From positions 1 through 64,000 of the forward strand of contig PNKZ01000016.1 of assembly GCA_013822735.1 (NCBI GenBank): a stretch of 64,000 nucleotides of DNA, written 5' to 3'. Source of the stretch: Pirellula sp. (GTDB lineage: Bacteria; Planctomycetota; Planctomycetia; Pirellulales; PNKZ01). Each line of letters opens with the position of its first letter. The stretch's first letter is position 1. The notes beneath the pieces are model-generated. The model had not been told where the DNA came from. It was given only the letters and a program-made list of their open reading frames with translations, and made no database searches. The position numbers were made by a program, and so were the translations under genes. Below are positions 1 through 64,000 of the stretch, piece by piece.

Positions 1-24
1 CGCCGCGGAGCGGCGGACTACTTT
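1..24 (+). repeat. Palindromic GC-rich repeat with CTACTTT tail (copy at window edge)
   Basis: A stem of CGCCGC/GCGGCG around GGA is followed by the tail ACTACTTT. The same 24 bases occur on the opposite strand at 35417-35440, and a close copy lies at 35500-35520 with a different tail. It looks like a dispersed REP-like intergenic element. The copy may extend left of the window. Confidence 0.55.
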
Positions 25-114
25 CCAGAAAGGGAGATCGGGGGATGAGAAGGGAATGTGGGGGATCAAGGAGAATTTGGCGAGTCGGGACCGTGAGCGA
101 CCGGAGTCCGTTCG

Positions 115-200
115 CGTAGGGTGGGTCGAACGGAGTGAGGCCCACGCGGAAAGGCGACGTCGATGCCGCGTGGGCCTCGCTTTGCTCGACCCACCCTACG
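115..200. repeat. Long inverted repeat (35-nt arms)
   Basis: Arms 115-149 and 166-200 are reverse complements with 4 mismatches in 35, separated by 16 bases. The sequence begins CGTAGGGTGGGTCGA and ends TCGACCCACCCTACG. This could fold into a long hairpin. No coding sequence is seen. It is probably a dispersed intergenic element rather than a terminator, since no gene ends just beside it. Confidence 0.6.
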
Positions 201-238
201 GTTGCAGTAGCTGAAAGCGACGTGATTTGGCGCCCGAC

Positions 239-265
239 GGCACACGGCGTGTGCCTACTACTTTG
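239..265 (+). repeat. Small hairpin with CTACTTT-type tail
   Basis: Arms 239-245 (GGCACAC) and 249-255 (GTGTGCC) are followed by TACTACTTTGC. The tail resembles that of the palindromic repeats at 1-24 and 35417-35440, although the stem differs. About 35 bases further on begins the ACTTACGTCGA element at 291, the same order as in the minus-strand copy at 35440-35379. Confidence 0.45.
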
Positions 266-290
266 CTCTAACTCCACGCTGCGATTTCGC

Positions 291-422
291 ACTTACGTCG
301 AGAGAAATTAGTGCGCAGCGCACTAAGAGGGCCCGATTGTGCGCGTCGGAGCGCTTACCAACAAGGGGGCGCACTAACGGTCGGCGCGAGTGCGCAGCGC
401 TGCGAAGCGCGTCGACGTAAGT
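291..422. repeat. 132-bp element with 11-bp terminal inverted repeats
   Basis: The element starts with ACTTACGTCGA (291-301) and ends with the exact reverse complement TCGACGTAAGT (412-422). The 110-base core holds two GTGCGCAG sites (311-318 and 390-397). The first is part of a near-perfect palindrome, TAGTGCGC-A-GCGCACTA (309-325). A second element with identical ends and similar length is at 35260-35389. No open frame is convincing, so it is interpreted as a small non-coding MITE- or REPIN-like element. Confidence 0.5.
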
Positions 423-708
423 GGTCAATGCGTGTTCGAACTTACGGCGACGGACGGCTGGAGGGCGACGCGCGCAGCGGCCGATTTTACGAGGAAAGCG
501 GAGGGGTGACCGCGGCGAGCGCGCGTCCCGATCGGTTGCGCGGCGCAGTGTGTGGAACATCTCGCGGTGTAGTGCGCACGGCCTGCGAGAGCGACCGGGC
601 GCACGGCGCACCAAAATGCGCGTGCCGCGCACGAAATCGTCGCTGCGGCGCAGTATACGGCGCAATCGGCACACAACGTCCGTCGCGAAATGCCGCAGAG
701 GGCGCTCC
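423..708. other. Intergenic region, no gene seen
   Basis: Reading frames cross this stretch on both strands, but their translations are Arg/Ala/Ser-rich and low in recognisable motifs, as expected from GC-rich non-coding DNA. It contains many short GCGC-centred palindromes and another ACTTACG copy near 439. Nothing here could be supported as a gene. It lies downstream of the HAD hydrolase gene. Confidence 0.4.
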
Positions 709-1422
709 CTACAGCGACAAGTCGTTGAGCGTCGTGATTCTGGGCGTTAGGTCCGGCGTGCGGTTGCGACGGTCGAGGAAGAGGGTGGAAAAGCCGAGCT
801 TGCGGGGACCGAGTGCGTCGTTGTCGGCGTCGTCTCCTACGATCAGCAGTTGATTGCGAGTTGCGAGACCGAGCCGCGTAATACACCGTTCGAAGAACTC
901 GGCCGCAGGCTTACGATAGCCGAGCCGCGATGATGCAAAGACCGCATCCGCGGAGATCGAAGGCAAGAGCTCGGCGACGATCGGCAGGAGGCGTTCGTCG
1001 AAGTTGGAACCGACGGCGACGATGACCCCATCGGCTTGCAGACGCTCGATCGTCGGTACGGCGTCGTCGAAGGCTCGCCAGGACGACGGCCGGGCGAAGT
1101 GCCGCCAGAGGTCTTGGAAGAGAGCTTCGTGTCGGTCGGCCGGAACATCGAGGAAGGTCGTCGAGACGATCGTCCGCCAGCGGCGTAACTCGCGGGCTTC
1201 GTCGGTGCGCAACATGCCCGACGCGGCATCGAGCGCCTCTTCGGCGGCGAAGACGGCTTGGAAACGCTCGTGGACTTCGTCGCGAGTGAGACGCGAGCCA
1301 TGGCGGAGCCCGGCCGTGTGGTAGGCGTCGGCCACGCTCGGCTCCGGATGGATGAGCGTGCCGACGGCGTCGAACAACACGGCGGCGAACGGGGCAACTT
1401 GAGTGGGTAAGTTCTCGGTCAT
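709..1422 (-). CDS. HAD-superfamily hydrolase
   Basis: This 237-residue cytoplasmic protein has the haloacid dehalogenase fold motifs. Motif I is LFDAVGT (D18 nucleophile), motif II is VAVGSNFD, the motif III lysine lies in GYRKPAAEFF, and motif IV is IVGDDADND. A helical cap fills residues 25-100. The usual second Asp of DxDGT is replaced by Val (DAVGT), which is more like the dehalogenase/HDHD3-type subgroup than classical phosphatases, so phosphatase activity is uncertain. The ATG at 1422 opens just before the recognised motif. The gene lies 51 bases after rseP on the same strand and may be the last gene of the dxr-rseP unit. The substrate cannot be predicted. Confidence 0.85.
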   Translation of the reverse strand: MTENLPTQVAPFAAVLFDAVGTLIHPEPSVADAYHTAGLRHGSRLTRDEVHERFQAVFAAEEALDAASGMLRTDEARELRRWRTIVSTTFLDVPADRHEALFQDLWRHFARPSSWRAFDDAVPTIERLQADGVIVAVGSNFDERLLPIVAELLPSISADAVFASSRLGYRKPAAEFFERCITRLGLATRNQLLIVGDDADNDALGPRKLGFSTLFLDRRNRTPDLTPRITTLNDLSL

Positions 1423-1473
1423 TGCCCTGATTGTAGGCGTCGACGGTAAATCGACCGCCTCGGTTTTCCTGCG

Positions 1474-3606
1474 CTACTTGGAGATGCGAATGATGTCGTT
1501 CGTGAGTGCGAAGAGCATCAGACCCATCAGACAGAAGAAGCCGAGCATGGTGAGGATCCCATGCAGGCGTTCCGGAGGGGGACGGCGGAAGATCCCCTCG
1601 TAGATCAGGAAGACCATATGGCCGCCGTCGAGCACGGGGAACGGCAAAAAGTTGAGCACCGCGAGATTGCAGCTGAGCATCATCAAGAAGAGCAACAGCT
1701 TCGCGAACCCGCCGCTCGCCGATGCGCCGGCTTGTTCGGCGATGGTGATGACGCCGCCGACGTTCGAGGCGGGAATCTGCCCGATGAAGAGGGCGTGCAA
1801 GAAGCGATACACTTGCGTAAGGGAGTCACGCGTGTCGGTCCAAGCAAATTGCATTGCTTCGCCAAGCGTGTCGGCCTTGCGCTCGATGGTGTCGTAGTTA
1901 AATGCGAACCCGCGACGCGGATAGAAGAACTCGGTCGACGCGCGCGGCGTAATTTCGACGGACTTGCCCCCTTCGAATTCGAGCTTCACCTTGGCGCCCG
2001 CCGGCCGGCTATGCAGCACGGAGAGCATGGCGTAGGCCCAATTCGTTTGGTCGGGCGCTTCCGTGAATTCGATCGTGACCGGCTTGAGAATTTCCGCCTT
2101 CAGATCGGCAACGGGGGCCGGCGTGATCACGACTTTCGTGACGACATCGCCCGGCTTCACGCCGGCGGCCGCGGCAGGCCCCCCTTCGACGACGCTCGCC
2201 ACCTTCGGACGCACGAAGTACGCCAAGCCGAGCACGGGAACGGCGATCGGCGAACTATCGCGAAGGCCGAGTTCGAGCCGATCGGCTTCGCGCGGGGTGA
2301 GCGTGAACGACTTGTCTTCGGTCTTGCCGTCCGTGATGCGCTCGACCACGACGGTCCATTGCTTCGCGGGGTCGGCATGTTGCAGTCGACGCAGACGCTC
2401 GGGGAGCGTGAGCGGGTCGCCGAGCGCATCCGTCGCGGCGCCGGTGCTGATCGATTTCAGGCGATCTCCCTTTTGAATGCCGGCGGCTTTGGCGGGGGAG
2501 TTGTCTTGCACGCCGGAGATCGGCCCGAACTCCATGGCGAGCCCAAGTTCGCGGAGCGGTTCGGAGGCGACTTGGATAGTAAGCTCTTTGCCGGGAGGGA
2601 GCGGCGCGTCTGGGGCAGGCACCGTGCCTTCGGGGAGCGGATCGCGACGACGCACGACCACGGCGACGGTTTCGCCGGCGTGGAGCGCTTCGGCACGGAG
2701 TACGTCGGCGTAGTCTTTGATCGGTTCGCCGGCGATGCTCACGAGTTCATCGCCGCCGACGAACTTCGGCGTGGCGTTGAAGGCCGGGCTGCCGTAGTAG
2801 GCGGGAACCTTGTCCGGGTTTTCCGGAGTGGCCCGAGCGATGCGCGCGAGCGTGGTGAGTTGCGGCGGCAAAACGCCGATGGTCGGCGGACGGTCGGGGC
2901 GATCTTGGCGCGGATGGAGGACGAGGTCGAATTCCTTGCCGTCGCGCTTGATGGTGGCGGGAAGGCCCTTGGCGAGGTCGGCGAGCATGACGCGAGCACG
3001 GAGGTCGACGTCCCAGCGCGGTTGCAAGACGTCGCCGATGCGTGTGAACGCGTCGCGGCTGCGGATGTCTTGTTCCCACGCCGGACTGCCGGGGGCGACT
3101 TCGTACACCTTGGCGGCGAGGAAGTCGGTGCCGAGCAAGTAGGCGCCGACGGCGAAGAAAAACGCCGTGATGGTGTTGAGGATGACGCCGGCGGAGATGA
3201 TGAGCATGCGCTCCGGCACGGTTTGGGCCGGATAGCTGCGCGGGTCCCACACGGCGGCCGCTTCGGGATCGACCGGTTCTCCATGAGCCGCGGCGGCGCG
3301 AGCGCGCTCCGCTTCCTCGGCTTGTTTGCCGGGGTTATCGGTTTGGCCGAGCATGTAGACGTAGCCGCCCAGCGGAATGGCGCCGATGCCGTATTCGGTT
3401 TCGCCCCAACGGAATTTAAAGAGCCGCAAGCCGTACGGGTCGAAGCCGATGTAGAACTTTTCGACTTTGACGCCGCAGAGCTTGGCGGCGGCGAAGTGAC
3501 CGAATTCGTGAATGAGAATGACGAGCCCGAGCGCGAGAATGCCCTGAGCCAAGTGCCCCCACCAAGACCAGTCGATCGAAAGGGCGGCGATTAGTGACAG
3601 ATCCAA
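1474..3606 (-). CDS. rseP: RIP metalloprotease RseP (site-2 protease, M50)
   Basis: An intramembrane zinc protease of about 710 residues that would cut membrane anchors in regulated proteolysis, such as anti-sigma factors. The zinc site HEFGH is at residues 33-37 in the first membrane helix. The third-ligand motif LDGGH is at 659-663, before a final membrane helix. Between them lie several PDZ-like blocks (for example around GVQDNSPAKAAG and SVVEGGPAAAAG). At 710 residues it is much longer than the roughly 450 of Escherichia coli RseP. The reading frame extends upstream to 3885 inside dxr, but a TTG at 3606 with AGGAG 8 bases ahead gives a start right before the membrane segment (MDLSLIAAL). 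It overlaps the dxr end by 16 bases, implying translational coupling. Confidence 0.9.
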   Translation of the reverse strand: MDLSLIAALSIDWSWWGHLAQGILALGLVILIHEFGHFAAAKLCGVKVEKFYIGFDPYGLRLFKFRWGETEYGIGAIPLGGYVYMLGQTDNPGKQAEEAERARAAAAHGEPVDPEAAAVWDPRSYPAQTVPERMLIISAGVILNTITAFFFAVGAYLLGTDFLAAKVYEVAPGSPAWEQDIRSRDAFTRIGDVLQPRWDVDLRARVMLADLAKGLPATIKRDGKEFDLVLHPRQDRPDRPPTIGVLPPQLTTLARIARATPENPDKVPAYYGSPAFNATPKFVGGDELVSIAGEPIKDYADVLRAEALHAGETVAVVVRRRDPLPEGTVPAPDAPLPPGKELTIQVASEPLRELGLAMEFGPISGVQDNSPAKAAGIQKGDRLKSISTGAATDALGDPLTLPERLRRLQHADPAKQWTVVVERITDGKTEDKSFTLTPREADRLELGLRDSSPIAVPVLGLAYFVRPKVASVVEGGPAAAAGVKPGDVVTKVVITPAPVADLKAEILKPVTIEFTEAPDQTNWAYAMLSVLHSRPAGAKVKLEFEGGKSVEITPRASTEFFYPRRGFAFNYDTIERKADTLGEAMQFAWTDTRDSLTQVYRFLHALFIGQIPASNVGGVITIAEQAGASASGGFAKLLLFLMMLSCNLAVLNFLPFPVLDGGHMVFLIYEGIFRRPPPERLHGILTMLGFFCLMGLMLFALTNDIIRISK

Positions 3607-4754
3607 GTCGATATCTCCTGGCGAGCCCAAGCGTCGAGTGCGATGAGGCGTTCGAGCGTCGGCTGCGGTTCGAAATTGTGTTGGGCGAGGACGGCGCGGC
3701 AGGCCGGCACGATGTCTGTGAAAGGAATTTCGCCGGCGAGAAACTGTGCGACGGCCGCTTCGTTGGCGGCATTGAGCACGGCGCCGGTCGTGCCGCCGGC
3801 GCGGGCCGCTTCTAAGCCTAGCTCCAACGCGGGGAAGCGCTGGAAATCGGCCGGAAAGAATTCCAGGCGTTGGGTTTGCGACCAATCCATGCGGGCCGCG
3901 GGCCCCGGCACGCGCTCGGGATAGGTGAGCGCATATTGGATCGGCAACTTCATATCGGGAGGACTAAGTTGGGCAATCACCGAGCCGTCGACCCATTCGA
4001 CCATCGAGTGGACGATCGATTGCGGATGCACGACGACGCTGATTTCGTCCGGCTTAAGGTCGAAGAGCCAGCGCGCCTCGATGATCTCCAAGGCCTTGTT
4101 CATCATGGTTGCCGAGTCGATCGTGATCTTGCGGCCCATGTTCCAGGTGGGGTGCGCGAGGGCATCGGCCACGGTGACGGCGGCGAGCTGCTCGGGCGTG
4201 TAGTTGCGAAACGGCCCGCCGCTGGCGGTAAGGATGATGCGGCGAAGCTCGCTACGGCGGCCGGCTTGGAGGGCTTGGAAGATGGCGCTATGTTCGCTAT
4301 CGACCGGCAAAATGGCGACGCCGCGCTCTTTGGCGAGCGTGGTGGCGAGCGGGCCTGCCATCACGAGCGTTTCTTTGTTGGCCAAGGCGATGGTCTTGCC
4401 CGCCTCGATCGCGGCCCAGGTTCCCGCGAGCCCGGCGCTGCCGACGATAGCCGTGAGAACGACATCAACCTCGGCGTGGCGAACCACCTCGGCCAGGGCG
4501 GCCGAGCCCGTGAGCAGTGTGCAATCCTTCGGCAAGGCCGACCAATCGACTTTACCGGCCGCCGCGGGGTCGACCGCCACGACAAAGCGGGGGCGGTAGC
4601 GGAGGGCCTGCTCCAGCAGGAGTTCCACATTCGAGTAGGCCGAGAGCACCGTAGCTTGGAGGCGATTGCCCGAGGCGGCGATCACCTCCAGGGCGTTACG
4701 ACCGATACTCCCCGTCGAACCCAAGACGGCAACGTTGGTGAGTTGAGGGTTCAT
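3591..4754 (-). CDS. dxr: 1-deoxy-D-xylulose 5-phosphate reductoisomerase
   Basis: This enzyme catalyses the second step of the MEP isoprenoid pathway, NADPH-dependent conversion of DXP to MEP. The 387-residue length is normal for the family. The NADPH-binding loop GSTGSIG is at 12-18. LANKETLVMAG follows near 124-134. The metal/substrate motif PVDSEHS gives D152 and E154, and TIDSATMMNKALEIIEA supplies E223. All expected catalytic residues are present. The gene is followed with a 16-base overlap by rseP, a common bacterial pairing. It is divergent from ftsH across a 301-base gap. Confidence 0.97.
   Translation of the reverse strand: MNPQLTNVAVLGSTGSIGRNALEVIAASGNRLQATVLSAYSNVELLLEQALRYRPRFVVAVDPAAAGKVDWSALPKDCTLLTGSAALAEVVRHAEVDVVLTAIVGSAGLAGTWAAIEAGKTIALANKETLVMAGPLATTLAKERGVAILPVDSEHSAIFQALQAGRRSELRRIILTASGGPFRNYTPEQLAAVTVADALAHPTWNMGRKITIDSATMMNKALEIIEARWLFDLKPDEISVVVHPQSIVHSMVEWVDGSVIAQLSPPDMKLPIQYALTYPERVPGPAARMDWSQTQRLEFFPADFQRFPALELGLEAARAGGTTGAVLNAANEAAVAQFLAGEIPFTDIVPACRAVLAQHNFEPQPTLERLIALDAWARQEISTWICH
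3615..3619 (-). promoter_or_regulatory. Ribosome binding site deciding the TTG start of rseP
   Basis: AGGAG on the minus strand lies 8 bases before TTG 3606, inside the 3-prime end of dxr. It is the only good Shine-Dalgarno site near the point where RseP homology begins. It therefore favours the TTG start over longer in-frame alternatives. Confidence 0.6.
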
Positions 4755-5055
4755 GCGAAAACGGGAGAAATTCGACGACGGGCGAAGCGAACGCTAGAGA
4801 GTTGCGGTCGGGGAGGTGTCGCTCGGACGACCGCGCCGCATCGGACAGGTTGTCCGCAGGCGATTTCGCTTCGAGAGGCCGTGGGCGGCGTCGAGCTAAT
4901 ATCAAGCGCCGACGCAAGTTCCGCCGATTCCGAGACATTCTAGGGGCTCTTCCGCGCAGCGACAACCCGACCTCGCCGCTTCGCCCGATTCTGGAAGGCG
5001 TGTTACAATAGCAAGATCGTAAACATTCTGAACTTGTGACCTTAACGGCAATCGC
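4755..5055. other. Divergent dxr/ftsH intergenic region
   Basis: These 301 bases separate two divergently transcribed genes and should hold both promoters. On the plus strand TACAAT at 5004-5009 is a reasonable -10 hexamer, about 47 bases before the ftsH ATG, but no good -35 lies at the right distance. No Shine-Dalgarno is evident before ftsH. No other structure was recognised. Confidence 0.35.
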
Positions 5056-7350
<2,295 letters not shown>

Positions 7351-7382
7351 GCGATCTCGCCGTCGCGCGAAACGACTAGGGG

Positions 7383-8912
7383 TTATCGCGCAGTTCGCTC
7401 CAGCTCCGAAATGCGAGCGCGGATGCCGGGAGCTTGCGATTTGCCGTCGGAGTTTTCGAGGAACAGCGCCTCGTTTTCCAAAGCGAGGATCAGGCCTTCG
7501 AAGTCGCCCATGGCGGTAAATTGCTGCTGCGCTTGATGCAGATGGCGCAGGCCTTCGACCTTGTCGCCGCTCATCAAAAAGGCTGCGCCGAGATCGGCCT
7601 CGGCTTCTCCGCGTTCCGGCCATTCTAAAGTCTCACGCTCGGCCGATTTGCGCAATAGCCCGAGGCCTTGTTGCACTTGGCCGCTTTTCAGTCGCAGGCT
7701 ACCGAGCACGGCAAACGCCGGCAACGAAGCGGAACTCGACTTGTCGCCGGCCAGGGAAACGAGGATTGCTGTGGCAGGACCGTTTTGATCGAGTTGGATG
7801 AGAGCTCGCGCCTGACGCAGGCGAAGCCATTGCTGGGCCTTGTTTGTCGGCGCGGCGGATTCCGCACGCTTAAAGGAGACGAGCGCCGCCTGCGAATGAT
7901 TGCGATCGAGATACCAATGCCCGATCGCGTTCCAAATCACCGTCTCCGCAACGGCCGGGTGAACCGGTCGATCCGAAGCGACGACGGTCGACACGTCCGG
8001 TAGATCGATGCCCGGCAGCGTGTCGGCGCGATGTAGTTGGTGAACGACGTCAAGCGGCCACTGCACTTCAATCGGGCGAAGATATCCGAGTCGCTCCCAG
8101 AGCACGGGATCGAGCGCCGGATGCTCGGCAATGAGCAGCCGGCCGGCGGTGGCAACGGCGCGGCTCCAAGTTTCGTTAGCCAGTTTTCCATCGCCTGTAC
8201 GCCGCTGGGCATCGCTCAACAGCAACAGAAGGTAGGTCGTTTGATAAGGGCTCACGCGACTCGCCGCGGCCACGGCGCGCTCAAACGTCGCGGCGCCGTC
8301 GACCGGTCGTTCGCTGAGGACGTACGCGGTTCCTTCGAGTTGCAACGCATCGATCTCGATCAACGGCGACTTCAACCCGGCGGCCAATTCCACGAGATTT
8401 TGCTTAAACGCGTGATCGATCTGCCCTTGAGAAAGCGCGCTTTGAAAGCGCTTCCGCGCTTCGCGATATTCCTGAAACTTGGCGGGGTCCGAAACGCGTT
8501 CGGCGGTCAGGGCATCCCAGGTTTGCAAGGCGTCCGGAGCCAGGCATTGCCGATCGTGAACGCGTGCCACGAGCTTGGCGACTTCGGGGTCCGGAGCCGT
8601 GCCGTTGGTTCGCAGCCATTCTAAGGCGGCATCCGGATGACGCTGCACGACCCGGGCGGCCGAAGTGAATCGCTGTTCGGCGATGAGCGCTGCGACGCGG
8701 GTCAGCAGGTTGTCGGGCGATAACGAAATCTCCTGGCTATTGCCGAGGCTCTGACCAACGACGTCGAGCTTCGGCGTTCCCTTCGGCTTCTTGGCGTCCT
8801 CGTCTTTCCCGCCGGGGGTGAGCTTCGAAGCCCAATCTTGCGGCGTGCTGGAAGTAAAGCAGCCGGCGCAAACGATCAAAGCGGCGGCAAGCGTGATTTC
8901 AAGGTGTCGCAT
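7383..8912 (-). CDS. Putative TPR lipoprotein of the secretion locus
   Basis: A 509-residue protein with a lipoprotein-type signal (residues 1-18, ending VCAGC, so Cys18 is the likely lipidated residue). The body is alpha-helical with TPR-like repeats, for example near 330-345 (GHWYLDRNHSQAALVSFKRA) and 385-400. Its stop is 32 bases from the converging ftsH end, and its start is 59 bases after the secretin stop on the same strand. It is thus probably the last gene of the 25-7.4 kb locus. Outer-membrane TPR lipoproteins such as PilF/PilW and GspS-like pilotins assist secretin assembly. That role here is inferred from position only. Confidence 0.7.
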   Translation of the reverse strand: MRHLEITLAAALIVCAGCFTSSTPQDWASKLTPGGKDEDAKKPKGTPKLDVVGQSLGNSQEISLSPDNLLTRVAALIAEQRFTSAARVVQRHPDAALEWLRTNGTAPDPEVAKLVARVHDRQCLAPDALQTWDALTAERVSDPAKFQEYREARKRFQSALSQGQIDHAFKQNLVELAAGLKSPLIEIDALQLEGTAYVLSERPVDGAATFERAVAAASRVSPYQTTYLLLLLSDAQRRTGDGKLANETWSRAVATAGRLLIAEHPALDPVLWERLGYLRPIEVQWPLDVVHQLHRADTLPGIDLPDVSTVVASDRPVHPAVAETVIWNAIGHWYLDRNHSQAALVSFKRAESAAPTNKAQQWLRLRQARALIQLDQNGPATAILVSLAGDKSSSASLPAFAVLGSLRLKSGQVQQGLGLLRKSAERETLEWPERGEAEADLGAAFLMSGDKVEGLRHLHQAQQQFTAMGDFEGLILALENEALFLENSDGKSQAPGIRARISELERTAR

Positions 8913-8971
8913 ACAGTGAAGCCGGTGAAAGATTGACGACGGGCGGAACGAGCTCGCGGTGTACGACGTGC

Positions 8972-11239
8972 TCAGTACGTCTTCGGTTCGAGGCTGTGTA
9001 AACGGAGCACTTGCTGGAGCTTGTTAACCGGCGGGTTGGCTCGCAGCACTTCCGGCGGCGTGAAGCTGTTCAACGTCCCGATGCCGTGCGGCGCCGTCGG
9101 ATGAAGGCTCAATTCGCGGAGTAAGTCGCTGTTCAACGCCGCCGATTCGGCGGGCGTATTGAAGACGTAAGGTCGAATCATGATGACGAGTTCGGTCCGC
9201 GTCCGATTCGATTGTTGGCGACGGAAGAAGTAACCGACGACCGGAAGTTTGCCGAGTACGGGCACTTCTTCACGAACGTCAAACAACTGCTCCTGAATGA
9301 GTCCGCCGATCGCCACGGCGAGACCGTCTTTGGCGACGATCGTGCCGGACACGACCGCCGTGTCGAGTACGTCGATCGGTTGCGAGATCGGTTGTCCCAA
9401 AGAGTTGATCAAGGGAATCGTCGCTCCGCCGGGAATCACGCGCGAGTTCTGCTGCGAGACGCGGAGCGTCACGCTACGGTCGGCGTTAATATTGGGAGTA
9501 ACCAACAAACCTTGCCCGACCTGGGTGAGTTGCGTCTGCGGCGACGGCTGAATCGACGTGGTCCCGCCGACGTTGGCGACGGCGCCGGACTGCGTGTAGC
9601 CGATCACGAGCGGCACTTGTTGGCCGATGAAGATATGGCTGACTTCGTTGTTGGCCGTGAGCAAGAGCGGCGTAGCGAGGTTCGTCGAACGATTATTATT
9701 TTCCAGCAACTGGATGCGAGCGCGGAAGTTCGCATCCACGTATTGAAACGTGAGGTCACGATCGGTCGGACCAGCCTGGCCGGGACCGAGCGTGGTGGGA
9801 AACGTGCTCCGCGGAAAGCCGAGGCCGGTCGTCTGGTCGTTGCGGCGCGCGGCGTCGGCGAGGACGTCCGTAGCCGGCGGAAAGATGTTGCCGGACGTGA
9901 AGCCGGCCGCGACCGTATTGCCGTTGGAAAATTCCCAATCGAAGATGCTCGTGAATTGATCGCCCAGGTCGAGCTGCATCACTTTGACTTCCAGCAACAC
10001 GAGCGGCGTCGGAACGTCCAGATTTTGGATCAGTTCCTCGATCCGGTTCATGATCTGCTCGTCGCCGGTGCGGACGACCACCTGATTGTTGCGGCGAATC
10101 ACCGTGACGTAGATGCGGGCACGTCGAGAGCGGAGCAGTTCATTAATCGCCGAGCGATCTTCGGGCGTGGCATCGTTACGAGCCTGTTCGAGTCGCTGGA
10201 TCTGTTCGGGAGTCAGATCGTCGAGGTTTTCGTTTTGGGCCTGTGTATTGAGCCCGTTGTTTTGGTTGCCGAAGAGCCCGGCGCCGAAGCCGCTCATTCC
10301 ACCGCCGCCAAATCCGCCGATGCCGCCGAGTCCGCCCAGGCCGCCGCCGATCCCGCCGCCTCCGATACCTCCGCCAATTCCGCCGCCGGCACCACCGAAT
10401 GCTCCCGTGCCGCCAATGCCGCCGGTGCCGCCCACGCCTCCGACGCCTCCGGATTGTCCGCCGCCGGTGAGACCGGATTGTTGATTGAAGGCCTGAATGA
10501 GCGCGTAGCGACTAAACCGCTGCTGAAGGTCCTGACTTGTGAGCGCGTCGCCTGCGAGAAATCCGGCGTAGTTGAGCTGTACGCGGTCGCCGAAGAGACT
10601 TTGAATCGCGATCGCAACGTCGACCGGGTTGGGATAGAGCAGGGTAAAGACCTTGGTTTTCTCTTCACGAAAACTGCCGATGTCGTTTTCGTACTCTTCC
10701 GTCGTGTAAATGCGAACGATGCCGCTGGCGCGATCCTGGCGATAGAAGAGTCCATTGGCCTTCGTCATCGCGTCGAGCGCAACCATGGCGTCGACGTCGC
10801 GTAGGTACAACGAAATAACGACGCTCGCCGCTTTAGCCGACGGAACAATCTTCAATCCGGATTGATCGCTCAAAACGCGCACCGCTTCGCCGAGCGGCAT
10901 TTCGCGGAACTCCACCAGCTCCATCGGCGTCGATGGCATCAGCATCTCGGACGCCGGGATCGTGCCTACCGCGCCCGCGGATGGCTCGGTTTCCGGGAGC
11001 GCTTCGGCGGGAACTCCGTCCGCAGGGATTTGATCGCCCGGCACTAAGAAGTCGACCGGCGGCGGAGGAATGAGCGGCACGTCTTGTGCGAGCGCCGCAG
11101 TGACGGAGGTGAAAAGAATCGACGCGAAGAGGATCGACGCCTGCGCTCGCAACAATGAGAACGACGACGTGCGCCGCGCGCGTTGCGCAACGGGGCCGTT
11201 CGATAGCGAAGCGGAAGTCAGAGTTGTTCGTCCGTCCAT
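8972..11239 (-). CDS. gspD: Secretin (GspD/PilQ-type outer-membrane channel)
   Basis: The protein, about 755 residues, should form the multimeric outer-membrane pore of the locus. A signal peptide ends near residue 52 (TAALAQ). N-domain modules follow: 105-180, containing SDQSGLKIVPSAKAASV, and 195-240. A Gly-rich stretch at roughly 258-322 comes next, then a further N-domain and the secretin barrel from about 412. The barrel has the typical motif VPVLGKLPVVGYFFR, followed by a TELVIMIRPYV strand. The ATG at 11239 is preferred over a GTG at 11248 because AGGTG sits 6 bases ahead of it. The PilP-like gene lies directly upstream. The Gly-rich insert is unusual in size. Confidence 0.93.
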   Translation of the reverse strand: MDGRTTLTSASLSNGPVAQRARRTSSFSLLRAQASILFASILFTSVTAALAQDVPLIPPPPVDFLVPGDQIPADGVPAEALPETEPSAGAVGTIPASEMLMPSTPMELVEFREMPLGEAVRVLSDQSGLKIVPSAKAASVVISLYLRDVDAMVALDAMTKANGLFYRQDRASGIVRIYTTEEYENDIGSFREEKTKVFTLLYPNPVDVAIAIQSLFGDRVQLNYAGFLAGDALTSQDLQQRFSRYALIQAFNQQSGLTGGGQSGGVGGVGGTGGIGGTGAFGGAGGGIGGGIGGGGIGGGLGGLGGIGGFGGGGMSGFGAGLFGNQNNGLNTQAQNENLDDLTPEQIQRLEQARNDATPEDRSAINELLRSRRARIYVTVIRRNNQVVVRTGDEQIMNRIEELIQNLDVPTPLVLLEVKVMQLDLGDQFTSIFDWEFSNGNTVAAGFTSGNIFPPATDVLADAARRNDQTTGLGFPRSTFPTTLGPGQAGPTDRDLTFQYVDANFRARIQLLENNNRSTNLATPLLLTANNEVSHIFIGQQVPLVIGYTQSGAVANVGGTTSIQPSPQTQLTQVGQGLLVTPNINADRSVTLRVSQQNSRVIPGGATIPLINSLGQPISQPIDVLDTAVVSGTIVAKDGLAVAIGGLIQEQLFDVREEVPVLGKLPVVGYFFRRQQSNRTRTELVIMIRPYVFNTPAESAALNSDLLRELSLHPTAPHGIGTLNSFTPPEVLRANPPVNKLQQVLRLHSLEPKTY

Positions 11240-11297
11240 GGACCACACCTAGAGACGCCGCTAATCCCTGCGGCCGTCGAACCACACGCCGAATTCG

Positions 11298-11873
11298 TCA
11301 GTTCAGCGAGATGATTTGGTTTCGTTTCAGTACTTCCAGTCGGAGCTCCGTCGGGCTCAATTCCAATACCTTCAGCTGTAAACCGGTCGGTTGATCGGCC
11401 GTGCCGGGGATGTGTATTTCAGAATCCTTGCGAATCGTCAATTGACGTCCGCCAATTTCCAGCACGGCGATCGGCGGTCTGTCGCGCGTAAAAACACGTG
11501 CGCGAATGCGAATCTCCGGCACTCCTTGTTGGGGGGCGGGTGCCGCCGTGCCGGGACGCGTCGTCGTGCCCTGATCGATTAGTTCGCGTAAGGCCGGACT
11601 CGGCATCGTCGGATCGACGGGGGCCCGCGAGTTCAGCGACATCCCGCGGCCGTCGCGGGGGGCGGGGCCGGAATTGGCAGAATTCGTTCCCGAATCAGGA
11701 GCTCGCAGACGCAAATCATTGCCGCCCGAGGGTGGTGCATTTGGGAGCGGCGGCTCGGGAACTTGGGCTTCCGCAAACGATGCCGGCAGCATGCACGCTG
11801 CAAGCGAAAATGCGATGCTTAGGCAAGCGGCCGAACGTCGCACAAAATCAATGAAACGGATTCGGATTGCCAT
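11298..11873 (-). CDS. PilP/GspC-like periplasmic protein
   Basis: A 191-residue exported protein with a signal peptide of about 35 residues (MAIRIRFIDFVRR, hydrophobic run, FAEAQ). A Pro/Ser/Gly-rich linker follows. The small C-terminal beta domain at about 120-191 includes VLEIGGRQLTIRKDSEI and LQLKVLELSPTELRLEV. This resembles the PilP/GspC homology-region fold that docks the inner-membrane platform on the secretin. Its position directly before the secretin and after GspF supports this. The frame runs upstream to 12050 inside gspF, but the ATG at 11873 gives a clean signal peptide. It lies 7 bases past the gspF stop. The family assignment rests on weak sequence similarity. Confidence 0.7.
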   Translation of the reverse strand: MAIRIRFIDFVRRSAACLSIAFSLAACMLPASFAEAQVPEPPLPNAPPSGGNDLRLRAPDSGTNSANSGPAPRDGRGMSLNSRAPVDPTMPSPALRELIDQGTTTRPGTAAPAPQQGVPEIRIRARVFTRDRPPIAVLEIGGRQLTIRKDSEIHIPGTADQPTGLQLKVLELSPTELRLEVLKRNQIISLN

Positions 11874-11880
11874 CTCGTTT

Positions 11881-13098
11881 TTACGCTCCGCCGGCGGAAA
11901 ATAGGGCCATGAAGAACGCGATATAGACGAAGCCGACGATCCCGCCGACCACGACGATGATACAAGGCTCGATGATCGCGCTAAGCCGGCGAATCGACGA
12001 TTGCAATTGAGCTTCGTGAAATCGTGCAACCTCATCGAGTACCTCGTCAATCGTTCCAGCCGACTCGCCTACCGCGACCATGCGTGCCAGCATCGGGGTA
12101 AAGGCGTGAGGGGCGGAAAGTGGTTCGGCCAGCGTGCCTCCTTGCATCACCGCCTGACGCGCCGCGGTGACGCGGCTCGCTAAGTAGCGATTGCCCAGAA
12201 GCTCTTCCGAAGTGCGGAGCCCTTCGAGCAACGTAATTCCGCTGCGTACCAGAATGCCCAGAGCGCGCGAAAAGGAAGCCGTACCTGCCAAACGTACTAA
12301 GTTGCCGATTACCGGCATTCGTAACATCAGGCGGTCTACGGCGAGTCGACCGACGGGCGTGCAGTATAGGGCGATGAAGCTCACGGTCAATATCAGTACG
12401 CCGATCAGAATATGCGGCAGATAAGTACGTACCCAATCCGAGACGTCGACGAGCAATTGCGTCATCGGCGGCAGCTTGCGCCCCATCCCTTCCAAGAAGC
12501 CTTTAAGCTTGGGAATCACGCCGACGACCATAAACCCGGTGACGGAAATCGCCGCTATCAATACGAGCAACGGGTAGGAAAGAGCCGTGATCAGCTGACT
12601 GCGCAAATTGCGTCGGCGCTCCAGCGTATCGGCGGCCCGTTCGACCGCTTGCTCAAGGCTTCCCGTTTGCTCGCCGACGCGCGACAGCTGCACCAGCAAT
12701 TGTGGAAAGACGCCGGCTTCTTGCATCGCCTCGGCGAACCCGGCCCCTTCTTGAATGCGGGCCGCCGCTTGTCCCCACATGCGCTGCAAGACGCGCCGAC
12801 TGGCCTGCTTCGAAATCGCCTGGAGACCCGTCAGCAGCGTGAGACCGCCGCGGAGCATCACTGCCAATTGCTTGCAACTGATTTCGATATCGATGGAACG
12901 CGGCGGCAAGTGCTCGAGCGGATTAATTCGTGCCCAGATTTCCGAGAGCGTTAAGTCGGCCTCGCCCTTCTTTACGTCGACCGGCATCCAACCGCGCTGC
13001 CGCAGATTCTGCACGGCAAGCGCCGCAGAAGCCGCTTCCAAACGCCCGTTGTGCGGACGTCCGGCATTGTCGCGCGCTCGAAAGTGGAAGGTGGGCAT
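11881..13098 (-). CDS. gspF: Type II secretion / type IV pilus inner-membrane platform protein GspF/PilC
   Basis: A polytopic inner-membrane protein of 405 residues, which is the family length. The N-terminus MPTFHFRARDNAGRPHNGRLEA matches the conserved FxYxAxDxxGxxxxGxxEA opening. Two T2SSF helical domains follow (about 65-190 and 265-390), each ending in membrane helices (ALSYPLLVLIAAISVTGFMV and IIVVVGGIVGFVYIAFFMALF). The motif SRVGEQTGSLEQAVE is typical. It sits between the GspE ATPase gene and the PilP-like gene on one strand. Confidence 0.95.
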   Translation of the reverse strand: MPTFHFRARDNAGRPHNGRLEAASAALAVQNLRQRGWMPVDVKKGEADLTLSEIWARINPLEHLPPRSIDIEISCKQLAVMLRGGLTLLTGLQAISKQASRRVLQRMWGQAAARIQEGAGFAEAMQEAGVFPQLLVQLSRVGEQTGSLEQAVERAADTLERRRNLRSQLITALSYPLLVLIAAISVTGFMVVGVIPKLKGFLEGMGRKLPPMTQLLVDVSDWVRTYLPHILIGVLILTVSFIALYCTPVGRLAVDRLMLRMPVIGNLVRLAGTASFSRALGILVRSGITLLEGLRTSEELLGNRYLASRVTAARQAVMQGGTLAEPLSAPHAFTPMLARMVAVGESAGTIDEVLDEVARFHEAQLQSSIRRLSAIIEPCIIVVVGGIVGFVYIAFFMALFSAGGA

Positions 13099-13141
13099 CG
13101 GGGAAGACTAAAGAGGAGACTAGAGACCGGAGGATTTTGAA

Positions 13142-14662
13142 TTACCAAATCGTGACGGCGCTGAGAGCTTCTTTCACCGTGGTGAGCCCCTTGGTCAGCT
13201 TGTCGAACGTGTCGTCCGTGAGTTTGGGAATCCCCTTTTGCCGAGTGTGGGCGGCAATCTCCGCTTCTTCGGCGCCGTCGGCAATCTTGCGAGCAAGCTC
13301 CTCGTCGACCGGGAGAAGCTCAAACACTCCAAGTCGTCCCGCAAATCCTCGATTGGCGCAGTAAAGGCATCCGCCCGGCTCGAACACGGTCGCTCCGACC
13401 TGATCGGGGCGATCGAGCGCGACGGCTTCGGCCATTGTGAGTTCGCGCGGCTTCTGACAATGGCAGCAGAGCCGACGGACCAAACGTTGGGCGACCGCTA
13501 GACGAACCGTCGCCGCCGTGAGATAGCGGTCGACCCCCATATCGCTCAAACGCGTGATGACGCTGGCCGCGGAGTTGGTGTGCAACGTGCTCAACACCAA
13601 GTGCCCGGTGAGCGAGGCCTTGATGGCGACGTCGGCCGTTTCACGGTCGCGGATTTCGCCGATCATCACGATATCGGGATCGTGGCGAAGCACGCTGCGG
13701 AGCGCTTTACCGAAGCTCACTTTGTCGCCGGAATCGACTTCGACCTGTGCGACGCCGGGGATGCCGTATTCGATCGGGTCTTCGATCGTAATAATATTCC
13801 AATCATCTTGGGCAATAAGTTTGCGCAAGGCGGCGTACAGCGTCGTCGTCTTGCCGCTCCCGGTCGGACCCGTCAGCAAAATCATGCCGTGCGGTTTGGC
13901 AATGGCGTCTTCGAACAGAGTCAGATCGCGCTCGAACATTCCCAGCCGCTCGAGCGTTAGAGTTTCCGTTTGCAACGCCAGCAAACGAAGCGTCATGCGT
14001 TCGCCGTACTTCGTCGGCAACGTGGCGACACGAACATCGACGGAATGCCCCGTCTGGGCCGACTTATGCGAGAAGCGACCGTCTTGCGGGGCACGCTTCT
14101 CGGCGATGTCCATGCCCGACAAGACTTTGAAACGGCTGACGAGGCCCGTGTGCAAAGCGATGGGAAACTTGCGATAGCGTTCGAGTTGACCGTCGACGCG
14201 AAAACGGATTTGCACGCCGTCTTCATACGGATCGATATGCACGTCGGACGCCTGACGCACGATCGAGGCGTGGAGCAGCTCGTCGCAGAGACCGGTCGAG
14301 TCCTTGGCATCGCCGTCGGCTTGGCGCGGGTCGATGCGGCCGCGTGTTTGCACGATGACGGGCGAGGGGCTCTTGCCGTCGCCGAAAATCCGACAGAGCG
14401 CGCGCTTCAGCGATTCCGGCTCGGCGCGTTCGGCATGCACCGGTTGTTCGAATAGACGTTGCACGGCTTGCAACGCGCCGACGTCGTTCTCATCCACACA
14501 GGCGACGTACACCTGGCCGTTCATCACGGCAAACGGCAGCACCATGCGCCGCAGGGCCAAAGCGGGGGGAAGCCTCAGTGCAAACGCCGGGTCGACGCGG
14601 ACCTGGTCCATGTCGAGAGGAGGCTTCGTGACGTTGGTCGGCGAGTCCGGGGCAATGCTCAT
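13142..14662 (-). CDS. gspE: GspE/PilB-type assembly ATPase
   Basis: A cytoplasmic hexameric ATPase powering (pseudo)pilus extension, 506 residues. A short N1E-like domain precedes the core. ASDVHIDPYEDGVQIRFRVDG at about 138-158 is the N2E motif. Walker A GPTGSGKT is at 265-272, the Asp box includes IITIEDPIEY, Walker B is DIVMIGEIRD, and the His box is GHLVLSTLHTN. A four-Cys zinc module (CCHC then CLYC about 30 residues on) is present. The start overlaps the stop of the PilT-like gene as ATGA, indicating coupling. It resembles the second GspE at 53901-55622 but is clearly a separate paralogue. Confidence 0.95.
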   Translation of the reverse strand: MSIAPDSPTNVTKPPLDMDQVRVDPAFALRLPPALALRRMVLPFAVMNGQVYVACVDENDVGALQAVQRLFEQPVHAERAEPESLKRALCRIFGDGKSPSPVIVQTRGRIDPRQADGDAKDSTGLCDELLHASIVRQASDVHIDPYEDGVQIRFRVDGQLERYRKFPIALHTGLVSRFKVLSGMDIAEKRAPQDGRFSHKSAQTGHSVDVRVATLPTKYGERMTLRLLALQTETLTLERLGMFERDLTLFEDAIAKPHGMILLTGPTGSGKTTTLYAALRKLIAQDDWNIITIEDPIEYGIPGVAQVEVDSGDKVSFGKALRSVLRHDPDIVMIGEIRDRETADVAIKASLTGHLVLSTLHTNSAASVITRLSDMGVDRYLTAATVRLAVAQRLVRRLCCHCQKPRELTMAEAVALDRPDQVGATVFEPGGCLYCANRGFAGRLGVFELLPVDEELARKIADGAEEAEIAAHTRQKGIPKLTDDTFDKLTKGLTTVKEALSAVTIW

Positions 14663-15882
14663 TTGTACGCTCCGGCAGGACGGACATGGGGACCGCGAGG
14701 GGTTTGCATCCGTGCCAATCGGTCTCGTACGACGTTGGGATTGCGCGACATGGCCGCAGCCGTCTGCTCGCTAATCCATTTATTGAACCAAAGCTGCGCC
14801 AGGCTTTCGTCGGCGGTTTGCATGCCCGCGCCGCCGCCGGATTCCATCGCCGAATAAATCTGCGACGCCTTGCCGGACGCGATCAGATTGTTGACGGCTC
14901 CGGTTGCGGTAAGCACCTCGCTGACGACCACGCGGCGACGACGGGGCGTGCCGTCGGAAGCCGGCTCGAGCAAGCCGCGTTCGCCGTCGGCGACGACTAA
15001 GTGCTGCGTGATGATGCAGCGCAATACGAGCGAGAGTTGCCGGCGGATGCCGAATTGTTCTTCGGCGGGGAACACCGACACCAAGCGTTCGATCGTGCCG
15101 ACGCAGTCGCCGGCGTGCACCGTCGTGAAGACCAAGTGCCCCGTTTCGGCGGCGGTAATCGCGGTGCGAATCGTATTCAAATCGCGAATTTCGCCTACCA
15201 GAATGACGTCGGGGTCTTGCCGCAACGAGGCGACCAGCGCGTCATTGAAGCTGCCGGCGTCGAGGCCGACTTGTCGCTGGTTCACCAAGCTCATCGACGA
15301 GCGGTGCAGATACTCGATCGGATCTTCGATCGTGACGATGTGCGCGCGGCGCGTTTGGTTCACGCGGTCGATCAACGTGGCCAAGGTCGTGCTTTTGCCG
15401 GCACCGGTCGGGCCGGCGACGATCACCAATCCGTCGGGGAGCGTGCAAAGATCGTAAAGCGACTCCGGAAGCCCAAGATCTCCAAGCGTGCGAAAGCGAT
15501 CTTCCAGTCGCCGCAGCGCAATCGAGAGCGTTCCTTGTCGACGGAACACGTTAAAACGAAAGCGAACGCCGTCGGGCGCCGTCAGAGCGCCGTCGACCGA
15601 TCCGGTGGTATCCAAGGTCGAGGGGTCGAAGCCGCGCATCAAGACTTCGGACATCTGCTCGGTCGTTTCCGACGTGAGCACGCCATGCTTTTCTTGAGGC
15701 TCGAGGATTCCGTGCACGCGCAAATACGCCGGCAACCCCGGCGCGATGTGCAAGTCGGAGGCGTCGAGCAGTACGCACTGCTCCATCAAATGCGCGAGCA
15801 ACTTCTGCGCGCCATGCTCGACGGGCGGAAGCGTCGGCAATTCATCGTCACCGTTGGAGTTGGTCGAGCCGTTTAGATCCAT
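14659..15882 (-). CDS. pilT: PilT-like retraction ATPase
   Basis: A 407-residue ATPase of the PilT branch. The N-terminal domain contains ASDLHIAPGLPAYLRVHG. Walker A GPTGAGKS is at 157-164, then HIVTIEDPIEYLH, the Walker B region PDVILVGEIRDLNTIRTA, and the His box GHLVFTTVHAGD. The C-terminal segment VNNLIASGKASQIYSAME plus GMQTADESL matches the PilT-specific region that corresponds to AIRNLIREGK and GMQTLDQSL in classical PilT. The zinc module of GspE is absent. PilT normally drives pilus retraction, so this locus is not a plain type II secretion system. It overlaps gspE by 4 bases and the PilO/GspM gene by 10. Confidence 0.9.
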   Translation of the reverse strand: MDLNGSTNSNGDDELPTLPPVEHGAQKLLAHLMEQCVLLDASDLHIAPGLPAYLRVHGILEPQEKHGVLTSETTEQMSEVLMRGFDPSTLDTTGSVDGALTAPDGVRFRFNVFRRQGTLSIALRRLEDRFRTLGDLGLPESLYDLCTLPDGLVIVAGPTGAGKSTTLATLIDRVNQTRRAHIVTIEDPIEYLHRSSMSLVNQRQVGLDAGSFNDALVASLRQDPDVILVGEIRDLNTIRTAITAAETGHLVFTTVHAGDCVGTIERLVSVFPAEEQFGIRRQLSLVLRCIITQHLVVADGERGLLEPASDGTPRRRRVVVSEVLTATGAVNNLIASGKASQIYSAMESGGGAGMQTADESLAQLWFNKWISEQTAAAMSRNPNVVRDRLARMQTPRGPHVRPAGAYK

Positions 15883-16523
15883 AGCAACAAGGTCCAGCTA
15901 CGCCATTGGGTTTCGGTTCGACTCTCCGACATCGTGAGGCTGATCGGGATAATCGGCGAGCCGGAATCGCGCAACGCTTCGAGCGTTTCGAGCACATCGG
16001 AGTAACGCCCATAAAAGCGAATGCGCCACACCCGCTGCTCACCGGACGTATTCGAACTGACGACCGGCGGCGGCGAGAACGGATTCACGGTCGTGCCGGC
16101 CGGCGGTCCCGCGAGCGTTTTCAGGACGCCGTCGAACGAGGGTGAAAGGCGAGTTGACTCTCCTTGCAGTGCGGATTCTTCAAACGGAAACAGCCCCCGC
16201 TCCCAAAGCATTCCGGAAAGTTTGCGCAAAGCCTGGGTGCGCATGACGGGAGAAATCGAGCCGACGCTCGCTAATTCCTTGCGGCGCTCCATGAGTAAAG
16301 CCGTCGCCGTCTTGAGGTCGCTCGCTTCCTTTTGCATTTCGGCAAGCCTCATCCGCTGCATGCCGACGGCCTCGGGAGAGACGGCCGCGGCTTGGGCCGA
16401 CAGCAAGCCGGCGCGCGCCTCATCCAGAGTCTTCTGCTCGTTGAAGAACAGGAAATAGCCCAGGGCGATCAAGATCGCCGGCAGCAGCATCGCCAAAACG
16501 CGGTCGCGATTCGATTGTTCCAT
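15873..16523 (-). CDS. PilO/GspM-like inner-membrane protein
   Basis: A 216-residue bitopic protein. A short cytoplasmic N-terminus leads to one membrane helix (about 9-25, LAMLLPAILIALGYFLFF). A coiled-coil at about 28-90 and a small periplasmic alpha/beta domain with TTVNPFSPPPVV and VWRIRFYGRYSDVLETLEAL follow. The last motif is typical of PilO/GspM ferredoxin-like domains. Its place between the GspL/PilM-N gene and pilT fits the platform role. It overlaps pilT by 10 bases. Confidence 0.75.
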   Translation of the reverse strand: MEQSNRDRVLAMLLPAILIALGYFLFFNEQKTLDEARAGLLSAQAAAVSPEAVGMQRMRLAEMQKEASDLKTATALLMERRKELASVGSISPVMRTQALRKLSGMLWERGLFPFEESALQGESTRLSPSFDGVLKTLAGPPAGTTVNPFSPPPVVSSNTSGEQRVWRIRFYGRYSDVLETLEALRDSGSPIIPISLTMSESRTETQWRSWTLLLWI

Positions 16524-16547
16524 AACGCAATTCGCTAGAAGGATTTA

Positions 16548-17963
16548 TTAGGGGCGACTCGCACCTACGACCGTATCACGGCGTTGCGCGGCGTTCGTGG
16601 CCGGCAATTGCTTCAATGAATTTAGGTCGCGCAAGCGGAGTTCGAATGTCCAGGGACCGCCGTCGTCGCTCAAATTGCGGGCCTGCTGCATCGGCGGCTC
16701 AACCGTCCAACCATGCCGCGCCAAGTCGGTCGACATCCCTTCGGCCAAAAGACTGATATGTTCAGGATGCATCGTCGTGCCAATGAGTTTTAGTTCCGCC
16801 CCCGTGCCGTCGATTCGTTGCAGAACCCAATCGTGGGTGGAATCTTCTGAAAGCCGACGCATGAGTTCGGCCAACCGACGGCGATGGGCGTCGAACACCT
16901 CTTCCGCATGACGCACCTCGTCCTTCAATTTCCCTTGCTCCTCCTGAGCCTTCTTTTGTTCGGCTTCCAGCTTGGTGATTTGCTGCGAAAGCCCGGCTAA
17001 TTCTTGCCCGGGCGCCTCGACACGGGCCCGTTCGGCGGCGATTCGACTATTTTCCGACGCAACCCACTTGGTGTGACCCCAGCAAATACCGAGCGCCGCA
17101 ACCCCGAGCACCGCCGCAACGGCCATGCGCTGCTGCTTCGTAAGCGGACGAACGAGCGGCGCCACGAGCGGAACCACCGGCGATTTTTCAGCCAGCGTGA
17201 GATTCCATGCGCCAAGCCAGCGACGCAGCAATGTTTCATCGGAAAGCGACAGATACTCGTCCGGTGCGGCGTCTACGGGGACTTCGCCCTCGGAGACGAG
17301 GGCCGTTACCTGCGCAGCGCCGGATTCCGTCCGCCAACCGTCGACCCCGGCGATCCAGGCGGAAGCCGCGCCGGAGTCGTCGACACGGCAGCGAGATACG
17401 AGCCCTTCACGAGCTACGACGCGCACCGTAGCTCCCGGCCAAAACTCGACGCGCCCCGTGAGTACGGCCGGAGGATTTTCTTCCAGGGCATGCGGCACGC
17501 CGCCGGGATGCAAAACACCTCCGAAGGTCCCCCCGGCCGTACGCACGGCGTCTTGAATTTGCTCCCGCACGGCGCCGACCATCGACGTCATCCAATAGGT
17601 TCGCTGGCCGGCCGATTCCGCTAAAGGCACGGCGGCGGTCGCCGCGTCGAACGCGCTCATCCCGGACAGCGGCTCGGCCTCAAAAGCCAGCGACTGCAGA
17701 AGCTCGGCCGGGCTCATACCGTGAATGGTGGCGGCGGGGAGCGAAAGCGTGTGCGTCCACACGTCTGCCGACAGCACGAACACGCGCCCCGGCTTACGAC
17801 GTTCGGAAGCCAACGCCATTTCCACCAACGTCGCTATTTCTTCGATGTGCGGCCGCTCGCGCACCGCCAACGATCGCGGCGTCGTCGACTTCGCGCCGTC
17901 GAAATCGGCGCGGATCAGACGATCGCGTGTCAGGACGACGAGTGTGGTGGAACGTGAGAACAT
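16548..17963 (-). CDS. gspL: GspL-like protein (PilM-PilN fusion architecture)
   Basis: This 471-residue protein combines a cytoplasmic actin-like domain (about 1-260, PilM/GspL type), a single membrane helix (about 280-298, MAVAAVLGVAALGICW) and a periplasmic part. The periplasmic part starts with a long coiled-coil (about 305-375, rich in Glu/Gln/Lys) and ends in a small domain with PWTFELRLRDLNS, like PilN. In type II secretion GspL recruits the GspE ATPase to the membrane. Its neighbours, PilO/GspM 24 bases downstream and pseudopilins upstream, support the assignment. Confidence 0.8.
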   Translation of the reverse strand: MFSRSTTLVVLTRDRLIRADFDGAKSTTPRSLAVRERPHIEEIATLVEMALASERRKPGRVFVLSADVWTHTLSLPAATIHGMSPAELLQSLAFEAEPLSGMSAFDAATAAVPLAESAGQRTYWMTSMVGAVREQIQDAVRTAGGTFGGVLHPGGVPHALEENPPAVLTGRVEFWPGATVRVVAREGLVSRCRVDDSGAASAWIAGVDGWRTESGAAQVTALVSEGEVPVDAAPDEYLSLSDETLLRRWLGAWNLTLAEKSPVVPLVAPLVRPLTKQQRMAVAAVLGVAALGICWGHTKWVASENSRIAAERARVEAPGQELAGLSQQITKLEAEQKKAQEEQGKLKDEVRHAEEVFDAHRRRLAELMRRLSEDSTHDWVLQRIDGTGAELKLIGTTMHPEHISLLAEGMSTDLARHGWTVEPPMQQARNLSDDGGPWTFELRLRDLNSLKQLPATNAAQRRDTVVGASRP

Positions 17964-18018
17964 GAAATCAGGCGACGGCGATTAGGAGCGAAAATCGATC
18001 TTTCGAGCTTATCCAAGC

Positions 18019-18942
18019 TTAGGATCCGGAGGCAGCACCGGAATCGCCGGTGCCCGTGCCTGTACCTGTGCCGGTAGCGGCGGCGCGGAAAATGAGGATG
18101 TCGACGGTTTGCGAAGAGCCTGGGAGGACATTCACGCGGATCGTCGGTTCATAAACTGTCCCCGCGACCGAAGCGGCCGGCGTTACGTTATCGACGACGA
18201 TTGCGTAGCAGCCGGTCAACCACACGGGCGGCGACGCGCCCGGAGCGGCGGTCAGCGTGTAAACGCGATCCATACCTTCGACGACCGTGGCTTGCGGCGT
18301 ACCGGCGGCGGCGGGAGTGGAGATCGTTACCGTGGGAGTCGTCGAGCTGATCGAACTGATGTCGACGGCGTGCCCCTGTGCGTCGACGGCGTACAGCCGC
18401 ACGCGCAAATCGCGAGCCGTAAGCTGAGATACCGGAAGTCGACGAACGACGTCGTCGGCGGTTGCCGGAACTCCGTCCAATCCGTCGCTCGATATCAAGA
18501 GCAGGTCTTGCAAGTTGTCCAGCGCCATCTTCGAAGTGCCGGTCGAGTCGGCAAACGTGATTCGAGGGGAGCGATTCCAGCCGTCGAAGAGGATCGGCGA
18601 ATTGGCGGGCGCCGTCAGATACGGACCTTGCCAATGCGGGTCGGAAGTGGTGTTTACCGAGAGTTCGGCCAGCGTCGTCGGTAGGCGACGCATATCGGCC
18701 ATGAATCCCGAAATGGACGTCGAGCCCGCCGTTTGCGTCACGGTCAACAACGACTTCTGGACGGTATCGAGCGTTCGTTCGGTCGCTTCAATTCGCGACT
18801 TTTGCGCAACGGGCTCCAACGACTGCACGGCGATCGTCGTCAGCACGGCCATGATCGTCAAAACGACGAGCATTTCCAGCAACGTAAAGCCGGCACGGGC
18901 GTCGTGTGAGTTGTGCGCGATGGTTCGCAAAGAAGACATCAT
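18019..18942 (-). CDS. Pseudopilin with GFTLLE N-methylation signature
   Basis: A 307-residue prepilin-like protein. Basic leader to residue 17, then the cleavage/methylation site G-FTLLEMLVVLTIMAVLTTIAV with Glu at mature position 5. A helix and a beta-rich C-terminal part follow, with GWNRSPRITFADSTG and DDVVRRLPVSQLTARDLRVR, and a low-complexity Thr-Gly repeat tail near 293-300. It is far longer than typical minor pseudopilins (about 150-200). It lies 4 bases after the preceding pseudopilin gene. A second ATG is in frame at 18939. Among the locus pseudopilins only this one has the classical Phe at mature position 1. Confidence 0.85.
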   Translation of the reverse strand: MMSSLRTIAHNSHDARAGFTLLEMLVVLTIMAVLTTIAVQSLEPVAQKSRIEATERTLDTVQKSLLTVTQTAGSTSISGFMADMRRLPTTLAELSVNTTSDPHWQGPYLTAPANSPILFDGWNRSPRITFADSTGTSKMALDNLQDLLLISSDGLDGVPATADDVVRRLPVSQLTARDLRVRLYAVDAQGHAVDISSISSTTPTVTISTPAAAGTPQATVVEGMDRVYTLTAAPGASPPVWLTGCYAIVVDNVTPAASVAGTVYEPTIRVNVLPGSSQTVDILIFRAAATGTGTGTGTGDSGAASGS

Positions 18943-18946
18943 CGAC

Positions 18947-19654
18947 TTAAAGCTTCCGCGAACGAATTAAGAGGGCCAGATCGTCGCCTGCGTTCAAACT
19001 GCCGTCGACGTTGTATGTCCACGTATCCGACGCTCGATTCGGTCCGGCCGACGTGACATATTCCGAAATGATCGTGTCGGAGCCGAGCGTTTGGCTCATC
19101 AAACGAATGGTGTACGGGCTGCCCCAAGGATCATTGAGCGTTTGGTCGTTCAACAGGCCCTGGTTGGCCGTGAAGCCGCAATCGCTCCAGGTGCGCGTGT
19201 CGTTAGGGTCCTTGGGAAAACGCTTATCGCTGATTGCAGGATACTTCGCCGGAGTCGTGCCGACGTACGGGCCGTTCCAACCGATGCGCGTCGAGGCGTC
19301 GTAGTCGTTGACCGACGTGTACGTAATCAATGTGCCCGTGCCGTACATTTGGCGTGGATTGACGAACAAGAAGTGCAATTGCGGCAATGCCGCGCTGCCG
19401 CCGCGATTCGAATCGGCGACATTCGCGCGAGGCAGGTCGCCCATATCGACGAGATATCGATTCGAGATCGTGTCACGCAGGTCTTGCATCGACTTACGTG
19501 CCACGGCGACCCGCGTCTCTTCGTGCTGAGCGTTCATGCCGGGCACGACCATGGCCGTCAGCACGGCCAAGATCGAGACGACCATCACCAGTTCGAGCAA
19601 CGTCAGGGCGCGACGGGATGTTGCGAGTTGCGGCGCGGAGCGATTGTTTTTCAT
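18947..19654 (-). CDS. GspG-like pseudopilin with Ala at the -1 cleavage position
   Basis: A 235-residue protein. The leader ends SRRA and the mature N-terminus would be LTLLELVMVVSILAVLTAMVV, with Glu5 kept. The residue before the cleavage site is Ala, not the normally required Gly. The C-terminal part resembles GspG major pseudopilins: a helix, then FPKDPNDTRTW, LNDPWGSPYTIRLMSQ and a final VTSAGPNRASDTWTYNVDGSLNAGDDL, like the calcium-binding GspG tail. The ATG at 19654 is preferred over a TTG at 19666. It is followed after 4 bases by the next pseudopilin. Confidence 0.85.
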   Translation of the reverse strand: MKNNRSAPQLATSRRALTLLELVMVVSILAVLTAMVVPGMNAQHEETRVAVARKSMQDLRDTISNRYLVDMGDLPRANVADSNRGGSAALPQLHFLFVNPRQMYGTGTLITYTSVNDYDASTRIGWNGPYVGTTPAKYPAISDKRFPKDPNDTRTWSDCGFTANQGLLNDQTLNDPWGSPYTIRLMSQTLGSDTIISEYVTSAGPNRASDTWTYNVDGSLNAGDDLALLIRSRKL

Positions 19655-19748
19655 GACGTTTCGCAATCTATCTAAGACTTGTGGAAAACTAACTGGTTAA
19701 GCGGTTCGCAGTTTCGGCAGACGAATCGACAATCGGCCAATCAGCTCG

Positions 19749-20537
19749 CTAGCTGTCGGCATCGCGTGAGTTGTTGTATTGCTCAATATTGGCGGTACGG
19801 CTCGTTCCATCGGGCAAGACGCAGCCGAGGAACGTGGCGGGAAACTTGTCCTGAGCGGCGGCCGTGGAACTGGGAATCATGTAAACGCACAGGACTCGAG
19901 CGTAGTGGTGCGTCGGATCGGCCGACTGCACCAGCGGCACTTCCGCGATGGCGGAGCCCCGCATGTTGGAGAAAGCCCCCAGCCCAAGCACGACAAACTC
20001 GTTGTTGGCCAACAAATCGGGATGACCCGTGTTGAGGCCGAACGCCTCGCGCAGCAACGTAGCCGCATTGGTTCTGGAGAGAACCTGAACCTTCCCTCCG
20101 GCCGCAAGGGGACGTGGCGTAGCATGTGCGACATTGGCAGCCAAGCTCTCGTCGGCGTCGTAGACGCCGTAGATCCCCGCTTCCGTTAGGCTCTGCGCCT
20201 GGACGGGAGTCAGCTCGATCGGTGTCGCCAAGAGCGGCGGCAATAACGAATGCAATTTGCCGAACGACGCGCCGCTCGTGTTCAGCAGCGAGTCCCACCC
20301 GGTCGGCTGAGCATCGAAACGGCCGTAGTACGTGCGCACCGCCCGGGAAACGTCGTCCGCCACCGTGGCATTGGTCGCGGCGTTGGTTTGATAGCCCAAG
20401 CCGGAAATGATGGGCACGATCAAGCCCGCCAGCACGACGAGAATTGCCAAAACGACGACGAGTTCCAACAACGTCAGCCCATCGCGGCGCTGTGACGCAG
20501 TCTTGCTCGATTTCAAGGCTATTCGGGTCATGATCAT
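19749..20537 (-). CDS. Large pseudopilin, GLTLLE family, paralogue 1
   Basis: A protein of about 262 residues. After a basic leader comes G-LTLLELVVVLAILVVLAGLIV. The helix continues with NAATNATVADDVSRAV, then QPTGWDSLL. The C-terminal half shares a signature with the three genes at 20832, 22694 and 24088: here VVLGLGAFSNMRG, VPLVQSADP and YARVLCVYMI. The start is ATG 20537 or 20531; the longer frame to 20603 adds residues with no leader character. It is closest to the 20832 gene. It has its own candidate promoter at 20675-20703. Confidence 0.85.
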   Translation of the reverse strand: MIMTRIALKSSKTASQRRDGLTLLELVVVLAILVVLAGLIVPIISGLGYQTNAATNATVADDVSRAVRTYYGRFDAQPTGWDSLLNTSGASFGKLHSLLPPLLATPIELTPVQAQSLTEAGIYGVYDADESLAANVAHATPRPLAAGGKVQVLSRTNAATLLREAFGLNTGHPDLLANNEFVVLGLGAFSNMRGSAIAEVPLVQSADPTHHYARVLCVYMIPSSTAAAQDKFPATFLGCVLPDGTSRTANIEQYNNSRDADS

Positions 20538-20674
20538 GAAGGGACGCACGTTGAAATAGCGGGCTCGTAAGCCACGCCCATACGCCAATCGGTGCCAGGG
20601 CAAACTCTCGGCGGCGAATGGGGAACGAACGCAACGACCAGCGACACTTCTACGCGTTCCCTAGGTTGAAAACA

Positions 20675-20703
20675 GTCTAATGATAACGAATCTCAATTTC
20701 AAC
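20675..20703 (-). promoter_or_regulatory. Candidate sigma70-type promoter
   Basis: On the minus strand TTGAAA (20703-20698), a 17-base spacer and TAGACT (20680-20675). It precedes the pseudopilin gene at 20537 by about 140 bases. The region is AT-rich compared with its surroundings. The spacer contains a sequence matching 11 of 14 positions of the 7-1-7 Fur consensus (20682-20696), which may be chance. Confidence 0.4.
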
Positions 20704-20778
20704 GCTCGTATCGACGTAATTCCAAATTCCGATAAATAAAGGAGTTACGCGAAAAAAGGTGCGGCCGTACGTCGTTAA

Positions 20779-20815
20779 ATGGGGGCGAAACTCGTGTTTG
20801 GAGCTTCGCCCCCAT
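20779..20815 (-). terminator. Hairpin downstream of pseudopilin gene
   Basis: Perfect 11-bp arms 20779-20789 and 20805-20815 (ATGGGGGCGAA/TTCGCCCCCAT) lie 17 bases beyond the stop of the 20832 gene. On the minus strand the hairpin is followed by only three T residues, so it is a partial intrinsic terminator or an attenuating/processing hairpin within the locus. Confidence 0.55.
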
Positions 20816-20831
20816 ATTGCAAATCCATCAA

Positions 20832-21647
20832 CTAGCTATTCGAGTTATTGAAGCTGTCGACGTTGCTCCTCAGGCTCGTGCCGTCGGGCAAGAAACTGCC
20901 GACGTACTCCGCTGGGAAAATGTCCGTCGCGCCGGCAATCGGGATCTTGTAGACCACGAGCACGCGGGCGTAGTACTGGACGGGGTTAGCCGATTGCACC
21001 AGCGGGATTTCCTGCATGGTCATCCCCTTAATGGAAGTCGGGCCGCCGAGTCCGGCGACGACGTATTCATAGTCGGTCAGGACCTGCTTGCCCCGTCCAT
21101 CCTTCCGGTACTGATTAATGCTGAACGCTTTGTCGATAAAGGTGCTGCCGTGTCCCGACGCAATCGGGTCTTTCACGAGCATGGCCACCTTCTTACCGCT
21201 CGATAGAAAGCGAAAGACGGTGCTGTTGTCGCTCGGGGGCGCAACGCGAGTTTCGTCCGCATCATGAAAGCCGGTGATTCCGGCAAGTTGCAAGCTTTGC
21301 GCTTGACCGGCGTCGAGTGCGACGATCTGTAGTTTCGGCTTCGTTACGTCGGTCGTTTGCGTCAGGCTGGGATGCAGCTTCGAAAAGTAGGCATCCGAAG
21401 CGGTGAGTAAAGAATCCCAGCCGCTCGGTTGTTTGTTGTAGCGGGCCTCGAATAGGCCGACAGACCGATTGACGTCCTCAACCACGCTGGCATTCGTCGC
21501 GGTATTTGCTTGCGAGGCGACACCGGAAAGTCGAGGGACAATCAACGCGGCAAGCGCCGCCAAAATTACGAGCACGACGACAAGCTCCAAGAGCGTGAGG
21601 CCGGCGCGGGCAGTCGCATTCGTCGGAAAAGAGCACTTACGTTGCAT
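20832..21647 (-). CDS. Large pseudopilin, GLTLLE family, paralogue 2
   Basis: A protein of 271 residues: leader of about 15, then G-LTLLELVVVLVILAALAALIV. The early helix has NTATNASVVEDVNRSV, then QPSGWDSLL, both nearly repeated in the 19749 paralogue. The shared C-terminal signature is VVAGLGGPTSIKG, IPLVQSANP and YYARVLVVYKI. The frame extends to 22697, but ATG 21647 places the leader correctly, and the upstream part is a different-frame shadow of the Cys-rich gene. It is preceded by 188 non-coding bases and followed by a hairpin. Confidence 0.87.
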   Translation of the reverse strand: MQRKCSFPTNATARAGLTLLELVVVLVILAALAALIVPRLSGVASQANTATNASVVEDVNRSVGLFEARYNKQPSGWDSLLTASDAYFSKLHPSLTQTTDVTKPKLQIVALDAGQAQSLQLAGITGFHDADETRVAPPSDNSTVFRFLSSGKKVAMLVKDPIASGHGSTFIDKAFSINQYRKDGRGKQVLTDYEYVVAGLGGPTSIKGMTMQEIPLVQSANPVQYYARVLVVYKIPIAGATDIFPAEYVGSFLPDGTSLRSNVDSFNNSNS

Positions 21648-21835
21648 CAGTAGGGTCCTTGAGTCGTTTAGTTCGATGAATTGCCGAGAAATGCAACTCG
21701 CGAACTCAGCGTGCGCTCTTGGCGCGCGCGAGTTGCGAGACCGCACTGACCAGAACGGCGCGAATGCGCTAGGCGCGCACCGGGCCGCCAAGGTGCGGAG
21801 GGCGATCCAGAAATGAAAGCGATAGTGATCGCTCT

Positions 21836-22501
21836 CTAAACGACTCGAGGCGGCGGGTCCGCCATCGACAGAGAAGCCGAAGTCAAAATGGATTGGGCGA
21901 TCGGCAGCAGCGGCTGAACCTGCTTCGACACAAGTTCGCGACCATCGAAGAAGACGATGGGTAAGCTGACGGGAACATTGAACCACTCGGCGGCCGCCAC
22001 GCCGCGGCAGCGAGCGGCAGCGAAGTACGAAATCCCACGCGGCTCTTGGTGCGGCTCCACGGCCCGCGGAGCTGATTCTTGCGTGACCGTCGAACAGCAC
22101 GACTTCGATACGACGCGCTGAGATGTGCAACAACCGTTTCGCACCGGCGAGCGCGTCGACTTCGGACGAACTTCCGACTCGGCGACAACATAAGCCGGCG
22201 GGGTAATATTGTTGCGGCGTGCCCAGGCCAGCTTCTCGGCGGGACTGTAACAACAACAGGACTTCCAGCACTGCTCGGCCGAATCGCAGCCGCAGCGATG
22301 ACCGCTGCAAGGATGCGGCATCGACGAACCGGACTCCGCTCCCATCGCGGCATAGGAGCAACTCGGCAACGGCAATCCGACGGCCTGGGCCAGGTAATTC
22401 AGGAGCGCAACTAGAGCGACGCCGCGGCGCAAGCCCGGCAATCGTCGTCGCAAAATCGTAGCGAACTTCGCCACGGTCGGGGTCGCTCCGCAAAGATACA
22501 C
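21836..22501 (-). CDS. Cys-rich exported protein inside the pseudopilin cluster
   Basis: A protein of about 221 residues of unknown function. The N-terminus is basic then hydrophobic (VALVALLNYLAQAVGLPLP), like a signal peptide or anchor. A dense Cys/His block at 65-84 has the pattern CxGHxCGCx5CWxxCCC followed by EKLAWA. Two further Cys pairs lie near 124-125 and 135-136. The C-terminal half has no recognised motif. It may bind metal or form disulfides (inference). It is on the same strand as, and between, two pseudopilin genes. The start is uncertain: GTG 22501 or GTG 22474, neither with a strong ribosome binding site. Confidence 0.65.
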   Translation of the reverse strand: MYLCGATPTVAKFATILRRRLPGLRRGVALVALLNYLAQAVGLPLPSCSYAAMGAESGSSMPHPCSGHRCGCDSAEQCWKSCCCYSPAEKLAWARRNNITPPAYVVAESEVRPKSTRSPVRNGCCTSQRVVSKSCCSTVTQESAPRAVEPHQEPRGISYFAAARCRGVAAAEWFNVPVSLPIVFFDGRELVSKQVQPLLPIAQSILTSASLSMADPPPRVV

Positions 22502-22636
22502 CGTGAAATAGTCGATTTAGCGTACACCAAGCCCTGTGACCGGTAAAGCTGCCGCAACCTGCGGCGTTCCCCGACCCCCTCGAAGTGCCGTGGCGTAAAC
22601 GAGCCCCTTCTTTACCGCACCTAGACTTACGAACGG

Positions 22637-22667
22637 GCCGAAGCGCCGCATGAGGCGGCGCTTCGGC
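22637..22667 (-). terminator. GC-rich hairpin after pseudopilin gene
   Basis: Perfect 13-bp arms 22637-22649 and 22655-22667 (GCCGAAGCGCCGC and its complement) with a 5-base loop begin 27 bases beyond the stop of the 22694 gene. There is no T-run on the minus strand, so it may stabilise or process the transcript rather than end it. Confidence 0.45.
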
Positions 22668-22693
22668 AATGTTCGGCCAGCGCGGAATTACGC

Positions 22694-23572
22694 TCATTGA
22701 TTACTTTGCGAAATCTCGTGAAAGCCGACGATGTCTTTTTCGGTGGTTTCCAACTCGTCGTCTTCCATGGCGACGGCGGCGATGAAGCGGGCACGCTCGC
22801 TGCGCTGCACTTCCACACCGTCGATCTGGAAGATGACGCCGACGCGACAGTATGTATTGGCGGGAGTCATTTGCTTGTTCTGCGGCACGGACATCGGCGC
22901 ATCTTGAATGACTTGTCCCACCATCGACGTGCGGGGACCGACGCCGAATACGACGAACTGCGCCGTCGGGTCGGCATCGCGAATAGTTTGCAGGAAGCTG
23001 GGGTTTGTCGATGCGATCGCGGTCAGATTGAGCTTGGCAAACTTGGCGCCCTGGGCCGCCGACGTCAGGTCGCCGTTGGAATCAAAAAGTTGCAATGCGT
23101 CAGCAGTCGGTGTCGCATTCGCGTAAGGACGCATGGTCGGATGAAAATCATTCGTCGCAATGACAGTGCCCGACATCTTTTGCAGCCGCAGAATGCCGAC
23201 GCGCCCGAGTGCTTTGAGTTGATCGTCGGTGAGGGATGCTGCGGTGACGAATCCGCCGAACACATTGCCGCCGTCCTTCGGCAGGTAAGTAGGAAACACA
23301 CTACCGTCGGTGAGCAGATCGAAGTTGTCCGGATAGCTGTAGTACGACGCTTGATACATCTGCACGGCCTTGGAAACTTCGCTAGTCTGCGTGGCATCCG
23401 TCGCCTTATGGGCCCGGCGGAGCAAGTTCGGCAATAGCGGAGCGACGATCCCGGCGACAGCCGCCAAAATGGCGAGCACGACGACCAATTCCAACAACGT
23501 CAGACCGCGACGGCGCCAATCTTGACACTTGCCGCACTGACCAACCTTGGCATTCGAAACTTTCCAACTCAT
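22694..23572 (-). CDS. Large pseudopilin, GLTLLE family, paralogue 3
   Basis: A protein of 292 residues. The leader of about 24 contains two Cys (QCGKCQDW) before RRRG-LTLLELVVVLAILAAVAGIVA. The mature region has ATDATQTSEVSKAV, then YPDNFDLL. The shared C-terminal signature is VVFGVGPRTSMVG, APMSV and TYCRVGVIFQI, closest to the 24088 gene. ATG 23572 is chosen because AGGAG lies 7 bases upstream; an ATG at 23578 sits too close to it. Its upstream region carries a promoter and palindromic operator candidate. The tail (about 265-292) is acidic. Confidence 0.87.
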   Translation of the reverse strand: MSWKVSNAKVGQCGKCQDWRRRGLTLLELVVVLAILAAVAGIVAPLLPNLLRRAHKATDATQTSEVSKAVQMYQASYYSYPDNFDLLTDGSVFPTYLPKDGGNVFGGFVTAASLTDDQLKALGRVGILRLQKMSGTVIATNDFHPTMRPYANATPTADALQLFDSNGDLTSAAQGAKFAKLNLTAIASTNPSFLQTIRDADPTAQFVVFGVGPRTSMVGQVIQDAPMSVPQNKQMTPANTYCRVGVIFQIDGVEVQRSERARFIAAVAMEDDELETTEKDIVGFHEISQSNQ

Positions 23573-23870
23573 ATCCATACTCCTAGGGCGAGGGGCCACC
23601 GTTGCCGTGTCACGCTGACGTTCGGTCGCGGCTGCTTGAGAAGCTAAGCCGTTAGGCAAACCCTGTTCCTGACGAGTATGAGAGGACGATCTTTACCGGT
23701 TGTAATCTTCCTGATCGAAGCCTTACGGATCCGTTAGCAACGAACGCGGCTCCGGCTGGTTTCTAAACTACTTCAGAAGGCGATCGCGATGACGGAATCG
23801 GCGCGCGCGGCGAAAAAAACGCCGCCGCTGAAGCCGTCGATCGCACTCGGCATGCACAACTTTGACTCAA

Positions 23871-23887
23871 ATGCAATTAAGTTGCAT
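23871..23887. promoter_or_regulatory. Palindromic operator candidate
   Basis: ATGCAA-TTAAG-TTGCAT is a 6-5-6 perfect inverted repeat. It starts at the expected transcription start (about 23888) of the promoter at 23895-23923, the usual place for a repressor site. The cognate regulator is unknown and not encoded nearby. Confidence 0.4.
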
Positions 23888-23894
23888 AAGACTC

Positions 23895-23923
23895 AGTATT
23901 GCCGATAGAAACCTCAAGGTCAA
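23895..23923 (-). promoter_or_regulatory. Sigma70-type promoter candidate for the 22694 pseudopilin
   Basis: Minus strand TTGACC (23923-23918), a 17-base spacer and AATACT (23900-23895). It lies just after the terminator hairpin of the upstream pseudopilin gene, so it would restart transcription. The predicted leader to the ATG at 23572 is about 315 bases. No gene was seen in the 515-base gap 23573-24087. Confidence 0.45.
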
Positions 23924-23937
23924 GTCGATTTAAAAGA

Positions 23938-23971
23938 CAGGGGCGCGACGGCAGAAGCCGTCGCGCCCCTG
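23938..23971 (-). terminator. Intrinsic terminator after the first pseudopilin gene
   Basis: A perfect 15-bp stem (23938-23952 and 23957-23971, CAGGGGCGCGACGGC and complement) with a 4-base loop is followed on the minus strand by TCTTTTAAAT. It lies 117 bases beyond the stop of the 24088 gene. It is the strongest hairpin-plus-T-run on this strand of the locus. Confidence 0.7.
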
Positions 23972-24087
23972 TTCCAACATCAAGCATGAAGAGTTGAGGG
24001 GTTCTTCATCCTGAGACCGCGAGGCGTCGCGACGTAAATCCATTCGTGTGGCGACGCTCGCAGCAATTCCATCCGAAAATCGCGCTA

Positions 24088-24972
24088 CTAGTTCAACGCG
24101 TTGCCGCTCTTATACAGGTCGAGGCGAGCGGTAACCTGACGTCCGCGATGGTCCGTGATCATCTTGAACTTCGCCGGAGCTCCGCTGCCGTAGATCTCGA
24201 AGATGGCCAAATACCGGCAATAGGTCGTGGCCGGATCGTCGGCGGCCATCGAGCTGATCGGGGCGCTTGTCATTACCTTACCGATCATGTTCGACTTCGG
24301 ACCGATGCCGAAGGCAATGAGATTACTACCTGTGGGAACTTGTCCCGCGGAAAGCTGCGTTGTGGATGCCGGTACGGCCGGGACGTAACCAGGATCCCCT
24401 TCGACTCCGACGGCAGGCGTGCCCGGAACGAAGGTAGCGCCGCCGGGATACACGGCGCCGCGAATGGCGGCGCCGATTCCGCTCGGATCGCCGCCGGTCG
24501 TCTTGACTCGTGCGACCACGAGACTACCGGAAGCGCTCTGGTTGTAGATGTCGGCGACGAGAGTTCCGCTGGAACTGGCGTCCGTCGCCGAGTCGTTGTG
24601 GCGATAGCCGTACTTAAAGCCGCCGTCGGTGAATGAGCGATACCAACTGCTGCCGGGGGCGCCGGGGCCAGGAACTGTAAACGGCTCTAAAAATGAGGCG
24701 GTGGTGCTCGACTGAAGCTTGGAATAGAGCGTGCCGCTTTCCGTAACTAGCATATCCAAAGACGGGTATTCGTTGGTGGACGACTTGAAAGTTTGCAGAA
24801 TCGTGCCGACATCGGCTTGCGTGCCTGCCGAGGTGGCGTGCTCGGCTTGGCCTTTCAAGAAGTCGAGTCGTGGAATCACCATCGCGGCCAGTACGGCGAC
24901 GATCGCCATCACGACCACCAATTCAATCAACGTAAGGCCGCGCCGTGCGGCCGAGTTCAATGTGAATTTCAT
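24088..24972 (-). CDS. Large pseudopilin, GLTLIE family, paralogue 4
   Basis: A protein of 294 residues: leader MKFTLNSAARRG, then LTLIELVVVMAIVAVLAAMVI. The mature region has ATSAGTQADVGTIL and EYPSLDML. A middle insertion at roughly 190-225 (GATFVPGTPAVGVEGDPG) is not seen in the paralogues. The shared C-terminal signature is IAFGIGPKSNMIG, APISS and TYCRYLAIFEI. ATG 24972 has GGAG 9 bases upstream; the frame runs on to 25059 but without leader character. It is the first gene of the locus and is separately terminated, suggesting high or independent expression. Confidence 0.87.
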   Translation of the reverse strand: MKFTLNSAARRGLTLIELVVVMAIVAVLAAMVIPRLDFLKGQAEHATSAGTQADVGTILQTFKSSTNEYPSLDMLVTESGTLYSKLQSSTTASFLEPFTVPGPGAPGSSWYRSFTDGGFKYGYRHNDSATDASSSGTLVADIYNQSASGSLVVARVKTTGGDPSGIGAAIRGAVYPGGATFVPGTPAVGVEGDPGYVPAVPASTTQLSAGQVPTGSNLIAFGIGPKSNMIGKVMTSAPISSMAADDPATTYCRYLAIFEIYGSGAPAKFKMITDHRGRQVTARLDLYKSGNALN

Positions 24973-25338
24973 TTCAACTATCTCCAACAGTGCTAAGTAT
25001 TGAGAACAAGTGAGATAACCAGAGGGGCAAGTCGTACGCCCCGCAATTCGCGGGCACATAAGGTGCCGCCTTTCAGACCGAGGTCCGCTTTCGAAAAGCC
25101 GTCCTGGAAACGCAGTGCGTGCTTCGAAGCAGAGCGTGCGTAGAAGCAGGACCCGGCGAAAACCGAGTGGGGCTAGGCGCTAGATATCGATGCCTCCTTT
25201 CCTGATCGACCGACGATGCCTAGGACGGCTCCGTCGTGCGACTCGGGGATTGCATTGACCTAGCGCGGAGCTTGTCGGGCAGAAGTAGCCACGAACAAGC
25301 CGCCTCGGGACCTGCTATTGAGAATACATATCAATTAA
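24973..25338 (-). other. Long structured leader of the pseudopilin locus
   Basis: About 366 bases lie between the promoter candidate and the first pseudopilin ATG. The stretch contains the perfect palindrome TGCTTCGAAGCA (25120-25131) inside an outer stem GTCCTG/CAGGAC (25101-25106 with 25147-25152). It did not match any riboswitch consensus that could be recalled, including c-di-GMP-I. No gene was seen. Confidence 0.3.
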
Positions 25339-25344
25339 GTGCTG

Positions 25345-25372
25345 ATTTTAGAATTGGATCGTCTGGCGTCAA
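25345..25372 (-). promoter_or_regulatory. Sigma70-type promoter candidate of the pseudopilin locus
   Basis: Minus strand TTGACG (25372-25367), a 16-base spacer and TAAAAT (25350-25345), in an AT-rich island. It would start transcription near 25338 towards the pseudopilin at 24972. The opposite-strand propeller gene starts at 25518. Confidence 0.5.
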
Positions 25373-25517
25373 GCGTCTTGATGATAATTCCCGTTAATTT
25401 ACTGCGTTTATCCCAAATCCGGGAATTCTAGCTGGGCAGGTTTACTCGTTGACTCATGCTTTTGATCTGGTCATAATCCGCTCTATCGAAACATCGTCTC
25501 AACAAAACCCCTGCCCA

Positions 25518-26723
25518 ATGCTCCCACTCATCCTTTGTTCTCTGGTTGCAGCCGCGCCGACCGGCGAATGGTCGGGGTTTCGGGGTGAGAGCGGCAATGT
25601 CGCCCATGTCGAGAGTCTTCCGCTTACCTGGAGCGACGAGCAGGGAATCGCCTGGCAATCGCCCCTCTCCGGCTACGGGCAATCGACCCCCGTCATTCAC
25701 GGATCGAAGGTTTTCGTTACTTCGGTGGACGGGCCCGAGAAGGAGCGGGGCATCACGGACTGCTTCGATCTGAAGACCGGTGCCAAGCAATGGAGCGCCG
25801 TGGTGCCCGCCTCGCAGAACGTCCCTTCCAGCGATATGGTCAGCCGTGGCGCGCCGACACCCTGCGTCGATGCACGCGCAGTCTACGTGTTTTTTGAAAG
25901 CGGCGACGTCGCTGCTTTCACGCACGACGGCCGCCAACTCTGGCATCGCAAGTTGGCGGAAGAGTACGGTAAGTATCAAGGCAATCACGGTCTCGGCGGA
26001 TCACTCGCCCAATCCGCCGGCGCTCTCTACTTGCTCGTCGATCATGATGGTCCTTCGTATCTGCTCGCCATGGATAAAGCGACGGGAAAAAACCTCTGGA
26101 AGGTCGAGCGGCCCTCGAAGATCTCGTGGAGTTCGCCCCTGTTTGTCGACGGCTCGAAACCGTTTGTCGTCATTAGTTCCAGCGGTTCCGTCGAAGCCTA
26201 CGACGCCGACGCCGGCAAGCAGCTGTGGTCGCTCCCGGGCGTCGAGGGGAATACGGTCGCCTCGCCGACCGTCACCTCCGACTTGCTGATTATCGGCTCG
26301 AGCGATCCCGGCCAAACCATCGCACTGCGCAAGCCCGCGGGCGATGCTTCGGCGAGGCCCGAGGTCGTCTGGCGATTGAAATCGCTCTCCGCTTCGTTTA
26401 GTTCCCCGCTCGCTTATCAAGGGCATGTGTACGTCGTCAACAAGAGCGGCGTCGCAGCTTGCGTCGATGCCGAGTCGGGCGATACGCTGTGGAGTGAGCG
26501 GCTTCCCGGGTCCTGTTGGGCCACGGCGGTGGGAGCCTTGAATCGAGTCTATTTCTTTGGAAAAGACGGCGTCACTACCGTCGTCTCGTCCGGTTCGAAG
26601 TTGGAACGCCTCGCCGAAAACCGTCTCTCGATCGACGAGGGACGCGTGTACGGCACGGCCGCGGTGCCCGGCGCATTGTTGTTGCGCACCGGTAAGAAGC
26701 TCATCTGTGTCGGTAAACCCTAA
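25518..26723 (+). CDS. PQQ-like beta-propeller repeat protein
   Basis: A 401-residue exported or periplasmic protein. The N-terminus MLPLILCSLVAAA is a short signal-like segment. Propeller blades of the PQQ/BamB type follow, marked by repeated motifs such as DLKTGAKQW, DKATGKNLW, DADAGKQLW and DAESGDTLW. The opening EWSGFRGESGNV matches the WPQFRGP motif common in planctomycete outer-membrane propellers. ATG 25518 is chosen since residues before it in the longer frame are not signal-like. The function is unknown; it is more likely a scaffold or binding protein than a dehydrogenase, as no catalytic domain is attached. Confidence 0.85.
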   Translation: MLPLILCSLVAAAPTGEWSGFRGESGNVAHVESLPLTWSDEQGIAWQSPLSGYGQSTPVIHGSKVFVTSVDGPEKERGITDCFDLKTGAKQWSAVVPASQNVPSSDMVSRGAPTPCVDARAVYVFFESGDVAAFTHDGRQLWHRKLAEEYGKYQGNHGLGGSLAQSAGALYLLVDHDGPSYLLAMDKATGKNLWKVERPSKISWSSPLFVDGSKPFVVISSSGSVEAYDADAGKQLWSLPGVEGNTVASPTVTSDLLIIGSSDPGQTIALRKPAGDASARPEVVWRLKSLSASFSSPLAYQGHVYVVNKSGVAACVDAESGDTLWSERLPGSCWATAVGALNRVYFFGKDGVTTVVSSGSKLERLAENRLSIDEGRVYGTAAVPGALLLRTGKKLICVGKP

Positions 26724-26788
26724 GCTGAGTGCTTCGCAAGTCGTTTGGTTGCTACTCTTCCTTCCTTTCATTGCTTAGGACTTGCTCC

Positions 26789-27817
26789 ATGGTTTGCTTA
26801 GCTTCCTTCCTGCGGCGCTGCGCCCTGTTCGCAGTAGCGAACGCTGCGTTGGCTTTCGTAACTTGCAATCACGCACAATCCGTTGCGGCGGAACGGGACG
26901 CGGCCCCGGCAATTCCGCCGTTGCCGGAACCGGTCGCCAGTTTTGGCGCGACGGTCGCCGACGATTGGCTCTATGTGTACAGCGGCCACATCGGCAAGGC
27001 GCACGCCCACTCGAAGAAGAACCTTTCGCAGAAGTTCCAACGTGTCCGTTTGAACTCGGCGGGCGAGTGGGAATCGCTTCCCGCAGGACCCGGTCTGCAA
27101 AGCGTGGCATTGGTTCATTACGGCAATAACATTTACCGCGTCGGCGGATTGTCGGCCCTGAACGAACCGGGCGAAGAAGAACAACTGGTCTCCGTCGCCG
27201 ACTTCCAGCGCTACGATCCGCGGGCCAAAAAGTGGACTGCCTTGCAGCCGTTGCCGGAAGGACGTTCGTCGCACGACGCCGTCGTAGTCGACGGCAAGTT
27301 GTATGTTCTCGGCGGTTGGAATCTCGGCAAAGAAGAGACGTGGCACAAGCACGGCTTGGTGCTCGATCTGACGAAGGCCGACGCGCAGTGGGCGCAACTC
27401 CCCGAACAACCGTTCCAACGTCGCGCGCTGGGCGTCGCCGTGACGGGCGATCGGATCTATGCCGTCGGCGGCATGAACTCCGACGGCGAACCGTCGACCG
27501 ACGTCCACTACTTCGATTGGAAAAAGCAAACCTGGGCGCAAGGTCCGAATCTCCCCGGCAAAGACATGGCGGGATTCGGCACTTCGGCCGTCGGCATCGA
27601 CGGCAAGCTCTTCGCTACGACCTTCGACGGCAACGTCTATCAGCTCAGCGACGACGGCGCGGCCTGGAACTCGGTCGGCAAGTTGCAAGTTCCGCGTTTC
27701 ATGCACCGCATCCTGCCGGGCGTCGGCCGGTCGCTCGTCGTCGTAGGCGGTGCGTCGCACAAGAAGGGGCATCTCGACTCGATCGAGAGCTTCCCGCTCG
27801 TTGCGGATCGGCCGTAA
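26789..27817 (+). CDS. Kelch-repeat exported protein
   Basis: A 342-residue protein with a signal peptide (hydrophobic 11-27, ending near VAAE). Its body is built of kelch-type blades: NNIYRVGGL, GKLYVLGGW, DRIYAVGGM and RSLVVVGGA, each with trailing Trp motifs (AKKWTALQPLP, KQTWAQGPNLP). Such beta-propellers bind carbohydrates or proteins, and one group is N-acetylneuraminate epimerase. No enzymatic assignment is possible. ATG 26789 has AGGA 9 bases upstream. It follows the propeller gene after 65 bases and precedes the small HemP-like gene by 33 bases. Confidence 0.8.
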   Translation: MVCLASFLRRCALFAVANAALAFVTCNHAQSVAAERDAAPAIPPLPEPVASFGATVADDWLYVYSGHIGKAHAHSKKNLSQKFQRVRLNSAGEWESLPAGPGLQSVALVHYGNNIYRVGGLSALNEPGEEEQLVSVADFQRYDPRAKKWTALQPLPEGRSSHDAVVVDGKLYVLGGWNLGKEETWHKHGLVLDLTKADAQWAQLPEQPFQRRALGVAVTGDRIYAVGGMNSDGEPSTDVHYFDWKKQTWAQGPNLPGKDMAGFGTSAVGIDGKLFATTFDGNVYQLSDDGAAWNSVGKLQVPRFMHRILPGVGRSLVVVGGASHKKGHLDSIESFPLVADRP

Positions 27818-27850
27818 AGCGAACCTCATAACCATTCGGAGGTTCGCACG

Positions 27851-28030
27851 ATGACCGATGACAATCAGCCTGCGCCTGATGAAGGCAAACCCGCCACACC
27901 GCCGCAATCCGTCAAGCTCTTCCGCTCGGAAGAATTGTTCGATGGAGAACGGGTCGTGTGCATCGAACACGAAGGTGCAATCTACCGTTTGCAAATTACT
28001 TCTCGCGGCAAATTGATCCTGCAGAAGTAA
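27851..28030 (+). CDS. hemP: HemP-like hemin-uptake small protein
   Basis: A 59-residue protein. After an acidic/Pro N-terminus, residues 24-59 read SEELFDGERVVCIEHEGAIY then RLQITSRGKLILQK. These match the HemP family pattern (S-x-x-L-[FL]-x-G-x-x-x-V-x-I-x-H-x-G-x-x-Y-x-L-R-x-T-x-x-G-K-L-I-L). GGAGG sits 8 bases before the ATG. HemP has been linked to haem/iron uptake in proteobacteria; no haem transporter gene is visible in this window. A terminator hairpin follows 24 bases later. Confidence 0.8.
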   Translation: MTDDNQPAPDEGKPATPPQSVKLFRSEELFDGERVVCIEHEGAIYRLQITSRGKLILQK

Positions 28031-28054
28031 CTTGTTTCGATTCGATCAGCTCGA

Positions 28055-28090
28055 CGGCCGAAGCGAACCGTGTTAGGAGCGCTTCGGCCG
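28055..28090 (+). terminator. Intrinsic terminator after hemP-like gene
   Basis: Perfect 11-bp arms 28055-28065 and 28080-28090 (CGGCCGAAGCG/CGCTTCGGCCG) with a 14-base loop are followed by CCGCTTTTTG. The converging gene ends at 28125, so the hairpin may serve both strands. Confidence 0.65.
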
Positions 28091-28124
28091 CCGCTTTTTG
28101 AATGATCAGAAAAGCGAACACCCG

Positions 28125-29129
28125 TCAGTTCAGCAGCTTGCGAATCGCGGCCAAGTCGACCGATTCGCCGGCCCGCGGGAACGGAAACGGGAACAATTCC
28201 CATTCTTCCGTGAACGTCGCATGTGCGCCGGGCGCTAACACCTCGCGCGGACCGATCGGCTCCAACTCGATGCGCCCCGTTGCCGGATACCAAACGGAAA
28301 GCGTCAATCCCGCCGCCTCGTTGTAAACACGGTTTGGATCGGCCGCGAACCGTTTCACAAACAGCACGTTACTCGGCATCGCATAAGCCAAGCGTCCGGC
28401 GTAGGTGTCGAAGCCGAGTTTCGGCTTGCGCGGCGGCGCCAGAATTTCGAGAAAGCCGTCGCGCTCCCGAATCAAGTCGTCCTTGTTGCGCACGTTGATG
28501 ATGGCGCTATCCTCGTACATCGCATACTTGCTCGGGAAGCGGCTCGGCCGATCGCCCAGCGGAATCAGGCAAATGCCGCCACCGGGTGAAAACGAACGGC
28601 CCCAATGGCAAACTTCGCGATCCGTCGAACCGATGTTCATGAGCGTCTGCGCGCATTGAAGCCGGCTGCCGCCGTCGGCAGAATCGATCAGTCGAAACGT
28701 GCGGCGTACTTGCATCCCCGCCGACTCTTCGCGAGGGCTCGTCAGCTCGACTTCAAACGAGCCGAGAATTTTCGCGGTCCAAGTGCCCGACCAAATCTGC
28801 GGATGCGGCGTTACGACTAGTTCCGGTCCGTAATCGAAGCGGCCGGCCGTCATCGCGGCGCCCTTTACGCCCGGCCGCCACTCGCGCTCCTTGGCGTCGT
28901 CGAGATAGAGCGCCTGTTTACCTGCGAGAGAGAATTCCAGCACTCGCCCGCCGGCTTGCGGACAAAGCACGACCCGCACGTCGCCGCGCTGTAACTCAAT
29001 TGCTTGGTCGTACGCACCAAAGCTCGTCACGCGGGCCGGAATATCGGCGGCAAACAAACCGGTGCCGGAAGTTCCCCACGCCTGAATCGTCACGAGAGCC
29101 AAAAAAACGCTTCGAAAACAACCGTTCAT
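28125..29129 (-). CDS. DUF4380-like exported protein
   Basis: A 334-residue protein with a signal peptide (MNGCFRSVFLALVTIQAW to FAADIPA). It is rich in beta-strands: VRVVLCPQAGGRVLEFSLAG, SGTWTAKILGSFEVELTSP and TLMNIGSTDREVCHWGRSF. Together with the ending FTEEWELFPFPFP this resembles DUF4380 or aldose-epimerase-like sandwich proteins that bind sugars. Family membership is by recall and not verified. ATG 29129 has GAGGT 5 bases upstream, so the longer frame to 29357 is rejected. The function is unknown, with a possible role in carbohydrate handling. Confidence 0.65.
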   Translation of the reverse strand: MNGCFRSVFLALVTIQAWGTSGTGLFAADIPARVTSFGAYDQAIELQRGDVRVVLCPQAGGRVLEFSLAGKQALYLDDAKEREWRPGVKGAAMTAGRFDYGPELVVTPHPQIWSGTWTAKILGSFEVELTSPREESAGMQVRRTFRLIDSADGGSRLQCAQTLMNIGSTDREVCHWGRSFSPGGGICLIPLGDRPSRFPSKYAMYEDSAIINVRNKDDLIRERDGFLEILAPPRKPKLGFDTYAGRLAYAMPSNVLFVKRFAADPNRVYNEAAGLTLSVWYPATGRIELEPIGPREVLAPGAHATFTEEWELFPFPFPRAGESVDLAAIRKLLN

Positions 29130-29214
29130 GCGACACCTCTTGCGTAGTACTAATTCGCTCGCGCGGTATTGTACCAGAGGGGCCGGCCAAATTTGGCCAA
29201 GCGCAGGCGGGTTG

Positions 29215-30345
29215 CTAACCGGCACGCGCCCGACTTCGAGTCGGCTTGGCCGAACGTTTGAGAAACCGCAGCAAACGACGTTCGGCAGTCGATAGATCGG
29301 AGTGCGAACGGCGCGAGCTGCCATGCCCGCCGAAGTAGGGCAAGGCGCCGTCCGCAAACGCTTCCAATATTGCCGGGTGAATATAGCTTTTGCGGCAAAC
29401 GGCCGGCGTATTCCCGAGCCGTTCCGCGACTTGCTTCACCGCCTCGACGATGAGCTTGGGAACTGCCGTTCGTTGCTCCTGTTTGGGATGCCGCGCTAAT
29501 ACTTCCAGCGCCAGCAGCGTGCCGGACCAAGTGCGGAAATCCTTCGCCGTGAACGCTTCGCCGGTGACCTCCTGCAAGTAGTCGTTGACGTCGGTCGAGG
29601 TCACGCGATGGATCTTCCCGGCTTCATCGCGGTACTCAAATAGCTGTCGGCCCGGCAGTTCCTGACACTTACGCAACATGCGGGCCATCCGCGGATCGTG
29701 AAGCTCAATATCGTGCGTCTTGCCGCTCTTGCCGCGAAACTGAAATCGTGCGATATCCCCGCGCACGTTGACGTGACGATCGCGCATCGTCGTCAGGCCG
29801 TAGGAACCGTTGTCACGGGCGTATTCCTCGTTACCGACTCGAATGAGCGTCGTTTCCAGAAGTCGCACGATGATCGCAAGCACGCGCTCGCGCGTCATGC
29901 CGCGTTGTGCGAGATCTCGCGTTACGCGACGTCGCAACTTGGGTAACGCCGCGGCGAACTCGATGAGGTTCTCAAATTTCGCTTCGTCGCGCACGCGTCG
30001 CCAGCGGTCGTGATACCGATACTGCTTTCTTCCGCGTTGGTCTTTTCCGGTGGCTTGTAAGTGGCCGGATGCGGATGTGCAGATCCAAACATCGGTCCAA
30101 GCAGGTGGAAGCACCAAGGCTTGGAACCGCGCCAACAGCGAAGCCTTCCTGACGACTTTCCCTTCCGGGTTGATAAAGTAAAAGCCCTTACCACGCCGCA
30201 GCCTTTGAAACCCAGGTTCCTCGTCGCTGGTGTAGCGCAGCGAAACCGCTTCCGCAGCCGCGACGTTTGCGGCCGCGGAATCATTCGGACTCGCAGCCGA
30301 GGACGCTCGTGTCGATCGACGTGGTTTCGCACGCTTCGTCGTCAT
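29215..30345 (-). CDS. DNA topoisomerase IB
   Basis: A 376-residue poxvirus/bacterial-type IB topoisomerase that relaxes supercoils through a 3-prime phosphotyrosine link. A Ser/Ala-rich basic N-terminal tail (1-40) precedes GFYFINPEGKVV and the core. The catalytic residues are visible: Arg near 169 in TLIRVGNEEYA, Lys in FRGKSGKTHD, Arg 271 in KDFRTWSGT, and the nucleophile Tyr 321 in CRKSYIHP. ATG 30345 overlaps the methyltransferase stop as ATGA. The longer frame to 30954 is an artefact inside that gene. Confidence 0.93.
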   Translation of the reverse strand: MTTKRAKPRRSTRASSAASPNDSAAANVAAAEAVSLRYTSDEEPGFQRLRRGKGFYFINPEGKVVRKASLLARFQALVLPPAWTDVWICTSASGHLQATGKDQRGRKQYRYHDRWRRVRDEAKFENLIEFAAALPKLRRRVTRDLAQRGMTRERVLAIIVRLLETTLIRVGNEEYARDNGSYGLTTMRDRHVNVRGDIARFQFRGKSGKTHDIELHDPRMARMLRKCQELPGRQLFEYRDEAGKIHRVTSTDVNDYLQEVTGEAFTAKDFRTWSGTLLALEVLARHPKQEQRTAVPKLIVEAVKQVAERLGNTPAVCRKSYIHPAILEAFADGALPYFGGHGSSRRSHSDLSTAERRLLRFLKRSAKPTRSRARAG

Positions 30346-31349
30346 ACGGCCGACCACGTCTGCCGCAGCAGGCATGTCGGCGGATTGGGCCCGCGGAACT
30401 GCCAGTTCCACGATTCGCTGCCGAGCATGCACATCAACATGTCGAACGTTTGTCGCGGGCTGCGGCAGGCGTTGGGAATCGACGCCCCGAGGATCTTCAG
30501 TCCCTTCCAAGTCGGCAGAACGGCACGAATGCGGCGGAGCCATTCCTCGCTCGTCAGATGGTAGTCGTACGTGCCGTCGACTGTTTCCAGCAGCTGAAAC
30601 TTCCCGGCCGCACAGGTTTCGAATTGGCCGAGCGTGGGATAGAAGCCGCCGAAGGCGCGCGCCAGCCAAGCCCAATGCCAGTCGTCGCCGCCGCGCTTGT
30701 GACGCCAAGGGCTCGTCAACAAGGCCTGCGGTTCCGGCGTGCGGAGGAAATGGATCGTTGTATTGATAAACTTCCTGACCGGCGACTGTGGATCGATCGC
30801 GCGACGGAAGATGCCGAACATCTGTTCGTAGATCGTATCGGTTAGGCCGCGCGCCGCTTCTTCCGGCTGAACGAAGTGCTCGATCGGTCCGTTGGCGACG
30901 ACGGCATCGAACCGCCCGACGAAGGACTCGTCGAGCAACTTGTAATCGAGGCAACGTACGTCGAGCCCGCGACTTCGGCAGAGCCGTACTTGCTCGGGCG
31001 AGATCGTCACGCCGATGCCGTGAGCGCCGCGCCGCTTCACTTCGTCAAGCAGCGTGCCGTTGCCGCAACCGACTTCCAAGATACGCGTGCCCGGGCCGCA
31101 TTCAACTTGATCGAGTACGTAGTTGACCTGATTGCGCTGGGCCTCTTCGTAGGAAACCGTGGGGTCGTTGTGGTAGACACCTTCGGTATAGTCGAGCAAG
31201 CCGCAAGCAGGAAAGAAGCGATCGAAGAGCGAGTAACAAGTCACGACGGTTGGAGCGTGCGTGACGAACTCCGGTGCCGTGGACTCTACTCGAATCGACG
31301 GTTCGTCGACGGGATGCAGGGCGACGGGAGACTGGACGACGGTAGCCAT
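30342..31349 (-). CDS. SAM-dependent methyltransferase, cyclopropane-fatty-acid-synthase-like
   Basis: A 335-residue class I methyltransferase. The SAM-binding motif LEVGCGNGTLLDEV is near 87-100, followed by GIGVTISPEQVRLCRSRGL (the CFA-synthase-type TISxEQ motif), LDYKLLD and FDAVVANGPIEHF. The preceding YTEGVYHNDPTVSYEEAQ matches the start of CFA/mycolic-acid methylases. The usual Y-I-F-P-G motif is not seen, so the substrate is open (lipid or other). ATG 31349 has GAGG 7 bases upstream. It is translationally coupled to topoisomerase IB, an unusual partner. Confidence 0.85.
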   Translation of the reverse strand: MATVVQSPVALHPVDEPSIRVESTAPEFVTHAPTVVTCYSLFDRFFPACGLLDYTEGVYHNDPTVSYEEAQRNQVNYVLDQVECGPGTRILEVGCGNGTLLDEVKRRGAHGIGVTISPEQVRLCRSRGLDVRCLDYKLLDESFVGRFDAVVANGPIEHFVQPEEAARGLTDTIYEQMFGIFRRAIDPQSPVRKFINTTIHFLRTPEPQALLTSPWRHKRGGDDWHWAWLARAFGGFYPTLGQFETCAAGKFQLLETVDGTYDYHLTSEEWLRRIRAVLPTWKGLKILGASIPNACRSPRQTFDMLMCMLGSESWNWQFRGPNPPTCLLRQTWSAV

Positions 31350-31602
31350 AACGAGGCCTCGCAAGTTGCCGCAGAGCAGAAACAGCCACGACACGCCGTA
31401 TTTTGCTTACGGCCGCGGTCGGGTGTACTTCAAGCAAAGCGTGCGCCGAGCCCTAGTGTTACGTCTTGGCGCGAAGGCGGCCGCCAACGTCCTGCATATT
31501 GGAGCAGGGGGAAACTACGGAGTTTACGCGATGAATCCCGACGCGCCGCCTCATCGCCTTGATCGCACAATGACCAACTTGCGCAACGGGCGGCGCATGA
31601 AA
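31350..31602. other. Intergenic region upstream of the methyltransferase gene
   Basis: With the adjoining terminator this 320-base gap separates the methyltransferase start from the Cys-rich peptide gene. It should contain the methyltransferase promoter. No clear -35/-10 pair, RNA or repeat was recognised. Confidence 0.3.
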
Positions 31603-31641
31603 AAGGGACCGGCGACGAAACATGTTCGCAGCCGGTCCCTT
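31603..31641 (-). terminator. Intrinsic terminator of the Cys-rich peptide gene
   Basis: Perfect 11-bp arms 31603-31613 and 31631-31641 (AAGGGACCGGC/GCCGGTCCCTT) lie 29 bases beyond the stop. On the minus strand the stem is followed by TTTCAT, after two Ts already paired in the stem. Confidence 0.6.
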
Positions 31642-31669
31642 CGATTCTTCACAACCAACGAGCCGTAGC

Positions 31670-32047
31670 TTAGCGGCGAACCATCAGGTTCGAAGCGGCA
31701 GCGCGGATCGTGCCGTTGCCGAAGCGACGGGCGCGGGTTTGGGCGACGGTCGTCGGAGCGGCGGTGCCGTCCGAAGCTTGGTCGGCCGCGGCAGCAGTCT
31801 TGTCGGCGGTCGGAGCCGGGGCCGGAGCGGCGGCAACAGCCGGAGCCGTGCCGGTCGCGGCGACGCAACCGCCGGCCGCACAAGCGTTGGTTGCGCAGGC
31901 GTTGGTCGCGCAGCCGGTCGAGCAGCAGCTCTTCTTCGCACAGCCGCGAGCCGGCTTGCAACAGCGACGAGCAAAAGCTTCCGAATCCAGCGACAAGGCA
32001 ACGACGCAAACCAAGCTGAGCAGACCGATAACGAGGTGACGAATCAT
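31670..32047 (-). CDS. Small Cys/Ala-rich exported protein
   Basis: A 125-residue protein with a signal peptide (MIRHLVIGLLSLVCVVALS to EAFA). A Cys cluster follows, RRCCKPARGCAKKSCC, with short CxTNAC repeats (CATNACATNACAAGGC). Then comes a long Ala/Pro/Thr spacer and a basic tail. AGGAGG sits 7 bases before ATG 32047, a very strong start. It has its own promoter candidate and terminator, so it is likely a highly expressed monocistronic gene. Small Cys-rich secreted proteins are common in planctomycetes and may be wall or envelope proteins. The function is unknown. Confidence 0.75.
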   Translation of the reverse strand: MIRHLVIGLLSLVCVVALSLDSEAFARRCCKPARGCAKKSCCSTGCATNACATNACAAGGCVAATGTAPAVAAAPAPAPTADKTAAAADQASDGTAAPTTVAQTRARRFGNGTIRAAASNLMVRR

Positions 32048-32198
32048 GGAAGATCCTCCTAAGTACTGAAGAGCCGTAACAGGCGGCGACGCAACTCCAT
32101 TTGTGCGACGCATCAACAACCCGCGGCTCAGTCCTCACCATTTTCGTGATGTGAGTACGATGAGCAACGAGTGCAGTTTGCCCAACCTACCTGCACGA

Positions 32199-32227
32199 AG
32201 AATAGTTCTCTTAAAATACGGCCACAA
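32199..32227 (-). promoter_or_regulatory. Sigma70-type promoter candidate for the Cys-rich peptide gene
   Basis: Minus strand TTGTGG (32227-32222), a 17-base spacer and TATTCT (32204-32199). It lies about 150 bases before the strong ribosome binding site of the gene at 32047. Confidence 0.4.
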
Positions 32228-32331
32228 ACGTCAAGCTGCGAAGGATACGCGGGCAAAGCGAACTTGGCCCGAACCGACTCCTCGCATCGATCGCGACACC
32301 GTGACAACCCGCCGACGTCGAAACGATACCG

Positions 32332-33528
32332 CTATCGCGAGTTCGTCGTCTCATACAGTCGCCACTTCAGCCACGCATGCAGCGACGCCGCCAGTCGTGC
32401 ATAGCCGTCGGCGTTGGGATGCACGGCGTTATTCTCCGGATAGCCGGATGTCACATCGATACCGAGTTCCGTCGGCACCACGAAGATGCGTTCCCCTTCG
32501 CGACCGCCGAAATGCTCCAGTTGCCGCTCAACCAGCCGTCGCTGAATCCGCTGCCAGCCGACGCGAGGGTACTTCCCTTTGTAATTGGCGGTAAATGCCT
32601 CATCCCGAGAGTTGGCCGGCGGCGTTAGGCAGACGGCCAAGTCCGCCGCCGGCGCGGCCTCGTGAAATGCCGCCAGTACGCGATCGGCATGCTTGAACAC
32701 GCCGTCGATATGGCGATCGAGCGCCGCCGGGTCGTCGGCCCGCGCGGCGAAGCAATCGTTGATGCCGAGCAGGAAGGTCACGACGTCGGGCTTTTGTCCG
32801 CCGCACGATTCCGCAAAGTACCTCGGCACGTCGAGGCCCGGCTTGCCGTCCTTTCCCAGAAATACGAACGGGCTGCTATGAATCCGCTTGGCAAAGTCCG
32901 GCTTCGGCTCGTAGCGCGTTGCAAACGTTTCCCAACGCCAGCCGCCGTACCCTTCATGGGCAACGCCCGGCGCGGCGTTTGCCGGCTTATGCGTACCAAG
33001 CATCGTCCACGTGGGATTGCCGGGCAGGCTCAATAGTCGCGCCCATTCATTGGGATAGAGCGACGCGTGCGTGAGGCTATCGCCGACGATCAGCAGATTC
33101 AGATTGCGACCCGCTCCCGCATCTGCCGGGGCGACGCAAAGTTCCGTCACGGCGAAATCGTTGAAACACCCGTCTTTGCCGGCAGCCACGACCGACAACT
33201 TGTGTTTGCCGACTTGCTCCACTTTTGGGGTGATGGCCCAATAGTCCGCCTCGTGTTCTCCAAATCCTGGTGCGTGGGCCCCGGCCGCGCGCTCTTCGAT
33301 TTTCGAGATGACGAAGCGGTCGCGCGCGATCGCCGGCCGAACATTGTCATAGTAAATCCGAAACTCCTGCCCGACCACGGCGTAGCAACGCGGCGGTACG
33401 CAGACCTGAGTGCCCGCTTCCTTTTGCTCCACCGTCGTCGCGGCGTCTTGCGCCGCGGCAAACGTCGTGAAGCACGCCAAAACGATCGGCAGAAAATATA
33501 GAATCGTTCCCCGCGAAAATGCTCGCAT
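32332..33528 (-). CDS. SGNH/GDSL-type esterase, exported
   Basis: A protein of 398 residues: signal peptide (MRAFSRGTILYFLPIVLACF to FAAAQ), a beta-rich N-terminal domain (28-135), then an SGNH hydrolase. Block I is IVGDSLTHAS with Ser151. The substrate-site Asn is in LLGINDCF (block III), and block V is NNAVHPNADGY with the catalytic His. Similar exported SGNH enzymes deacetylate carbohydrates. ATG 33528 with GGGGAG 5 bases upstream gives a perfect signal peptide; ATG 33576 is an alternative. It is divergent from the DUF1501 gene. Confidence 0.85.
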   Translation of the reverse strand: MRAFSRGTILYFLPIVLACFTTFAAAQDAATTVEQKEAGTQVCVPPRCYAVVGQEFRIYYDNVRPAIARDRFVISKIEERAAGAHAPGFGEHEADYWAITPKVEQVGKHKLSVVAAGKDGCFNDFAVTELCVAPADAGAGRNLNLLIVGDSLTHASLYPNEWARLLSLPGNPTWTMLGTHKPANAAPGVAHEGYGGWRWETFATRYEPKPDFAKRIHSSPFVFLGKDGKPGLDVPRYFAESCGGQKPDVVTFLLGINDCFAARADDPAALDRHIDGVFKHADRVLAAFHEAAPAADLAVCLTPPANSRDEAFTANYKGKYPRVGWQRIQRRLVERQLEHFGGREGERIFVVPTELGIDVTSGYPENNAVHPNADGYARLAASLHAWLKWRLYETTNSR

Positions 33529-33675
33529 ACGCGCTCCCCGAAAACTCCGATCCGTCCGTTGGTTCATGTTATTCATCGAACTCTCTTGATGTACGCAATT
33601 CCGGCCGATTAAGATACAAGCCCGCCCAAACGTGTCGACCCGCCCGGCCATTCCTACCTCAGGGCCCAGCACACG

Positions 33676-35145
33676 ATGCCCCTCCGTCATAACCCTGCCG
33701 CTCGCAACGCTTCCGCGTCGAAGTCCGCCGCCGCGCTCGATCGCCGCGCTTTCCTCGTCGCGTCGACTGCCGGTTTCGCCGGCCTGAGGTTCGGCACTCC
33801 GCAACTCGCCACTGCTGCGAGCACCGCCGCCGGCACCGTCGGCAACCGCAAGTCGAAAGCCAAGAGCACGATCCTCTTCTTCCTTTGCGGCGGCTCGTCG
33901 CATTTGGATATGTGGGACCTCAAACCGGATGCTCCGATGGAGTATCGCGGGCCGTTCAACCCCATCGCCACCAGCGCGCCGGGCCTAATGATCGGCGAGC
34001 ACCTCCCGCTCACGGCCAAACAAGGCAAGCATCTCGCCATCGTTCGTTCGCTCCGCGGCACGGTCAACACCAACGATCACCACGCCGGCTACTACTACAA
34101 CCTCACCGGCCACGCGGCCGACGCGACATTCCTCTCGCTCGGCAACAATCGCACCCCCATGCCCGACGACTGGCCGTACATCGGCACGGTCGTCGGTTCG
34201 CGGATGCCTCCGAGCGACGGCCTGCCGAACTCCATCACGCTGCCGTATATGCCGAGCCCCGCCCCCTATACGCGGCCCGGTCAGTTCGCGGCCCGACTCG
34301 GCGTCGAACACGATCCTCTGTACGTCTACGGCGACCTTGAAAAGCCGCTGGAGTTTCAAGCTCCCGCCTTAGTCCTCTCGGGCGACGTCGATGCGAACCG
34401 GCTTTCCTCGCGCAAGCATTTGCTTTCCACGCTCGACGAAGCCCGGCGCGATTTCGACGGCATCGCCGACAAGCAGAAGTGGTCGCAGTTGCAGACGCGC
34501 GCCTTGTCGTTGCTGGGCGCTTCGCAAACCACGGCGGCCTTCGACGTCGCCGGCGAGCCGCAATCACTCCGCGAGCGCTACGGCCAAACCGTCAACGGTA
34601 TGAGCTTGCTCGTGGCCCGGCGCTTGGTCGAGGCCGGCGTGCCGTTCATCACCGTCTTCTGGATGGGGAACAACGCGAAACTTGGCAAGAAATGCAAAAG
34701 CGCCGGCGGTTGGGATACGCACGGCAACAATTTCAACTGCCTCCGCGACGATCTGCTCCCCGAGTTTGATCGCGGCTTTTCCGCCCTGGTGGAAGACCTC
34801 AGCGATCGCGGGCTGCTCGACGAAACGCTCCTCATGGTCACCAGCGAGATGGGGCGCACGCCGAAAATCGGCGATCGTCGCTCGGGCGGCATTGCAGGGG
34901 CCGGCCGCGACCATTGGACGCATTGCCAGAGCATCGTCTTGGCCGGCGGCGGCATCCAAGGGGGCCAAGCCTATGGCACCACCGACAAGCGAGCCGAGTA
35001 CCCGGCCGAGAAACCGGTGACGCCGGCCCACATTGCGAAGACCGTTTATCACGCAATGGGCGTGCACGACCTGGAAGGAAAAGACAAAGACGGTCGGGTC
35101 TTTAATCTGCTCGCCGAAGGTGAGCCGATTCTCGACTTGTTCTAA
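33676..35145 (+). CDS. DUF1501 domain-containing protein
   Basis: This 489-residue protein belongs to the planctomycete-expanded DUF1501 family, which has a sulfatase/phosphatase-like fold. A Tat-like N-terminus has DRRAFLVASTAGFAGL. Then comes TILFFLCGGSSHLDMWDLKPDAP (the family opening), SLRGTVNTNDHHAGYYYNLTG, WDTHGNNF, MVTSEMGRTPKI and the late GRDHWTHCQSIVLAGGGIQGG. Most planctomycete DUF1501 genes are paired with a DUF1549/DUF1553 cytochrome-like gene. None is next to this one. The substrate is unknown. A three-stem structure lies just after the stop. Confidence 0.93.
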   Translation: MPLRHNPAARNASASKSAAALDRRAFLVASTAGFAGLRFGTPQLATAASTAAGTVGNRKSKAKSTILFFLCGGSSHLDMWDLKPDAPMEYRGPFNPIATSAPGLMIGEHLPLTAKQGKHLAIVRSLRGTVNTNDHHAGYYYNLTGHAADATFLSLGNNRTPMPDDWPYIGTVVGSRMPPSDGLPNSITLPYMPSPAPYTRPGQFAARLGVEHDPLYVYGDLEKPLEFQAPALVLSGDVDANRLSSRKHLLSTLDEARRDFDGIADKQKWSQLQTRALSLLGASQTTAAFDVAGEPQSLRERYGQTVNGMSLLVARRLVEAGVPFITVFWMGNNAKLGKKCKSAGGWDTHGNNFNCLRDDLLPEFDRGFSALVEDLSDRGLLDETLLMVTSEMGRTPKIGDRRSGGIAGAGRDHWTHCQSIVLAGGGIQGGQAYGTTDKRAEYPAEKPVTPAHIAKTVYHAMGVHDLEGKDKDGRVFNLLAEGEPILDLF

Positions 35146-35162
35146 CGGCGCTTCAAAGAGCC

Positions 35163-35218
35163 ATTTAGCCCCTGGTCGGCGACCAGGGGCGCCCGCCGTC
35201 GCCGACGGCGGGCTAAAT
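35163..35218. terminator. Three-way hairpin after the DUF1501 gene
   Basis: An outer 8-bp stem ATTTAGCC (35163-35170) pairs with GGCTAAAT (35211-35218). Partly overlapping it are two 10-bp hairpins, 35168-35177 with 35181-35190 and 35191-35200 with 35204-35213, each with a 3-base loop. It begins 17 bases past the stop codon. The GGTCGGCGACC-type stem recurs at 51059-51081, so it may be a dispersed element used as a terminator. Confidence 0.5.
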
Positions 35219-35259
35219 AACGCCGCAAGAATCGTCGTAAGTCAATTTTCATTCGCGCG

Positions 35260-35389
35260 ACTTACGTCGATTCTCCATTTCACGGTGCGCAGATAGCTCG
35301 AGTTATCTGCGCATCCCTTGTGGGTTTTGGGGTTGTGCGCAGATAGTTCGAGTTATCTGCGCGGTGCGTAGATTACCGTCGACGTAAGT
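35260..35389. repeat. 130-bp element with 11-bp terminal inverted repeats (second copy)
   Basis: Ends ACTTACGTCGA (35260-35270) and TCGACGTAAGT (35379-35389) are identical to those of the 291-422 element. The core carries two near-identical hairpins 50 bases apart. Further partial ACTTACG copies flank it (35236-35243 and 35407-35413). It lies in the 580-base gap between the DUF1501 and kinase genes, which holds no convincing gene. Confidence 0.5.
35286..35362. repeat. Tandem hairpin pair
   Basis: Two copies of TGCGCAGATAGYTCGAGT plus TATCTGCGC begin at 35286 and 35336. Each forms a 9-10 bp stem around an 8-base loop. They differ at one loop base and at the last stem base. Only two units exist, so this is not a CRISPR array. 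Confidence 0.6.
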
Positions 35390-35416
35390 GGGAATCGCGA
35401 GCAGCGACTTACGCCA

Positions 35417-35440
35417 AAGTAGTCCGCCGCTCCGCGGCGG
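35417..35440 (-). repeat. Palindromic GC-rich repeat with CTACTTT tail
   Basis: On the minus strand these 24 bases are identical to 1-24: a CCGCCGC/GCGGCGG stem (35424-35440) and the tail ACTACTTT. It is followed about 30 bases later by the inverted ACTTACGTCGA end at 35389. Confidence 0.55.
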
Positions 35441-35499
35441 AAATGCGTATTCCTCTTCGAAACCGATGGTCATCGCGCACCGCGACGCAACGTCCTCCG

Positions 35500-35520
35500 C
35501 CGCCGCGGAGCGGCGGCCTA
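35500..35520 (+). repeat. Palindromic GC-rich repeat, third copy
   Basis: Stem CCGCCGC (35500-35506) and GCGGCGG (35510-35516) around GGA, tail CCTA. It has the same stem as the copies at 1-24 and 35417-35440 but diverges after the stem. Confidence 0.5.
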
Positions 35521-35725
35521 CCATGAATTGCCAAAGATCACCCCGCAAGGTAGCGAAACCGCAAGGCAATCTCCAGGCGATTTTTGGCCGGCCCAATTCG
35601 TCTAGGCCACTGCGGCTATTGCTTTCCGGACGATGTTCATTCACGACAACCGGGAGGTCTTTCGCTACGATGGAGACCGGCGCGTGGGCAGCTCGCAATT
35701 TCTGTAAGGCCGTGATCGACGTTTT

Positions 35726-36850
35726 ATGACCAAGCAAACTGCGGCGCTTTTGGGCGCATTTCTATTGCGCGAACGCGAGGCGTTGTTGGCCAACTGGCGC
35801 AAACAGGTCAAGCAATTGCCGTCGGCGCGTCCGCTCGACGTGCCGACCCTCAACGACCATCTGCCGCGGCTCATCGACGAGTTGGCCGCGGCGCTCGCCG
35901 AAGGTTCCGACGAATCGATCCCCCATGCGCTCGAAGCGCGTAGTTCGCTGGCGCACGGACAGCAGCGCGTGCAGGACGCCTTCGACATCGAAGAGATTGT
36001 CGCCGAGTACAATATTCTTCGCGAATGCATCCACGACCTCGCCGACGAGCACGGCTTGGTCATGCAAGGCCGGCCGTTTCACATCGTCAATCGGGTGCTC
36101 GACGGCGCGATCGGCCTGGCCGTGCAGGCGTACGCTTCGGAGCGGGCGGCCGAAGTGCAGCGCAAGCGGGAAGAGTATCTCGCGTTCGTGGCGCACGATC
36201 TGCGTACGCCGCTCAACGCCATTTCGTTGGCGGCGAGAGTTCTGGAGTTTATCCTCCCCGACAATGATCCGGGCGGTGATACGTCGCAAATGTTCAATGC
36301 CCTTCGCCGCGGCGTGCAGCAGCTCGAGGGCTTGGTCAGCAAAGTTCTCGAAGAAAACGTGAACTTGGAAACCGAAACCGGCATCACGTTGGAACGCCGT
36401 AGTTTCGATCTCTGGCCGCTTGTCGAAGCGCTCATTCACGACCTGCATCCGGTGGCTGGAACTTCCAGCACGCGGCTGATCAACAGCGTCCCCAACGAGT
36501 TAGTCGTCTACGCCGATGCGTCGTTATTGCGGCGCGTGTTCCAGAATCTGATCGCCAACGCCATCAAGTACACGCCGCACGGCGAAATCACGATCGGCGC
36601 TCGCGAAGTACCGGAAGAGAAACTCGTCGAGTGTTGGGTGGCCGACAACGGCTCGGGCATTCCGCCGGAACTGCTCGACCGCGTGTTTGAAAAGGGAGAA
36701 ACCGATCCCGAAAACACCGGCGGTATGGGCTTGGGGCTGGCGATCGTGCAAACGTTTACGGAAGCCCACGGCGGCACGGTGAGCGTCGAAAGTAAAGAAG
36801 GGGTCGGTTCCGAGTTCCGCTTTACGTTGCCGCTGCGTCTCACGACTTAA
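35726..36850 (+). CDS. Sensor histidine kinase with RsbRD-like N-terminal domain
   Basis: A 374-residue soluble kinase. Residues 1-135 are helical and resemble the RsbRD/RsbT co-antagonist N-terminal sensor domain (LLREREALLANWRKQV, HDLADEHGLVM). The H-box is FVAHDLRTPLNAIS with His157, the N-box NLIANAIKYTPHG, the G1 box VADNGSGIPPE, the F-box VFEKGE and the G2 box GMGLGLAIV. No membrane segment is seen and no response regulator lies beside it, so it is an orphan kinase. It may sense a cytoplasmic signal. Confidence 0.9.
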   Translation: MTKQTAALLGAFLLREREALLANWRKQVKQLPSARPLDVPTLNDHLPRLIDELAAALAEGSDESIPHALEARSSLAHGQQRVQDAFDIEEIVAEYNILRECIHDLADEHGLVMQGRPFHIVNRVLDGAIGLAVQAYASERAAEVQRKREEYLAFVAHDLRTPLNAISLAARVLEFILPDNDPGGDTSQMFNALRRGVQQLEGLVSKVLEENVNLETETGITLERRSFDLWPLVEALIHDLHPVAGTSSTRLINSVPNELVVYADASLLRRVFQNLIANAIKYTPHGEITIGAREVPEEKLVECWVADNGSGIPPELLDRVFEKGETDPENTGGMGLGLAIVQTFTEAHGGTVSVESKEGVGSEFRFTLPLRLTT

Positions 36851-36871
36851 CGCGGCGTTTTCGTCGGGTTA

Positions 36872-36913
36872 CCCCTCACCCCCGGCCCCTCTCCCGCAAG
36901 GGGCGAGGGGAGG
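36872..36913. repeat. CCCCTC/GAGGGG inverted repeat between convergent genes
   Basis: CCCCTC (36872-36877) pairs with GAGGGG (36905-36910), with inner CCCCT (36886-36890) and AGGGG (36899-36903). Similar sequences are widespread as dispersed repeats in bacterial genomes. Here it sits between the convergent kinase and aldolase genes and could act as a bidirectional terminator. Confidence 0.4.
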
Positions 36914-36945
36914 CGAACCTTCCAACTCTTTACCGACGCGCCGGG

Positions 36946-37740
36946 CTACTTGCCTGCGTAGCCTTCCGGCTTGTCGGGCTTGGCGACGCCGCGGGCCGCT
37001 GCGAGGTGCTGCTTCACGGCGCCGACGAGCATCCACGACGGTTCGCCGATGCAGAGAAAGTTCCACCCTTGTTGGGCGAGCTTCTCCGCGTCGCCGATCA
37101 TCCACATTGGTTTGCCTGCGGCCGCGGCCGTCGACCGCAAATGGGCCAGCGCTTCGAGCAAGACCGGCGCATCCATCACGCCGCAAACGCCGAGTTCGGC
37201 CGAGAGATCATACGGCCCGACGGCGAGCACCGAGGTCATTTCATGCGCCGCGAGCGCTGCGGCGTTTGCCAAGCCGAGCTTGGTTTCCACCTGCGGCATC
37301 ACCAGGAAATGATCTTCGACCGTTTCCTTCCAGGCCGGGTAGCGAAAGTCTTCGACCCAACGATTGCCGACGCCGCCGGGACGACGCCTACCGCGCGGCG
37401 GCATGTGCACCGCATCGCGCACGACGTCGAGATCGGCGGTCGTTTCGACGCTGGCGAGTAAGAAGCCGCAGCAGCCGAGATCGATGGCCAGCCGCAAATT
37501 CGCGTAGTCGTTGGCTCGCGGGCGAATGAGCACCGGGAAATTGAGTCGCCGCCCGGTCGCGCACACTTCGGCGACGAGCTCCGGCCCATGCGGTCCGTGC
37601 TCTTGATCGACGATCAGGTAGTCGAGCCCGGCCCGCTGCGAAAGCTCGACGAGATCGGTCCAAACATGATCGGTCGCCAAGAGGCCGGTCACGAGCTCGC
37701 CCCGCTTTACCCGCTCCAGCAACAATTTCGCCGGCTGCAT
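36946..37740 (-). CDS. HpcH/HpaI-family aldolase
   Basis: A class II (metal-dependent) pyruvate aldolase of 264 residues, in the 2-keto-3-deoxy-sugar-acid or 4-hydroxy-2-oxo-acid aldolase family. The motif YLIVDQEHGPHG is at 42-52, then VLIRPRAND with the substrate-binding Arg. GCCGFLLASVETTADLD and VMPQVETKLGL (metal-ligand Glu) follow, then VLAVGPYDLSAELG (metal-ligand Asp). It would cleave a 2-keto acid to pyruvate and an aldehyde. The substrate may be a deoxy-sugar acid, as the neighbours suggest polysaccharide use (inference). Confidence 0.9.
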   Translation of the reverse strand: MQPAKLLLERVKRGELVTGLLATDHVWTDLVELSQRAGLDYLIVDQEHGPHGPELVAEVCATGRRLNFPVLIRPRANDYANLRLAIDLGCCGFLLASVETTADLDVVRDAVHMPPRGRRRPGGVGNRWVEDFRYPAWKETVEDHFLVMPQVETKLGLANAAALAAHEMTSVLAVGPYDLSAELGVCGVMDAPVLLEALAHLRSTAAAAGKPMWMIGDAEKLAQQGWNFLCIGEPSWMLVGAVKQHLAAARGVAKPDKPEGYAGK

Positions 37741-37754
37741 TTCTATTCCTTTTA

Positions 37755-37860
37755 TTCACCACGGAGGCACAGAGCGACTGGGAGACGGTGAGACTTGGAG
37801 GACTTGGAGAGAGGGGGGATGAAAGTAGGATTTCGGTGTCCGCGTCTCCCGTCTCCCCCT
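37755..37860. repeat. Intergenic repeat-like sequence with GGGAGACG inverted repeat
   Basis: It begins TTCACCACGGAGGCACAGAG, a phrase typical of dispersed intergenic repeats. GGGAGACG (37780-37787) and CGTCTCCC (37843-37850) are perfect inverted arms. No reading frame is convincing. It lies between the aldolase start and the stop of the next gene upstream on the same strand. Confidence 0.35.
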
Positions 37861-37890
37861 CTTCGCACTTCAGGGACACGACACCATGTT

Positions 37891-39387
37891 CTACTGCGCC
37901 GCGTCCGCTTCTTCGAGCAACTTCAGCAGCGGCCGGTAGCCGTATTCGTTCATCACGGCGATGACGCCCCGGTCGCTCGGGCTCCGCGCCACGGCCGCCA
38001 TGGCGTTGCAAGCGTTGGTCACGGAATCGATCGCCTTTTCGAGTTCGGCGATCTGCGTGTCTTTGTCTCCCTTGCGCTTGGCGATACCCGCCTTGCGGAT
38101 CGCCTCGATCGCGTTCATGTACTCGAATGCGAATTCAAAGCGGCGTGCGTAGTACAACGTAAATGTCCTGCCCCCTTCGCGCGCTCGCGTATTCGCCCGA
38201 TACATTTCATTCATGGCGTTGAGATAGCTGGTGCGGGCCTCACCCCACCATGCCGGCGGGGGTTCGTCAGAGTCGAAATGCATTAACAGCATTTGCGGTC
38301 TGACCGCGGTAACGTCCGAGGCTTCGTAGTGGTCTATCAGAGCGGGAACACGCCATTCGAATTCCGCGGCCGCGACGACGCGCGGAGCAACGTCCGTCCC
38401 GCAGATCGGGTTGAGCAAGTCTTCGTAAACTTGGAGCACGCCGTAGCCACTCCGCCCAGCGCTCACTCGCCGTGACACGTTCGTTCTCCAATCCGGCAAC
38501 CGAGGAAGCAAGGAAACCAGGTGGACTTTATCTTCGACGCGCTTTTCGAAGGGCTTGACGACGATTCCGACTTCGTTGCCGGCCGCGACGATTTCATCGA
38601 TCAGTCGTTCGGCGCGCATCCTTCGGCCGGCGTCGGAAGTCTGTGATGCAAATTCAGGATTGTCGAAAAACTTCTCTCCTTTGAAGGCAGCTCGTCCCGC
38701 GGTATCGCCGGTCGTTGCGATGAGCGGACCGGAGTACGGTCGCCCCTGCTTCCATTCGCCGACGTTCAAGTCGACTTCCGTCGCCGCCGTGTCCTTTGCT
38801 AGGTGGCGAAGATAAACCCGAAACTCGTTCAAACCCCAGGTGCCGTGACCGAGCGGAGAGGTGTCACCCAAGACTTTACGTTTGAAGTAGACAGAAGTAG
38901 GCCCGGCAGATTTCGATTTGAAGTCGAAGTGATTTAACGAAAACTCAGGTGAAGTAGAAGGATACAAGTCGCCGAGATCGTTAAAGTTGCGAATTCCAAA
39001 CGACTCACCGAACTCGCGTACTGCCCACAAGACGGCGCGTGCGTCGCCTCCAGCGACGACCAGAGCCGACTTGCCTTCCAGGGGGATGCTCTTTAGCAAT
39101 ATCTCGTTCTCTTTGAGAGCCGGAATTGTCGGAGCATGCTTCGCGATAAACGCGTTCGAACCGTTCGTCCCCACGAAAACAAGATGGGAGCCGCCATTGG
39201 GCAGCATCACGCCGATGCGGACTTCTGCGTCGAACAGCTTCTTGAGTTGGCCGGCCATTTCCTCGGCCGCGAACTTTTCCAGCGGGTCGGCTTTTTCCCC
39301 GATGACGATGTCGACGGTCGGACCGACGGCGTAGGCCGCTGAGGTGATTGCGGCGCAAGCGATGGCGAACAGTGCGGTGCGAAGCAT
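37891..39387 (-). CDS. Exported protein with glycosidase-N-terminal-like domain
   Basis: A 498-residue protein with a signal peptide (MLRTALFAIACAAITSAAYA). Residues 25-150 (IVIGEKADPLEKFAAEEMAGQLKKL, LVFVGTNGSN, LVVAGGDARAVLWAVREFGE) resemble the small domain that precedes catalytic domains in GH67/GH115 and related DUF4838-type proteins. The remainder has Trp- and Glu-rich helical segments without a recognised catalytic motif. It is 44 bases after the propeller gene with EF-hands on the same strand. A role in glycan handling is inferred, not shown. Confidence 0.65.
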   Translation of the reverse strand: MLRTALFAIACAAITSAAYAVGPTVDIVIGEKADPLEKFAAEEMAGQLKKLFDAEVRIGVMLPNGGSHLVFVGTNGSNAFIAKHAPTIPALKENEILLKSIPLEGKSALVVAGGDARAVLWAVREFGESFGIRNFNDLGDLYPSTSPEFSLNHFDFKSKSAGPTSVYFKRKVLGDTSPLGHGTWGLNEFRVYLRHLAKDTAATEVDLNVGEWKQGRPYSGPLIATTGDTAGRAAFKGEKFFDNPEFASQTSDAGRRMRAERLIDEIVAAGNEVGIVVKPFEKRVEDKVHLVSLLPRLPDWRTNVSRRVSAGRSGYGVLQVYEDLLNPICGTDVAPRVVAAAEFEWRVPALIDHYEASDVTAVRPQMLLMHFDSDEPPPAWWGEARTSYLNAMNEMYRANTRAREGGRTFTLYYARRFEFAFEYMNAIEAIRKAGIAKRKGDKDTQIAELEKAIDSVTNACNAMAAVARSPSDRGVIAVMNEYGYRPLLKLLEEADAAQ

Positions 39388-39431
39388 GGGCGTGGCGCGA
39401 TTGGGCGGGTTGAGTATCGGAAGGCGCGGCG

Positions 39432-40907
39432 TTACTTATCGGCGAAGCAGAGGAGCGAATTCTTCGTGCGGACGAAGATGCGGCCGTTGGAGATGGCAGG
39501 CGTGGCGATGCAGGAATCGCCCATGTCGTTGCGGGCCAGGATTTCCAGCTCCGGCCCGGCTTTCAAAACGGAGACGAAGCCGTTCTCGCCGGTGACGAAA
39601 ATCTTGCCGTCGCCGGCGATCGGCGAAGCGTAGTAGTCGCCGGCGTTGCGAATGCGCTTGAGTTCCCAACTCGTCTTGCCGGCCGCGACTTCGAAGCTGC
39701 TCGCGATGCCTCCCTTCTTCACGACGAAGAGTTGATCGGCAAAGACCACGGGCGACGAAAGATTCGAGGGGCTTTTGTTGCGGATGTCCCACAGCACGTG
39801 CGTCTTGGTGACGTCGCCCGACCCGCCGCCCCGGATGGCTTGGATCGTCGTGCCGCCGCCGACCATGTTGTCGGGCGATTGAAAGGCCGTGTCGAGCTCC
39901 GCTTCGCGGATGACGCCGTCGCCGTCTTTGTCCGATTGTTTGAAGCGCGCGAGGAACTCCTTCGGCACTTCGGCCGCCGCAAGTTCGCCGTTTTGATTGG
40001 TGTCGAGCCATTCCAAGAGCGCGAACTTGAGCGTGCGCGTTTCGTCGCCGTAGCTTTGCACGGAGACGTAGATGATGTCGTCGCGGACGACCGGCGAGGT
40101 CATCACCGTGCGCGGCATCGTGTTGCAGGTCCAAACTTCCTTGCCGGTCGCCGGATCGTAACCTTTCAGCTTGCCCGAGCCGGCGAGCACGAGATCGGTC
40201 CGGCCGCCGGCGGTGCAAAACACCGGCACGGCGTAACCTGCCAACATGTCGGGCCGCGCGGCTTGCCAGCGGAGTTTGCCGGTGTCGGCGTCGACGGCGA
40301 AGAGCGTTGGCGCGAGGTCGTCGTCTTGGCAGAAGTACACCGTGTTGTCGTGGACCACGGGGGACATCGCGGCGCCCCAGTCCATGAGGTAGGCCGGCTT
40401 CGGCAGTTCGTACTTCCAAAGCTGCTTGCCGTCTGCCGCATCGAAGGCGAGGAGGCCGAGCGTGCTGAAGTAGGCGTAAACGCGTTGTCCGTCGGAGCAC
40501 GGCGTCGACGAGGCGTGGCTATTCGGCGGCGTGATGCGCGGGAGCTTGCCCGTGGCGAGATCGGTGTGCCAGAGCTCCTTGCCCGTCGCGACGTCGTACG
40601 CGAGGAGGCTGAACTGCTCGTCGCCGCTCATCGCGGTCGTGAAGCACCGGTCGCCGACGACAATGGGGCAGCCGATGCCGTCGCCGAGCTTCACGCTCCA
40701 GGCAAGCTTGTCGTCGATCGAGAATTCGGCAGGCAGCGGATTGGTTTCGGTCGACACGCCCGAGGCGTTGGGGCCGCGAAATTGCGGCCAGTCGTCGGCC
40801 GCGGCGATCGCCGCAGCGAGGCAGATAAAGAATAAGGAGATGGGGAGACCGGAGGAGAAATGGAGGTGAAAGAAAAGTGATTGAGTCGTTCGTTTAGATT
40901 GCGACAT
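39432..40907 (-). CDS. PQQ-like beta-propeller with inserted EF-hand pair
   Basis: A 491-residue exported protein. Signal segment near 16-35 (LPISLFFICLAAAIAAA), then DDWPQFRGPNASG, the family hallmark of planctomycete propellers. Blades show DVATGKELWH, DAADGKQLWK, DADTGKLRW and DPATGKEVW. Between blades, residues about 309-360 carry two EF-hand loops, DTNQNGELAAAE and DKDGDGVIREAE. Of three consecutive ATGs, the last (40907) has GAGG 6 bases upstream. Calcium binding may stabilise or regulate it (inference). Confidence 0.88.
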   Translation of the reverse strand: MSQSKRTTQSLFFHLHFSSGLPISLFFICLAAAIAAADDWPQFRGPNASGVSTETNPLPAEFSIDDKLAWSVKLGDGIGCPIVVGDRCFTTAMSGDEQFSLLAYDVATGKELWHTDLATGKLPRITPPNSHASSTPCSDGQRVYAYFSTLGLLAFDAADGKQLWKYELPKPAYLMDWGAAMSPVVHDNTVYFCQDDDLAPTLFAVDADTGKLRWQAARPDMLAGYAVPVFCTAGGRTDLVLAGSGKLKGYDPATGKEVWTCNTMPRTVMTSPVVRDDIIYVSVQSYGDETRTLKFALLEWLDTNQNGELAAAEVPKEFLARFKQSDKDGDGVIREAELDTAFQSPDNMVGGGTTIQAIRGGGSGDVTKTHVLWDIRNKSPSNLSSPVVFADQLFVVKKGGIASSFEVAAGKTSWELKRIRNAGDYYASPIAGDGKIFVTGENGFVSVLKAGPELEILARNDMGDSCIATPAISNGRIFVRTKNSLLCFADK

Positions 40908-41023
40908 CATCATCCTCTCGACAGTGCGATATCCCCTGCCCTTCCTCGCTTGGAAAGACTCGTTGCGCATGATAAGCGGCTGCGCGGAGGGAAGCAACGC
41001 GATGATCGCGCGGCACCCCGAAG

Positions 41024-42052
41024 CTACGTGCCGCGTCGCACCGATTCTATCAAACCGGCCGCCGTGTCATAAAACATCGCTCGAATTTGCTCGGGTGTTT
41101 GGCCGAGCCGGCGCGAGGCGCGCTTCATGGCGCGTAGTTGTTCGTAACGCGTGAAGGTCATCCGGCCGTCGCAATGCACGAGGCTCAGCGATTGGTTTGT
41201 TTCCGAAAGGTAGGCCCAAGCGTAACCGAACGCGATGTACTTGCCGCGCAGGACGCCGACCGGCACGTCGTCGCTGCCGTACATCACGCGCTCGTGGCCG
41301 ACGTTGGAAAGCAGCGCGTCGATCGCATCCGTTTCGCAGACGCTGGAGACGTCGTACCAAATGTTCGGCAACTTGCGCAAGGTCGGCGCGGCCTTCTCGA
41401 TCGCCCAATGCGAATAGCTCCGGGCACAATGGGCGAGGATCCAGTGCACGCGCGGATATTTTGCGGAAAGTTCGGCGAGATCGCGGAGGTTTTCCGGGTC
41501 GGCGATGGCGTCGCGCTTCGAGATGTGCATCATCACGATCAGCCCGCGGCGATCGGCAATGGCCAGGAAGCGTTCGGGGAGGAAATCGGTGATGCGGCAT
41601 TCGGCGGCGTCGCCGGTCGAGGAATAGAAACGATACGGTTTGAAACCGAGATGCCCGTGAAGGTCTAGCTCCGCTTCCGCTTCTTCGTCGCTCATCCGCG
41701 GATGCACGAGCATCAGCGACGCCGACGCCGGGTCCTTCGCGCTCTCGCGGGCCACCCATTGGTTCGACGCGTCGAAATCGCACGGATAGGGAAACGGAAA
41801 CGGGAACGAGAGCCGGCTCACCTGCCGGCCCGGCATGAGTGCCGCATCGACGGTTTGCGCAAGTTCGTAAGGAACGTCGACCCAATCGTCACCGACGAAC
41901 TTCTTGTAAGGGCCGGCGTCGCGATTCGGGTCGAGATTGAATTGGAAGCGATAGAGATGTGTGTGCACGTCGAATACGCGCTCGGGGACGTACTCGTCGA
42001 GCTCATCGCGCCAGATGCGTCGGTCGACGTCGTTAAGTTCGAGCGATTTCAT
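41024..42052 (-). CDS. Amidohydrolase-2-type TIM-barrel hydrolase
   Basis: A 342-residue metal-dependent hydrolase or decarboxylase of the amidohydrolase_2 family. The metal site DVHTH is at 28-32. Later ligands are His in VMMHISKRD and His in WILAHCARS, with Asp in MYGSDDVPVG. Substrates of the family include carboxylic acids and lactones. Its ATG overlaps the aminotransferase stop (TAATG), so the two are translationally coupled and probably act in one pathway. Confidence 0.87.
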   Translation of the reverse strand: MKSLELNDVDRRIWRDELDEYVPERVFDVHTHLYRFQFNLDPNRDAGPYKKFVGDDWVDVPYELAQTVDAALMPGRQVSRLSFPFPFPYPCDFDASNQWVARESAKDPASASLMLVHPRMSDEEAEAELDLHGHLGFKPYRFYSSTGDAAECRITDFLPERFLAIADRRGLIVMMHISKRDAIADPENLRDLAELSAKYPRVHWILAHCARSYSHWAIEKAAPTLRKLPNIWYDVSSVCETDAIDALLSNVGHERVMYGSDDVPVGVLRGKYIAFGYAWAYLSETNQSLSLVHCDGRMTFTRYEQLRAMKRASRRLGQTPEQIRAMFYDTAAGLIESVRRGT

Positions 42053-43380
42053 TACCGCACCAGCCGTTGAAACGGTTCGTCCTGCAACTTGCTTTCGACC
42101 AGCCTGTCGAGCGAACCTTCGTCGAGGCCGCGCTTCATCAAGGTAAAGGTCTCACGGGCTGCGGTCGCAGTTTGCTCAAGCTCCGCGTCGCCTTGAGCGC
42201 CGTTGAGGTAGAACGACGCGTAGCCGTGGCAGCCGCGCTTGGCCATCTCTTGAATATAGAGAGTCGTCAGTTGCTTGCGCGTCGCGGCGTCGTTGCCCGG
42301 CATCTGCAGGTGCGGGTGTACCGGAAGGCCGCCGCAGTGCACGTCGAGGCCGACCTCGGCGGCTACCGCGTTGAGCCGCGCTTGCAGACGGCCGCCGAAT
42401 TCGTGCAGGTACCCGGCCGTGCCGCGGCGGCGAAGTTCGCGAATGGTCGTGAGGGCGGCAACCAGTCCGATCGCGTCGCTCCAGTAAGTGCTGGAGATGA
42501 ACATCCGCGCGGCCGGCGCCATCACGTCGCGCTTGCCGACGACCATGCCCATGGGGTAACCGTTGGAGACGCTCTTGGCGAGCACGGCCATGTCGGGGAC
42601 GACTCCGGTGAAGCCTTGGGCGCACTGCATGCCGAAGCGAAAGCCGGCCGAAACCTCGTCGAAGATGAGGATCGCCCCATGCTCGCGGCAAAGCTGGGCG
42701 ACGCCCGCCAAGTATCCTTCGGGGGGCAGCTGCGAACGGAGCGGCTCCATGATGACGCAGGCGACCTCGCCGCGCCGCCGGTCGAAGGCCTCGCCGAGCG
42801 CCGTGAGGTCGCCGTACGGAAACGGTATCGACGTGCCTGCCAATCCGCGTGGCACGCCGATCGGTTCGATGCCGGGTAGCAGGTGGGCGTCGAGCGAGCT
42901 GTCGCCCGCGAGATTAGCGGCCAAGTACCAGTCGTGCCAACCGTGATAGCCGCAGAAGAGCACGGTATCGCGCCCCGTTACGCCCCGGGCAATTCGCACG
43001 GCCACGGTGCATGCTTCGCCGCCGCATTTCGTATAGCGGACCATTTCGGCGCAGGGAATCGTGCGGACGAGTTCCTCGGCGAGTTCCACTTCGAGCTCGG
43101 AGCTGATCGAGAAGTTGACGCCCCGGCCGATCTGCTCGCGCACGGCGTCGTCGACCACGTCGTCGCAGTAGCCGAGGATGATCGCGGCAATGCCGCTGGC
43201 CCAATCGATGTACTCATGGCCGTCGACGTCCCAAATGCGGGCCCCTTTCCCGCGCACGGCGTACACGGGGCTCGTTCCTTCGGCAAACCGCGACGGCCGG
43301 CGACTCACCAATTGCGTGCCGCCGGGAATCAGTTGCTTCGCGCGCTCGTAGAGCTCGGTCGACTTCGGTACTCGCGACAT
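42052..43380 (-). CDS. Class III PLP-dependent aminotransferase, GSA-aminotransferase-like
   Basis: A 442-residue cytoplasmic aminotransferase. The opening LIPGGTQLVSRRP and ARIWDVDGHEYIDW match glutamate-1-semialdehyde-type enzymes. CGGEACTVAVRIAR, YHGWHDWY, IFDEVSAGFRF (Asp241, PLP N1) and LAKSVSNGYPMG with the Schiff-base Lys269 follow. The active-site sequence differs from true HemL (GKIIGGGLPVG), so an amino-sugar or similar substrate is more likely than haem synthesis. It is coupled to the amidohydrolase and lies 17 bases after the sulfatase stop. Confidence 0.88.
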   Translation of the reverse strand: MSRVPKSTELYERAKQLIPGGTQLVSRRPSRFAEGTSPVYAVRGKGARIWDVDGHEYIDWASGIAAIILGYCDDVVDDAVREQIGRGVNFSISSELEVELAEELVRTIPCAEMVRYTKCGGEACTVAVRIARGVTGRDTVLFCGYHGWHDWYLAANLAGDSSLDAHLLPGIEPIGVPRGLAGTSIPFPYGDLTALGEAFDRRRGEVACVIMEPLRSQLPPEGYLAGVAQLCREHGAILIFDEVSAGFRFGMQCAQGFTGVVPDMAVLAKSVSNGYPMGMVVGKRDVMAPAARMFISSTYWSDAIGLVAALTTIRELRRRGTAGYLHEFGGRLQARLNAVAAEVGLDVHCGGLPVHPHLQMPGNDAATRKQLTTLYIQEMAKRGCHGYASFYLNGAQGDAELEQTATAARETFTLMKRGLDEGSLDRLVESKLQDEPFQRLVR

Positions 43381-43397
43381 CCGCTGAGACCCCTGTA

Positions 43398-45182
43398 CTA
43401 CTTTTTTGTGACGTACGCGAAGTACGCCCCGCAAAGCTGCTTACCGTCGGCATCGTAGAACCAAGACTGCATCACGGTCTTGCCGGCCGATAGCGACGTG
43501 CGAAAGGTGATCGCTTTGTCATCGCCCGACACCGGCTGCGATTCGTCGAAGCCCGCGCCGATTTGCAGTCGGGCCGTACGGATAGGCAGCGCCTTGCCTG
43601 CCGGAAGCGGCTGGCCGACCACGGCTTGAAACTTCGGCACGCCGCCGGCGATGGGGGCGTCGGCCTCGCGCGGCCAGCGGCGTAGCTCAATTTCGTACTC
43701 CCCCGGCTGCTCCACCAACAGATGCCACGACGAGTTCTCGTTCAGACCCTCGCGAAGGTTCTTCATGTTGTCGCAGTAGACGTTCGTCCAATCGGCGGCT
43801 GTAAGCGTCGTCGGGTTCTCCTGCGGGGCGCCGATGCTGATCGGGCTGAAGTCCTGCAGCCGCGGCTCAATCTGAGCCCACCACTTCTCGTAATGCTCAC
43901 GCAGTTGACGGACGATCTCCGGATGCGCCGCGGCAACGTCCTTCTCTTGCGCCAAGTCCTCGCCGACGTCGTACAGTTCCTTGCCGTGCACGAGTCGCCA
44001 CTTGTCGCGCAGGACGCACGAATCCCACTTCTCCGGATTCTGGCCATACTGCACGACGAAGGTTCGCTCCGGCAGTCGCTCCCTCGCGCCGCTCAGCAGC
44101 GGCAGCAACGTCGTGCCGTCAAGTCGGGCGTCGGTCGGCAGCCTAACCTGACATGCATCAGCCAGCGTCGGTAGGAGGTCCTGAACTTGCGTCAAAGTTC
44201 CGATATCGTGCGGCTTCCAGCCCGCCGCCGGCCAGCGGATGTAGCAAATCGCCCGATGCCCGCCGTCGTAATACTCCGTCTTGTGCCCGCGCATGCCGGC
44301 GTTGAAAGTCTTCACGCCTGCGGTGCCGCCGTTGTCGTTGAAGTAGACGACGATCGTGTTGTCGTGCAATTTCGTCTCATGTAGAAACGAGTCCAGTCGG
44401 CCGAGGTTCTCGTCGAGGTTCGCAATCATCCCGAAGAACGCGTCGGGCCCCTTCCCTTTGTACGGCGCGCGATATTCATCTGCCACCCAGTGCGGGCCGT
44501 GCGGCGCGTTGGTCGGCAGATACACGAAGAACGGCTCCTGCTTCGCGCTCGAAGCGCGCATGTAGTTCATCGCCAAGTCGAACCAAACGTCGGTGCAGTA
44601 GCCGGGAAACTTTTCGACCGGGCCGCCGTTGCGCGAGTACCGGCCGTCGAAACAGTCGTTGAGCCAAACGTCGGCCATCGACGTGATGCCCCAGCCCAGG
44701 TGATACACGGTTTCTTCGAAGCCGCGCTGGTGCGGCAGGTTCGGATAACTGTCGCCGAGATGCCATTTGCCGAAGTGCCCGGTGCGATACCCGGCGGCCC
44801 GAAAAATCTCCGGCATCGTCGGCGTGCCGCGGCGAATAAACGATCGCCCGGCGCACACGCTAGACGCCCCGCTCCGCAAGCAGTCGAGTCCGGTTAGGAG
44901 CTGCCCCCGTGTCGGCGTGCACATCGGCGCGACATGGAAGTCGGTGAGCCGAATGCTTTCGCCGTGGAGCTTGTCGAGGTTCGGCGTCTTGAGCACCGGG
45001 TTGCCGTGCGCCGAAACGTCGCCGTAGCCCTGGTCGTCGCTGAGGATGACGAGCACGTTGGGACGCTGCGGCGACGGCGCGCCGTCGGCGGCGCGGCTGA
45101 TGCCGGTCGCTTCGTGAAAGGGAAGCAACGCGAAGACGAGGAAGGCGATCCATCGGCGAGCGGAACGTGTCGTCGTTACCAT
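43398..45182 (-). CDS. Formylglycine-dependent sulfatase (arylsulfatase family)
   Basis: A 594-residue exported type I sulfatase. Signal peptide to about residue 32. The first metal motif is LVILSDDQGYGD (Asp49, Asp50). The formylglycine signature CTPTRGQLLTG has Cys88, the residue oxidised by the maturase. GHFGKWHLG, TNAPHGPH and VYFNDNGG follow. The C-terminal part from about 450 is a beta-rich domain of likely binding function. It would remove sulfate esters from polysaccharides. No maturase gene is visible. It begins the set sulfatase-aminotransferase-amidohydrolase on one strand. Confidence 0.94.
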   Translation of the reverse strand: MVTTTRSARRWIAFLVFALLPFHEATGISRAADGAPSPQRPNVLVILSDDQGYGDVSAHGNPVLKTPNLDKLHGESIRLTDFHVAPMCTPTRGQLLTGLDCLRSGASSVCAGRSFIRRGTPTMPEIFRAAGYRTGHFGKWHLGDSYPNLPHQRGFEETVYHLGWGITSMADVWLNDCFDGRYSRNGGPVEKFPGYCTDVWFDLAMNYMRASSAKQEPFFVYLPTNAPHGPHWVADEYRAPYKGKGPDAFFGMIANLDENLGRLDSFLHETKLHDNTIVVYFNDNGGTAGVKTFNAGMRGHKTEYYDGGHRAICYIRWPAAGWKPHDIGTLTQVQDLLPTLADACQVRLPTDARLDGTTLLPLLSGARERLPERTFVVQYGQNPEKWDSCVLRDKWRLVHGKELYDVGEDLAQEKDVAAAHPEIVRQLREHYEKWWAQIEPRLQDFSPISIGAPQENPTTLTAADWTNVYCDNMKNLREGLNENSSWHLLVEQPGEYEIELRRWPREADAPIAGGVPKFQAVVGQPLPAGKALPIRTARLQIGAGFDESQPVSGDDKAITFRTSLSAGKTVMQSWFYDADGKQLCGAYFAYVTKK

Positions 45183-45268
45183 GCGAAACTCACGCGGGAG
45201 GCGGGCCGTGAACAGTGGAATGCCGGTGTTCTAGCCCACTTTCGGCGCGAGTGCCATATCCGCCGCGG

Positions 45269-45721
45269 CTACCGTGCCGATTCTTGCAAGCGTTCGACGA
45301 GGGCGACGAGCAACACATCCAGCGCCGCAATCGTGTCGGCAGGCTCCGAGCAATCCAAGTCGTGCACGTGCCAGAACTCGACTTCGCCGAGCCGCGCGGG
45401 AAAATCACGCTCGACCATGGCCCGATGCTCGGCTTCTTTCACGGCCACAACCAACCCCGCCGCGGCAAAGTCGGCATCGGTCACGGCGATCGGCTCGCGC
45501 AAATGCGGAGCGGGATCGATCCCGCGCATGCCCAACGCCTGGTGCGTGTGTTGCGAAAGCGGACCCACGTTCCTCGGGCTCGGCGCCAACCCGCGCGAGG
45601 TCGCCTTCCAAGGCAAGCCGCGCTCGCGCGCCAACTCGTTAAACACGATCTCCGCATAACGGCTGCGGTAATAATTGCCGGTGCAAAGAAAGAGCACCGT
45701 CGTCCGCTCGGCATCACTCAC
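45269..45721 (-). CDS. Low-molecular-weight phosphotyrosine phosphatase-like protein
   Basis: A protein of 150 residues with the phosphatase P-loop near the N-terminus: VLFLCTGNYYRSRYAE, giving Cys13-x5-Arg19. The general-acid region is near HVHDLDCSEP. The loop sequence TGNYY differs from the classical C(V/L)GN(I/M)CRS form. The start is GTG 45721 with GAGGAG 9 bases upstream; the longer frame to 45886 lies partly in the neighbouring gene. It could be a protein phosphatase or an arsenate-reductase-like enzyme. Confidence 0.8.
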   Translation of the reverse strand: MSDAERTTVLFLCTGNYYRSRYAEIVFNELARERGLPWKATSRGLAPSPRNVGPLSQHTHQALGMRGIDPAPHLREPIAVTDADFAAAGLVVAVKEAEHRAMVERDFPARLGEVEFWHVHDLDCSEPADTIAALDVLLVALVERLQESAR

Positions 45722-45788
45722 AGTCGTCGACTCCTCGGAAAGGTCAGTTCGGCATTCTACTCGTTTAGGTATATCCGAACGTCTGCCA

Positions 45789-46364
45789 TTAGAAATTCCG
45801 AATTCCCGCCCAGGGGGACAGCTTGGATGAATACGGCTTGCCGTAAATTCGTAGTGAGTCCCTTGATACGCGGGGATCAATTCCAAGAGAGATTGTTAAA
45901 CGATTCAGTTTCTCGCCGGTCTCTAAGTCAGATGCAAAAAGCTCGGTTTCGGAAGGTAGCGCTTCGCCGACGTCTACCTTGACGATCTGATCGTTGTAAT
46001 TTGGCGAATCCACAACGTAGTTGCGTACTAGCTTCCCGCTTCGGTAGAGGCAAAACTGGAACGATTCATCACAGTCCCCAACTGACCATGCGAATACTTC
46101 TCGGTTTTTTCCTAAGGAGCCGAGGGCCGTCTTGGTCGACGGCATATGCCAAAGGTTGTAGAGCCAGTCATCGGCGATCATCGTCCATTCACCGGCATCG
46201 GTGATGATCACATACGTCGTTGCATCATCGATCTCGAAAACGCGGTGGTGTTTCGTCAAGTTGAAGTGTGCAAGGATGTTCTCGTCTGTGAGTTTTATGC
46301 CGCCTCTAAAGTAGATGAAATGCGGCGAATGCAAGCGATCGTCGAAGATGTTTGGCCTGCTCAA
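45789..46364 (-). CDS. Hypothetical protein
   Basis: A 191-residue protein that was not recognised. It contains aromatic and acidic motifs (ILAHFNLTKHHRVFEIDD, EWTMIADDWLYNLWHM, WSVGDCDESFQFCLYRSG) typical of a soluble globular alpha/beta protein. There is no signal peptide. Base composition is visibly less GC-rich than its neighbours, suggesting recent transfer. A TTG at 46364 with GGGAG 10 bases upstream is the best start, because a stop lies two codons before it. The 286 bases between it and yceI hold nothing recognised. Confidence 0.55.
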   Translation of the reverse strand: MSRPNIFDDRLHSPHFIYFRGGIKLTDENILAHFNLTKHHRVFEIDDATTYVIITDAGEWTMIADDWLYNLWHMPSTKTALGSLGKNREVFAWSVGDCDESFQFCLYRSGKLVRNYVVDSPNYNDQIVKVDVGEALPSETELFASDLETGEKLNRLTISLGIDPRVSRDSLRIYGKPYSSKLSPWAGIRNF

Positions 46365-46650
46365 GCTGCTTCATCTCCCATCAACGAAATACCGCTGCCC
46401 GCGACCAGGGATCTAAGTCGTTATCGGCGGCCTGTTTTGAATTGTATTAGTTGCATCGGATGAAGTTGACCGAATCTGCGAGATCGCCGTTTTCACCCAG
46501 TCTTGGTGACGGCCTTCTCGTAAATCGCTTTACTCTGCCGAGTGCCGGATTTAGCATAGCGTGCCGCTTCGGCTGCTTCGATCCATTGTCGAAGTTCGTC
46601 GACGACACAACGCCCTCCCCCTCCCCTTCCCGCCTTGAGGTTTTCCCGCC

Positions 46651-47226
46651 ATGCGCATGTTTCGTTTTGCTTTGATGTTCGCCGTCGTCGCTATCGCAGG
46701 CGCGGCCGGTTCGCTTCGTGCCGCCGATGAATACACGTACGATCTCGTGCACTCGTCCGTAAGCTTTAAGGCGCGCCATCTCGACCTGAGCTGGATCCAC
46801 GGTCGCTTCAATTTGGTCGACGGCAAGTTCTCGCTCGATCGCGAGAAGCCGGAGAACTCGACCTTTACGCTCACCATTCCGGTCGATAGCGTCGACACCG
46901 GCAACGTCGCTCGCGACCTGCACTTGAAGCAGGCCGACTATTTCGATCAGAAGCAATTCCCCACCATCGACTTCAAGAGCACGAGCGTCAAAGCGATCGA
47001 CGGCGGCTATGAAGTGACCGGCGACTTCACGATGCACGGCGTCACGAAGTCGATCACCTTCCCGCTCATGGGCGGCACGGAGAAGGAATGGAAGGGTGTG
47101 AAGCGGGTCGGCTTCTCGACCGAGCTAAAGCTCAAGCGGAGCGATTTCGGCTTCGACCCGAAGGCGATCGGCCTGATCGGCGACGAAGCGATCATCATCA
47201 TCGACTGCGAAGGAATGCGGATGTAA
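46651..47226 (+). CDS. YceI-family periplasmic protein
   Basis: A 191-residue protein with a signal peptide (MRMFRFALMFAVVAIAGAAG, cleavage near ADEY). The lipocalin-like YceI fold carries YDLVHSSVSFKARHLDLSWIHGRF, the family opening. DLHLKQADYFDQKQFPTIDF and GDFTMHGVTKSITFP follow, the most conserved segments. YceI proteins bind isoprenoid lipids such as polyprenyl chains. GAGG lies 10 bases upstream of the ATG. A hairpin repeat follows 14 bases after the stop. Confidence 0.93.
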   Translation: MRMFRFALMFAVVAIAGAAGSLRAADEYTYDLVHSSVSFKARHLDLSWIHGRFNLVDGKFSLDREKPENSTFTLTIPVDSVDTGNVARDLHLKQADYFDQKQFPTIDFKSTSVKAIDGGYEVTGDFTMHGVTKSITFPLMGGTEKEWKGVKRVGFSTELKLKRSDFGFDPKAIGLIGDEAIIIIDCEGMRM

Positions 47227-47240
47227 CGGCAGGCGGAGCT

Positions 47241-47323
47241 CCTGTAGGGAACGCCCTCCGTGGCGTTCCGAATGCGGCGTCCAGGGCGACCGCCGGAACG
47301 CCACGGAGGGCGTTCCCTACAGG
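47241..47323. repeat. Long perfect inverted repeat after yceI
   Basis: Perfect 30-base arms at 47241-47270 and 47294-47323 (CCTGTAGGGAACGCCCTCCG and complement) with a 23-base loop. It could act as a terminator or mRNA 3-prime stabiliser, but resembles a dispersed intergenic element of the same class as 115-200. Confidence 0.65.
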
Positions 47324-47448
47324 GTGTTTAGGCCGATGAGTGGGCTCTTTTAGCCGGGAATGCTGCGTTTTTGCGGCCGTATGCGATAATGGGTCGGTCC
47401 GCCTGCCCTGAGCTAGGGTTAGATAGGTGGGATTCCCGACTTTCCGAG

Positions 47449-50400
47449 ATGCTCGCAATGCCGACTTTTCGTTCCCTTTCGCAGTGCCAACGGGCTTCGC
47501 AGTGCCGACGGTTGTTTTGGCGACGGGCGCTGCCGGTCCTGGTGTCGTGCCTCGTCGCTCTGGCCGGCGTCGCCGTTTCGGTCCGTTCGACCGCGGCCGC
47601 CGAGGCGGAGTTTGTCGGCGTCTTGGCGCTGGCGCTGGAGAAAGATGTCGCCGAGCAGTTGCAGCTCAAGCCGGAGCAACGGGAGAAACTTCTTAAGCTT
47701 GTCGAGCAACGCGAAAGCGATGTGCTCGAAATCGCGCTGAAGTTGCGCAACGCGTCGGCAACCGAACGTGAGGCGGCGCTCGGACCGTTCCGTCGCGACT
47801 CGGAAACGGCCGGCTTGAAGTTGCTCGACGATGCCCAACGCGCGAAGCTCGATCAGATTCGCATCCGCCGCGCCGGAGGAGATGCGTTCGCCGAAACCGG
47901 TATTGCCGACCGGCTCCAGCTCACCGCCGAACAAAAGATCGCCTTGGCCAAACTCGCCGCCGAGCGCAAAGAACAACTCGGCCGCACCTCGGGCCAAGAC
48001 CGCGAGATCTTGCGCAATGCATTCGAGCAGCGCACGTTTAGTTTGCTGACGCCCGAGCAACGGGCCGAGTGGGAAAAGCTGGCCGGCGTCGTCTCGCCGA
48101 CCGCCGCCACCGTAGCGCGGGCCGATGGTTCTCCCGCGGTTGCCGCCGTGGACGGCGGGGCGAAAACGGCAAACGGACAGGCTCCTCTCGCGACGACCGG
48201 TGCGGCGCCAGCGAAGGTCGACACGGCGGCAGTCGCCACCAAGCCGGTCGATAAAGCCAACGTCAAACTGAAGTTCAACTTCCGCTTCCAGCCCTGGGGC
48301 GACGTGCTCGATTGGTTCGCGCAGCAAGCCGATCTCTCGCTCGTGATGGATTCTCCGCCGCCGGGCACGCTCAACTACACCGACAACCGCGAATACACGC
48401 CGGCCGAGGCGCTCGACCTGATGAACGGCGTGCTGCTCACCAAAGGTTTCACGCTCGTGCGCCGCGAGCGGATGCTGATGGTGGTGAACTTGGAAGACGG
48501 CATTCCGCCGAACTTGGTTCCCTTCGTGCCGGGCGAAAAGCTCGACGCGCTCGGCGAATTCGAACTCGCGACCACGCTCTTTCGACTCGGCCGACTCTCG
48601 GCCGAAGACGCGCAAGCGGAGATTCAGCGCTTGATCGGCCCACAAGGTTCGGTCGTGCTGTTGCCCCGAGCCGGACAAATTCAGGTGACCGAAACGGCCG
48701 GACGCTTGCGGCTGATTCGCTCGGTGCTCGAAGCCACGGCGCAACTGCAAGCCTCGGATGCCGGGGCGGTGAAGGCGTTCCAACCGACGCACGTCGGCGT
48801 GGAAGACGTGTTGCCGCTGTTGCGTCAATTGCTCGACATTCCCGCCGATGCGTACGCCTCGGCCGACGGCAGCGTCCGCCTCGCGGTCGATCCGCTCACC
48901 GGCAAACTGTTGGTCGGCGGCAAACCGGAACGGGTCGCGCAAGTGAGCGACATCATTAAGGCGATCGACGTTCCCGCACCGGCCGGTACGGGCACGGTCG
49001 AAACGCCGCAACTCGAAGTGTACGACGTCGGCGTCTCCGACCCGACGTCGGTGTTGGCGGTGCTGCAAACGTTGATGGCCAACTTTTCCGACGTGCGGCT
49101 CACGACCGATCCGGTGACCGGCAAACTCGTCGCGCTCGCCCGACCGGCGCAGCATGCGACGATTCGCGCCACGATCGAGCAGATGCAACGCGAAGCGCGG
49201 CAGGTGGAAGTGATTCGATTGCAATTCGTCGATCCGCAAGCCGCGGTGACGGCGATCGGCAAATTGTTCGGCACCGACAGCGGCGCGGCCGCCGCCGGTG
49301 CGCCGAAGGTCGAGGCCGACACCCTCACGCGGCAGTTGCTCGTGCGCGGTTCGCAGGGGCAGATCGACCAGATTAAGTCGTTGCTCTCGAAGATGGGGGA
49401 GAACGTCGAAGACGGCGGCGAAACGCAGACCGATCACACCAACGTGCGGATGCTCCCGTTGAGCCCACGGACGGTGAAGACGGCGCTGGAACAATTGGAA
49501 ACGATCTGGCCGACGATGCGCTCGAACCCGATTCGCGTGGTGTCGCCGTCGTCGAGTATTCAATCGTCGTACCCGGCGGCCATTGATCGGAACGCGCCTG
49601 CGAACAGCGGCGCTCCGCGGGCGCCGGAAACGCCGGCCGTACCGCAGGCTCCGCCGCAATTGCAGACTCCGCCGCAATTGCAACCGAAGCCGCAGGCCGC
49701 GCCCATGAGTACGCCGCCCGGAGCGCCGGCGACCGAAAAGTCGGCGGCCGTCGAATCGGTGCCGCAGAAAATTCGCATCCACTCGGTCGTGCTGCGTCGC
49801 GAACTTGCCGCCGACGGACAACCGACGCCGGTTATCGACCCGAAGGCCGCCGCGCCTGCCGCAGCAGACAAAGCGGCTGAAACCAAAGAGTTGGCCCCGA
49901 TCATCGTCGCGCCCGGCCCCGGCGGCGTGATGATCGCCAGCGACGACGTGGAGGCCCTCAATCAGTTTGAAACGCTGTTGACGAACTTGGCCAGCCGCAC
50001 AGCGACGGGCGGCAAAGAGTTCACCGTGTTCTATCTGCAGAACGCCGGCGCCGTGGCGGCGGCGGAAACTTTAGAAGCGGTGTTCGGCGGCGGCAGCAGT
50101 TCGGCCGGCGGCGGCGGTTCGCTCTTGGGGGATTTGGCCGGCATGGCATTGGGCGGCGGCGGTGGCGGCATGATGAGCGCGATGCTCGGCGGCGGCGCTG
50201 CCGGGCCTCCTTCGTCGATCTTGAGCGGCGCATCGGTGCTGATCGTGCCGGACGCTCGGCTCAATGCGTTGATCGTGCAAGCGACGCCGACCGATCTGGA
50301 CTTGATCGAACAATTGCTGAAGGTCGTCGATCAACTCGACGTGCCGGAATCGACGGTGAATCCGCGTCCGCGCTTGATCCCGGTCGTGAACACCGGCGCG

Positions 50401-51036
50401 GCACAGATCGCCGACATCTTGCGCGAGGTTTATTCCGAGCGGCTGGCGTCGTCGAACCGGCAGCGGCAACCTTCGCCGGAAGAGCTTATGCAAATGTTGC
50501 GCGGCGGCCGAGGCGGCGGACAAACGAATCGGAAGTCGCAGGCCGAAACGCAGAAGGTGTCGATCGGCGTCGATGCGCGTACCAACTCGTTGATCGTTTC
50601 CGCGCCGCAAGCGCTCTATGAAGAAATTGAACAGCTCGTGCAAACGCTCGACCACGCGACGAGCGAATCGAACACGGCGATCCGGATTGTGACGCTCAAG
50701 CGAAGCAACCCGGCGACGGTGCAGAAGGCGCTGACGGCGATCGTCGGCGACAAGGCTCGCACTTCGGACAAGCCGACCAGCTCGAGCGGCGGCTCGACCG
50801 ACCCGAACGCGGCGGCCGCTGCCGCCGTGCAAGGCGCCGGCGGCGGGCGGCCGCAAGGAGGGGCCGAAGCCCAGCAGTTTCAGGACATGATGCGGCAGCG
50901 CATGGAAATGTTTAACAACATGCGCGGGGCGTTTGGTTCCGGCGGAGGCGGTGGTCGCGACGGCGGCTTCGGCGGCGGAGGTTCCGGCCGCGGAGACGGC
51001 GGCTCGCGCGACGGCGGAAGTCGCGGCGGTCGGTAA
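47449..51036 (+). CDS. Giant secretin-N-domain protein lacking a barrel
   Basis: A protein of about 1195 residues. Signal segment near 29-52. Residues about 55-215 are helical with LTxxQ-like motifs (LQLTAEQKIALAKLAAERKEQL, LLTPEQRAEWEKLAG). A secretin N0-like domain follows (FNFRFQPWGDVLDWFAQQADLSLVMDS), then serial N1-type domains: GVEDVLPLLRQLLDIP, PQAAVTAIGKLFG, FLQNAGAVAAAETLEAVFGG and VTLKRSNPATVQKALTAIVG. A Pro/Ala/Gln linker (about 710-745), Gly-rich stretches and a Gly/Arg/Asp tail are present. The C-terminal secretin barrel motif VPxLGxxPxxGxLF is absent. The start is ATG 47449 or 47458. It could be a periplasmic extension or partner of a barrel secretin encoded elsewhere. Confidence 0.8.
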   Translation: MLAMPTFRSLSQCQRASQCRRLFWRRALPVLVSCLVALAGVAVSVRSTAAAEAEFVGVLALALEKDVAEQLQLKPEQREKLLKLVEQRESDVLEIALKLRNASATEREAALGPFRRDSETAGLKLLDDAQRAKLDQIRIRRAGGDAFAETGIADRLQLTAEQKIALAKLAAERKEQLGRTSGQDREILRNAFEQRTFSLLTPEQRAEWEKLAGVVSPTAATVARADGSPAVAAVDGGAKTANGQAPLATTGAAPAKVDTAAVATKPVDKANVKLKFNFRFQPWGDVLDWFAQQADLSLVMDSPPPGTLNYTDNREYTPAEALDLMNGVLLTKGFTLVRRERMLMVVNLEDGIPPNLVPFVPGEKLDALGEFELATTLFRLGRLSAEDAQAEIQRLIGPQGSVVLLPRAGQIQVTETAGRLRLIRSVLEATAQLQASDAGAVKAFQPTHVGVEDVLPLLRQLLDIPADAYASADGSVRLAVDPLTGKLLVGGKPERVAQVSDIIKAIDVPAPAGTGTVETPQLEVYDVGVSDPTSVLAVLQTLMANFSDVRLTTDPVTGKLVALARPAQHATIRATIEQMQREARQVEVIRLQFVDPQAAVTAIGKLFGTDSGAAAAGAPKVEADTLTRQLLVRGSQGQIDQIKSLLSKMGENVEDGGETQTDHTNVRMLPLSPRTVKTALEQLETIWPTMRSNPIRVVSPSSSIQSSYPAAIDRNAPANSGAPRAPETPAVPQAPPQLQTPPQLQPKPQAAPMSTPPGAPATEKSAAVESVPQKIRIHSVVLRRELAADGQPTPVIDPKAAAPAAADKAAETKELAPIIVAPGPGGVMIASDDVEALNQFETLLTNLASRTATGGKEFTVFYLQNAGAVAAAETLEAVFGGGSSSAGGGGSLLGDLAGMALGGGGGGMMSAMLGGGAAGPPSSILSGASVLIVPDARLNALIVQATPTDLDLIEQLLKVVDQLDVPESTVNPRPRLIPVVNTGAAQIADILREVYSERLASSNRQRQPSPEELMQMLRGGRGGGQTNRKSQAETQKVSIGVDARTNSLIVSAPQALYEEIEQLVQTLDHATSESNTAIRIVTLKRSNPATVQKALTAIVGDKARTSDKPTSSSGGSTDPNAAAAAAVQGAGGGRPQGGAEAQQFQDMMRQRMEMFNNMRGAFGSGGGGGRDGGFGGGGSGRGDGGSRDGGSRGGR

Positions 51037-51058
51037 GCGATTGCCGGCGCCGTAGTTC

Positions 51059-51096
51059 GCCCCCGGTCGGCGACCGGGGGCAATCGATCGATTGCC
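51059..51096. terminator. Hairpin pair between convergent genes
   Basis: The first stem is 10 bp, 51059-51068 with 51072-51081 (GCCCCCGGTC/GACCGGGGGC). An 18-base perfect palindrome GGCAATCGATCGATTGCC follows at 51079-51096. The two convergent genes end at 51036 and 51099, so a bidirectional terminator is likely. Confidence 0.6.
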
Positions 51097-51098
51097 GA

Positions 51099-52550
51099 CT
51101 ACTTCCCGCTGCCGAGTGCTTCTTTCGGCGTTACGAGACCATCGCCGTTGCGATCCCAGCGTGTGAATTCGGCGGCCCTTCCGTCGTCCCACGAGGTGGC
51201 GAACTCGGCCATCGAGATTTGCCCGTCGCCGTTCCCGTCGTTCCGCGTGAACCAGTCGGGCAGGCCCGAGGGGAGCCGCTCGGCGGGAGCCAGAAAGCGA
51301 TAGGTTTTCACAGTGCCTTTCGACGCGCTATTTGTGCCGCTGGAGGCAGTGCCGCCCGACGATGAGGATCGCGAGCCGTACGAGTACCCGGTAGTCGACG
51401 AGCCTGATCCGCTCGAACCGCTCGATGAGCCGCTGGAGCGACCCTTGGAGTAGTCGGCCAGTTGCGCGGCGAGTTCTTCTTTCGTGATGAGGCCGTTGCC
51501 GTCGCGGTCGGCCTTTTGCGATTCGCTCCGCATCTTGCTCCACTCGTCGCGCTGGAGGATGCCGTCTTTGTTCGTGTCGTATTGCTTGAGCAGCCCTTCG
51601 GCATATTTCAGGGTGCGATCGTCACCCGAGCTGGAGCTTCCGGAGCTGGAACCGCCGGACGAACCGGAAGAGCTCGGCTTGGCGGAACTCGACGACGTGG
51701 TCGATGAAGTCGAGCCGCTCGAACTCGGTGCATAGCTACGCGATGAACTGCCGGAGCTCGTCGAGGCCATGCTCGGCGGGCCGCCGCCGTAGCCTCCGGA
51801 AAATCCGCCGGGAGGGCCGCCGCCAAATCCGCCGGAGAAACCGCCGGGAGGACCGCCCCCGTAGCCGCCGTAAGAGCCGCCGGGGCCGCCGCGATCGTAG
51901 GCGCCGCTGGCGTAGCGAGCCTTATAACGCTCGGCCAGTTCGTTGCGTTGCACTTTGCCGTCGCGGTTCTTGTCGTGGTCGAGCGGATGGCCCGAGTCCC
52001 AACGACCGTTTTTCATTTCTTCGGCGTCGAGCGTGCCGTCTTGATTGCGGTCGTAGCGCTTGAGCGACTCTTCCACCTTCTCAATCACGCGCGGGTCGTA
52101 CTTCGCGCGCAGCGAATCCCAGTTGTCGGCTCCCGCATCGGCGCCGAAGCCGAGCACCGTGGGGGTGGCGCCGCTGCTGGAAACGCCGAACGTCTTCACG
52201 GCCGGCGCCGGAGCAGCTTTATTCGACGAAGAACCGCCCGAGGAACCCGACGAGCCGCCGGGGCCGCCCTGCATGCGTTTGCGCATGATGTCGCGCAGCT
52301 TGTCCGTGCTGATGGGCTTCGAAAGATCGAGGTTGTTGTCGCGAGCGATGCTTTCCAAGAAGTAGCGAGCGCGCCCTTCCATTTCTTCGGGGTCGATCTG
52401 GCCGTTTTCGTTACGGTCCATCCGCTTGACCATCTCGCCCGGATCGAACATCGGCGGTTGGGCCATTGCGGCCGGTGCGGCGAGCAACGTGGCTACCACC
52501 AGCACGGCAAGCACGAGGATGGCCCGTCGCTGCGTTGTCATAGGGAGCAT
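51099..52550 (-). CDS. Secreted protein with seven EF-hand loops
   Basis: A 483-residue protein with a signal peptide (ILVLAVLVVATLLAAPAAMAQ). Seven canonical EF-hand loops are visible: DRNENGQIDPEE, DRNQDGTLDAEE, DKNRDGKVQRNE, DTNKDGILQRDE, DRDGNGLITKEE, DGNGDGQISMAE and DRNGDGLVTPKE. They are separated by Gly/Pro-rich (about 222-260) and Ser/Gly-rich (about 262-318, 375-410) linkers. It should bind calcium outside the cytoplasm. The partner is unknown. It is opposite in strand to the secretion genes on both sides. GspG-type pseudopili also use calcium, but a link is speculative. Confidence 0.85.
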   Translation of the reverse strand: MLPMTTQRRAILVLAVLVVATLLAAPAAMAQPPMFDPGEMVKRMDRNENGQIDPEEMEGRARYFLESIARDNNLDLSKPISTDKLRDIMRKRMQGGPGGSSGSSGGSSSNKAAPAPAVKTFGVSSSGATPTVLGFGADAGADNWDSLRAKYDPRVIEKVEESLKRYDRNQDGTLDAEEMKNGRWDSGHPLDHDKNRDGKVQRNELAERYKARYASGAYDRGGPGGSYGGYGGGPPGGFSGGFGGGPPGGFSGGYGGGPPSMASTSSGSSSRSYAPSSSGSTSSTTSSSSAKPSSSGSSGGSSSGSSSSGDDRTLKYAEGLLKQYDTNKDGILQRDEWSKMRSESQKADRDGNGLITKEELAAQLADYSKGRSSGSSSGSSGSGSSTTGYSYGSRSSSSGGTASSGTNSASKGTVKTYRFLAPAERLPSGLPDWFTRNDGNGDGQISMAEFATSWDDGRAAEFTRWDRNGDGLVTPKEALGSGK

Positions 52551-52831
52551 TCGGCAAGAAAAAGAGGGCGAACGTGAGTCGCTTGATTTATCATAGACAG
52601 TCTCCGCCGGAGTTCCTACGCGAAGGTTTGCGACCGGAATGCAGATTCCGCTCGCACAAGGGCCGGTCGGCCCGGCAAAACCGCACCTACCGACACCAGC
52701 GATTTCCCCCCTGCCGCGGTCGCCGGAAACAGGTCTCGGCGGCGAAACTTTCCGGCTGCGCGGGAGTTAGATAAGGTTAGTCAGACCGGCAGCAGCCGGG
52801 CACGCCAAGTTACTTTGGAGGGGATGCAGTT

Positions 52832-53764
52832 ATGCAAGCCGGCCTTACGACGATGTTTTCCTCGCGGTGTTCCATTTCCTCCATCGGCCGCAAATGCTTG
52901 CCGGGCGCCGTGGTGGCGGCCCTCGTCGCGGGCTCGGTCTGGAATGCTTCGGCCCAGCAACAAGATCCGCCGCGCCAGAACCCGCCCGGACAGGGCCAAG
53001 GTCCAGGCGGCCCAGGTCGCGGAGGTTTCGGCGGTCGTGGCGGCTTCGGCGGCGGACCCGGCGGCGGCGGCGAACTGATGCTCTTGGCGAGCGAGCAAGT
53101 GCAGAAGGAGCTTGAACTGATCGACGAACAGATCAAAGACTTCGAGAAGCTCCGCGAAGAACAATCCGAGAAGATGCGCGAGATGTTCGCCGGCATGCGC
53201 GACCTACCGGAAGACGAACGGCGCGCCAAGTTTGAAGCGATGCGCGGCAAGTTGGAAGAGTCGCAAAAGGCATTGAAAGAAAAGATGAACGCGGTGCTGA
53301 TGCCGCATCAGCTCGATCGGCTGAAAGAGCTCAACATTCAAATCCGCGGCATGGGCGCGCTCGACGACCCGGAAGTCGCCGCCGAATTGAAGATTACCGA
53401 CGAGCAGAAGAAAGAATTGACCGCCAAGCGTGAAGAGCTCAGTCAGAAGATGCGCGAGATGTTCTCCGGTAACCGCGGCGAAGGACAACAGCGCGGCCCG
53501 AGCGAAGAGATGCGTGCGAAGTTTCAGCAAATGCAAACCGAATCGACCGACGCGCTGCTCGGCGTGCTCACTTCGGAACAACGGGCTCAGTTTGAAAAGA
53601 TGAAGGGGGAGAAGTTCGAATTTGATCGTTCGCAGATGTTCGGCGGTCGCGGACCCGGCGGACCTGGTGGAGGTCCCGGCGGCCCAGGGGGACGGCGTCC
53701 CGAAGGTGATCGTCCTGCAGGCGATCGCCCCGCAGGAAGCCGGCCGACGAACGACACCCCGTAG
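52832..53764 (+). CDS. Exported Spy/LTxxQ-like coiled-coil protein
   Basis: A 310-residue protein with a signal peptide to about residue 42 (NASAQ). A Gly/Pro-rich segment follows (45-78). The helical domain (80-265) is rich in Glu, Lys and Met, with LKITDEQKKELTAKREELSQKM and LTSEQRAQFEKMKG. A second Gly/Pro/Arg-rich tail closes it. The helical motifs match the N-terminal segment of the giant secretin-N protein at 47449. GGAGGGG lies 8 bases before the ATG. A chaperone-like role as in Spy is possible but unproven. Confidence 0.75.
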   Translation: MQAGLTTMFSSRCSISSIGRKCLPGAVVAALVAGSVWNASAQQQDPPRQNPPGQGQGPGGPGRGGFGGRGGFGGGPGGGGELMLLASEQVQKELELIDEQIKDFEKLREEQSEKMREMFAGMRDLPEDERRAKFEAMRGKLEESQKALKEKMNAVLMPHQLDRLKELNIQIRGMGALDDPEVAAELKITDEQKKELTAKREELSQKMREMFSGNRGEGQQRGPSEEMRAKFQQMQTESTDALLGVLTSEQRAQFEKMKGEKFEFDRSQMFGGRGPGGPGGGPGGPGGRRPEGDRPAGDRPAGSRPTNDTP

Positions 53765-53794
53765 TTCGCCAAGTTCATGGTCGTAACACAAATT

Positions 53795-53854
53795 GCTTAG
53801 CTGCCGCGCCCTGCGGCGTTTCGCCCGGTCGAGGCCGACCGGGCTAAGCTTTTT
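53795..53854 (+). terminator. Intrinsic terminator after the Spy-like gene
   Basis: An outer stem GCTTAGC/GCTAAGC (53795-53801 with 53843-53849) encloses an inner hairpin GCCCGGTCG/CGACCGGGC (53823-53831 with 53836-53844). It is followed by TTTTT (53850-53854). It separates the Spy-like gene from the gspE operon. Confidence 0.65.
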
Positions 53855-53900
53855 AATAGCTGGATCGAATTTATCGCCCGCCCGCGAGATTGCGTTCGTT

Positions 53901-55622
53901 ATGGAAGCCGGTGAGATTCTCCTGAAGTCTGGCCTGCTCTCGCGCGAGCAGTTGGCCCGAGTCCGTTCGAGCACGAACGGCGAAGGTCTGCGCGCCGATC
54001 AGGTGGCGGTAAATCTGGGCCTCGTGAAAGAAGAAGCCGCGCTCAAGGCGCTGGCCGACGCCGTGGGGCTGGAGTACGTCGACCTGGCCGAGACGCCGGT
54101 CGACCTTTCGCTGCTGCAGGGCTTTCCGGCCCGCTTCATTCATCGTCAGTCGCTCTTCCCGGTGCGCCGGCATAACGGCACGCTGGTCGTCGCCACGAGC
54201 GATCCGTTCGATCTCTATCCGCTCGACGAGTTGTCCTCCGGTATCGGGCTCGCGATCGAGCCGGTGCTCGCGTCGCGCCGCGAATTGGCGAAGTTGATTA
54301 AGACGCATCTCGGCGTCGGCAGCGAGACCGTCGAAGGGCTCATCGCGCAATCGGCCGCGGCCGACGACGGCGTCGAACTGCTCAGCGAAATCGAAACCGA
54401 CGGCTCCGAACTTTCGGAGATGGCCCAGGAAGCGTCGGTCGTCCGGCTCGTGAATGAAATCTTGCTCGAAGCGGTCGAAGCGCGTGCGAGCGACGTTCAT
54501 ATCGAATCGCAAGAGTCGGGTCTGCGCGTCCGTTACCGCGTCGACGGGCTGTTGCAAACGCAGCCGATGCCGCCGGAGATCAGCCGCTTTCAGGCGGCGA
54601 TCATCAGCCGGCTCAAGATCATGGCACGGCTCAACATTGCCGAAAAGCGCCTGCCGCAAGACGGTCGGATCAAGCTCAAGGTGCACGGCCGCGAGGTCGA
54701 CGTGCGCGTCAGCGTCATCCCGATGATCCACGGCGAAGGGATCGTTATGCGCTTGCTCGACAAAGGGCGCATGGAGTTTGAGCTGCGCAAGCTCGGCATG
54801 GACGAAGACCAATACGCGGTGTTTCAGCAGCTCATCCGTCTTCCGCACGGCATCATCCTCGTCACCGGCCCGACCGGCAGCGGTAAATCGACGACGCTCT
54901 ACAGCGCGCTCTTGGAGATCCGCGACGAAGAAACGAAGATTATCACCACGGAAGACCCGGTCGAGTATCAGCTCGAAGGGATCAATCAGATTCAGGTCCA
55001 CCCAAAGATCGGCCTGACGTTCGCCGCCGGCCTGCGCAGCATCTTGCGTCACGATCCCGACGTCGTGCTCATCGGCGAAATTCGCGATTTGGAAACGGCC
55101 GAAAACGCCATCCAAGCGTCGCTCACCGGGCACTTGGTGTTCAGCACGTTGCATACGAACGATGCCGCGGGCGCCTACACGCGTCTCTGCGATATGGGCG
55201 TGGAGCCGTTTCTCGTGGCCGGCACCGTGGAAGCGGTCATGGCGCAGCGCTTGGTGCGCAAGCTTTGCAGCGAATGCAAAGAGGCGTACGTACCGCAGCA
55301 GTCGGAACTGCCTCGCGATTTTCCTTGGGACCGGCTGCAGGCCGCCGGCGGCAAGCTCTATCGCAACGTCGGTTGCCGCGCCTGCCGGCAAACAGGCTTC
55401 AGCGGTCGGCTCGGCATCTTCGAGCTGATGGTCACGACCGAGAACATTCGCCAGCTCGCGCAAGGGCGCGTCGGCAGTTGGAAGATCAAGAACGCCGCGC
55501 TCGCCGACGGTATGCGCACGCTCCGCGACGACGGTTGGCGCAAAGTTCTCGACGGCCGCACGACCATCGACGAAGTAGCCCGCGTCTCCAAGGGAGACAT
55601 CGTGAACAATCAAGGAGCGTGA
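53901..55622 (+). CDS. gspE: Type II secretion ATPase GspE
   Basis: A 573-residue secretion ATPase, the first gene of the second operon. The N1E domain (1-140) begins [20 protein letters not shown]. The N2E domain has [20 protein letters not shown]. Walker A GPTGSGKS is at 323-330, followed by [11 protein letters not shown], the Walker B segment [17 protein letters not shown] and [12 protein letters not shown]. The zinc module has CSEC and CRAC. ATG 53901 places the N1E domain correctly; upstream codons lie in the terminator region. It is clearly distinct from the 13142 paralogue, which has a shorter N-terminus. Confidence 0.96.
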
Positions 55623-55630
55623 GAACTGCT

Positions 55631-55714
55631 GAATGCCGAATGCTGAATGCTGAAAAGAGGGACGAACCGGCGGTCCTTAATAACTCATAATTCACAACTC
55701 ATAACTCATAACTT
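55631..55714. repeat. Short direct repeats between gspE and gspF
   Basis: Tandem GAATGC[CT] units (55631-55653) and AACTCATAA-type units (55678-55714) in an otherwise GC-rich operon. They are degenerate short repeats of the type often dispersed in these genomes. The 187-base gap is the largest within the operon. Confidence 0.45.
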
Positions 55715-55809
55715 CCTCAGTGACCCCTCGCTTGCGAGCGCGGGGCTTGTATGTGACTCTGCCCTTTTCCCCTGTGCGCCGCCTCCTGCCGACTGCCCCC
55801 TGATCCACC

Positions 55810-57012
55810 ATGCCTGAGTTTGCTTACATCGCGCGCGACGTCGGCGGCCGGAAGGTGAGCGGCAAGCTCTCCGCCGGTACGCAGCAGGAAGCGCTTGCGC
55901 AACTCAGCACGCAGCAACTCTTCCCGCTCGAAGTGCAGGCCGAAAACGCGATGGCGGGCTTCGGTTCGCGGCGGCGCGTCAAAGCGGCGCTGCTTACCAC
56001 GGTCTACGGCCAGCTTGCCGACTTGCTCCGTAGCGGCGTCCCCCTCATGCGTTCGCTCGAGGTCTTGCGGAAGCAAGCCTCGCACGCCGGGCTCGTCGAA
56101 GTCTTGGCCCGCGTGCAGGACGACGTACGCGACGGCAAACCGTTGGCCGAAGCAATGGCCCGACATCCGCGCGTGTTCGGCGATATGGCGGTGAGCATGG
56201 TGCGCGCCGGCACCGAAGGGGGCTTCCTGGAAGAGGCGCTCGAACGCGTCGCCGAGTTCACGGAGAAACAAGACGAGCTCAAGGGACGCACGCAGGGAGC
56301 GTTGGCCTACCCCGTCTTTCTCGGCATCGTCGGCTTTTTGGTCGTCGTCGTCCTGCTAGTGTTCTTCGTCCCGAAGTTCGAAGGCCTGTTCGCGCGGCTT
56401 CGACAGCGCGGCGAGCTTCCCGCCCTCACCGATTGGCTGCTGGCGTTCAGCGGCTTCACGCAACGCTGGTGGTGGTTGCTCGCGCTGGTGATCTTCGGCG
56501 GCGGCGGGTGGATCTACTCGCGTCTGCAAACCGAGTCGGGCAAGCTCTGGTTCGATCAGTTCAAGCTGAAGATTCCGATGATCGCCCCGATCGTATTGAA
56601 CTTTTCGGTCGCCCGTTTCTGCCGCGTGCTCGGCACCATGCTCCACAACGGCGTGCCGATCTTGCGGTCGCTGGAAATCAGCGCCGCGGCGACCGGCAAT
56701 CGCGTGCTGGCCGCGGCGGTCGGGCGTGCGAGTGAAAACATTAGCGCCGGTCAATCTTTGGCGAAACCGCTCGCCGCCAACGGTCTGTTTCCGCCGGCGG
56801 TCGTCGAAATGATCGCGGTCGCCGAAGAATCCGCGACGCTCGACACCGTGCTGGTCCGCATCGCCGACGGGCTCGAACGCCGCACCTGGCGGCAGTTGGA
56901 CCTATTCGTACGCCTGCTGGAGCCGCTGATGCTGCTGGTTTTGGCGCTCGTCGTGTTGCTCTTAGCGGTCGCCCTACTGCTTCCCGTGATTAAAATGAGT
57001 ACGGCCATTTAG
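55810..57012 (+). CDS. gspF: Type II secretion inner-membrane protein GspF
   Basis: A platform protein of 400 residues, the normal length. It opens MPEFAYIARDVGGRKVSGKLSA. Two T2SSF domains are present (about 65-185, 270-390), with SMVRAGTEGGFLEEALERV as the conserved turn. Membrane helices are VFLGIVGFLVVVVLLVFFVP, WWWLLALVIFGGGGWIYS and MLLVLALVVLLLAVALLLPV. It follows gspE and precedes gspG by 95 bases. Confidence 0.96.
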   Translation: MPEFAYIARDVGGRKVSGKLSAGTQQEALAQLSTQQLFPLEVQAENAMAGFGSRRRVKAALLTTVYGQLADLLRSGVPLMRSLEVLRKQASHAGLVEVLARVQDDVRDGKPLAEAMARHPRVFGDMAVSMVRAGTEGGFLEEALERVAEFTEKQDELKGRTQGALAYPVFLGIVGFLVVVVLLVFFVPKFEGLFARLRQRGELPALTDWLLAFSGFTQRWWWLLALVIFGGGGWIYSRLQTESGKLWFDQFKLKIPMIAPIVLNFSVARFCRVLGTMLHNGVPILRSLEISAAATGNRVLAAAVGRASENISAGQSLAKPLAANGLFPPAVVEMIAVAEESATLDTVLVRIADGLERRTWRQLDLFVRLLEPLMLLVLALVVLLLAVALLLPVIKMSTAI

Positions 57013-57107
57013 CCGCCGGCGCGCCGCCACTATAACCGAACATGGACCGAGTCACGCAACCAACTGCTCACCAACAATCGCCTACCGTATATCGAGGAGA
57101 GTTTTCG

Positions 57108-57551
57108 ATGAATCGCCCGTTGTCCGCTCGTCGCCGTGCTCATCGCGCCGGCTTCACGCTCATGGAAGTGTTGCTCGTGTTGGCCATCTTGGTCATCCTC
57201 GGGTCGCTCGCCGCGGTGTCGTTTCGCGGCGTCATCAGCGATGCCGACACCAAAGCGGCCAAGAGCCAAGTCGGTTTGTTCAAGCCGGGCGTCGAGGTGT
57301 ACCAGCTCACGTTCAAGCAATATCCGCCGTCGCTCAACGCGCTTGTGCAACCGCCGCCGGAAGTCGATCAAGAGAAGTGGCAGAAGATCATTGCCCCGAG
57401 CTTTCCCTCGGGCACGCTGCCGAAGGATCCTTGGAACAACGAATACCGCTTCGCCGCCCCCGGCACGCATAACCCCAACGGCTACGACATTTGGTCGATG
57501 GGTCCCGACGGCGTCGACGGCACTCCCGACGACGTGGGCAATTGGAACTAA
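57108..57551 (+). CDS. gspG: Major pseudopilin GspG
   Basis: A 147-residue major pseudopilin. The leader ends HRAG and the mature protein begins FTLMEVLLVLAILVILGSLAAV with Glu5. The GspG-specific features QYPPSLNALVQPP, LPKDPWNNEYRFAAPG and the calcium-site tail YDIWSMGPDGVDGTPDDVGNW are all present. ATG 57108 has AGGAGA 7 bases upstream. It is the canonical counterpart of the unusual pseudopilins in the first locus. Confidence 0.96.
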   Translation: MNRPLSARRRAHRAGFTLMEVLLVLAILVILGSLAAVSFRGVISDADTKAAKSQVGLFKPGVEVYQLTFKQYPPSLNALVQPPPEVDQEKWQKIIAPSFPSGTLPKDPWNNEYRFAAPGTHNPNGYDIWSMGPDGVDGTPDDVGNWN

Positions 57552-57556
57552 CGGGT

Positions 57557-58144
57557 ATGCGCAATCGTCGACGCGGCTTCACGCTGCTGGAAACCATGTT
57601 GACGTTGGCCTTGCTCGTAGGGCTGACGGCGCTGGCGTGGCCGGCATTGGAGAAGCCGTTCGCCGTCGAGCGGTTGCGCAAATCGGCCGATCAGCTGCAT
57701 GCCGATCTGACGCGTGCCCGAGCCACCGCCATTCGTAACGGACAGACTCTGGAGTTTGTCGTCGACGGCACGAGCGGACATTACGCCGTCATGCCGATTG
57801 CGGGCTTCGCCCCCTCGCAAGCTACGCCTGCCGTGAGCGCCGTCGCTCCGTCGGCAGGGGCCGAGCATGCGCCGGGCCAAGCGCTGCCCGAAGGGATTCG
57901 GATCGTCACGATCGAGGCGATCGACGACGTCACTCCCGCGCCGCAGCCGGTCGGGTTCGCACAACCGGCGGACCCCGCCGCCGCGGCGGCCTCGCAAACC
58001 GTCTACTTCCATCCCGACGGCACGACGTCAACCGCCGTCTTCACGCTCGCCAACGAACATGGCATGGCCCTGCGGCTCGAGCTGCGCGGGCTCACCGGCA
58101 CCCTGGCCAAAGGGGATCCCTTCGTCTTTCAGGCGGGGCCCTAA
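57557..58144 (+). CDS. gspH: Minor pseudopilin GspH
   Basis: A 195-residue prepilin-like protein: leader MRNRRRG, then FTLLETMLTLALLVGLTALAW. The mature part has ADQLHADLTRARATAIRNGQTLEFVVDG, typical of GspH (N-methylation, helix, then beta domain), with QTVYFHPDGTTSTAVFTLAN near the end. It lies 5 bases after gspG and 2 bases before gspI. Confidence 0.9.
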   Translation: MRNRRRGFTLLETMLTLALLVGLTALAWPALEKPFAVERLRKSADQLHADLTRARATAIRNGQTLEFVVDGTSGHYAVMPIAGFAPSQATPAVSAVAPSAGAEHAPGQALPEGIRIVTIEAIDDVTPAPQPVGFAQPADPAAAAASQTVYFHPDGTTSTAVFTLANEHGMALRLELRGLTGTLAKGDPFVFQAGP

Positions 58145-58146
58145 TC

Positions 58147-58641
58147 ATGATCATGCGCGCTCGAGCTCGGTCCCAACGCGCGCGGCGCGGATTCACGCTG
58201 TTGGAAGTGTTGCTCGCGCTGGCGATTCTCGTCGGCAGCTTGGCGACCATCGGCGAACTGACGCGCATGGGGCTGCAAAACGCGCATCGGGCCGCGGCTT
58301 CGGCGACGGCTCAACTTCTCTGCGAGAGCAAGCTCGCCGAAATCACCTCCGGAATCACGGCCGCGACCTCCGCGCCGCCGGCCCCGCTCGATGAAACCGG
58401 TCTGTGGCAATACAGCGTCGCGGTAGAACCGACGGCCGATGCGAGCTTGCTGGTAGTGCGCGTGACGGTGTCGGAGAATCTGCCGCCGCAGCAGAGCCCG
58501 GTCGAGTTTACGCTGGTCCGTTGGATGGTCGACCCGCAAGCTTCGGCTGATGCCGCCGCGGCTGCCGAAGCCCAAGCCGCGAGCGCGTCCGGCAGTTCGA
58601 CAGGTAGCTCGTCGACCTCGACGACGGGGGCCGGATCATGA
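58147..58641 (+). CDS. gspI: Minor pseudopilin GspI
   Basis: A 164-residue prepilin-like protein. The leader ends RRG, then FTLLEVLLALAILVGSLATIG. The segment ATAQLLCESKLAEITSG is a conserved GspI feature (AxxxAxxKxxE). A Ser/Thr/Ala-rich tail (about 135-164) is unusual. The stop overlaps the gspJ ATG by 4 bases. Confidence 0.9.
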   Translation: MIMRARARSQRARRGFTLLEVLLALAILVGSLATIGELTRMGLQNAHRAAASATAQLLCESKLAEITSGITAATSAPPAPLDETGLWQYSVAVEPTADASLLVVRVTVSENLPPQQSPVEFTLVRWMVDPQASADAAAAAEAQAASASGSSTGSSSTSTTGAGS

Positions 58642-59966
58642 CGCTCCTCGTCGTTCGAAATCGGCGGCATTGTGCTGCGCAACGCGCACTGCGCCGCGGC
58701 TACACGCTACTGGAAGTGATGCTCGTGATGGTGATCACGATGGTGCTGGTCACCGCGGTCGGCTCGGCGCTGAACATCTACCTGCGAAGCGTCGAAGCGG
58801 GCCGCGCCGAAGTGGAACAAGCTCAGTTGGCACGCGCTTTGTTGCGGCGCATCGCCGACGATCTCCGCAGCGCCGTCCCGGTCGTGGTCGATAGCTCGAC
58901 CGCCGAACCTTCCACCGCTTCCGCGGCACTGAGCGGGGCGATCAGTGCGGCGTCGGGTGCTGCGGGAGGCGCGAGCAGTGGTGGAAGCTCGAGCGGGGGC
59001 AGTTCCGGCGGCAACTCCAGCAGCGCCAAAATCACCAATATCACCGGCTCCACCGGCGTCACGAACATCGGCGGCTCGACCGGAGCCACAAGCTCCGGGA
59101 CCACGTCGGCCTCGAGCGCGCAGTCGGCCGGCGGCGTCAGCGGTTCCTCGGGCGGTACGTCCGGTAGCTCCGGCGGCGCTTCGGGAAGTTCCAAATCGGG
59201 CGGCTCCACGTCGAGCGGTAGTTCCGGTACCTCGGGCGGATCGAGCGGCTCCGGAAGCGGCGGTTCCTCGGGAAGTTCCGGCAGCAGCGGCGGCTCGGCG
59301 AAGAGCGCCGCCGATGCGGAGTCGGAATCGTCGGGCGATGTGACCATCGCTCCGCTCGGCGTTTACGGCAACCAGTACGATCTGCAAGTCGACGTCAGTC
59401 GACTTCCGCGCATCGATCGCATGGATTCGCTTACCGGCACCATCACGCCCGACGGCATCGCCGCGGCCGGCGATCCGCCGAGCGATGTGAAGACGGTCTC
59501 TTACTACATCTCGACGACCGCCGCGGCCGCCGCTCCGCTCTCTTCGAACTCCGGCACGGCCGCACCCGTCATGCCCGCCGGCGGCCTCGTTCGGCGGCAA
59601 GTCGATCGTGCGATCGTCAACTACGGCACGCTCTACGGCGGCTCGACTGACGCGGGAACGCGCGAGCAGATGCTCGCCCCGGAAGCGACGGCGCTCGAGT
59701 TCCGCTATTACGACGGCACCGAGTGGCTCACCAGTTGGAGTTCGTCCGATCGTGGCGCCGTGCCCGTCGCGATTGAAATCATGCTCACATTGCGGGCCGC
59801 CGACGCCGCGCCGGTCGGGTCGACCCTGCTCTTGGCCTCCCCCGGCTTGCCGCAAGAACAAACGTATCGCCTGATGGTGCATCTGCCGGCCGGCGAACCA
59901 TCGACGGCCGGAGAAGCGTCGACCACCGAAGACACTTCGTCGACCGCGACGGAGGCCTCGCCGTGA
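58638..59966 (+). CDS. gspJ: Minor pseudopilin GspJ with Ser/Gly insertion
   Basis: A 442-residue protein, about twice the usual GspJ length. Leader to RRG, then YTLLEVMLVMVITMVLVTAVG (Tyr at mature position 1). QLARALLRRIADDLRSAVP is the GspJ helix. Residues about 95-227 are a low-complexity Ser/Gly/Thr block inserted before the beta domain. The beta domain continues with GNQYDLQVDVSRLPRID, ATALEFRYYDGTEWLTSWSS and the typical PVAIEIMLTLR. The stop overlaps gspK as GTGA. Confidence 0.9.
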   Translation: MTLLVVRNRRHCAAQRALRRGYTLLEVMLVMVITMVLVTAVGSALNIYLRSVEAGRAEVEQAQLARALLRRIADDLRSAVPVVVDSSTAEPSTASAALSGAISAASGAAGGASSGGSSSGGSSGGNSSSAKITNITGSTGVTNIGGSTGATSSGTTSASSAQSAGGVSGSSGGTSGSSGGASGSSKSGGSTSSGSSGTSGGSSGSGSGGSSGSSGSSGGSAKSAADAESESSGDVTIAPLGVYGNQYDLQVDVSRLPRIDRMDSLTGTITPDGIAAAGDPPSDVKTVSYYISTTAAAAAPLSSNSGTAAPVMPAGGLVRRQVDRAIVNYGTLYGGSTDAGTREQMLAPEATALEFRYYDGTEWLTSWSSSDRGAVPVAIEIMLTLRAADAAPVGSTLLLASPGLPQEQTYRLMVHLPAGEPSTAGEASTTEDTSSTATEASP

Positions 59967-61495
59967 ATCGTCGTAGTAAACACCGTTGCAATCGTCGGGC
60001 TCTGGCGCTCATCATCGTGCTCGTGGTCGTCACGCTGCTTTCGCTGGCGTCGTACACCTTCACCGACATGATGCTCGCCGAATATCAAGCGGCCGACGCG
60101 CACGGGCAGGCGCTCCAGGCCCGCGCCGCGAGCGACAGCGCGGTCGAGAAGCTGATGGTGCTGTTGAAGCTGGACAAGGAGTCGCTTCGCGATCGGGGCG
60201 GGCTCTACAACAACCCGGCGGAGTTGCAGGGAATTCCGGTCGTCGACGGCGCTACGGCCGGCGAACGTGTGAAATTTACCGTGCTCGCTCCGCTTTACGA
60301 GCAGGACGCCCCGACAACGCTCCGCTACGGCGTGGAAGACGAATCGATGCGGCTCAACCTCAACGCGCTGATCGCGCAACACGAGGACGAGACCGAGCAG
60401 CGGACGCGGTTGATGAGCGTGCCCGGCATGTCGGAAGAGGTGGCCGATTCGATTCTCGACTGGCTCGATGAAGATGACGAGGCGCGCGAGTTTGGCGCCG
60501 AGGTCGATACCTATTCAGGCTTCTCGCCGCCGCGCGCTCCGAAGAACGGGCCGCTGGATACTGTCGAGGAGTTGCTGCTCGTGCAAGGGGTCACGCCCCA
60601 ACTGCTTTTCGGGGCCGACGCCAACCGCAACGGCTTGGTTGACGCCGACGAACAACTGGCGATGCTGCCCGAGGGAATCGACAACGCCGACGGCTCGTTC
60701 GACCGCGGCTGGTCGGGTTACTTCACTCTCTACAGCGGCGAAGGCAACACGCAAGCGAGCGGCGCGCCGAAGGTGAATATCAACGGCGACGATTTGGAAA
60801 CGCTGTACTCGGATCTGCAAGCTCTCGGCCAAGCCGACTTGGCGACGTTCGTGATTCTCTATCGCCAAAGCGGCGCTTATACGGGAAGCGGCGCGGCGTC
60901 GACGCCGGCCGCCGTCGGTGCGCCGGACTTCACGAAGCAAGCCCGGTATACATTCTCCACGGTGCTCGATTTGATCGGCTCGCGGACCAGCGCCACGGTG
61001 CAAGGGAGCACGCTCGCGATCGATTCGCCGATTAAGAACGATCCGTTCCAACTCGGCACGCAATTGCCTCTGATCATGGATACGCTCACGACGTCGACCG
61101 CGACCGTGGCGCGCGGCAAGCTCAACGTGAATCAGGCGCCCAGGGCGCTGCTCTTGGGAGTGCCGGGCCTGACGGAAGAGAAGGTCGATCAGATTCTCGC
61201 CATTCGCTATCCCGAACCGAGCGAAGAGATGCCGGGCTCCGAATACCCGACCTGGTTGCTGACGCAGAGCATTCTGACGCTCGACGAGATGAAGGCCGTG
61301 TTTCCGCTGCTCACGGCCCAAGGGGGCGTCTACCGCGCGCAAATTGTCGGTTATTACGAACAATCAGGCCCGGCGGCGCGCGTCGAGGTCGTGATAGATG
61401 CTACCGGCACGACTCCCCGGCGATTACTCTGGAGAGAGATCACGCATTTGGGCCGCGGATTTCCCAACGAAACGTTGGGTTCGTTCGGCCCGTAG
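59963..61495 (+). CDS. gspK: Minor pseudopilin GspK
   Basis: A 510-residue GspK. The leader NRRA precedes LALIIVLVVVTLLSLASYTF; the residue at -1 is Ala, not Gly. Glu5 is absent, as is normal for GspK. SAVEKLMVLL, YGVEDESMRLNLNAL and the helical helix-hairpin-helix-like SVPGMSEEVADSILDWLD are family features. So are KVNINGDDLETLYSDL and GKLNVNQAPRALLLGVPGL later. The start is GTG 59963, overlapping the gspJ stop by 4 bases. It would cap the pseudopilus tip with GspI and GspJ. Confidence 0.93.
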   Translation: MNRRSKHRCNRRALALIIVLVVVTLLSLASYTFTDMMLAEYQAADAHGQALQARAASDSAVEKLMVLLKLDKESLRDRGGLYNNPAELQGIPVVDGATAGERVKFTVLAPLYEQDAPTTLRYGVEDESMRLNLNALIAQHEDETEQRTRLMSVPGMSEEVADSILDWLDEDDEAREFGAEVDTYSGFSPPRAPKNGPLDTVEELLLVQGVTPQLLFGADANRNGLVDADEQLAMLPEGIDNADGSFDRGWSGYFTLYSGEGNTQASGAPKVNINGDDLETLYSDLQALGQADLATFVILYRQSGAYTGSGAASTPAAVGAPDFTKQARYTFSTVLDLIGSRTSATVQGSTLAIDSPIKNDPFQLGTQLPLIMDTLTTSTATVARGKLNVNQAPRALLLGVPGLTEEKVDQILAIRYPEPSEEMPGSEYPTWLLTQSILTLDEMKAVFPLLTAQGGVYRAQIVGYYEQSGPAARVEVVIDATGTTPRRLLWREITHLGRGFPNETLGSFGP

Positions 61496-61525
61496 TTTTG
61501 TTCTTGGCTTTAGCGAGTGGCCGGC

Positions 61526-63037
61526 ATGGCGCAATGGGTCGCCGTCGATTGGGATGTACGCGAAGCGCGAGTCGTCGCCGGCACGCTGCGCGGCAACCGC
61601 CTGCGCATCGAGCACGCCTTTCGGGCGCCGTGGCCGGGCGCGACGGTATTTGACGCCGACGCCCTCGCGCAACGTACGGCCGTGCTCGGCGACGCATTGC
61701 AAAAGCGGGGACTCGCCAAGGCGGAAGCGATCGTCTTGATTGGTCGAGCCGCGGTCGAGCTGAAGCAACTGCAGTTGCCTCCCGCGCCCGACGCCGAACT
61801 GCCGGACATGGTCCGATTTCTCGCGCAGCGCGAGCTGCATGCGCTCGCCGCCGGGGGATTGCTCGATTTCGTGCCGACTCCGGCCGGACCGAACGAGCCG
61901 CGCTCGGTGATGGCCGCGGCCGTCGAGCCGGGCCCTGCCGCGCAAGTGCGACAACTTATTGAAGGGGCCGGGCTGAAGCTGCGGCGGATGTTGCTCCGGC
62001 CGGTCGCCGCAGCATCGTTGACGCTGCGCCGCGTGGCCCACGACGAGGAGCCGCGGTTGCTGGTCGATCCCGGCGCGGAAGAGGCGGAGGTGGCGGCGCT
62101 GGCGGGAGCGAGTATCGTATTGGTCCGCAGCGCGCGCATGCCGGGCGACTTGGAATCGGCCGACTATCGTCGCGCGCTGGCCACCGACTTGCGCCGCACC
62201 TTGGCCAGCGTACAGCATCAGCTGGGCGGGCGGCGCGTGGCGGCGATCGAACTCTGCGGCGGCGTCGCGGGCCGGCAAGCGATGGCCGAACAATTGGCGG
62301 CCGATCTCGGCGTGACGGTCGACGTCGTGGATGCTTGGAGTCCGCTGCCGGCCGCGCTCGAACTCGATCCGTCGGTGAGTCCGGAGGAAGGACGCTATGC
62401 AGCGCTCTTGGGGGCGCTGGCCGATGAAGCCGAGGGGGCCGCGCCGAAGCTCGACTTTCTGAATCCGCACCGTGCGCCGGAGCCGCCGAACCGTCGGCGG
62501 CAGGTGATCGTCGGCGCGTTTTGCGCGACGCTGGCGCTCGCTCTCGTCTGGGGTTTCTTGCAATGGAAGTTCGGCCGCATCGACGATGAAATCAAACTCA
62601 CGCGCGATACCGCCAATGCGATGGCTCCGGCGGTGAAGGCGGCGCAAGAGTTGGAACGTAAAGCGAAGGACATCGAAGCGTGGCGGCGCGGCAACGTCGC
62701 CTGGCTCGACGAACTGGAGCGGCTTTCGCGTCAGGCGCCTTCGAACAAAGTGACGCTGCTCACCTCGCTGCGACTCTCCGCGCTGCCGCAAGGCGGGGAG
62801 TTGCAACTCAAGGGCGTGGCGACCGAGCCGAGCGTCGTCGATGAATTGGAGCACGGACTGCGCGACGGGCATCACCTCGTCGAAGGAAAGGGTCGCCGGC
62901 ACGATGCGCTGAACCCGAAGTATCCTTGGGGTTTTTCGTCGAACGTACTGGTGAAGCCGGACGCACCGCCGGCAGCAGCACAGCCGAAGCCTTCTTCCTC
63001 CGCCGCGCCTTCCGCAACGGCCGGAGGCGCCCGATGA
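61526..63037 (+). CDS. gspL: GspL-like protein (PilM-PilN architecture)
   Basis: A 503-residue protein. The actin-like cytoplasmic domain (1-305) starts WVAVDWDVREARVV. A linker FLNPHRAPEPP resembles the PilN start. The membrane helix is about 326-345 (VIVGAFCATLALALVWGFL), then a coiled-coil and a periplasmic domain. ATG 61526 is preferred over GTG 61517. It ends in a Pro/Ser/Ala tail and overlaps the next gene by 4 bases (ATGA). It parallels the protein at 16548-17963. Confidence 0.82.
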   Translation: MAQWVAVDWDVREARVVAGTLRGNRLRIEHAFRAPWPGATVFDADALAQRTAVLGDALQKRGLAKAEAIVLIGRAAVELKQLQLPPAPDAELPDMVRFLAQRELHALAAGGLLDFVPTPAGPNEPRSVMAAAVEPGPAAQVRQLIEGAGLKLRRMLLRPVAAASLTLRRVAHDEEPRLLVDPGAEEAEVAALAGASIVLVRSARMPGDLESADYRRALATDLRRTLASVQHQLGGRRVAAIELCGGVAGRQAMAEQLAADLGVTVDVVDAWSPLPAALELDPSVSPEEGRYAALLGALADEAEGAAPKLDFLNPHRAPEPPNRRRQVIVGAFCATLALALVWGFLQWKFGRIDDEIKLTRDTANAMAPAVKAAQELERKAKDIEAWRRGNVAWLDELERLSRQAPSNKVTLLTSLRLSALPQGGELQLKGVATEPSVVDELEHGLRDGHHLVEGKGRRHDALNPKYPWGFSSNVLVKPDAPPAAAQPKPSSSAAPSATAGGAR

Positions 63038-63969
63038 ACGTACGCGAGAAACGGCTCGCCGCGGCCGTGGGGGGCTTGAGCGTCCTGGCGATCGTGGTGC
63101 TGGGAGTGCAGGGATATTCGAGCGCCGTGGGAACGCGCGAGGCGCAACTTACGGCGGCGCGCGACGATCTGATGAAGAAGCAACTTGTCGTCGCCCAAGC
63201 GGCCATGGCGAATTTGAAACTGAGCGAATGGGAAGACCAATCGCTGCCGCGCGATCGCGAGCTGGCACGTTCGCTCTACCAGAACTGGCTCGTTGCGGAA
63301 CTCAACCGCGTGCGCCTGAAGCAGGTGACGGTGGAGCCGGGCCGCGGTACGCAGATGCGCGACGTTTTCACCAAGCAGCCGTTTACATTGAAGGCGCGCG
63401 GAACGCTGGAGCAACTGAGCCGTTGGTTGGCGGCGTTTTACAAGGCCGACCATCTGCATCAGATTCGCGACCTGATGTTGCAGCCGACGCAGGACGGCGG
63501 CGAACTACAAATTACGGCGAGCATTGAGGCGCTGGTGCTGCACGACGCCGCCCGCCGCGATAAGCTCAACGATCGCGTGAATCCGGCCTGGAACGAGGAC
63601 GCGAGCAACGCGGCCGTGGCGGCGATCACGGCCCGCAACTTGTTTGCTCCGTACGTTCCGCCCCCTCCTCCACCGCCGCCGGTCGTGAAGAGCACGCCGG
63701 CTCCCCCTCCGCCGCCGGCGTTCGATCCGTCGAAGTTTACGTTTCTCACTTCGATCATCTCGGTCGACGCCCGTCCGCAGGCCTGGCTCAATGTGCGTCC
63801 GACGAATCAGCTGCTGAAGTTGAACGAGGGAGATAGCATCTCCGTCGGCCGTTTCGAGGGGAAGCTCGTGCGCATCGGTGCTCAGGAAATCGAGATCGAG
63901 AGCGCCGGCAAACGGCGCATCGTCGCGCTCGGCAAGTCGCTCGAGCAAGGGATCGATCTGCCGCTCTAA
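63034..63969 (+). CDS. gspM: GspM/PilO-like protein fused to a GspC/PilP-like domain
   Basis: A 311-residue bitopic protein. The membrane helix is 9-25. A coiled-coil (33-70) and a PilO/GspM-like domain (about 75-175, with FTLKARGTLEQLSRWLAAF) follow. Next come ITARNLFAPY, a poly-Pro linker (209-228), and a small C-terminal domain (about 234-308). The last domain reads FLTSIISVDARPQAWLNVRP then LNEGDSISVGRFEGKLVRIG, and it resembles the GspC homology region/PilP. No separate gspC is seen in this operon, so the fusion may replace it. GGAGG lies 6 bases before the ATG. After 63969 only 31 bases remain, with no gene seen. Confidence 0.75.
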   Translation: MNVREKRLAAAVGGLSVLAIVVLGVQGYSSAVGTREAQLTAARDDLMKKQLVVAQAAMANLKLSEWEDQSLPRDRELARSLYQNWLVAELNRVRLKQVTVEPGRGTQMRDVFTKQPFTLKARGTLEQLSRWLAAFYKADHLHQIRDLMLQPTQDGGELQITASIEALVLHDAARRDKLNDRVNPAWNEDASNAAVAAITARNLFAPYVPPPPPPPPVVKSTPAPPPPPAFDPSKFTFLTSIISVDARPQAWLNVRPTNQLLKLNEGDSISVGRFEGKLVRIGAQEIEIESAGKRRIVALGKSLEQGIDLPL

Positions 63970-64000
63970 CGGCCGCGGCGTGGAATGCCGGCAACGGGCA

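Follow-up and report, generated by a model that had tools for sequence, protein, structure and literature searches.

Large pilin-like proteins of an unnamed family beside a putative filament machine locus in planctomycetes

The family pilin genes

The window analyzed here is the whole 64,000-nucleotide stretch formed by positions 1-64,000 of contig PNKZ01000016.1 (Pirellula sp., assembly GCA_013822735.1). Four genes for large pilin-like proteins, P1 to P4, lie on its minus strand, together with a Cys-rich gene:

24088..24972, minus strand: P4, family pilin of 294 aa, O3/P4 clade, likely start 24972
22694..23572, minus strand: P3, family pilin of 292 aa, O1/P3 clade, likely start 23572 (or 23578)
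21836..22501, minus strand: Cys-rich protein located between P3 and P2; hydrophobic segment at the N-terminus
20832..21647, minus strand: P2, family pilin of 271 aa, P1/P2 clade, likely start 21647, AlphaFold2 model
19749..20531, minus strand: P1, family pilin of 260 aa, P1/P2 clade according to the tree, likely start 20531 (or 20537)

All four proteins carry both the prepilin N-terminus, a type III (prepilin) leader with a GLTL(L/I)ELVVV helix, and the C-terminal signature hydrophobic-G-[LVI]-G-x3-[SN]-[MI]-x-G, then P-[LMI]-[VS], then Y-[AC]-R-x3-hydrophobic-[YF]-x-I, the signature being just as the original prediction had read it. P4 has the prepilin motif RRGLTLIELVVVMAI and the signature IAFGIGPKSNMIG...PIS...YCRYLAIFEI with a C-terminal profile match, and P3 has the signature VVFGVGPRTSMVG...PMS...YCRVGVIFQI with a C-terminal profile match of 2.6e-33. 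The prepilin motif is present in all members of the family, which share a short basic leader, G|[FL]TLxE with Glu5, and a hydrophobic helix. The four genes are tandem in a loose sense only: the gaps are 95-516 bp, but P2 and P3 are 1,047 bp apart, with the unrelated Cys-rich gene between them. The count of four holds for the window but not for the genome, since the family has eight members there, P1-P4 and the dispersed O1-O4. Between P4 and P3, a strong terminator-like hairpin (23937..23972, minus strand; 16 pairs, 13 of them G-C) suggests that the two are separate transcription units. Terminator-like sites in the region were no more numerous than in shuffles, and promoter-like matches near P4, P3 and P1 did not rise above the shuffle level. 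The Cys-rich gene is single copy in the genome and its product had no Pfam or NCBIfam match; the motif P-[FY]-P-C-x3-H-x-C-G-C...CW...CCC...K-x2-W-A...PP is kept in six genomes, and a homologue adjoins a P2 ortholog at a separate locus (L069) in genome G011.

A signature outside named families

The signature matched exactly four times in a six-frame translation of the window and not once in 20 shuffled windows. Over 56 members from many genomes, its core (P2 numbering) has invariant G201, P215, Y226 and R228, with G199 kept in more than 90%, and Glu5 is invariant in the family alignment. Conservation is high at helix 1 and the signature and lowest at residues 158-190, adjoining an insert in the predicted structure. 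The signature was absent from the neighboring pilins P5 and P6 and from the pilins of the type II secretion system (T2SS) of the window.

Pfam matched 55 of the 56 members through N_methyl only. The C-terminal 79-96 residues had no NCBIfam match and, in Pfam, two stray sub-threshold matches (E 0.018 and E 0.075, each in a single member). GspG and ComGC models covered only the N-terminal ~50-70 residues of P1-P4 and scored far under their cut-offs; GspG TIGR01710 took in about 50-65 residues and reached 22.8-36.3 bits against a cut-off of 88.85 with no full-length match, and PF08334 (T2SSG) did not match these proteins. The T2SSK profile had no match in the family, which, with its invariant Glu5, lacks the GspK-type combination of a T2SSK match and no Glu5, and a family profile searched against PDB sequences found the N-terminal pilin helix only, plus chance matches. 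Thus, the profile search proposed in advance did not place P1-P4 in GspG or PilA and left their C-terminus distinct, and the idea of an exported pilin-like family outside the named ones was upheld, as Pfam and NCBIfam recognize the N-terminus only. Judged by sequence, P1-P4 belong to a family of large pilin-like proteins that has no name yet.

The AlphaFold2 model of P2 (m64fbf3b7a42d; pLDDT 92, pTM 0.84) is a pilin lollipop, with a first helix of ~50 residues and a beta-sheet head. It comprises helix 19-70, an insert (106-157) that separates helix 1 from the C-terminal strands, strands 193-199, 230-236 and 247-252, and helix 259-268. With the full model, the five best rows of a structural aligner were all type IV pilins, with weak scores (Z 3.0-3.3), and GspK was absent from the structural matches listed. 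VIA-align with the head alone reached at best Z 2.1, and Foldseek gave nothing at E <= 0.001 with either the full model or the head. The prediction speaks for a pilin-like fold with a large globular head that had no close PDB match, an absence that is no proof of a new fold.

History of the paralogues

P1 and P2 share 46% identity over 259 aa. P3 and P4 are alignable only at the helix and a 49-aa signature stretch; P3 shares 38% identity over 259 aa with the orphan O1, the closest paralogue of P4 is the orphan O3, and the maximum likelihood (ML) tree places P3 with O1 and P4 with O3 in different clades. From the two pairs originally claimed, P1/P2 (YAR) survived as one clade, while P3/P4 (TYCR) as sister genes were rejected by BLAST, the ML tree and the AU test (p-AU 0.0005). 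An exclusive, recent P1+P2 pair was also rejected as a two-gene clade, both having orthologs in other genera. According to these comparisons, P1/P2 is the sole local pair and its duplication is older than the genera. Stepwise duplication as two local pairs is not supported, as the paralogues are old ortholog groups common to other genera and no recent tandem copies, and those of O2 and O3 extend in the tree to distant families of the phylum. A taxon search, made for the O3 subgroup only, found nothing beyond MAGs of planctomycetes, one MAG labelled Lentisphaeria and an unnamed one. In the related genome G004, O3- and O4-type genes lie within the same cluster (locus L065), which gives relocation no smaller a share in this history than tandem duplication. 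No type IV filament (TFF) machine genes were found in the 13-14 kb around O1-O4, which must consequently rely on a machine in trans.

The machine locus downstream of P1

The genes that follow P1 are these:

18947..19654, minus strand: P5, GspG-like pilin without the signature; T2SSG PF08334 at 18.6 bits falls short of its cut-off (21)
18019..18939, minus strand: P6, pilin without the signature; N_methyl 31.2 bits
16548..17963, minus strand: GspL-like / PilM-PilN-like inner-membrane protein; similar in its C-terminal half to PilN from the solved T4P machine (E 4e-6)
15873..16523, minus strand: PilO/GspM-like protein, assigned only by its place and anatomy (a coiled region and a hydrophobic segment at the N-terminus)
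14659..15882, minus strand: PilT-type retraction ATPase; TIGR01420 pilT_fam 367.6 bits, cut-off 319.1; solved PilT E 7e-78
13142..14662, minus strand: PilB/GspE-type assembly ATPase with MshEN domain; T2SSE 409.8 bits
11881..13098, minus strand: PilC/GspF-type platform protein; T2SSF 181.5 bits
11298..11873, minus strand: probable GspC/PilP-like periplasmic protein, from position and anatomy only
8972..11248, minus strand: secretin; PF00263 111.5 bits
7383..8912, minus strand: TPR protein with a lipobox-like start (LIVCAGC); weak TPR matches

The GspL-like protein has one hydrophobic segment, read from its sequence at about residues 283-300. The PilO/GspM-like protein had no Pfam or NCBIfam match and has homologues at the same place in other loci; the GspC/PilP-like protein had no family match and is kept between GspF and the secretin, with a signal-like N-terminus and a short C-terminal domain. 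The assembly ATPase scored 485 bits with GspE (cut-off 630) and 470 bits with PilB (cut-off 675.65), below both equivalog thresholds. The locus has the set expected of a type IVa pilus (T4aP), namely PilT-type and PilB-type ATPases, PilC and a secretin; the GspG/H/I/J/K set of a T2SS was not found at it, only P5 being weakly T2SSG-like. A canonical T2SS (E, F, G, H, J, K) lies elsewhere in the window, at 53.8-61.5 kb, and prepilin peptidases (Peptidase_A24 genes) are encoded elsewhere in the genome. The first reading had overlooked that the P1-P4 cluster is part of a secretin/ATPase machine that is complete and separate.

The locus order is kept across the phylum: one to six family pilins, two more pilins (the places of P5 and P6 after the family pilins being constant), the GspL/PilM-N-like and PilO/GspM-like genes, usually PilT, then PilB/GspE, PilC/GspF, GspC/PilP-like, secretin and TPR lipoprotein, whose counterpart closes the locus in L066 and L067. 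Minimal loci (e.g., L078, L079 and L103) have a single family pilin with P5- and P6-like pilins, which makes the family a core part and its expansion secondary. PilT was not detected in L077, L078, L082 and L103, so that retraction does not extend to all loci. With 20 of 392 sampled genomes positive, the family is patchily distributed; it co-occurs with the GspL-like gene, found in 8 of 9 positive relatives vs. 0 of 31 negatives and, in the phylum sample, in 14 of 20 family-positive vs. 3 of 372 family-negative genomes (Fisher 1e-7 and 1e-18, respectively, with relatedness ignored). The six pilin-bearing genomes of that sample without a detectable GspL-like gene, which include fragmented ones and ones with divergent machines, count against a dedicated machine. 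Taken together, gene content and order point to a filament-building machine of its own, previously unannotated and patchy in planctomycetes.

Discussion

Almost certainly, P1-P4 are pilins of the dedicated machine encoded downstream, and the explanation that best covers the whole, which we consider reasonably likely, is that they are true type IV prepilins of a new planctomycete family, working with the machine directly downstream (18939-7383) as accessory subunits of an often retractable type IV filament on which every paralogue shows its own head. With GspG/T2SSG (TIGR01710, PF08334) the family has in common a prepilin leader, helix 1 and a short stretch after the helix, but it is about twice as long, has its own signature and lacks the T2SSG C-terminal domain. 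That the signature is generic pilin beta-sheet sequence and P1-P4 are ordinary GspG/PilA paralogues is very improbable: the P2 model is still pilin-like and, by eye, YPxGxDSL after the helix looks like the YPT..GL region of GspG, yet GspG models reach N-terminal residues only and far under cut-off, no GspG/PilA profile exceeds its cut-off over the full length, the C-terminus has no above-threshold family match, and the other pilins (P5, P6 and those of the T2SS) lack the signature.

Modular minor pilins (S. sanguinis PilB/PilC, CofB and GspK, the last with an additional domain set into its pilin sheet; PMC8179133) combine a pilin helix and a large head, as the family does, although the family head is unlike any of theirs in sequence and structural searches gave no match. 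We lean slightly toward reading the family proteins as ligand-presenting accessory subunits and not as the main structural one. That one or several family proteins instead form most of the filament, with paralogues yielding different or heteropolymeric fibres, is less probable. In minimal loci one family gene sits directly before the P5-P6 pair, helix 1 resembles GspG/ComGC, and type IV pili can be heteropolymeric (PMC10628169); against this, 260-294 aa with a bulky insert fit minor or modular pilins better (PMC8179133) and P5 is more GspG-like. In single-copy loci, the family pilin itself could be the main subunit.

The locus shares with the T4aP machine (PilB/PilT/PilC/PilM-N-O-P-Q; PMC6668835) PilT, a PilB-type ATPase, PilC/GspF, secretin and a PilN-like domain, but its PilM and PilN are seemingly fused as in GspL, its ATPase falls under the PilB and GspE cut-offs, and this genome has ten pilins, P5 and P6 plus the eight of the new family, which form the majority. 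In this genome, the machine is rather likely a retractable surface filament and not one for pure protein secretion. A T2SS-like periplasmic piston, with family members as cargo-selecting pseudopilins, each aiding export of its own set of enzymes, is unlikely: the GspL/GspM-like order after the pilins, the GspG-like P5, the secretin, the loci where PilT was not detected and the many enzymes exported by planctomycetes (PMC11131199) favor it, but PilT, described as lost in T2SS (PMC6668835), is above cut-off inside the window locus and the genome already has a separate canonical T2SS. A competence pilus with DNA-binding minor pilins seems improbable, since no competence gene was recognized beside the locus within the stretches examined and no DNA-binding feature in the head, even if PilT and a secretin are present and DNA uptake is a frequent TFF role (PMC6668835).

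For the retractable filament, a prepilin peptidase encoded elsewhere would process the family pilins, which would enter the filament through helix 1, with P5 as the putative core subunit. The signature may make up the core of the head structure, with three strands and a C-terminal helix, and the variable middle of each paralogue would be shown on the filament or its tip, binding differing extracellular ligands, for which cargo, polymers and surfaces are candidates. Where PilT is present, the secretin would be the passage through which the filament extends and retracts; where PilT was not detected, the locus would operate closer to a secretion pseudopilus. Each paralogue probably offers a binding surface of its own on a filament of the cell envelope, a function we infer, and since the head had no PDB match above Z 2.1, ligand binding by it is a guess. 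More tentatively, this may be a class of type IV filament machine specific to planctomycetes, with a fibre that a radiating set of up to eight large pilins would build or decorate, an interchangeable ligand-binding display with a head fold absent from the PDB.

Planctomycetes take up macromolecules, though the route is not known, and have dextran-binding, envelope-spanning crateriform structures with 12-nm pili-like fibres of unknown composition (PMC5394234). These occur in the same phylum as the family but are reported in many planctomycetes, whereas the family is patchy, so naming them as the product of this machine is speculation only. In the text of a survey of type IV filaments (PMC6668835), planctomycetes go unmentioned. 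The diagnostic pilin family and its diagnostic GspL-like partner offer concrete genes for deletion and tagging, and the radiation of paralogues is a natural test of one filament machine gaining functions through head swaps.

Four paralogous pilins and their signature

The window contains four family pilin genes:

20531 (start) to 19749 (stop), minus strand: P1, prepilin leader and signature
21647 to 20832, minus strand: P2, prepilin leader and signature
23572 to 22694, minus strand: P3, prepilin leader and signature
24972 to 24088, minus strand: P4, prepilin leader and signature

In all four, the leader is followed by the helix GLTL[LI]ELVVV. The C-terminal signature described in the original prediction (hydrophobic-G-[LVI]-G-x3-[SN]-[MI]-x-G, then P-[LMI]-[VS], then Y-[AC]-R-x3-hydrophobic-[YF]-x-I) was recovered exactly, with four matches in the six frames of the window and none in 20 shuffled windows. 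The proposed pairing of P1 with P2 was sustained (46% identity across 259 residues). That of P3 with P4 was not, as their BLAST alignment is confined to the helix and 49 residues around the signature; P3 matches O1, another genomic copy, at 38% identity across 259 residues, and the nearest paralogue of P4 is a different copy, O3.

Between P4 and P3 lies a strong, near-perfect, terminator-like GC-rich hairpin of 16 pairs with a short T-rich tail (23937-23972, minus strand), followed immediately by a promoter-like site (23923-23895); this hairpin could allow separate expression of the paralogues. P3 and P2 are separated by a single-copy gene (21836-22501, minus strand) encoding a Cys-rich protein unrelated to the family, with a hydrophobic N-terminal segment, a conserved P[FY]PC-x3-H-x-CGC...CW...CCC...K..WA...PP motif and no match in Pfam or NCBIfam. 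It stays adjacent to P2 orthologs, even in genome G011 (L069:6617-7084), where the locus stands alone.

Family extent and duplication history

When the genome was searched first with P2 and afterwards with a profile (A3) built from the C-terminal part of eight members, eight copies emerged: P1-P4 and four dispersed orphans, O1-O4, whose inspected flanks (13-14 kb) held no type IV filament machine gene. By this profile, congeners carry 7-8 copies, two other genera of the same taxonomic family 5-6 each and a small number of further families within the order 1-4, and the pilin family is present in 9 of 40 relatives (source genome included). Across the phylum, it was found in 20 of 392 sampled genomes. 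One locus (L097) from a MAG labeled Lentisphaeria also combines a family pilin, other pilin genes and a GspL-like gene.

Seven residues (T18, E21, D78, G201, P215, Y226 and R228, P2 numbering) are invariant across 56 members, and N_methyl is the sole Pfam match in 55 of them. The C-terminal part had no match in NCBIfam and only stray sub-threshold matches in Pfam. GspG models cover only the first ~50-65 residues of the profile, below cut-off, in agreement with the earlier view of an unnamed family. The family is absent from both databases; its fold class and machine parts are of known kinds.

A maximum-likelihood tree of 73 members resolved the eight genomic copies into eight separate ortholog groups. 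One larger clade contains O1 and P3, another unites O3 with P4 (support 100/98) and a third unites P1 with P2 (100/99); O2 clusters with sequences of taxonomically distant families in the phylum. A single clade of the P3 and P4 groups was rejected (p-AU 0.0005). Furthermore, the locus of genome G004 (L065) holds six family genes, O3 and O4 types among them, and therefore the orphans are probably relocated former locus members. Consequently, stepwise local duplication into two pairs is wrong in its second half; for P1 and P2 the pair stands, but the model is too shallow in time.

Predicted structure

The AlphaFold2 model of P2, run on a 56-row alignment (pLDDT 92, pTM 0.84), comprises a helix (19-70), an insert (106-157), three strands (193-199, 230-236, 247-252) and a helix at the C-terminus. 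Its best structural matches are type IV pilins, though weak (Z 3.0-3.3). Since the signature maps to the C-terminal strands and intervening loops of the model, it would represent structural core and is not evidently a catalytic motif. The head modeled in isolation (pLDDT 94, pTM 0.90) returned nothing at E <= 0.001 in Foldseek and Z of at most 2.1 in VIA, suggesting an unusual head without thereby proving a new fold.

An additional, probable filament machine

Directly downstream of the family pilins, the genes run in this order:

P5: GspG-like pilin without the signature
P6: pilin without the signature
GspL-like protein: 471 aa, C-terminal half similar to PilN
PilO/GspM-like protein: assigned by position and anatomy
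PilT: above the curated cut-off
PilB/GspE-type ATPase
GspF
Probable GspC/PilP-like protein
Secretin
TPR lipoprotein

This order is repeated in many loci of distant planctomycetes. In the smallest, only one family pilin precedes the P5- and P6-like pilins, and PilT was undetected in several of these. Taking the GspL-like protein as a marker of the machine, we found it in 8 of 9 family-positive versus 0 of 31 family-negative relatives, and in 14 of 20 family-carrying genomes versus 3 of 372 others across the phylum sample (E below 1e-10); both are raw counts that ignore kinship. Divergent from the locus are genes for PQQ and Kelch beta-propeller proteins (25449-27817, plus strand), both kept beside it in G003 and G004. 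In G002, within the stretch that was read, the PQQ gene is beside it as well, and Kelch homologues also lie close to it in G011 and G187.

The same window carries a separate, canonical T2SS from 53.8 kb:

53793-63037, plus strand: GspE, F, G, H, minor pilin, J, K and PilM-like protein
About 67.3-67.8 kb of the contig, past the end of the window: its secretin

Because this system and several further ATPase and secretin loci exist elsewhere in the genome, the family-linked machine is an additional one.

Proposed role

No published description of the locus was found in the open-licence papers searched. The best-supported reading takes the family proteins as prepilins that serve a dedicated type IV filament machine, for which PilT would imply retraction; they may instead serve secretion or be major pilins. 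As prepilins of such a machine, they would have their heads kept together by the conserved strands, and the variable middle part would face outside. Their size, insert and copy-number radiation, together with the precedent of modular pilins (PMC8179133), suggest that they may act as accessory, ligand-presenting subunits.
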